Virus record (IMG/VR): IMGVR_UViG_3300035701_000368 | Coordinates: 1 to 20,213 of that record | Source: a virus | Strand: one strand, 5' to 3' | Length of the DNA: 20,213 nucleotides | In this document: positions 1 to 20,213 of the stretch, piece by piece | Position numbering within the stretch: the first letter of the stretch is position 1 | Layout of the letters: the number at the start of each line of letters is the position of its first letter | Notes under the pieces: model-generated | Seen by the model: the letters and a program-made list of their open reading frames with translations, nothing else | Told to the model about the DNA's origin: nothing | The model's database searches: none | Program-made: the position numbers and the translations under genes

Positions 1-528
1 GTTTTTGTTTATTATTTTGAGAACTATTTTTGTGGCGCTCAAGTAAGATTTATAAAAGAAAGAGTTACAGAGGATGGTGATGAATGGAAAATCACTACAC
101 TTCCTGGGACTCGGTTGGGATTATTGTTTGGACTATGGAATCAAGGTAAATTTTTTGCAAATATAAAGGCGGTAGTAGTTTGTGAAGGATACTTCAACGC
201 GCTCGCGCTTCAACAAGCGTTTAATATTAAGTATGGCGGTATTTCTAATAATCCCTGGAAGTTCATTTGCACTTCTGGCTCTGGCGTCTCCGACCATCAG
301 GCGGAAACTCTCAAAGTTCTTAAAGAACAAGGATACAAAGTCATCGGAGCCTTCGACCTTGACGAAGCAGGAATAGCTGGCATCAAGAAAATGACAGATA
401 ACGAATGTTTGACTCATTATGCTTTTACTGGTGAAACTAGTATCGATTGGAACGATATTTTAAAAAGAGAAGGACATGGAGCTCTTGCTAATTTATTTAT
501 TAAAAATATTGAAAAGTATGAAAAATAA
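1..528 (+). CDS. DNA primase, C-terminal part with Toprim domain (5' end outside the window)
   Basis: Partial gene. The frame is open from base 1 and ends with TAA at 526-528, giving 175 visible codons. The Toprim signature of primases is clear: a CEGYFNALAL block with the conserved acidic Glu at 184-186, then the GAFDLDEAG block with the two metal-binding aspartates at 355-357 and 361-363. Near the end is a DWNDIL block, common in phage and plasmid Toprim primases just after the catalytic core. The family makes RNA primers for DNA replication. Only about 55 codons follow the DLDEAG motif, so no helicase domain is attached at this end; zinc-binding and catalytic N-terminal parts would lie upstream. 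An internal TTG at 115 could serve as a start, but the homologous-looking frame before it argues against it. The next gene starts inside the last 11 bases. Confidence 0.85.
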   Translation, partial: VFVYYFENYFCGAQVRFIKERVTEDGDEWKITTLPGTRLGLLFGLWNQGKFFANIKAVVVCEGYFNALALQQAFNIKYGGISNNPWKFICTSGSGVSDHQAETLKVLKEQGYKVIGAFDLDEAGIAGIKKMTDNECLTHYAFTGETSIDWNDILKREGHGALANLFIKNIEKYEK

Positions 529-1138
529 CTTAACAAAACAACAAAAACTTCTTATTAGAAGGAATAAATATCAGGCCTCTATAAAGAAGTGTATTATCTG
601 TTGTATAGATTTTACAGTTAAAGCAAATGCTAAAAATGCTAAAATTTGCTTCTCCAGTAAGTGTAAAAAAGAAAGAGCAAAACTTAAAAAAGAGAAATTA
701 AAGAAATTAACATATAAAAATTGTGCAATATGCAGCGTTACTTTTATAGCTATAGGTAATACAACCACTTGCTCATCCAACTGTTCAAATATTAAGGTTT
801 TAAATAGAGTTAATAATCGCTACAATACAGATATTAACTTCAAACTAGCAGATATCTTAAGAAGTAGATTAGGACATGCCATTAAAAATGATCAAAAAAT
901 AGGTTCAGCTGTTAATGATCTTGGCTGCTCTATCCCTAAACTAAAAATTTACCTAGAATCCTTATTTCAGTTAGGGATGTCATGGGATAATTACGGCTTT
1001 AGAGGTTGGCATATTGATCATATAGAGCCATTATCAAAATTTAATTTATTAAATCGAGATGAATTGCTTATAGCTTGTCATTATACAAATCTTCAACCAC
1101 TATGGTGGCAAGATAATATTAAGAAAAGTAATAAATAG
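518..1138 (+). CDS. HNH homing endonuclease with two N-terminal zinc fingers
   Basis: Free-standing HNH nuclease of 206 aa. Two Cys4 fingers come first (C25, C28, C44, C49 and C69, C72, C85, C89), separated by a very Lys-rich helix. The C-terminal half has the DLGCS block, the GMSWDNYG block and the HNH core WHIDHIEPL (D167, H168), then TNLQPLW (N191) and a final DN (N200). This order is typical of phage HNH homing endonucleases, which cut DNA near their own gene and spread into genomes lacking it. I chose the ATG at 518, which overlaps the primase stop by 11 bases; an ATG at 476 would add a hydrophobic stretch that is simply the primase sequence in another frame. The SD for 518 is weak. The gene is visibly AT-richer than the primase and ends directly against the next ATG. 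The second HNH gene at 16693-17271 shares its C-terminal half but not its fingers. Confidence 0.88.
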   Translation: MKNNLTKQQKLLIRRNKYQASIKKCIICCIDFTVKANAKNAKICFSSKCKKERAKLKKEKLKKLTYKNCAICSVTFIAIGNTTTCSSNCSNIKVLNRVNNRYNTDINFKLADILRSRLGHAIKNDQKIGSAVNDLGCSIPKLKIYLESLFQLGMSWDNYGFRGWHIDHIEPLSKFNLLNRDELLIACHYTNLQPLWWQDNIKKSNK

Positions 1139-1516
1139 ATGTCAATTAAATCAAAACTCTTAGAAGAGATAGAGGCTAAAGCACAAAAGATTCGTGAGAA
1201 ACGAATTGAAGCCGCATCTAATAAGACCATAGAAGTTGCCGTATTTGAGTTCTTTAAAAATATAGAAGAATCTAGAAAAATTCACAATAACGAGCACTAT
1301 GATTCTGTGTTGTTTACAAAGGCCAGGTCGTCTCTGCAAGAGAGGCTAAGAGGATTTGATAGTAGAGTTAAATTTGCTGTGGAATATAATCCAACTGTTG
1401 TCTTTGACGAGAATACTGTTCGTGGTGTCACTGTCTGGTGGTCACAAGCATATATCAAGAAGCACAACGTAGATCCTTCTCTATATATAGATGTCAGTCA
1501 AATGTTATTTATTTAA
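1139..1516 (+). CDS. Hypothetical protein of 125 aa
   Basis: I do not recognise this protein. It starts with ATG immediately after the TAG of the HNH gene, so it is probably translated by coupling or, before the endonuclease arrived, followed the primase directly. No good ribosome binding site is visible. The first 60 residues are charged and likely helical (KLLEEIEAKAQKIREKR), followed by a mixed region with LQERLRGFDSRVKFAVEY and a C-terminal VTVWWSQAYIKKHN stretch. There is no signal peptide or membrane segment. Its position after a primase suggests a DNA metabolism gene cluster, but this is context only. Its last 12 bases overlap the end of the opposing 78-aa gene. Confidence 0.7.
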   Translation: MSIKSKLLEEIEAKAQKIREKRIEAASNKTIEVAVFEFFKNIEESRKIHNNEHYDSVLFTKARSSLQERLRGFDSRVKFAVEYNPTVVFDENTVRGVTVWWSQAYIKKHNVDPSLYIDVSQMLFI

Positions 1517-1741
1517 ATCGTAGGTTCTATTATGCTCTTCGATTAGAGCGTCAGCTATTGTTAAAGCATAGTTTGCTCTTTCATTAGGATTCATACTTAA
1601 GGTATTAGGAATATGTCCTATAACTTGGGCAGCAATCATTAGACGAATTGGTGCCCCTTTAGATTTACGCTTAACCATTCCGTCATTATAGGATTCCATG
1701 ACAATATTTGGCTCTACGGGATCATTCTTATGTACTTTCAT
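1505..1741 (-). CDS. Hypothetical protein of 78 aa, last gene of the minus-strand operon
   Basis: Small protein with no recognised family. It begins with a charged region (MKVHKNDPVEPNIVMESYNDG), then a basic patch (KRKSKGAPIRL) and two predicted helices containing MIAAQVIGHIPNTL and ERANYALTIADALIEEHN. It lies 3 bases downstream of the 128-aa gene, so the two are probably cotranscribed. No strong SD is visible. Its 3' end runs into the end of the convergent plus-strand gene, the stop codons overlapping by 12 bases. Small size and unknown function make the call depend mainly on tight spacing and a clean frame. Confidence 0.65.
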   Translation of the reverse strand: MKVHKNDPVEPNIVMESYNDGMVKRKSKGAPIRLMIAAQVIGHIPNTLSMNPNERANYALTIADALIEEHNRTYDLNK

Positions 1742-1744
1742 AAT

Positions 1745-2131
1745 TTACTCTGAGACAACTTTCTGTAAATATTGCATTGAAAGAGCATCAACTTTAAGAT
1801 TAGCTATTGCTGATAATTTAATATCTGGTACTTCAACTTCTTGATTCAATAACTCTTCTACTTCTTTGATGGCGGAAACCTTATCTGCATCACTCTTAAA
1901 TTCAATTTGACCCTTATCATCAGATTCAAAAGATCCATCCTCTTTTAAATTAGCAAACTTTTTAAGTGAGACATTTCTAGCTTTATCATATTCTAAAATA
2001 TGTTCATTAATCTTATTTTGAAGTTTAACAAGGCTCCATGATTGAAGAGCAGAAAGTTCCTGTTTACACACATCACTTAAAGCTAGTAAAAAACTATTAT
2101 CAATTAACTCTCTTAGTTTTACTTTGGCCAT
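1745..2131 (-). CDS. Small phage protein of 128 aa, possibly DUF1617-like
   Basis: A mostly helical, charged protein. It has a leucine-rich start (KVKLRELIDNSFLLALSDV), a lysine and asparagine helix (SLVKLQNKINEHILEYDKAR), a middle containing FANLKEDGSF, and an acidic helix (EVEELLNQEVEVPDIKLSAI). This layout, with a Tyr-x3-Arg in the first half, an E(D/E)G turn and a late LLNxEVEV helix, resembles small phage proteins of the DUF1617 type, whose role is unknown; I hold this link loosely. The start is well fixed: GAGGTGAT lies 5 bases before the ATG. It is the first gene after a 111-base gap that holds a possible promoter, so it may be expressed apart from the fibre genes upstream. Confidence 0.75.
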   Translation of the reverse strand: MAKVKLRELIDNSFLLALSDVCKQELSALQSWSLVKLQNKINEHILEYDKARNVSLKKFANLKEDGSFESDDKGQIEFKSDADKVSAIKEVEELLNQEVEVPDIKLSAIANLKVDALSMQYLQKVVSE

Positions 2132-2136
2132 AACAT

Positions 2137-2144
2137 ATCACCTC
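2137..2144 (-). promoter_or_regulatory. Strong ribosome binding site of the 128-aa gene
   Basis: GAGGTGAT on the minus strand, 5 bases before the ATG at 2131. It pairs with eight bases of a standard bacterial anti-SD and is one of the strongest sites in the window, which fixes the start of this gene. Confidence 0.8.
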
Positions 2145-2167
2145 TAAATTTAACACTATTAGAAGCA

Positions 2168-2197
2168 ATTATACTTAATAAGCATAAAACTAAGCAA
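2168..2197 (-). promoter_or_regulatory. Possible sigma70-type promoter before the 128-aa gene
   Basis: In the only sizeable non-coding gap of the minus operon there is a perfect -10 box TATAAT (2173-2168). A poor -35, TTGCTT (2197-2192), sits 18 bases upstream. Transcription would begin near 2161 and give a leader of about 30 bases ending in a strong SD. The gap is very AT-rich, so a chance TATAAT is quite possible. Confidence 0.4.
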
Positions 2198-2205
2198 AGC
2201 TCAGT
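2184..2205 (-). terminator. Weak hairpin with short T run after the fibre and chaperone genes
   Basis: On the minus strand ACTGAGC, a TTT loop and GCTTAGT form a 7-bp stem with one G-T pair (2205-2189), followed by TTTAT. It stands about 40 bases after the stop of the 148-aa gene, where an operon end or attenuation point would be reasonable. The stem is short and the T run poor, so read-through is likely. It overlaps the proposed -35 box. Confidence 0.35.
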
Positions 2206-2242
2206 AATTATTTCCTAAAATATTATATTTATCTTTGTATGT

Positions 2243-2689
2243 TTAAACTTCAGTTGGCTCTGTTGGCCACACAAATGTACTTACATTTAAAGCATCAACT
2301 AATGACATATCTGCTTTAAAGACTTCAGTTACATCTAATAGTGCTAAACGATAATTCTTTAACTCAGTTTTTTCACCAGCTGTCCAAGAATTTAAGAAAG
2401 CAATATTCACTAATTGATCACATCTAGTAAGTTTTTCAGAACGTGAACTTCGTAATTGATCTAATTTTGCTTCACGTTCACTTAGGGTGCGGGCATCTTG
2501 TAGATATTGATCTAAAATAGGTTGAAGATTTTGATCTAACCCTGCAACATCTAGAGCGATCTCAGCAGGTACTTCAATTCTTTGATATTGGAGACTTGAA
2601 TAAGGATTGCAGATCATTTGAGCAGATTCTGCTTGAATCCTTGCTGCAATTTGCTCTAAATTATTATCATAGATAAGAAAGTTTTTCAT
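2243..2689 (-). CDS. Tail-fibre assembly chaperone-like protein, 148 aa
   Basis: The second half follows the pattern of phage tail assembly chaperones (the Phage_tail_APC type): a helix containing KLDQLRSSRSEKLTRCDQLV, then NSWTAGEKTELKNYRLALLD, then a closing VWPTEP. In that family the block reads roughly LRxxRxxLLxxxD, then Y(R)xALRD, then VWPxxP. Such proteins sit right after fibre genes and help fibres fold or attach. The N-terminal half (NNLEQIAARIQAESAQMICN onward) is less typical. The start overlaps the stop of the preceding gene by one base (TAATG) and has AGGAG 9 bases upstream. Identification rests on motif order and position, not a search. Confidence 0.7.
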   Translation of the reverse strand: MKNFLIYDNNLEQIAARIQAESAQMICNPYSSLQYQRIEVPAEIALDVAGLDQNLQPILDQYLQDARTLSEREAKLDQLRSSRSEKLTRCDQLVNIAFLNSWTAGEKTELKNYRLALLDVTEVFKADMSLVDALNVSTFVWPTEPTEV

Positions 2690-3054
2690 TATTCATAACT
2701 CCTAGATAATGTCAATCCTGAAAATGCGTCATAAGCTTTAATGTCTTCAATAGTTGTTAGAGCATCTACGGCAGTTTGTGCATCTTCAGGAAGGTCTAGA
2801 AGTGCTGTGCGATCAGTAAGGAGTGCTACTGTACTTGAACTATCCTTTAGAGCTATAAGATAGACCTTATCATGAACGACCATCATTTCGTCTCTTTGTG
2901 AGCGAACTTCATCCATCTTATTCTTACGAGCAAGAATAAGCTCTTCTGTATCTACTTCTTCAGATGGAACTTCTGTGTATCCATCAGGAATAAACCCATT
3001 AGGAGAAACGAGAACCATTACATTATCTTCTGAATCTTTAATTAATTTTCTCAT
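2689..3054 (-). CDS. Tail-fibre assembly chaperone-like protein, 121 aa
   Basis: Small acidic protein between the 747-aa fibre gene and the 148-aa chaperone-like gene, joined to both by TAATG stop-start overlaps. The N-terminal 30 residues look like a small beta domain (VMVLVSPNGFIPDGYTEVP). The rest contains ARKNKMDEVRSQRDEMM, a VYLIALKDSS stretch and TDRTALLDLPEDAQTAVDAL. The spacing of the Arg-rich helix and the R-x2-LLDLP turn recalls the LRxxRD...YRQALRDLP pattern of fibre assembly proteins, but with a KV-x-L insert. It may be a diverged partner of the 148-aa protein, or an attachment protein. GAGGAG lies 8 bases before the ATG, within the last codons of the fibre gene. Confidence 0.6.
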   Translation of the reverse strand: MRKLIKDSEDNVMVLVSPNGFIPDGYTEVPSEEVDTEELILARKNKMDEVRSQRDEMMVVHDKVYLIALKDSSSTVALLTDRTALLDLPEDAQTAVDALTTIEDIKAYDAFSGLTLSRSYE

Positions 3055-5297
3055 TATTCACTCTCCTCATCAGCAAGTTCACCAAAGAAAGCACACATAA
3101 AATCAATGTTTACGACACCTCCAGTGGTTGTGAAGGTACTATTCATTCTAACAGAGTTTGGTCTAACATTTAAGGCAGCCATTGCATAGAAATTTGTTGC
3201 TGCTGTGCGACCTGGACTAGACATAGCTACATAATTACTACTCTTAAATGGCTTCTCAAAAAATATATCATAATTTCCAGTACTTGCGTTAAGAACTGCA
3301 GATATATTATATGAAGAATATATAGTGTTGGCAACTCCATCAAACCATAACCAAGCCTTAGCCTTGCTCAAATCAACATTTCCAACATCTGTTTGTTTTG
3401 GAAATGAGACAGCAGGTTTAAGAGCTAGGGAACCACGTTTTGTGTTTGGATAGTGTATTGGTGTGATAATATCGAATGCTTGATTGGCAAAGTTACCGAC
3501 CCCTACAGATCGAGTTACAGTTACTGTATGGAAACCTAAATTTAGACCAGATATATAAATCCCATTAGCAGCCGTAGATGTAACATTAGTTACCAAGGTT
3601 CCTGTAGAGGCCGTCCATGAGGTTACTCCTGTTCCATAAAAACTAGAGTTAGTGGAAACGGCTCCAGTCCATCCTGCTCCAATTGTTGGTGTAGCATTGC
3701 TTGTGGAGAAATTTGTCGCTCCATCAATACTTACTTGCCAAGTTGCTGTGGTGCCTGGATTCACAAAGCGCCATTCTAATCCAGTTCCATAAAACACATA
3801 TTTAAAGGAATCTGTCGCTACGGAAGACTGAATGTGAGTACCATCTATACCATCTAATACACTCAGTGAAGCGGCCCAAGTTCCTATATATGTAAATTCT
3901 CTATTAGAAATTTTTCTTAAAACACCAGAGGCAATTTTATCTATTCCAGCAGTACCATTTGCATAATTCCCCATCAAATAATATTCGCCAATCTCTACTG
4001 CATCTGTTGGAATAGATGGTTTTTTAGGACCGTAAATAATGTAATCTTCCGTAAATATTGTATCTGCTGTAGTTTGAGAGAATCGAACAGTGTGAGTTCC
4101 ATAAGGAAGACCAGAAACAATTTTTACAATTTTATTACCATCAGTTCCAGTAGTTGAAATAGTTCCAATAGAAGTACCATCTACAAGAAATGTAGTGACC
4201 CTAGATACACCATCATTAGCTGAAACAAAAATATCTAACCCAGTCCCTACAAAAGTTAGAGAAAGAAACCCAGCCGTAGTAGCCCTAACTGATTGACTTG
4301 TTACTCCTGTAGTAATAGCATTAGAACCAACTAAAGTAGTTGTTCCATTATCTAGGGTGAAGGCTCTATTAGAAGCAGTGGTTAACGTACTAAAATCATC
4401 AGCTCTATTAGCTCCAAACTCTCTGAAGTTAATTCTACGAATTACTTCTTCATTGATATGGTCTGCTGAAGTTAAATTAGCCTGTGCTCCATTAGTCTGC
4501 TGAATAACTTTACCAATGCGACCATCTTTTAAGTAAGTAACTACTCGTCCACCACGACCATTAAGAACTGGAGAGCCATCAAAGCCTGAATTATAAGCGG
4601 TAGTTGTAGCTGTTCCAATGACTTCTTTTCTACCAGCACTTACAATTTCACCTTTAGGAATGTTGATTGAGGTTGATTCATTTAGGATTTCAAATCCATA
4701 AGTGTTTAAATAGAAGTTGAATCCAGCAAGACGAATTTTTACTGTATGAGTTCCTAAAGCTAGTCCTGAAGTTGCGCTTAAAATTTGATTAGGAGTATAA
4801 TTTCTAGAATTTAATACTGAACTACCTACAGGGTAAATATTAGCGCCTTCGGCTCCTCCATCAACAGATACTCTATAGTCAGTAACTATAGTTCCACCTA
4901 TAAGAGTCATTAAATTAAGTCCAGTGCCGTAAAAAGTTATTTCTATAAAATCATTTACAGTTTGAGTAATAGGTCTTGTTGAGCCTATTGAATCAGAAAA
5001 ATTACTCCAACTGCCTACAAACCTAACTCTATCATCTCCATTATCTAGTTTCCAAACTTGTTCTCCAGCAGCGCCTTTTTCATTTACAGCAAGTTTAATA
5101 GACTTAGTGTGAAGTCTCTCAATGCCCATTGCTGGACGAAGAGTTTTAGAAGGGTCTCTCATCTGTCTGGTGTTTCCAGATAAATCAGTAATAGTAGTAG
5201 ATGGAACAGCGATCATTGGAGCTGATAGGTATGCGTCTTGAGTGTCAGACTGTATCTGACCCAGAGTCGTTAAGTTTTGTTTAGTTTGATTAGCCAT
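3054..5297 (-). CDS. Tail fibre protein with three YGTG modules and a receptor-binding-type tip, 747 aa
   Basis: Long beta-rich virion protein. After a short N-terminal peptide (MANQTKQNLTTLG) come three modules, each running from an (F/I)xGTW or DDG(T)TTL strand through (F)xGTGL, then VDG or SIDG, and ending in LxxGxHTV: about residues 93-185, 312-398 and 470-590. This layout resembles small carbohydrate-binding beta-sandwich domains, though that reading is mine. Residues from about 647 to the end carry a different domain starting KAWLWFDG and SSYNISAV, with a YDIFFEKPFKSSNYVAM block; it matches a C-terminal domain common in phage tail fibres (AWVNFxG, SYNVSS, YxVNFxxPMxxxNYxV). The first 600 residues are paralogous to residues 1600-2200 of the 2298-aa protein. 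The SD is AGGA, 8 bases ahead of ATG. It is probably an adhesin at the tail tip. Confidence 0.85.
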   Translation of the reverse strand: MANQTKQNLTTLGQIQSDTQDAYLSAPMIAVPSTTITDLSGNTRQMRDPSKTLRPAMGIERLHTKSIKLAVNEKGAAGEQVWKLDNGDDRVRFVGSWSNFSDSIGSTRPITQTVNDFIEITFYGTGLNLMTLIGGTIVTDYRVSVDGGAEGANIYPVGSSVLNSRNYTPNQILSATSGLALGTHTVKIRLAGFNFYLNTYGFEILNESTSINIPKGEIVSAGRKEVIGTATTTAYNSGFDGSPVLNGRGGRVVTYLKDGRIGKVIQQTNGAQANLTSADHINEEVIRRINFREFGANRADDFSTLTTASNRAFTLDNGTTTLVGSNAITTGVTSQSVRATTAGFLSLTFVGTGLDIFVSANDGVSRVTTFLVDGTSIGTISTTGTDGNKIVKIVSGLPYGTHTVRFSQTTADTIFTEDYIIYGPKKPSIPTDAVEIGEYYLMGNYANGTAGIDKIASGVLRKISNREFTYIGTWAASLSVLDGIDGTHIQSSVATDSFKYVFYGTGLEWRFVNPGTTATWQVSIDGATNFSTSNATPTIGAGWTGAVSTNSSFYGTGVTSWTASTGTLVTNVTSTAANGIYISGLNLGFHTVTVTRSVGVGNFANQAFDIITPIHYPNTKRGSLALKPAVSFPKQTDVGNVDLSKAKAWLWFDGVANTIYSSYNISAVLNASTGNYDIFFEKPFKSSNYVAMSSPGRTAATNFYAMAALNVRPNSVRMNSTFTTTGGVVNIDFMCAFFGELADEESE
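3063..3068 (-). promoter_or_regulatory. Ribosome binding site inside the last codons of the 747-aa fibre gene
   Basis: GAGGAG encodes Glu-Glu in the DEESE C-terminus of the fibre and stands 8 bases before the TAATG stop-start overlap that begins the 121-aa gene. Confidence 0.75.
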
Positions 5298-5319
5298 AAT
5301 TTATCCTATCGTCTCCATA

Positions 5320-6402
5320 TTAAAATCTCGCATCTGCTGTGAAGTGAAATCTGATTGCTGCTCTTACGTTAACTGTTGACGTTCCTATAGTAGCTGCGTT
5401 TCTTCCTATTGCTTCGTATGTGGCTGCTCGATCAGTTCCACCGTCATTTATCTGATTAATTGTAGCTGTCAAATTACTATAAGCTACAATAGTGGGAATA
5501 GCTCGTTTAGATTGTCTAAAATAAGCTGTAAAATAAGATGGGTTATTGTTTGCACCAGCTCCGTGACTATATCCTACCATTCCAATATTTGTAACTGTTC
5601 CTGGAGTTACATCAGTGTCATAACTTTTTTCAAAATATCTCTGAGTCATTGATACTTCATCTTGAAAGTTTCTTCCAGCTCTATTTAAGCTATATCCACT
5701 AGCTGTTAAAGCAGTCCAATCTCCAGGCAAAACCATAACTCCAGCAATGCTAAAATCATGAGTGGTTCCAGTTAACCAAGTAGTGTCTTCTCCTATACCA
5801 CTAGAAAAGTTACCAGCTACCCAAGAACCTAGAGTAGAAGTTTGAAAAGTAGAACCTGTTACGATATCCCAACCAATAATTATTCCTGCTCCATTAGTTC
5901 TGTCTAAAGTTCCAGGACAAGAAGATAGAGGAGCTACTCTTAGAACCTTAAGCTCCCAAGTGTTTGCTGCTGCTATATTATATTGCTGAACGTAAGAGTG
6001 AGTTGAAGTTGCGTTTCTAATAGACATACTGCGATTAGAAGCTACGCTAGACTTTACCCAAAAAATAACTGAAAATTCTTTATTGATTAGACTTTGTATA
6101 TCGTAACCCTCTACATGATAGTGCATGATTTGTCTAGTGCCAAAAGCTAAGGCTCCAGCGGCTGTTTTAGATACTTGATTAGAAAAGGGAATATTTGTTC
6201 CAGCTGGAACAGAAGCTTGTCTAGAGTTCGTAATAGTCACGCCCGAAGAGATGTTGTTATATTGAAATAAAACAGAGCCATAAGCCGAAGTATTGTTGGC
6301 AATAGAACGAGAGGTGCTTTCAGGCCATATTTCGTGTCCACTATCAATAACGATGTTTGGTTCTAGCCGATTCAGCCTAGGACTTAAATTTTGCTTAGCC
6401 AT
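5320..6402 (-). CDS. Tail fibre or adhesin protein, 360 aa
   Basis: Beta-rich protein. It begins MAKQNLSPRLNRLEPNI, sharing the QNL peptide with its neighbours. Residues from about 20 to 240 look like a jelly-roll of the carbohydrate-binding type (FSVIFWVKSSVASNRS, TWELKVLRV, GSWVAGNF, FSIAGVMVLPGDW). Near residue 245 is the block FQDEVSMTQRYFEKSYD. The E-x3-(C/T)QRYxEKS pattern is frequent in C-terminal parts of phage tail fibres, where a small sandwich domain follows, as here (TAYFRQSKRAIPTIVAY, then VRAAIRFHFTADARF). I infer a receptor-binding or accessory fibre. GGAGAA stands 5 bases before the ATG, inside the last codons of the upstream GIY-YIG gene, and the two genes overlap by 8 bases. 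Confidence 0.82.
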   Translation of the reverse strand: MAKQNLSPRLNRLEPNIVIDSGHEIWPESTSRSIANNTSAYGSVLFQYNNISSGVTITNSRQASVPAGTNIPFSNQVSKTAAGALAFGTRQIMHYHVEGYDIQSLINKEFSVIFWVKSSVASNRSMSIRNATSTHSYVQQYNIAAANTWELKVLRVAPLSSCPGTLDRTNGAGIIIGWDIVTGSTFQTSTLGSWVAGNFSSGIGEDTTWLTGTTHDFSIAGVMVLPGDWTALTASGYSLNRAGRNFQDEVSMTQRYFEKSYDTDVTPGTVTNIGMVGYSHGAGANNNPSYFTAYFRQSKRAIPTIVAYSNLTATINQINDGGTDRAATYEAIGRNAATIGTSTVNVRAAIRFHFTADARF

Positions 6403-7087
6403 TGATATTCTCCAAATATTTAAAGGTATATCCCTTTATAGTCTTATAATTCTTTTTGCCCTTTAAATGTTTCATTAAATTAGATCTATCTAAATTCATT
6501 TCTTTAGCGGCTTCTCTGGTTGTTCTAAAAACCTTATTAGTCTCATTACAAATTAAAGATTTAATCTTAAATTCTTGATGTTTAGAAATTCTTTCCTTTT
6601 CTTCTTGAGATAATTTAATGCCTTTTCTATGAGCTGAATTTCCTTTATGAGGCACTCTGAGAGATTTTTTATGCTCTTCTGTAAGTTTTTTACCAGTTAA
6701 CGCTTTTCTTATTTTATCAGAAGTTTCTTTAGAGACGACTCTTCCTGGATTGCCTTCGCCTCCTGTCGTTAGATTTGTCAGTTTAGCGCCTTCAGATTTA
6801 TATTTAGCAATAAATTCAATTTCCTTCTTAGCCAATTCTTCTTTGGAGCATTCTGTCAATACAGTAATAATTGGAGTTCCACCTTTGTCCATAACTGAAT
6901 TAATCCAGTTATACAGATAGGTTTTTTTAGCCCTGCTTCCAAGCTTGAGGTGTTGTCTAGGTCTATATATACCACAGCTACTCATACCTATATATCTAAG
7001 CTCGTCGGTAAATGGGTCAATAAGACCGTAAATCAAGCATCGACCTTGTTGTCCTCTTGGTTTTCTAGGCGTAAGGTTTTGTTTCAT
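6395..7087 (-). CDS. GIY-YIG homing endonuclease with NUMOD-type DNA-binding tail
   Basis: Protein of 230 aa. The nuclease domain has LIYGLIDPFTDELRYIG (Y20, Y32, G34), an Arg-rich RPRQHL helix (R42, R44, H46), the metal-binding Glu candidate in KKEIEFI (E89) and a TNLTTGGEG block. Then come NUMOD3-like basic repeats (SDKIRKALTGKK, EEHKKSLR, HKGNSAHRKG) and a C-terminal helix-turn-helix-like NUMOD1 region (VFRTTREAAKEMNLDRSNL). This is the domain order of phage GIY-YIG homing enzymes such as I-TevI and the Seg proteins. I start it at the ATG at 7087, with AGGTG 6 bases upstream; a GTG at 7096 is too close to any SD. The first eight residues, MKQNLTPR, match the start of neighbouring fibre proteins, not nucleases. 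It begins one base after the upstream stop and overlaps the next gene by 8 bases. Confidence 0.92.
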   Translation of the reverse strand: MKQNLTPRKPRGQQGRCLIYGLIDPFTDELRYIGMSSCGIYRPRQHLKLGSRAKKTYLYNWINSVMDKGGTPIITVLTECSKEELAKKEIEFIAKYKSEGAKLTNLTTGGEGNPGRVVSKETSDKIRKALTGKKLTEEHKKSLRVPHKGNSAHRKGIKLSQEEKERISKHQEFKIKSLICNETNKVFRTTREAAKEMNLDRSNLMKHLKGKKNYKTIKGYTFKYLENING

Positions 7088-7088
7088 A

Positions 7089-7550
7089 TTATGCACCTAT
7101 CCTAGAGACCATAAAATAATTTGCTGTTGCTGATCCGCTGGCTGTTACTGCTGATTGAGATGATATAGCAATAGTGTCTCCTGCATTAAAAATCCACTCC
7201 ACAGTTCCTCCAGATATCTGACTACTAGACCCAGCTCCAGAAGCAGGAAAATCTACAACCCTAACTCCATTTTTTAAAACAGTAAAGATAGCATTAGTAG
7301 CTACTCCAATAGCTGCTGAGATTAAATATGTTCCATCAGTCGGGCAAGTAAAATTTCCAGTTATAGTGCTATAAGCACTGTTTGTATCTTTTATTACATT
7401 TGTAAATTTATAAGTTGTTGATGGAGTAGATGCTGTATTTGAGGCTGTATTAGCAATCATAATTATAGGAGATTCTAAAGCAGCAATTCTGGCAATAAGA
7501 GAGTCTATAGATTCATTAGTTAAATTTTGTTGTCGTCTTGATTTTGCCAT
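7089..7550 (-). CDS. Small C1q-like virion protein, 153 aa
   Basis: The protein has three parts: a QNL peptide (MAKSRRQQNLTNE), a short heptad-like helix (SIDSLIARIAALES) and one beta domain. The beta domain shows the C1q/TNF-like order: YKFTNVIKDTNSAY, then FTCPTDGTYLISAAIGV, FTVLKNGVRVVD, VEWIFNAGDTIAISSQS and a final YFMVSRIGA. The FxCPxxGxYxIS strand, the LKNG strand and the LxAGDxIxI strand are its hallmarks. Such domains form trimers, and the helix before it would be a trimerising coiled coil, so this looks like a stand-alone trimeric knob that binds the virion by its N-terminus. It lies one base from the upstream stop (TAATATG) with AGGAT as SD. Confidence 0.8.
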   Translation of the reverse strand: MAKSRRQQNLTNESIDSLIARIAALESPIIMIANTASNTASTPSTTYKFTNVIKDTNSAYSTITGNFTCPTDGTYLISAAIGVATNAIFTVLKNGVRVVDFPASGAGSSSQISGGTVEWIFNAGDTIAISSQSAVTASGSATANYFMVSRIGA

Positions 7551-7551
7551 A

Positions 7552-8913
7552 TTATAATCCTAATGCCTGTCTGACTGTTTGAGTAGCAGCCCAGCCTACT
7601 ATTGGAACTTTAAAGGTTCCAGTATAGTGTACGTTTGCATTAAGTAATGCATACCAACCATTACTTACTGCACCAGAGTTATTGGCATCAAACCCCCATA
7701 AACGAAGATGTGTGGAATCGTAAACACTTACCGCCATTGCGCCGTTACTACCAGCAGCACCTACATCACCACTACCAACACTATTATCGTTGTCGAAAGA
7801 GCTTACACCTTCTTGAACAGCATAGGGTTTAATTTTTGTAACATCAATAGTTTCTGGAACTAAAATTAGTAAATCACCAGCGGTGTGAGTTCCTGCAGCG
7901 CCATGTCGGTACGCAATTCTACCTTCTAAATCAGGGCCGTTACGTCTTACCCACAATTCATCAGTTACTACTGTACCCTTAGTTACAGAGCCGCTAGTTG
8001 TGGTAAATGTTATAGGTCCTACGTTCGTCCAATTAGTCTGAATTGGGATTTCTAAATCTAAAATTCTCTCAAGGAGTAATACTCTATCACCAAAACTTTT
8101 CAAATCAACATTATTTGGAGTTCCTTGAAAATTAGTTTCAGGAACATCAGCTAAAGCAGCAACAGTTGGTACAATCGCATCAACTTGACCTTGCAAAGCT
8201 TCCATAACGGCCATTTGAGAGCCATTTGGTCTTTCAACCAATGCTCCAACAGGAATGGCCATAACTGCTCGATCGTTAATCAAGTCAGGAGCATTAAATC
8301 TAATAAGAGTACCTAGTCCAGCACCTGCGTGAACTTCGTAATAGTCACCTGTTACTCCTGGGCCTGGAGCATTATTGCCTGTATTTCTGTTCATTAATTG
8401 GCCATCAAGGTAAATAGCAAATACACCAAGCTGAGCAAGGGCTGAAAACTTACCTACTTCAAAAGGTATACCTATATTAAAGTCTGATTGAGTAGCAGCT
8501 AAAGTTCCAGAAACTGGTTGACTAGAAGCATCTACTAGATTAACTGAAGTCCGAGCATTATGGTCAATAATGATTTCAAATACTTCACCTTCTTCGGCAT
8601 CAAATAGAAGCTTAATCGTAGATGCGCCGTTAGCTATCCACGCTAAATTCTTCATGAGTAATCCACGAAGAGAAGAGGACAAGCGAACATTATCTTGATA
8701 AAGCTGAATGTTAGTAGAAGTCAACTCAGAAGGGTTCGGAGCAGAATAGTTAACCGCTGTACTAGGAGTAGTGAGTGAGCCTAATTGAATAAGAGTATCA
8801 CCTTCAGAAGCTTCGTGAAGAGCACGAGTTACTTTAAAACCAGTGTTAGTCAGAAGCGACTCAGCTACTGGAAGCTTTCTTATTGATTTTGTACCTTTGC
8901 CTGTTACGCTCAT
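7552..8913 (-). CDS. Tail fibre protein, 453 aa
   Basis: Virion protein with a different N-terminus (MSVTGKGTKSIRKLPVAESL) from the QNL group. Residues 1-210 form a beta-rich domain containing IYLDGQLMNRNTGNN and a DYYEVHAGAGL strand, resembling fibre-shaft domains. Around 235-290 is a helical stretch (MAVMEALQGQVDAIVPTVAA, FGDRVLLLERILDLEIP) that may trimerise. Residues 310-450 form a C-terminal domain starting DELWVRRNGPDLEGRIAYR and containing PETIDVTKIKP and SVYDSTHLRLWG, shared with the 281-aa protein encoded just upstream. The start has GAGGATA about 7 bases away and follows the previous stop by one base (TAATATG). Probably a fibre or tip adhesin. Confidence 0.8.
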   Translation of the reverse strand: MSVTGKGTKSIRKLPVAESLLTNTGFKVTRALHEASEGDTLIQLGSLTTPSTAVNYSAPNPSELTSTNIQLYQDNVRLSSSLRGLLMKNLAWIANGASTIKLLFDAEEGEVFEIIIDHNARTSVNLVDASSQPVSGTLAATQSDFNIGIPFEVGKFSALAQLGVFAIYLDGQLMNRNTGNNAPGPGVTGDYYEVHAGAGLGTLIRFNAPDLINDRAVMAIPVGALVERPNGSQMAVMEALQGQVDAIVPTVAALADVPETNFQGTPNNVDLKSFGDRVLLLERILDLEIPIQTNWTNVGPITFTTTSGSVTKGTVVTDELWVRRNGPDLEGRIAYRHGAAGTHTAGDLLILVPETIDVTKIKPYAVQEGVSSFDNDNSVGSGDVGAAGSNGAMAVSVYDSTHLRLWGFDANNSGAVSNGWYALLNANVHYTGTFKVPIVGWAATQTVRQALGL

Positions 8914-8914
8914 A

Positions 8915-9760
8915 TTATCTATCCTCTATCGGAGTATTAGATGACCCTAAAATCGGTACTAATGCATCAACACCATATCCCATTTGTGCAGCACCTGTAA
9001 TGGCTCCAAAACCTGCACTAATTGTACCTAAGCTTGCATTATTAACAACTGTATCAGAACCAGACAATAATACATTAGCTGAATCATAAACAGTTACTCC
9101 ACCTGTAAATGCTGCACCAGTTGTTGATGCATTATAACTTCCAACATTATTGCTTCTAGGATTAGCTGCATTTGCTCCAATAACAGTAGTATCAGGGACT
9201 AATTTTGTTACATCAATACTAATATTTGCTGGCATTGGGAATAAATACATACCAGTTCCAGCAGTAGCAGTTCCTGTAACGCTTTTAACCCACGCCCATC
9301 TAATACGAGCAGAATTACCTTCTATTTTATACCAAAGCTGATTAACATCGATTGTTGCAGTTCCATAGGTTGGAGCAGTAGTTGTTGCTCCAATCTGGAA
9401 AGTTCCTGAAAGTATCCAATCACTACTTGACCCTTTAATATTTGAAAAACCTCCAAAAACTAAAGAACCATTTGCTCTTAAACTTCCAACCAATTTCCAT
9501 CTTGAATATCCAACTGGACCAACTGAGTTTTCATTTAAACTGATAACTAAAGAAACTACTCCAGCAGTTTGAACAGCAAAAACCTGATAACGAGTGTTAG
9601 CAGATATAGTTGGAAGAGCTACTGAGAGTTGATTAGTTACTTTAAACTGCTGTCCACCAATGGTTAGATAAGCTGGACTAGAAACAGAAGCAGCCATTAT
9701 GATATTGCCAGCAGAGTGAGAGAGTGCGCCTATTTTGTCGTCGCGTAGTTTTTGGCCCAT
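8915..9760 (-). CDS. Tail fibre protein, 281 aa
   Basis: Short fibre-like protein. The N-terminal 110 residues (MGQKLRDDKIGALSHSAGNI, then AYLTIGGQQFKVTNQLSVAL, TRYQVFAVQTAGVVSLVISL and PVGYSRWKLVGSLRAN) match the pattern of phage fibre domains that carry per-site measurements of the GYSRWKLVGS kind. The C-terminal 150 residues hold a NQLWYKIEGNSARIRWAW start, a TATAGTGMYLFPMP loop, ISIDVTKLVP and VTVYDSANVLLSG. This is the same fold pattern as the end of the 453-aa protein. Its start overlaps the stop of the giant fibre gene (TAATG), with GAGGAG 8 bases upstream. Role inferred: a short side fibre or tip subunit working with the giant fibre. Confidence 0.8.
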   Translation of the reverse strand: MGQKLRDDKIGALSHSAGNIIMAASVSSPAYLTIGGQQFKVTNQLSVALPTISANTRYQVFAVQTAGVVSLVISLNENSVGPVGYSRWKLVGSLRANGSLVFGGFSNIKGSSSDWILSGTFQIGATTTAPTYGTATIDVNQLWYKIEGNSARIRWAWVKSVTGTATAGTGMYLFPMPANISIDVTKLVPDTTVIGANAANPRSNNVGSYNASTTGAAFTGGVTVYDSANVLLSGSDTVVNNASLGTISAGFGAITGAAQMGYGVDALVPILGSSNTPIEDR

Positions 9761-12700
9761 TATTCTAACTCCTCTACCGATAAAATTCTAGCTAATTGAA
9801 AGGCAGTCATCGTTGCTGAACCAGTTTTCCAATATACATCTATTTTATGAACTCCAGCCGCGACTTGAACAATTAGAAAATTAGATTGAGCCATAGCTTG
9901 TCCTACCGCCGCTTCTGAGCTAAGAATCTCTACTCCAGATGCTATTCCATTTATATAAAAAGTAGTTATTACAGATACTGAGGTGGTACTTTGTAATACG
10001 GATGCAGTATAAAACAATTTTAATCTAGTTTTAGACTTTACAGAAATAGTTACACTCATGTCGGGCATAGGGACATATCCTGTGCTGGTAGAAGTAGGAC
10101 CGGAACTAACTGCAACTGCTTGTGCAGTGTTTTTATCTTCAAAAACATCCTTCTTACTAAACTTTCTAAGATCAGCTATACCTTGAGAACCAATAGGTAA
10201 AGTATTCTGCAATACAAATGGTCCATTGTCTTTAGGAGAATGGATAGGAACTATATCATCAATAGCATTTAAATTGAATATTCCAGTTCCAGAGACGTAC
10301 GCAAACTTAATAGTGTGCCATCCAAGAGGAAGTCCAGAAATAACTAAACCGTTACTTGCTAAAGAGGTTACGCTAAATACTACAGTTCCAGTGGTTCCAG
10401 TAAATGACGTAATATTGGCACCATAGAAAGCAGTAGTCGCTCCAGCAGCAGTTAAGTTAGTAGTTCCTGCTGGATTTGCGTTATCTGTTAAAGTAAATTG
10501 CCACGTAACCGCCACACCATTTGTACTGCATCTTAAATCTATTCCAGTTCCATAAAACGTATGTTGTACGTTATTAGCTGCTGCTGTAGCCGTAAGTTGA
10601 ATACCCATTTCTGTAATATTTAGAGGAGCAGACCAAGCACCAACATAAACATTTTCTCTAGCTGGATGTTTTCTTAATGTTCCAGTAGAGACAGTTAAAT
10701 TGTCTCTTACAGTATTAGCTACAAAAGTAGCCATTATATTATATGCGCCAATCTCTACTGCATTAGTTGGAAGAGTAGGAGTTTTTGGTTGATAGATTAT
10801 AAACTTACCAACAAATAATCCACCTGCTCCACCAGCAGCACAAGCTACTTTTACTGCATGATTGCCGTATGGAAGGCCAGATACGATTTTAATTGTGTTT
10901 CCTGTGCCTGAACCTTGAATGACAGTAGCTGTTGTTATTGCTGTGCCATCTACTGTGACTGTATATGTAGCCACTCCTGAAATACCACGAACATTGGTTA
11001 GATCTAAGCCTGTGCCTACAAAACTTAATGTAAAGAAGTCTCCTGCGCCTGTAGCTAAACCTAATCCTTCTCCATAGGCAGCTTGAGTATTCAAAATATG
11101 ATTTTGACAAATTAAAGTAGTTGTTCCATCATCTAAAGTAAAAGCTCTAGATCCACCAATAGATGCTAATGTGCTAAAATCATCAAGTGCTGTTCTTCCA
11201 GCTCCGAACTCTCTAGGATATATAATTCTAGCAATTTCTTCATTAGCGTGATTTGCTGAAGTCATATTAAGTTGAGTAGTATCTGTTGGAGTAACTGCTT
11301 TAGCTACTGAGCCGTCAGACTTTTGATAAATCAACACTCGTCCACCGCGAGTACCAAGAGTACCAGTTTCAAAGCTTGAATTATAAGAAGTAGTTTCTAA
11401 AATAGTATGTGTGCGGCGCTTACCTTTGTAAAGTTGAGCACCTGGAGGTAACTGAATAAGGCCTGAAGCTTGTTCGTTAAGGATTTCAAAGCCGTAAACA
11501 GTTAACGCAATAGCATTAGCATTACGTATTTTTACTGTATGTAAACCTAAAGTTTGATTAGAAACAACAGGAAGAACTACATTCATTGAATAATTTCTAT
11601 TATTAAGAACAGCAGAACCATTTATAGCAAAGTTGGCTCCTTCAGAGCCACCATCAACCGTAGCTCTATTATCTCTAGCTGTTGCGTCATTTTGAGATAA
11701 TAAATTAAGTCCTGTTCCATAAAAAGTAATTTCTACATAATCATTCACTGATTGAGTAAATACGTTAGGACCTACTGTTCCGGCCCCTTGACCCCAAGTT
11801 CCTACAAACCTAATTTGATTAAACTTATCATTTACTGCACTCCAAACAGGTTCACCATTTGCTCCAACTTCGTCTTGAAGCTGGAAGAGTTGCTGAGTCA
11901 TCATTCGATCAACAGCAAATCTAGGCTTCAAATCTTGACTTAAGTCAGGTATCATAGCTCGATTTTGAATTGTAGTAAATGGTACAACCTTTGGCAAAAT
12001 CATAGAGTCAGAAATGCTAGCTAACTCATCACCAATATCAATCAAGTTAGATTGAATTTCAGAAATAGCTGCTGCATTAGAGTCAGAATTATCAATGACA
12101 GAGCCTTTAGTCTGTCTAAAGATAAGAACTATGTCTTCACCTGGGAAATCAAAAGTATCTGGAGCAAACTTAACTGTTTGACCTTCAATGCGAGCTACGC
12201 CTTCTTCAATAGCGTATGTTTGACCGCGATAAGGGTCAAGAATCTCAAGAAGCTCAGGGTCTGGAGTAAACGTCAATAAGAAGTCAGTAGTGTTTGAGTC
12301 GCCTGTGAAGTAGAACTTTTGAAAACGTTTTTCACCATTAGCTGAAGTTACACCATTATTAAGTCCATAATATACGCCGTAACCTTCTGCAAAAGAAGTG
12401 CCTACGCTAGAGATTACTTTAACTCGTAAATCAAGAGCGCGACCATATACTATATTTGCTTTAGTAGATACTGTGTTGCCACTTGTAGTCCATAAAGAGC
12501 CATCAAAAGTAGCTCCTGTAGTAGTGGCTGCACTGCTTCTCCAAGTAAGGTCTAGAGTACCAGCTTTATAAGCTGCGTCAGTAACTAAAACTATATGATA
12601 AGTTCCAGCTACTAAAGTTATATCTGGAATATTAAAAGTAACGGTAATATTACCAGTACCGCCTAAAGAGGCTGTAGAAATAATTTTAGCATCTGACTCA

Positions 12701-15700
12701 GAAAGAATATCTGCTACCGCTGTACTTGGAACTCCAGCATTATTTTTAACTAAACGAAGGGTTACATAACCAACCCCTGCTCCACCATAATTCATATTGA
12801 GATCTAAAGTTTTAACTACAGAAGTTTTAGTAAGAACTAAAGGTGAACTTAGTTGTTGGCGCGTGGTAGCTGTTAAAGATTGTCCTGCTCCAGGAGTGCC
12901 AGCTGTTTGTAAGGCTTGATTGCTTGGTTCTTCAGAGAATACATGATATCCTCTATAAGCATTTAAACCAGCTTGACTCATAGTAACTGTTTGATAGTTT
13001 AAACCACCATCACGAGATACTTGATAAATAGCAGCTGGGTCAACAAAACCAGCTAAATATGTAAAATATAATTCTGTTTCTGTTAAATCTACGCCTTCAT
13101 CTAAAAAGGATTGATCTAAATTTTCTATTGAAATTAAAGTTTGTGCTGCTGCTGTCCATGAAAAAGCGCGTTTAGCTGGACTATAAGCACCAGTAGAAGC
13201 TGCGTTATAGGTGTCTGGAACTAACAACACTTTTGTAGCTTTATCTCTACGGAAAATATTTTGTTCCATTAATTCAAAAGAATTTACTGCAAAACGGTCT
13301 CTTAAAAGAGTGTCTAATAAACTAGCATCTCCAGTACCACTTCCAGAACCTGAACCTACACCAAGTCTGCGAGTTTGAACTATAGTAATTACTCCAGCAA
13401 TGTTTTGTACTTGAATTGCTCCAAGCTTAATGTCACCTGTAATAACTGGGATTGGAGCACTTGCTTGAACAGCGTTAGCTGAATCAGCAAAATCAATCTG
13501 TACTTGAGCTTCTTGTCGATTATCAACTAAAACGTTGCTTGGTATAAGAGATACGCCATACCAATAGTATTGACCTACTGGAATAGTGAAAGGAGTAAAA
13601 TTTACTCCTAAAGCTGTAGCGTCATCTTCTTTAAGAACTGCGCCTGAAGTGAAGTTTATTACTGCGCCTGTGAAAGATAAAATAAATTCGCCAACAACTT
13701 GGCTAAGAATATCTTGATCTAATTGAGTAAAGTCTGCACCTAAAATGCGCGCTTTATTTACTGCAGTTTCATGTTTGTGAAGTTTAAGTTGAGTAAGTCT
13801 TCGATTGATATCTGCTAAAGCCCCATCAAGTTCTAAAAATTCACCATCTTTTAATAAGATTGTGCCATTGCCTACAAGTACATCATTACCCAATCTACGG
13901 GCAATAATAACTGTATTTAGAGTGGACACTAATGTACTAATCGTGCCGATACTTACAGTTAAATTAGTTAAAGCTCCTGCTGATCTATTAACTTCAACAT
14001 AGGCTATATCACCATCACTTGCAAGTACAACAGAACCCGTTGGAATTGTATTCCTGGCTTCTGTGATACTAGGTATTTGAACATTTGCTGTAGCAGTCCA
14101 AGATAAGGTATTCGTTAAAAGATCCCAACCCCAAACACCGCCACGAACAAGTTTTAAATTTTCATTTTGTTGAATAACTAAACTTAATAAACCAGTAGTA
14201 GGTGTAATGCCACTGGCAGCATAAAAACCATCCCATAACCATACATCAGATGATGCAAGACGTACTGCCAAGACTAATGTATTTTCACTTAATGGTACGT
14301 CATCGATATTTGCAACAGATACTGCTGCTAAATTAGCTATTGAAAATGATGCATTGCGATCTACTGTTATATAAGCAGCTTGATTAACTAATAAAGATAA
14401 TGTTCCGGTTAAACCAACTGAACCATTATTAGCAGAACTAGGTAGAGCAATATCTAACAGAGGGACACCGCTTGGTGGAGTAGCAGTAAATGTAATATCT
14501 CTACTAGCTCCATTTAAAGTATTTACAACTGCATTATATCCAGATGGCATTAATTTAATAGTTTTATCTTGTGCTTTATCTGCCATCATAGCAGTAAGTT
14601 TAGCTGCCCTAACTGTTAAGTTATCAGCTGTGAGTGCGTTGTAATTCTGCATCCCATCAAGGGTATTATAATTAGGTGGAATTACATATGTTGGCGTAGT
14701 ATCTGAAAGAGATTCCATACCCACATATATTCTAATGTTTTCTGCAGGGGTTCCGCCAATTGAAGCACTTCCGCCTTGAACTACCTGAACAACAGAACCT
14801 TCAGTGCGAAGGATTACTTTAGCAAGTGTAGCTGTACCTGCTGTTTCCGTAGCATTTGCCGCACTTACAGGTATTGTGAATGTTGTAGCGTCTCTTACGC
14901 TAATTAAATAACTAGCATTATAATTTGTAGTGCCTGCAATTATGATTTTTTCATTAGATGCAAAACCGTGATTTGCAGATTCAAGTTGTAAACCATATGC
15001 TGTAGATCTTGTTGTTGAAGTAACAGTGGCGTATCTACCAATTCTTGCTGCTTCATCGGCGAAAGGACCACCAGGAATATTTATATAAAATATTGTAGTA
15101 CTTTCTACTTCAACTGTATATGTACCATCAAAATTAGTAGATCCTGAAATTGTTACTCTATCACCATCTACTAAACCATGAACTGCGCCAGAAGTACACT
15201 TAGCTGTTGCACCATCGTGCTCACTGATAGCTAATGTGAGAGTTGTTGTTGTGATATTAGATACGCTCTCTATCGTATCACTTCTCATTGCCATCCAGTG
15301 GAAGTTTCCACCGGCAGCTTGAATTGCTAACTGATCTCTATCGGATACAACAACATCGGCAGCAGCATAAACACCTTTATCATAGCGACCTTTTTCAGTA
15401 GTCGTAGTTCCTAGGTAGTTTCCGCTTAATCTAATAGATTTAGCATTTGCAGCAGTTGTAGTTACGCCACCAAGATTAATAGTGTCATAGAACTCTTCAA
15501 CTCGTAGATATTTATCATTACTGTCGTTAATCTTCTTGACATAATCGCCTTTTGCCAAATTGACAAAAAGTCCAACTGCTCCACCAACTGTATTTACATA
15601 TGGTTGAGCATTGGTCCAATCTACAACATCATCTGTAGCATTTAAAATGCCATCACGAATCATTGGTATATACATTACTTGCTCATCAAGTAGTGTTTTA

Positions 15701-16656
15701 TTGCCTTCACGCACTATATATGTACGTGGATCAGAAACAACTTTGATATTAATATCTTCAGTCCAAGTTACTACACCAGCTGTAACTGAACTATGCGACC
15801 ACTTACCTTTAGATCTAAATGCTGTTGCATTAGAGTCAATAAAGCTAGATATTAAGCTAAATGTGGATGCATCTTCATACCAGTATGAGGTGCCACCAAG
15901 TTCGCGCAGCTTCATCATCACTGCATCCATCCACTCTTTTAGTGAAAGGATATTCTTATCTGCACCTTGGAATGGATTTGTTCCACCAGCTAACATCTGT
16001 GTTGGCGGTTCTGTTCTTGTAAAGCCTGCACCTGGTAAAGATCGCCATGCATATCCATTAAAAGGATCTGGATTAATTCCACCAGAACCTAAACGGAACA
16101 TCATGTCTCGTGCATCTTCGATAGCTGTGATTGTTACAGGACCAACAGTTACTAGAGCTATTGGAATAGTATTAGCAGGAAATGATCCAACAGATACGTT
16201 TACATCGACTTTTAATACTGATTCAGTATTAACATCTTGTGTAAACTCACCACCATTACCACCATCCTTATCTGGATCCCAGAAGGCTCGTGTATCAACA
16301 GAAGAATTAAAAGTACTGAATGTCAAGTAAACATAGTTTACTGCATTTTTACGAAGTTCAGGAACTAAGGGAGCAGCTTGTACATGACCCTCTGCTAGAC
16401 CGTGATAGAAACCACCGGAACTAGATTCTGGATAGAATACCATAGAGTCAGCAACTCTAATAGAGCAACTTTGTGTACCTATAGCATTAAGTGGATCAAT
16501 GACGTCGAAACCTTTTAAAATATAAGGTTTAGAATCGCCAACAAGGCCCTTTAAAAAATATTTCCAATCACCTGCAGCATAACTATCTACAGATAATAAG
16601 TCCGGTAAATCTAGACGCTCTGATGAACTTATGAGCACTCTACCTAAAACAGCCAT
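9760..16656 (-). CDS. Giant tail fibre/baseplate connector protein, 2298 aa
   Basis: The largest protein in the window, mosaic in layout. Residues 1-200 (SSERLDLPDLLSVDSYAAGD) look like a baseplate-anchoring head. Two FCCH-like beta repeats (HGLVDGDRVTISG near 495; NHGFASNEKIIIAG near 560) follow. Two similar units lie near 760-810 and 883-931 (AYITVDRNA...LVLAVRL and AYVEVNRSA...VIIARRL). A likely helix (INRRLTQLKLHKHE, near 960) and a Gly-Ser linker (GVGSGSGSGTGD, near 1100) precede a second half that begins LLDTLLRDRFAVNSFELMEQ. Residues 1600-2200 are paralogous to the 747-aa fibre (three YGTG modules); the last 115 form a C1q-like knob different from that protein's tip. AGGAGA lies 5 bases before the ATG. 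Probably a long fibre joining baseplate to tip adhesins. Function is inferred from layout and neighbours. Confidence 0.85.
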   Translation of the reverse strand: MAVLGRVLISSSERLDLPDLLSVDSYAAGDWKYFLKGLVGDSKPYILKGFDVIDPLNAIGTQSCSIRVADSMVFYPESSSGGFYHGLAEGHVQAAPLVPELRKNAVNYVYLTFSTFNSSVDTRAFWDPDKDGGNGGEFTQDVNTESVLKVDVNVSVGSFPANTIPIALVTVGPVTITAIEDARDMMFRLGSGGINPDPFNGYAWRSLPGAGFTRTEPPTQMLAGGTNPFQGADKNILSLKEWMDAVMMKLRELGGTSYWYEDASTFSLISSFIDSNATAFRSKGKWSHSSVTAGVVTWTEDINIKVVSDPRTYIVREGNKTLLDEQVMYIPMIRDGILNATDDVVDWTNAQPYVNTVGGAVGLFVNLAKGDYVKKINDSNDKYLRVEEFYDTINLGGVTTTAANAKSIRLSGNYLGTTTTEKGRYDKGVYAAADVVVSDRDQLAIQAAGGNFHWMAMRSDTIESVSNITTTTLTLAISEHDGATAKCTSGAVHGLVDGDRVTISGSTNFDGTYTVEVESTTIFYINIPGGPFADEAARIGRYATVTSTTRSTAYGLQLESANHGFASNEKIIIAGTTNYNASYLISVRDATTFTIPVSAANATETAGTATLAKVILRTEGSVVQVVQGGSASIGGTPAENIRIYVGMESLSDTTPTYVIPPNYNTLDGMQNYNALTADNLTVRAAKLTAMMADKAQDKTIKLMPSGYNAVVNTLNGASRDITFTATPPSGVPLLDIALPSSANNGSVGLTGTLSLLVNQAAYITVDRNASFSIANLAAVSVANIDDVPLSENTLVLAVRLASSDVWLWDGFYAASGITPTTGLLSLVIQQNENLKLVRGGVWGWDLLTNTLSWTATANVQIPSITEARNTIPTGSVVLASDGDIAYVEVNRSAGALTNLTVSIGTISTLVSTLNTVIIARRLGNDVLVGNGTILLKDGEFLELDGALADINRRLTQLKLHKHETAVNKARILGADFTQLDQDILSQVVGEFILSFTGAVINFTSGAVLKEDDATALGVNFTPFTIPVGQYYWYGVSLIPSNVLVDNRQEAQVQIDFADSANAVQASAPIPVITGDIKLGAIQVQNIAGVITIVQTRRLGVGSGSGSGTGDASLLDTLLRDRFAVNSFELMEQNIFRRDKATKVLLVPDTYNAASTGAYSPAKRAFSWTAAAQTLISIENLDQSFLDEGVDLTETELYFTYLAGFVDPAAIYQVSRDGGLNYQTVTMSQAGLNAYRGYHVFSEEPSNQALQTAGTPGAGQSLTATTRQQLSSPLVLTKTSVVKTLDLNMNYGGAGVGYVTLRLVKNNAGVPSTAVADILSESDAKIISTASLGGTGNITVTFNIPDITLVAGTYHIVLVTDAAYKAGTLDLTWRSSAATTTGATFDGSLWTTSGNTVSTKANIVYGRALDLRVKVISSVGTSFAEGYGVYYGLNNGVTSANGEKRFQKFYFTGDSNTTDFLLTFTPDPELLEILDPYRGQTYAIEEGVARIEGQTVKFAPDTFDFPGEDIVLIFRQTKGSVIDNSDSNAAAISEIQSNLIDIGDELASISDSMILPKVVPFTTIQNRAMIPDLSQDLKPRFAVDRMMTQQLFQLQDEVGANGEPVWSAVNDKFNQIRFVGTWGQGAGTVGPNVFTQSVNDYVEITFYGTGLNLLSQNDATARDNRATVDGGSEGANFAINGSAVLNNRNYSMNVVLPVVSNQTLGLHTVKIRNANAIALTVYGFEILNEQASGLIQLPPGAQLYKGKRRTHTILETTSYNSSFETGTLGTRGGRVLIYQKSDGSVAKAVTPTDTTQLNMTSANHANEEIARIIYPREFGAGRTALDDFSTLASIGGSRAFTLDDGTTTLICQNHILNTQAAYGEGLGLATGAGDFFTLSFVGTGLDLTNVRGISGVATYTVTVDGTAITTATVIQGSGTGNTIKIVSGLPYGNHAVKVACAAGGAGGLFVGKFIIYQPKTPTLPTNAVEIGAYNIMATFVANTVRDNLTVSTGTLRKHPARENVYVGAWSAPLNITEMGIQLTATAAANNVQHTFYGTGIDLRCSTNGVAVTWQFTLTDNANPAGTTNLTAAGATTAFYGANITSFTGTTGTVVFSVTSLASNGLVISGLPLGWHTIKFAYVSGTGIFNLNAIDDIVPIHSPKDNGPFVLQNTLPIGSQGIADLRKFSKKDVFEDKNTAQAVAVSSGPTSTSTGYVPMPDMSVTISVKSKTRLKLFYTASVLQSTTSVSVITTFYINGIASGVEILSSEAAVGQAMAQSNFLIVQVAAGVHKIDVYWKTGSATMTAFQLARILSVEELE
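9769..9774 (-). promoter_or_regulatory. Ribosome binding site inside the last codons of the giant fibre gene
   Basis: GAGGAG encodes the Glu-Glu pair of the C-terminal VEELE of the 2298-aa protein and lies 8 bases before the ATG of the 281-aa gene. The gene for the 121-aa protein has the same arrangement at 3063-3068, also with 8 bases spacing, at the end of the 747-aa fibre gene. Confidence 0.75.
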
Positions 16657-16661
16657 TCAAT

Positions 16662-16667
16662 TCTCCT
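16662..16667 (-). promoter_or_regulatory. Ribosome binding site of the giant fibre gene
   Basis: AGGAGA lies 5 bases before the ATG at 16656, in the 36-base space after the HNH gene stop. It fixes the start and shows that the fibre gene keeps its own initiation site next to the inserted endonuclease gene. Confidence 0.8.
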
Positions 16668-16692
16668 ACAATCAATTATACTATGCAAACTC

Positions 16693-17271
16693 TTAATTAG
16701 CTCTATCACTTTTTGATATGTTATCTTTAGCCCACAATGGCTGCAAATTCATATAATGACAAGCTTTCTTAACTTGCTGTAAATCACAAAGATCAAAGGC
16801 ATTTAAAGGGGTAATATGGTCTATATGCCACCCCTTGCAACCATAGTTCTCCCAAGTCATACCTGGTTGAAATAATGATTCTAAGTGAGATTTAACACCA
16901 TTAATTGAACAGCCGAGATCTCTTACAGCAGAACCAGTCCTATAGTTACCTTTTATTGCTCTATTTAATCTATTTCTTAAATTAACAGATATTCTTCGTT
17001 TAAGAGCTTTTATTGGATCCACTTTATATGGATTTTTAATAAAATAATTTTTAGTGTTTTTTCTTTGTTTTTCTATAAAATTATCCGTATTGCAATAACA
17101 TTTCTTACATAGTTTGCTTTTCTTTTTATAATGACTAAGTTTTATATAGCCCCTAAAACTGTTACATTTTTCACAATAACATGCATATCGAATTTCTTTG
17201 TTAATTTCTCCAAGGTATCTGGGTGATTTTCTTTTATTAATGTGAGTTATAAAATCATTAAGCAATATCAT
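16693..17271 (-). CDS. HNH homing endonuclease, second copy, 192 aa
   Basis: Free-standing HNH nuclease between two virion genes. The N-terminus has one zinc-finger-like unit (C33, C36, C55, C58, with C31 and C60 beside), then a Lys-rich linker and a basic helix (ISVNLRNRLNRAIKGNYR). The catalytic half has the DLGCS block, GMTWENYG, then WHIDHITPL (D151, H152), MNLQPLW (N175) and DN (N184). This half is closely similar to that of the HNH protein encoded at 518-1138. I start at the ATG at 17271, with GGAG 9 bases upstream; it overlaps the upstream baseplate gene by 14 bases. An ATG at 17310 would only re-read the end of that gene. The gene is clearly AT-rich: 26 G+C among the 120 bases 16981-17100, against 22 of 60 in a fibre-gene sample (10021-10080). 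Confidence 0.9.
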   Translation of the reverse strand: MILLNDFITHINKRKSPRYLGEINKEIRYACYCEKCNSFRGYIKLSHYKKKSKLCKKCYCNTDNFIEKQRKNTKNYFIKNPYKVDPIKALKRRISVNLRNRLNRAIKGNYRTGSAVRDLGCSINGVKSHLESLFQPGMTWENYGCKGWHIDHITPLNAFDLCDLQQVKKACHYMNLQPLWAKDNISKSDRAN

Positions 17272-19789
17272 CTGGATCGACTCCACTTTGATAAACATCC
17301 AATGTTGCATACAATTGTTCTGGATACCTAACTAAGAAATTTACGAATATACCAGCACTTTTAACAGACTTAATGAGTTCTTGTAATATAAATCTAGCTT
17401 CTGATGGATCAGTGATATAAGCAGGATACTCAGAAGCACGACCACTCATCTGATGAGGCCCCTTTCTATTGATAGCTACTATAGGTGAACCAGCAGGATG
17501 ACTATGTTTGAACGTATATGAGGGATCTATGGCAATAGTATTATTTGTAGGCTTATATAAATACCTAACTGGCCCCTCTTGATTATCTCTTCCATAGTCA
17601 AATATTATGAATCCACCATCTGGCGATATATCATTTGCTGTTGTATTTAGCAACCTAATGATTTTTCCAGCCTGTATTGCATCATTCACTTCAGCTGTAT
17701 TAGATGATAAAACAAAAGCAGCAGCTTGATCCCAGATATAAGAACCTAGTGTGCGACTTACATCAGAAACCACTGCATCAACAGCAAAGATCTTTGAGGT
17801 GCTATTTGCAAGTCCAATGCGCTCTACACGCGAGTTGCCTAAAATAGTTGCTGCACCATTTCCACCAACTTGATTGTAAGTAAAATTTGAACCGCTGGCA
17901 CTAGTAATAGTATAGGATCCATTAAAGAAACCTGGCCCACCACTTGTTCCTGAAATTATTATAGATTCACCTACAACATAGCCATGTGGAGATACTGTAA
18001 CACCAGAAACAACATTGGCTGTTCTAGAAAGAGAAGACAATGTAAACTCATTTAAACTTGCTAATGCTGGGATATCGGGCGTGATCCCTGTTAACTGATT
18101 ACCTAAAAACTTTACGGATTGCGTTGTAGCTGTAGCGGTTGCTGGATGAGAAAGATTTACAACTGGACCAGCTATACTGACAATTCTTGCATACGCAGGA
18201 ACACCTGTCATTGTCACTTGTTGACCTATAGCTAAACCTACAACAGAAGCAAGATTTATAATTTGAGCTACACCATCAACTATGTCGCCTGTTGTAGTTA
18301 AGGCTACTCTACTTGCATATTCATATCTATCTATTTTAGCGTTTAATCTAGTGTTAGTTTTTGTAGACACTACTACATTTTCAGATATAGTGAGCATTCT
18401 TGTTAATCTTTCATCTACACGTTCTATATAAAATGTCCCAGATTCTGGAAATTGAAAGGCATCGACCACTGTCAATGATGTATTACTATCTCTATTAGAC
18501 ATTTGACTAAATGCACCATTTACGTGATCTGATCCCTTAAGTGATCTTTTAACTACTGGAGGAGATGTAGGCATTTCAACTGTAATTTCACCTAGCGATG
18601 TTTCCCATGTCATGGCTCTTCTAGCATTCAAATATGCTACATATTTATTAGGTGTAAGGAATTTAACTTGATCGGCACTTGTTTGTATGATATTAATGCC
18701 ACCGGTTAAATTAACCACTTGTGCACTAGGGATTGTGTCAGCACCAGTGGTTAATACTTTATTATTAGGATTCGCTATATTCCATGCAGACACTACTGTA
18801 GAAATTAATGCTAAACCATTAAAAACTAATGATATGCTGTTGCCAATTGTTCCACCTTTTTCTGCAGTGAATGTATTGGCACCCAATGTTGCTGTAGCTT
18901 TCGCAGTACCCGTTCCAAATAGATTTGTAAAAGTTAAACTATTATTAACAAGGTCAACATTAGATATAGAGAATGAACCTTCATTTCCAGCAAGATCAAT
19001 GATAATTAGATCACCTTCTTGTAGAACATTGACCCCAGGATCTGCTCCTGAAGCATATTGAAATGTCACCTGATCGCCAACTTTAGTTACACCCCATTGA
19101 GTATTTGCACCATTGCCAGCAAGATCAATGAAACCGTTTAATCTAAGGGCTATATTTGCTCTTCCACCCAATACCCTTAGAGAACCCTTAGAGCCAACAG
19201 TATTAGTAAAAATCTTAATATAAGTATTCTTAGTGATACTGTCGTAATATGGTGTTGCATAGCTATATTTAGATTGACGATTTATAGCGGCCACAACTTC
19301 ATCGGCTGAAGCAGCATTTATGTTTGTGAAGTCATCTGTCTTAAAAACAATACGTTCACTATTTTGCTCATCAATGATCATCTCTAATTCCCAGCCGTCA
19401 CTCAAATCAAATGACTCAAAATTCTGTGAAGTAAGAAATGCCGTCGTTGATTCTTTAAAGAAGAATACATCTAGCAATTGATCTATAATTAATTTAACTT
19501 GTTTCGGTTGATAAGAGAGAACTGGGATGTACTGTCTAAAAGATGGATCATCCATGCCAACTAGACGTGGACGAGAAATCTTACTATTTGCTGCTAATCT
19601 GTCAAGATAAGGTCTAGAGGCAGTCTTAATAAAGAACTGCTTACGTACTTCAGCAACTAAATCTGCCGTACCTTGATCTGCTTCACCTAATGCCTCTACA
19701 ATAGCTTTCCAATTGGTATTGGTTTTACTATTTAAGTGCTTAGGAAGCAAGTCGTGTAGTTGATCAACTTTTCCCTTATTGTTTGCCAT
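17258..19789 (-). CDS. Baseplate/tail structural protein, 843 aa
   Basis: Large virion protein directly after the baseplate J-type gene. The first 110 residues (HDLLPKHLNSKTNTNWKAIV, then RKQFFIKTASRPYLDRLA, then DDPSFRQYIPVLSYQPK) resemble the tail protein I/baseplate wedge pattern: a bundle with an F-x2-TAxxxYLDxLA motif followed by a (D/E)xxFRxxI motif. The middle is a mosaic of beta repeats: an ADEVVAAINRQ unit near 163, a GGTIGNSISLVFNG unit near 315 and an FCCH-like unit (HGYVVGESIIISGTSGG) near 603. The last 50 residues (EARFILQELIKSVKSAGIFV, then NFLVRYPEQLYATLDVY) resemble the end of baseplate J-like proteins. I infer a wedge or fibre-docking protein. The start is 4 bases after the J gene stop with only a weak SD, so coupling is likely. 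Confidence 0.75.
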   Translation of the reverse strand: MANNKGKVDQLHDLLPKHLNSKTNTNWKAIVEALGEADQGTADLVAEVRKQFFIKTASRPYLDRLAANSKISRPRLVGMDDPSFRQYIPVLSYQPKQVKLIIDQLLDVFFFKESTTAFLTSQNFESFDLSDGWELEMIIDEQNSERIVFKTDDFTNINAASADEVVAAINRQSKYSYATPYYDSITKNTYIKIFTNTVGSKGSLRVLGGRANIALRLNGFIDLAGNGANTQWGVTKVGDQVTFQYASGADPGVNVLQEGDLIIIDLAGNEGSFSISNVDLVNNSLTFTNLFGTGTAKATATLGANTFTAEKGGTIGNSISLVFNGLALISTVVSAWNIANPNNKVLTTGADTIPSAQVVNLTGGINIIQTSADQVKFLTPNKYVAYLNARRAMTWETSLGEITVEMPTSPPVVKRSLKGSDHVNGAFSQMSNRDSNTSLTVVDAFQFPESGTFYIERVDERLTRMLTISENVVVSTKTNTRLNAKIDRYEYASRVALTTTGDIVDGVAQIINLASVVGLAIGQQVTMTGVPAYARIVSIAGPVVNLSHPATATATTQSVKFLGNQLTGITPDIPALASLNEFTLSSLSRTANVVSGVTVSPHGYVVGESIIISGTSGGPGFFNGSYTITSASGSNFTYNQVGGNGAATILGNSRVERIGLANSTSKIFAVDAVVSDVSRTLGSYIWDQAAAFVLSSNTAEVNDAIQAGKIIRLLNTTANDISPDGGFIIFDYGRDNQEGPVRYLYKPTNNTIAIDPSYTFKHSHPAGSPIVAINRKGPHQMSGRASEYPAYITDPSEARFILQELIKSVKSAGIFVNFLVRYPEQLYATLDVYQSGVDPDDIA
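18987..19002. repeat. First copy of a 16-base direct repeat
   Basis: The 16 bases ccagcaagatcaatga occur here and again at 19116-19131, 129 bases apart, both inside the 843-aa gene in the same frame. Both encode IDLAGN on the minus strand. A small in-frame duplication or a shared turn motif would explain it. Confidence 0.6.
19116..19131. repeat. Second copy of a 16-base direct repeat
   Basis: Exact copy of the 16 bases at 18987-19002, encoding IDLAGN in the 843-aa protein. The flanks differ at once (NGANTQWG here, NEGSFSIS in the other copy). Confidence 0.6.
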
Positions 19790-19793
19790 TCAA

Positions 19794-20213
19794 TTATGCA
19801 ATCCCAATATCATTAGGTGTTATTGTCGCTTTCTCATTGCTAGTTATAGTAATTCGCTCTGTACTAGGAACTGGGTTAGTAAAAGTAACAGCAGCAACGC
19901 CTTTAATCTGCATTACGGCCGCAATCATCTCAGATAGGATTACATCTTCACCAACACCCAATGTCCCGATATAATTAATTATCGTTGACTTAATGTTATT
20001 AGAAATGTCACCTAAGTTTACACCTTCATCTGTCGTTACGTCAATAGTAACCATTATTCTTCTATTAAGAGGTGGTAATGTTTCTATTGCTCCACCAACT
20101 GCTCTGCGTCCTGGAAAGTTATCTGCATCTGGTTCATAACCATCAACTATACGTTGAACTCTTCGTAAGAGTCCAGTATAGTATAGGTACCCATCTATTC
20201 CAGTAGTGACATT
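19794..20213 (-). CDS. Baseplate J-like protein, C-terminal part (5' end outside the window)
   Basis: The frame stays open to the window edge, giving 139 visible residues; an internal ATG at 20054 is not the true start. The visible part begins NVTTGIDGYLYYTGLLRRVQ, then VDGYEPDADNFPGRRAVGG, then IETLPPLNRRIMVTIDVTTD. It ends with the typical J-family close: an IKSTIINYIGTLGVGEDVIL helix and strand, then IAAVMQIKGVAAVTFTNP. In J-like and T4 gp6-like proteins this C-terminal part packs the baseplate wedge ring around the tail tube. The J-type protein is the best evidence here for a contractile tail. It is the first gene of the visible minus operon, with 4 bases to the next start. Confidence 0.85.
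   Translation of the reverse strand, partial: NVTTGIDGYLYYTGLLRRVQRIVDGYEPDADNFPGRRAVGGAIETLPPLNRRIMVTIDVTTDEGVNLGDISNNIKSTIINYIGTLGVGEDVILSEMIAAVMQIKGVAAVTFTNPVPSTERITITSNEKATITPNDIGIA

Follow-up and report, generated by a model that had tools for sequence, protein, structure and literature searches.

According to the portion of PMC2988022 drawn on here, the free-standing nuclease genes of phage T4, encoding the GIY-YIG enzymes SegA-SegG and the HNH enzymes Mob, are promoterless and lie between conserved phage genes. In several of them the ribosome-binding site is poor and the reading frame runs over from the gene before; some include control elements that belong to the following gene, and free-standing phage nucleases often have no working translation start of their own; the enzymes often cut hundreds of bases away from the insertion site (PMC2988022). 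In the same portion, no SegA-SegG or Mob enzyme is described whose N-terminus is formed by the start and first codons of its target. T4 mobA, between genes 39 and 60, splits the topoisomerase gene, is linked to ribosome bypassing and leaves a downstream coding part that needs its own start, with no duplicated start reported in the section of PMC3014915 used here. In fungal mitochondria (Allomyces, Glomus), mobile ORFs in atp6, atp9, cox2 and nad3 combine an endonuclease insert with a second copy of the target's 3' end, which keeps the gene intact; the ORF is fused to the host gene on its upstream side, and the two target copies differ strongly at synonymous sites (PMC3630166). Our literature searches found no mention of phage homing nucleases with a captured or a duplicated start.

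The window analysed here is the whole 20,213-nucleotide stretch of the IMG/VR virus record IMGVR_UViG_3300035701_000368. It contains a GIY-YIG nuclease gene that, like T4 Seg and Mob, is free-standing between conserved phage genes, but its N-terminus appears to be formed by the start and first codons of its target. As with mobA, the downstream coding part needs a start of its own. The fungal mobile ORFs resemble this locus in having two copies of one end of the target, strongly different at synonymous sites, and a target gene that stays whole; here the second copy may likewise have come with the insert. In the window, however, it is the 5' end, the fibre start, that flanks the nuclease in two copies, where the fungal type duplicates the 3' end, and the nuclease takes the start. 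We propose, with a probability of about 0.86, that this homing endonuclease is free-standing and has captured a fibre start, with a re-made second fibre start behind it.

All genes concerned are on the minus strand. The most upstream is a C1q-like fibre/collar gene of 153 aa (7089..7550, start MAKSRRQQNLTN at 7550), whose orthologues occur in the related contigs L111, L113, L115/L077 and L155. Its stop (7091-7089) lies 1 base ahead of the nuclease ATG, and a likely ribosome-binding site, AGGATAGG (7096..7103), is found within its end. L111 and L113 have AGGA-type sites at the equivalent position, and the site of the window likely served the fibre formerly and now serves the nuclease, as far as can be judged from the sequences. 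The nuclease has 230 aa (6395..7087, start MKQNLTPRKPRG at 7087), and the putative captured start, MKQNLTPR, comprises the ATG and seven codons (7064..7087). A 360-aa tail-fibre gene follows (5320..6402, start MAKQNLSPRLNR at 6402), with an 8-base overlap, ATGGCTAA, between nuclease stop and fibre start (6395..6402). The second copy of the fibre start, MAKQNLSPR (6376..6402; MAKQNLSPRLNRLE), uses mostly different codons from the first, and its ATG and likely ribosome-binding site (GGAG, 6410..6413, 7 bases before the ATG) are inside the 3' end of the nuclease, the latter in its last codons. Further downstream, a 747-aa fibre (3054..5297) starts with MANQTKQNLTT at 5297. The ORFs confirm the four coordinates and the four peptides at gene starts listed in the initial annotation, but an inherited start is common to just two of the genes, the nuclease and the 360-aa fibre. 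Two other possible start codons were seen in the nuclease ORF: a GTG 9 bases upstream of 7087, which would give 233 aa, and an in-frame TTG immediately ahead of the IYG motif.

The nuclease consists of a GIY-YIG domain at about residues 17-98, NUMOD3-like repeats and a C-terminal NUMOD DNA-binding module. Its GIY-YIG identity, already assigned from the sequence, is borne out by the IYG and YIG motifs and by a weak structural match: the I-TevI catalytic domain 1mk0/1ln0 is among the best PDB matches of the model in Foldseek (probability about 1.00, E 0.03-0.11, TM normalised to target 0.69-0.77). Y32, G34, R42, H46, E89 and N105 are invariant among seven relatives, so the conserved Tyr, Arg, Glu and Asn of the catalytic domain are all present. 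In profile searches, the Pfam GIY-YIG model stayed below threshold, residues 185-223 matched PF22083 above the cut-off, in agreement with a modular NUMOD-type C-terminal DNA-binding region, and the NUMOD3-like repeats gave a weak match (E 0.2). Being a separate gene with conserved flanks that is missing from some relatives, it behaves as a Seg-type free-standing nuclease, and it is presumably active, with the captured start used for its expression. The AF2 model gives pLDDT <50 for residues 1-7, which are predicted to be disordered, and has its first strand from residue 17; the MKQNLTPR peptide lies outside the GIY-YIG fold. It probably does nothing for the enzyme and came along when a translation start that works was borrowed.

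Relatives of this junction free of the nuclease, whose search had been recommended with the start-capture claim, were found in five distinct cases, four of them with the gene order of the window. In these four, the orthologue of the 360-aa fibre comes directly after the orthologue of the 153-aa gene and begins with MKQNLSPRINRLE (the closest relative), MASNQQLTPRLNRLE, MGNKKQLTPRLNRLE or MGSQLLTPRINRLE. The fibre of L111/L114 is 62% identical to that of the window and starts, 2 bases past the upstream stop, with MKQNLSPRINRLESN; those of L155 (58%, MASNQQLTPRLNRLEPN), L113 (47%, MGNKKQLTPRLNRLEPN, 1 base after the upstream stop) and L115/L077 (40%, MGSQLLTPRINRLEPN) complete the same-order set, while L112 (54%, MSNLTPRINRFESN) has a different upstream gene. 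The nuclease ATG stands 1 base after the upstream stop and the fibre ATG of the relatives 1 or 2 bases after it, and by this position MKQNLTPR reads as the original fibre start. The 360-aa fibre family shows good conservation of its N-terminus, LTPR[IL]NR.E.N, of which the nuclease keeps half (LTPR, without NRLEPN). An exact empty site would be a sibling from the same population, with the 153-aa gene followed by a fibre starting MKQNLTPRLNRLEPN. The nuclease junction is spanned by one contig only, but an assembly error joining repeats is unlikely, since the two start copies flanking the nuclease differ in most codons.

The shared stretch is short, with 8 residues (24 bases), and MKQNLTPR agrees with the L111 fibre at 7 of them. 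Compared with the start of the next gene, the nuclease start reaches a BLOSUM62 score of 34 over a background of 1291 distinct gene starts with mean 9.8 and s.d. 4.0; that score is attained only by the 360-aa fibre and the nuclease itself, and the L111 orthologue scores 33. QNL[TS] within the first 14 residues occurs in only one of 1144 other gene starts, which is this same L111 orthologue. Short polar starts such as MAKQNLSP do exist in unrelated proteins, but a chance origin of the QNLTPR start is extremely improbable given its exact placement at the fibre start, its 7/8 residues shared with the L111 fibre, its rank at the top of the 1291 gene starts and its absence from other nucleases. At the DNA level, the nuclease start matches the 747-aa start at 15 of 18 bases (7084-7067 against 5282-5265), precisely as first noted, and the 360-aa start at 12 of 18. 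Despite this higher match, we take the 360-aa fibre as the source, because of the position and the PR residues.

The orthologues of the 153-aa and 747-aa genes have no QNL in any of the relatives compared; those of the 747-aa fibre begin with MALKTKSSIANVGQ, MANTKSSIANIGEI and MAKQKAKLTALGEI, without keeping KQNLT. The QNL of these two genes in the window means that some other process acts on such starts too. The alternative raised in the initial annotation, that the peptide is a virion attachment tag of fibres through which the nuclease is carried on the particle, could draw on the in-frame QNL[TS] at three fibre starts and the nuclease here, otherwise very rare at gene starts, and on the well-conserved fibre N-terminus. 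We consider it very improbable: the closest relative has QNL in one fibre only and the orthologues of the other fibres lack it, no N-terminal tag being conserved across the virion fibres, the nuclease has only the first half of the conserved N-terminus, and its start position accounts for the peptide without a virion function. The same peptide also begins terminases and small basic proteins of unrelated phages, the only hits for MAKQNL[ST]P starts in viral contigs, none of them in fibre clusters. Close relatives were found with the baseplate-fibre N-terminus as query, but neither by searching directly with the 747-aa fibre nor by blastn against GenBank; a fibre-alignment scan of genome contigs yielded a distant Variovorax match only.

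We suggest that the GIY-YIG homing endonuclease gene entered the 360-aa fibre gene at about codon 8-9, taking as its 5' end the original ribosome-binding site of the fibre, the ATG and the next seven codons. The fibre survived by the second start, MAKQNLSPR, which has a ribosome-binding site to itself and stands at the insert's 3' edge; this start presumably arrived with the insert or by local duplication. Start capture, the reading preferred at first, is retained and has good support from the five nuclease-free junction relatives and from the nuclease homologues without the peptide, with the directly downstream 360-aa fibre as source and with the re-made fibre start as an addition. The same end state could have been reached by another route, in which the 360-aa fibre gene was first present twice in tandem and the nuclease then took the place of all but the start of copy one. 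Repeats of fibre genes are frequent (phage S-H34 has four places), and the codon differences between the two starts are those expected of paralogues; we hold this possible but rather unlikely, as no junction relative has two tandem copies and no recognisable fibre remnant extends past nuclease residue 8. If the nuclease lay in a group I intron, or in some other element that is spliced out or bypassed, the starts would be exon pieces; an in-frame fibre start would indeed result from joining the flanks at the CCTAG that they share, and TIGR01453 (group I intron endonuclease) matches the nuclease below the cut-off. Such an element is scarcely credible, with no intron found by Rfam even when thresholds were relaxed, an ORF that occupies the entire insert without space for a ribozyme, and a fibre with its own ribosome-binding site and ATG. 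Promoter and terminator scans performed no better than shuffles.

Among 67 distinct GIY-type nuclease ORFs, none but this one has a QNL[ST]PR start, so the related nucleases bearing it elsewhere that had been proposed as a refutation did not appear; most begin a few residues ahead of the GIY motif. About 2 of the 67 are candidate start captures, the second being in L014 (IMGVR_UViG_3300010885_000726). There, a GIY-YIG nuclease (MSNRWPGGLLVADCPP) overlaps the downstream fibre (MPRYPGGLIRKTP) by 25 bases, and its first residues, MSNRWPGGLL, resemble the overlapping fibre start, MPRYPGGLI; in phage DSL-LC04 this fibre family starts with MSLRYPGGLITKSP. It is a candidate for a separate case, in which the nuclease start also copies that of the downstream overlapping fibre, but the fibre family and the phage are unrelated, the overlap is larger and no empty site was found. 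DSL-LC04 was withdrawn as the empty site of L014, its upstream genes not being clear homologues, and no fibre stands at the corresponding place in MW202545, which is related to the gene preceding the nuclease of L014. Six GenBank GIY-YIG loci were taken; none of the five compared by score shows start capture, and for the sixth the ORFs were listed only. An HNH nuclease at 476-1138 was left as a weak third case.

Annotators should note that an N-terminal peptide of this kind is a borrowed one and probably has no function, and the search rule of a nuclease start resembling the start of the next gene, which gave one more candidate here, is usable on all phage genomes. More speculatively, the nuclease might cut the fibre 5' end in nuclease-free phages while carrying a re-spelled, cut-resistant copy, each conversion swapping the start and leaving the fibre working; breaks at fibre starts could also have spread QNL codons to neighbouring fibre genes in this one lineage. 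This seems distinctly unlikely, but if true it would parallel, in nature, a homing drive that carries a recoded rescue. A homing nuclease in a coding region must spare its target gene and be translated itself, and the takeover of a start with a second start behind it would meet both needs without an intron or intein. In this way tail fibres, structural genes that are hard for phages to lose, can still be invaded.

The minus strand of the 20,213-base viral window carries a baseplate and tail-fibre cluster in which, as the initial annotation reported, four successive genes have similar starts: a 153-aa gene (start 7550, beginning MAKSRRQQNLTN), a nuclease gene (start 7087, MKQNLTPR), a 360-aa fibre gene (start 6402, MAKQNLSPR, in fuller form MAKQNLSPRLNRLEPN) and a 747-aa fibre gene (start 5297, MANQTKQNLTT). 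The reported DNA match between the nuclease and 747-aa starts was recomputed as 15 of 18 bases. The second of these genes encodes a GIY-YIG homing endonuclease, with PHROG and NCBIfam matches to homing endonucleases and to group I intron endonucleases (the group I intron match being below the curated cut-off), a C-terminal NUMOD module and conserved GIY-YIG residues. The I-TevI catalytic domain is among the best PDB matches of its AF2 model (weak E-values, Foldseek probability about 1). Since the pLDDT of residues 1-7 in this model is under 50 and no strand starts before residue 17, the peptide is predicted to lie outside the enzyme fold.

The main question, where the nuclease start comes from, is settled at the level of sequence comparison by nuclease-free relatives. 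A scan with the baseplate-fibre N-terminus gave 32 relatives, including contigs L077/L115; L111/L114, L155, L113 and L112 came from scans that used the fibre alignment. L077/L115 keep the gene order of the window without the nuclease, a 154-aa orthologue of the 153-aa gene being directly followed by a 365-aa orthologue of the 360-aa fibre (starting MGSQLLTPRINRLEPN). The same nuclease-free order is found in L111/L114 (fibre 62% identical, starting MKQNLSPRINRLESN), L155 (58%, MASNQQLTPRLNRLEPN) and L113 (47%, MGNKKQLTPRLNRLEPN); in L112 (54%, MSNLTPRINRFESN) the upstream gene is different. In the window, one base separates the stop of the 153-aa gene from the nuclease ATG, and the fibre ATG follows the corresponding stop after 1 base in L113 and 2 bases in L111. 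This matching spacing indicates that the nuclease sits at the old fibre start and bears its first eight residues, MKQNLTPR against MKQNLSPR in the fibre of the closest relative.

The fibre start is made a second time at 6402, as judged from the sequence. There ATGGCTAA overlaps the stop of the nuclease, and the last nuclease codons contain a GGAG, 7 bases before the fibre ATG. The two copies, AAA CAA AAC CTT ACG CCT AGA in the nuclease and AAG CAA AAT TTA AGT CCT AGG in the fibre, have no long exact word in common, which argues against an assembly artefact. The second copy may have arrived together with the nuclease, or it may derive from a duplicated fibre start. The earlier proposal that the nuclease took a fibre start is supported, but had to be corrected on the source gene and on this second start.

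Against the start of the next gene, the nuclease start scores 34. Over the 1291 distinct gene starts in the loci retrieved, the background mean is 9.8 (s.d. 4.0), and the nuclease itself apart, only the next gene reaches 34, the L111 orthologue scoring 33. A KQNLTPR start on related nucleases outside fibre clusters had been named as evidence against capture. Among 67 distinct GIY-type nuclease ORFs, no other one was found to start with QNL[ST]PR, and most start a few residues ahead of the GIY motif.

The alternative that the peptide is a virion attachment tag is not supported by these comparisons. Orthologues of the 153-aa gene start MAKSRRQSNN, MAGARRQSND, MANKRRPSND or MAKARRQSNN, those of the 747-aa gene MALKTKSSIANVGQ, MANTKSSIANIGEI or MAKQKAKLTALGEI, all without QNL, and of the conserved fibre N-terminus the NRLEPN half is missing from the nuclease, so a tag common to all fibres is not inherited. 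In the 153-aa and 747-aa genes, the QNL codons look recent and specific to this lineage. Over 20 kb, the minus strand of the window has exactly four copies of the word CAAAAYYTWA (5279, 6393, 7081, 7529), each in frame at one of the four starts, and of 1144 other gene starts just 1, that of the L111 fibre, has QNL[TS] within the first 14 residues. The real odds are less striking than these counts imply, since the word was picked after the four starts had been seen and K, L and T of the 747-aa gene agree with the L113 orthologue. Short gene conversion, perhaps triggered by nuclease breaks, could have brought QNL to these neighbouring starts, and selection is another possibility.

By eye, the 2298-aa baseplate fibre (9760-16656) is similar in its C-terminal part to the 747-aa fibre (3054-5297), with FYGTGLNL and similar stretches in common, and a search with the 747-aa fibre hits long fibre genes of relatives, which suggests module exchange inside the cluster. 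The 843-aa and 2298-aa baseplate genes flank an HNH-like nuclease (16693-17310, minus strand); it is also present in L048, a near-identical contig of the same population, and L070 and L077 are among the relatives that lack it at this junction. In L048 the 843-aa gene is represented by an allele of 773 aa (10001-12322 against window 17258-19789). In the relative L071, a different GIY-YIG nuclease (958-1587) lies between two baseplate genes and overlaps both.

A second candidate of the same construction is found in viral contig IMGVR_UViG_3300010885_000726 (L014), where a GIY-YIG nuclease beginning MSNRWPGGLLVADCPP has a 25-base overlap with the fibre gene downstream of it, which begins MPRYPGGLIRKTP. 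This fibre family begins MSLRYPGGLITKSP in phage DSL-LC04, which we did not count as an empty site because its upstream genes are not clear homologues. A third capture is weakly possible in the window HNH-type gene at 476-1138 (plus strand, likely start 518), which separates the primase from a 125-aa gene. It begins ATGAAA overlapping the primase stop; in L071/L212 the 125-aa gene directly follows the primase, with its ATGAAA at the same overlap. Five GenBank GIY-YIG loci put through the same comparison showed no like construction, and none was seen by eye among the listed ORFs of a sixth. The construction is rare, about 2/67 in this small sample, but probably not unique.

The open-access literature searched, to which most subscription journals do not belong, yielded no account of a phage homing endonuclease capturing a start. 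Free-standing phage endonucleases are commonly without promoters or good ribosome-binding sites and overlap neighbouring genes (PMC2988022), and in T4 the topoisomerase gene 39/60 is split by the mobA region (PMC3014915). Fungal mitochondrial mobile ORFs bring along a second copy of the target gene's 3' end, so that the target stays whole, and these duplicates differ at synonymous sites (PMC3630166). With the source gene and second start corrected, the comparisons support a nuclease start captured from a fibre gene, a 5' mirror image, in a phage, of the fungal case.
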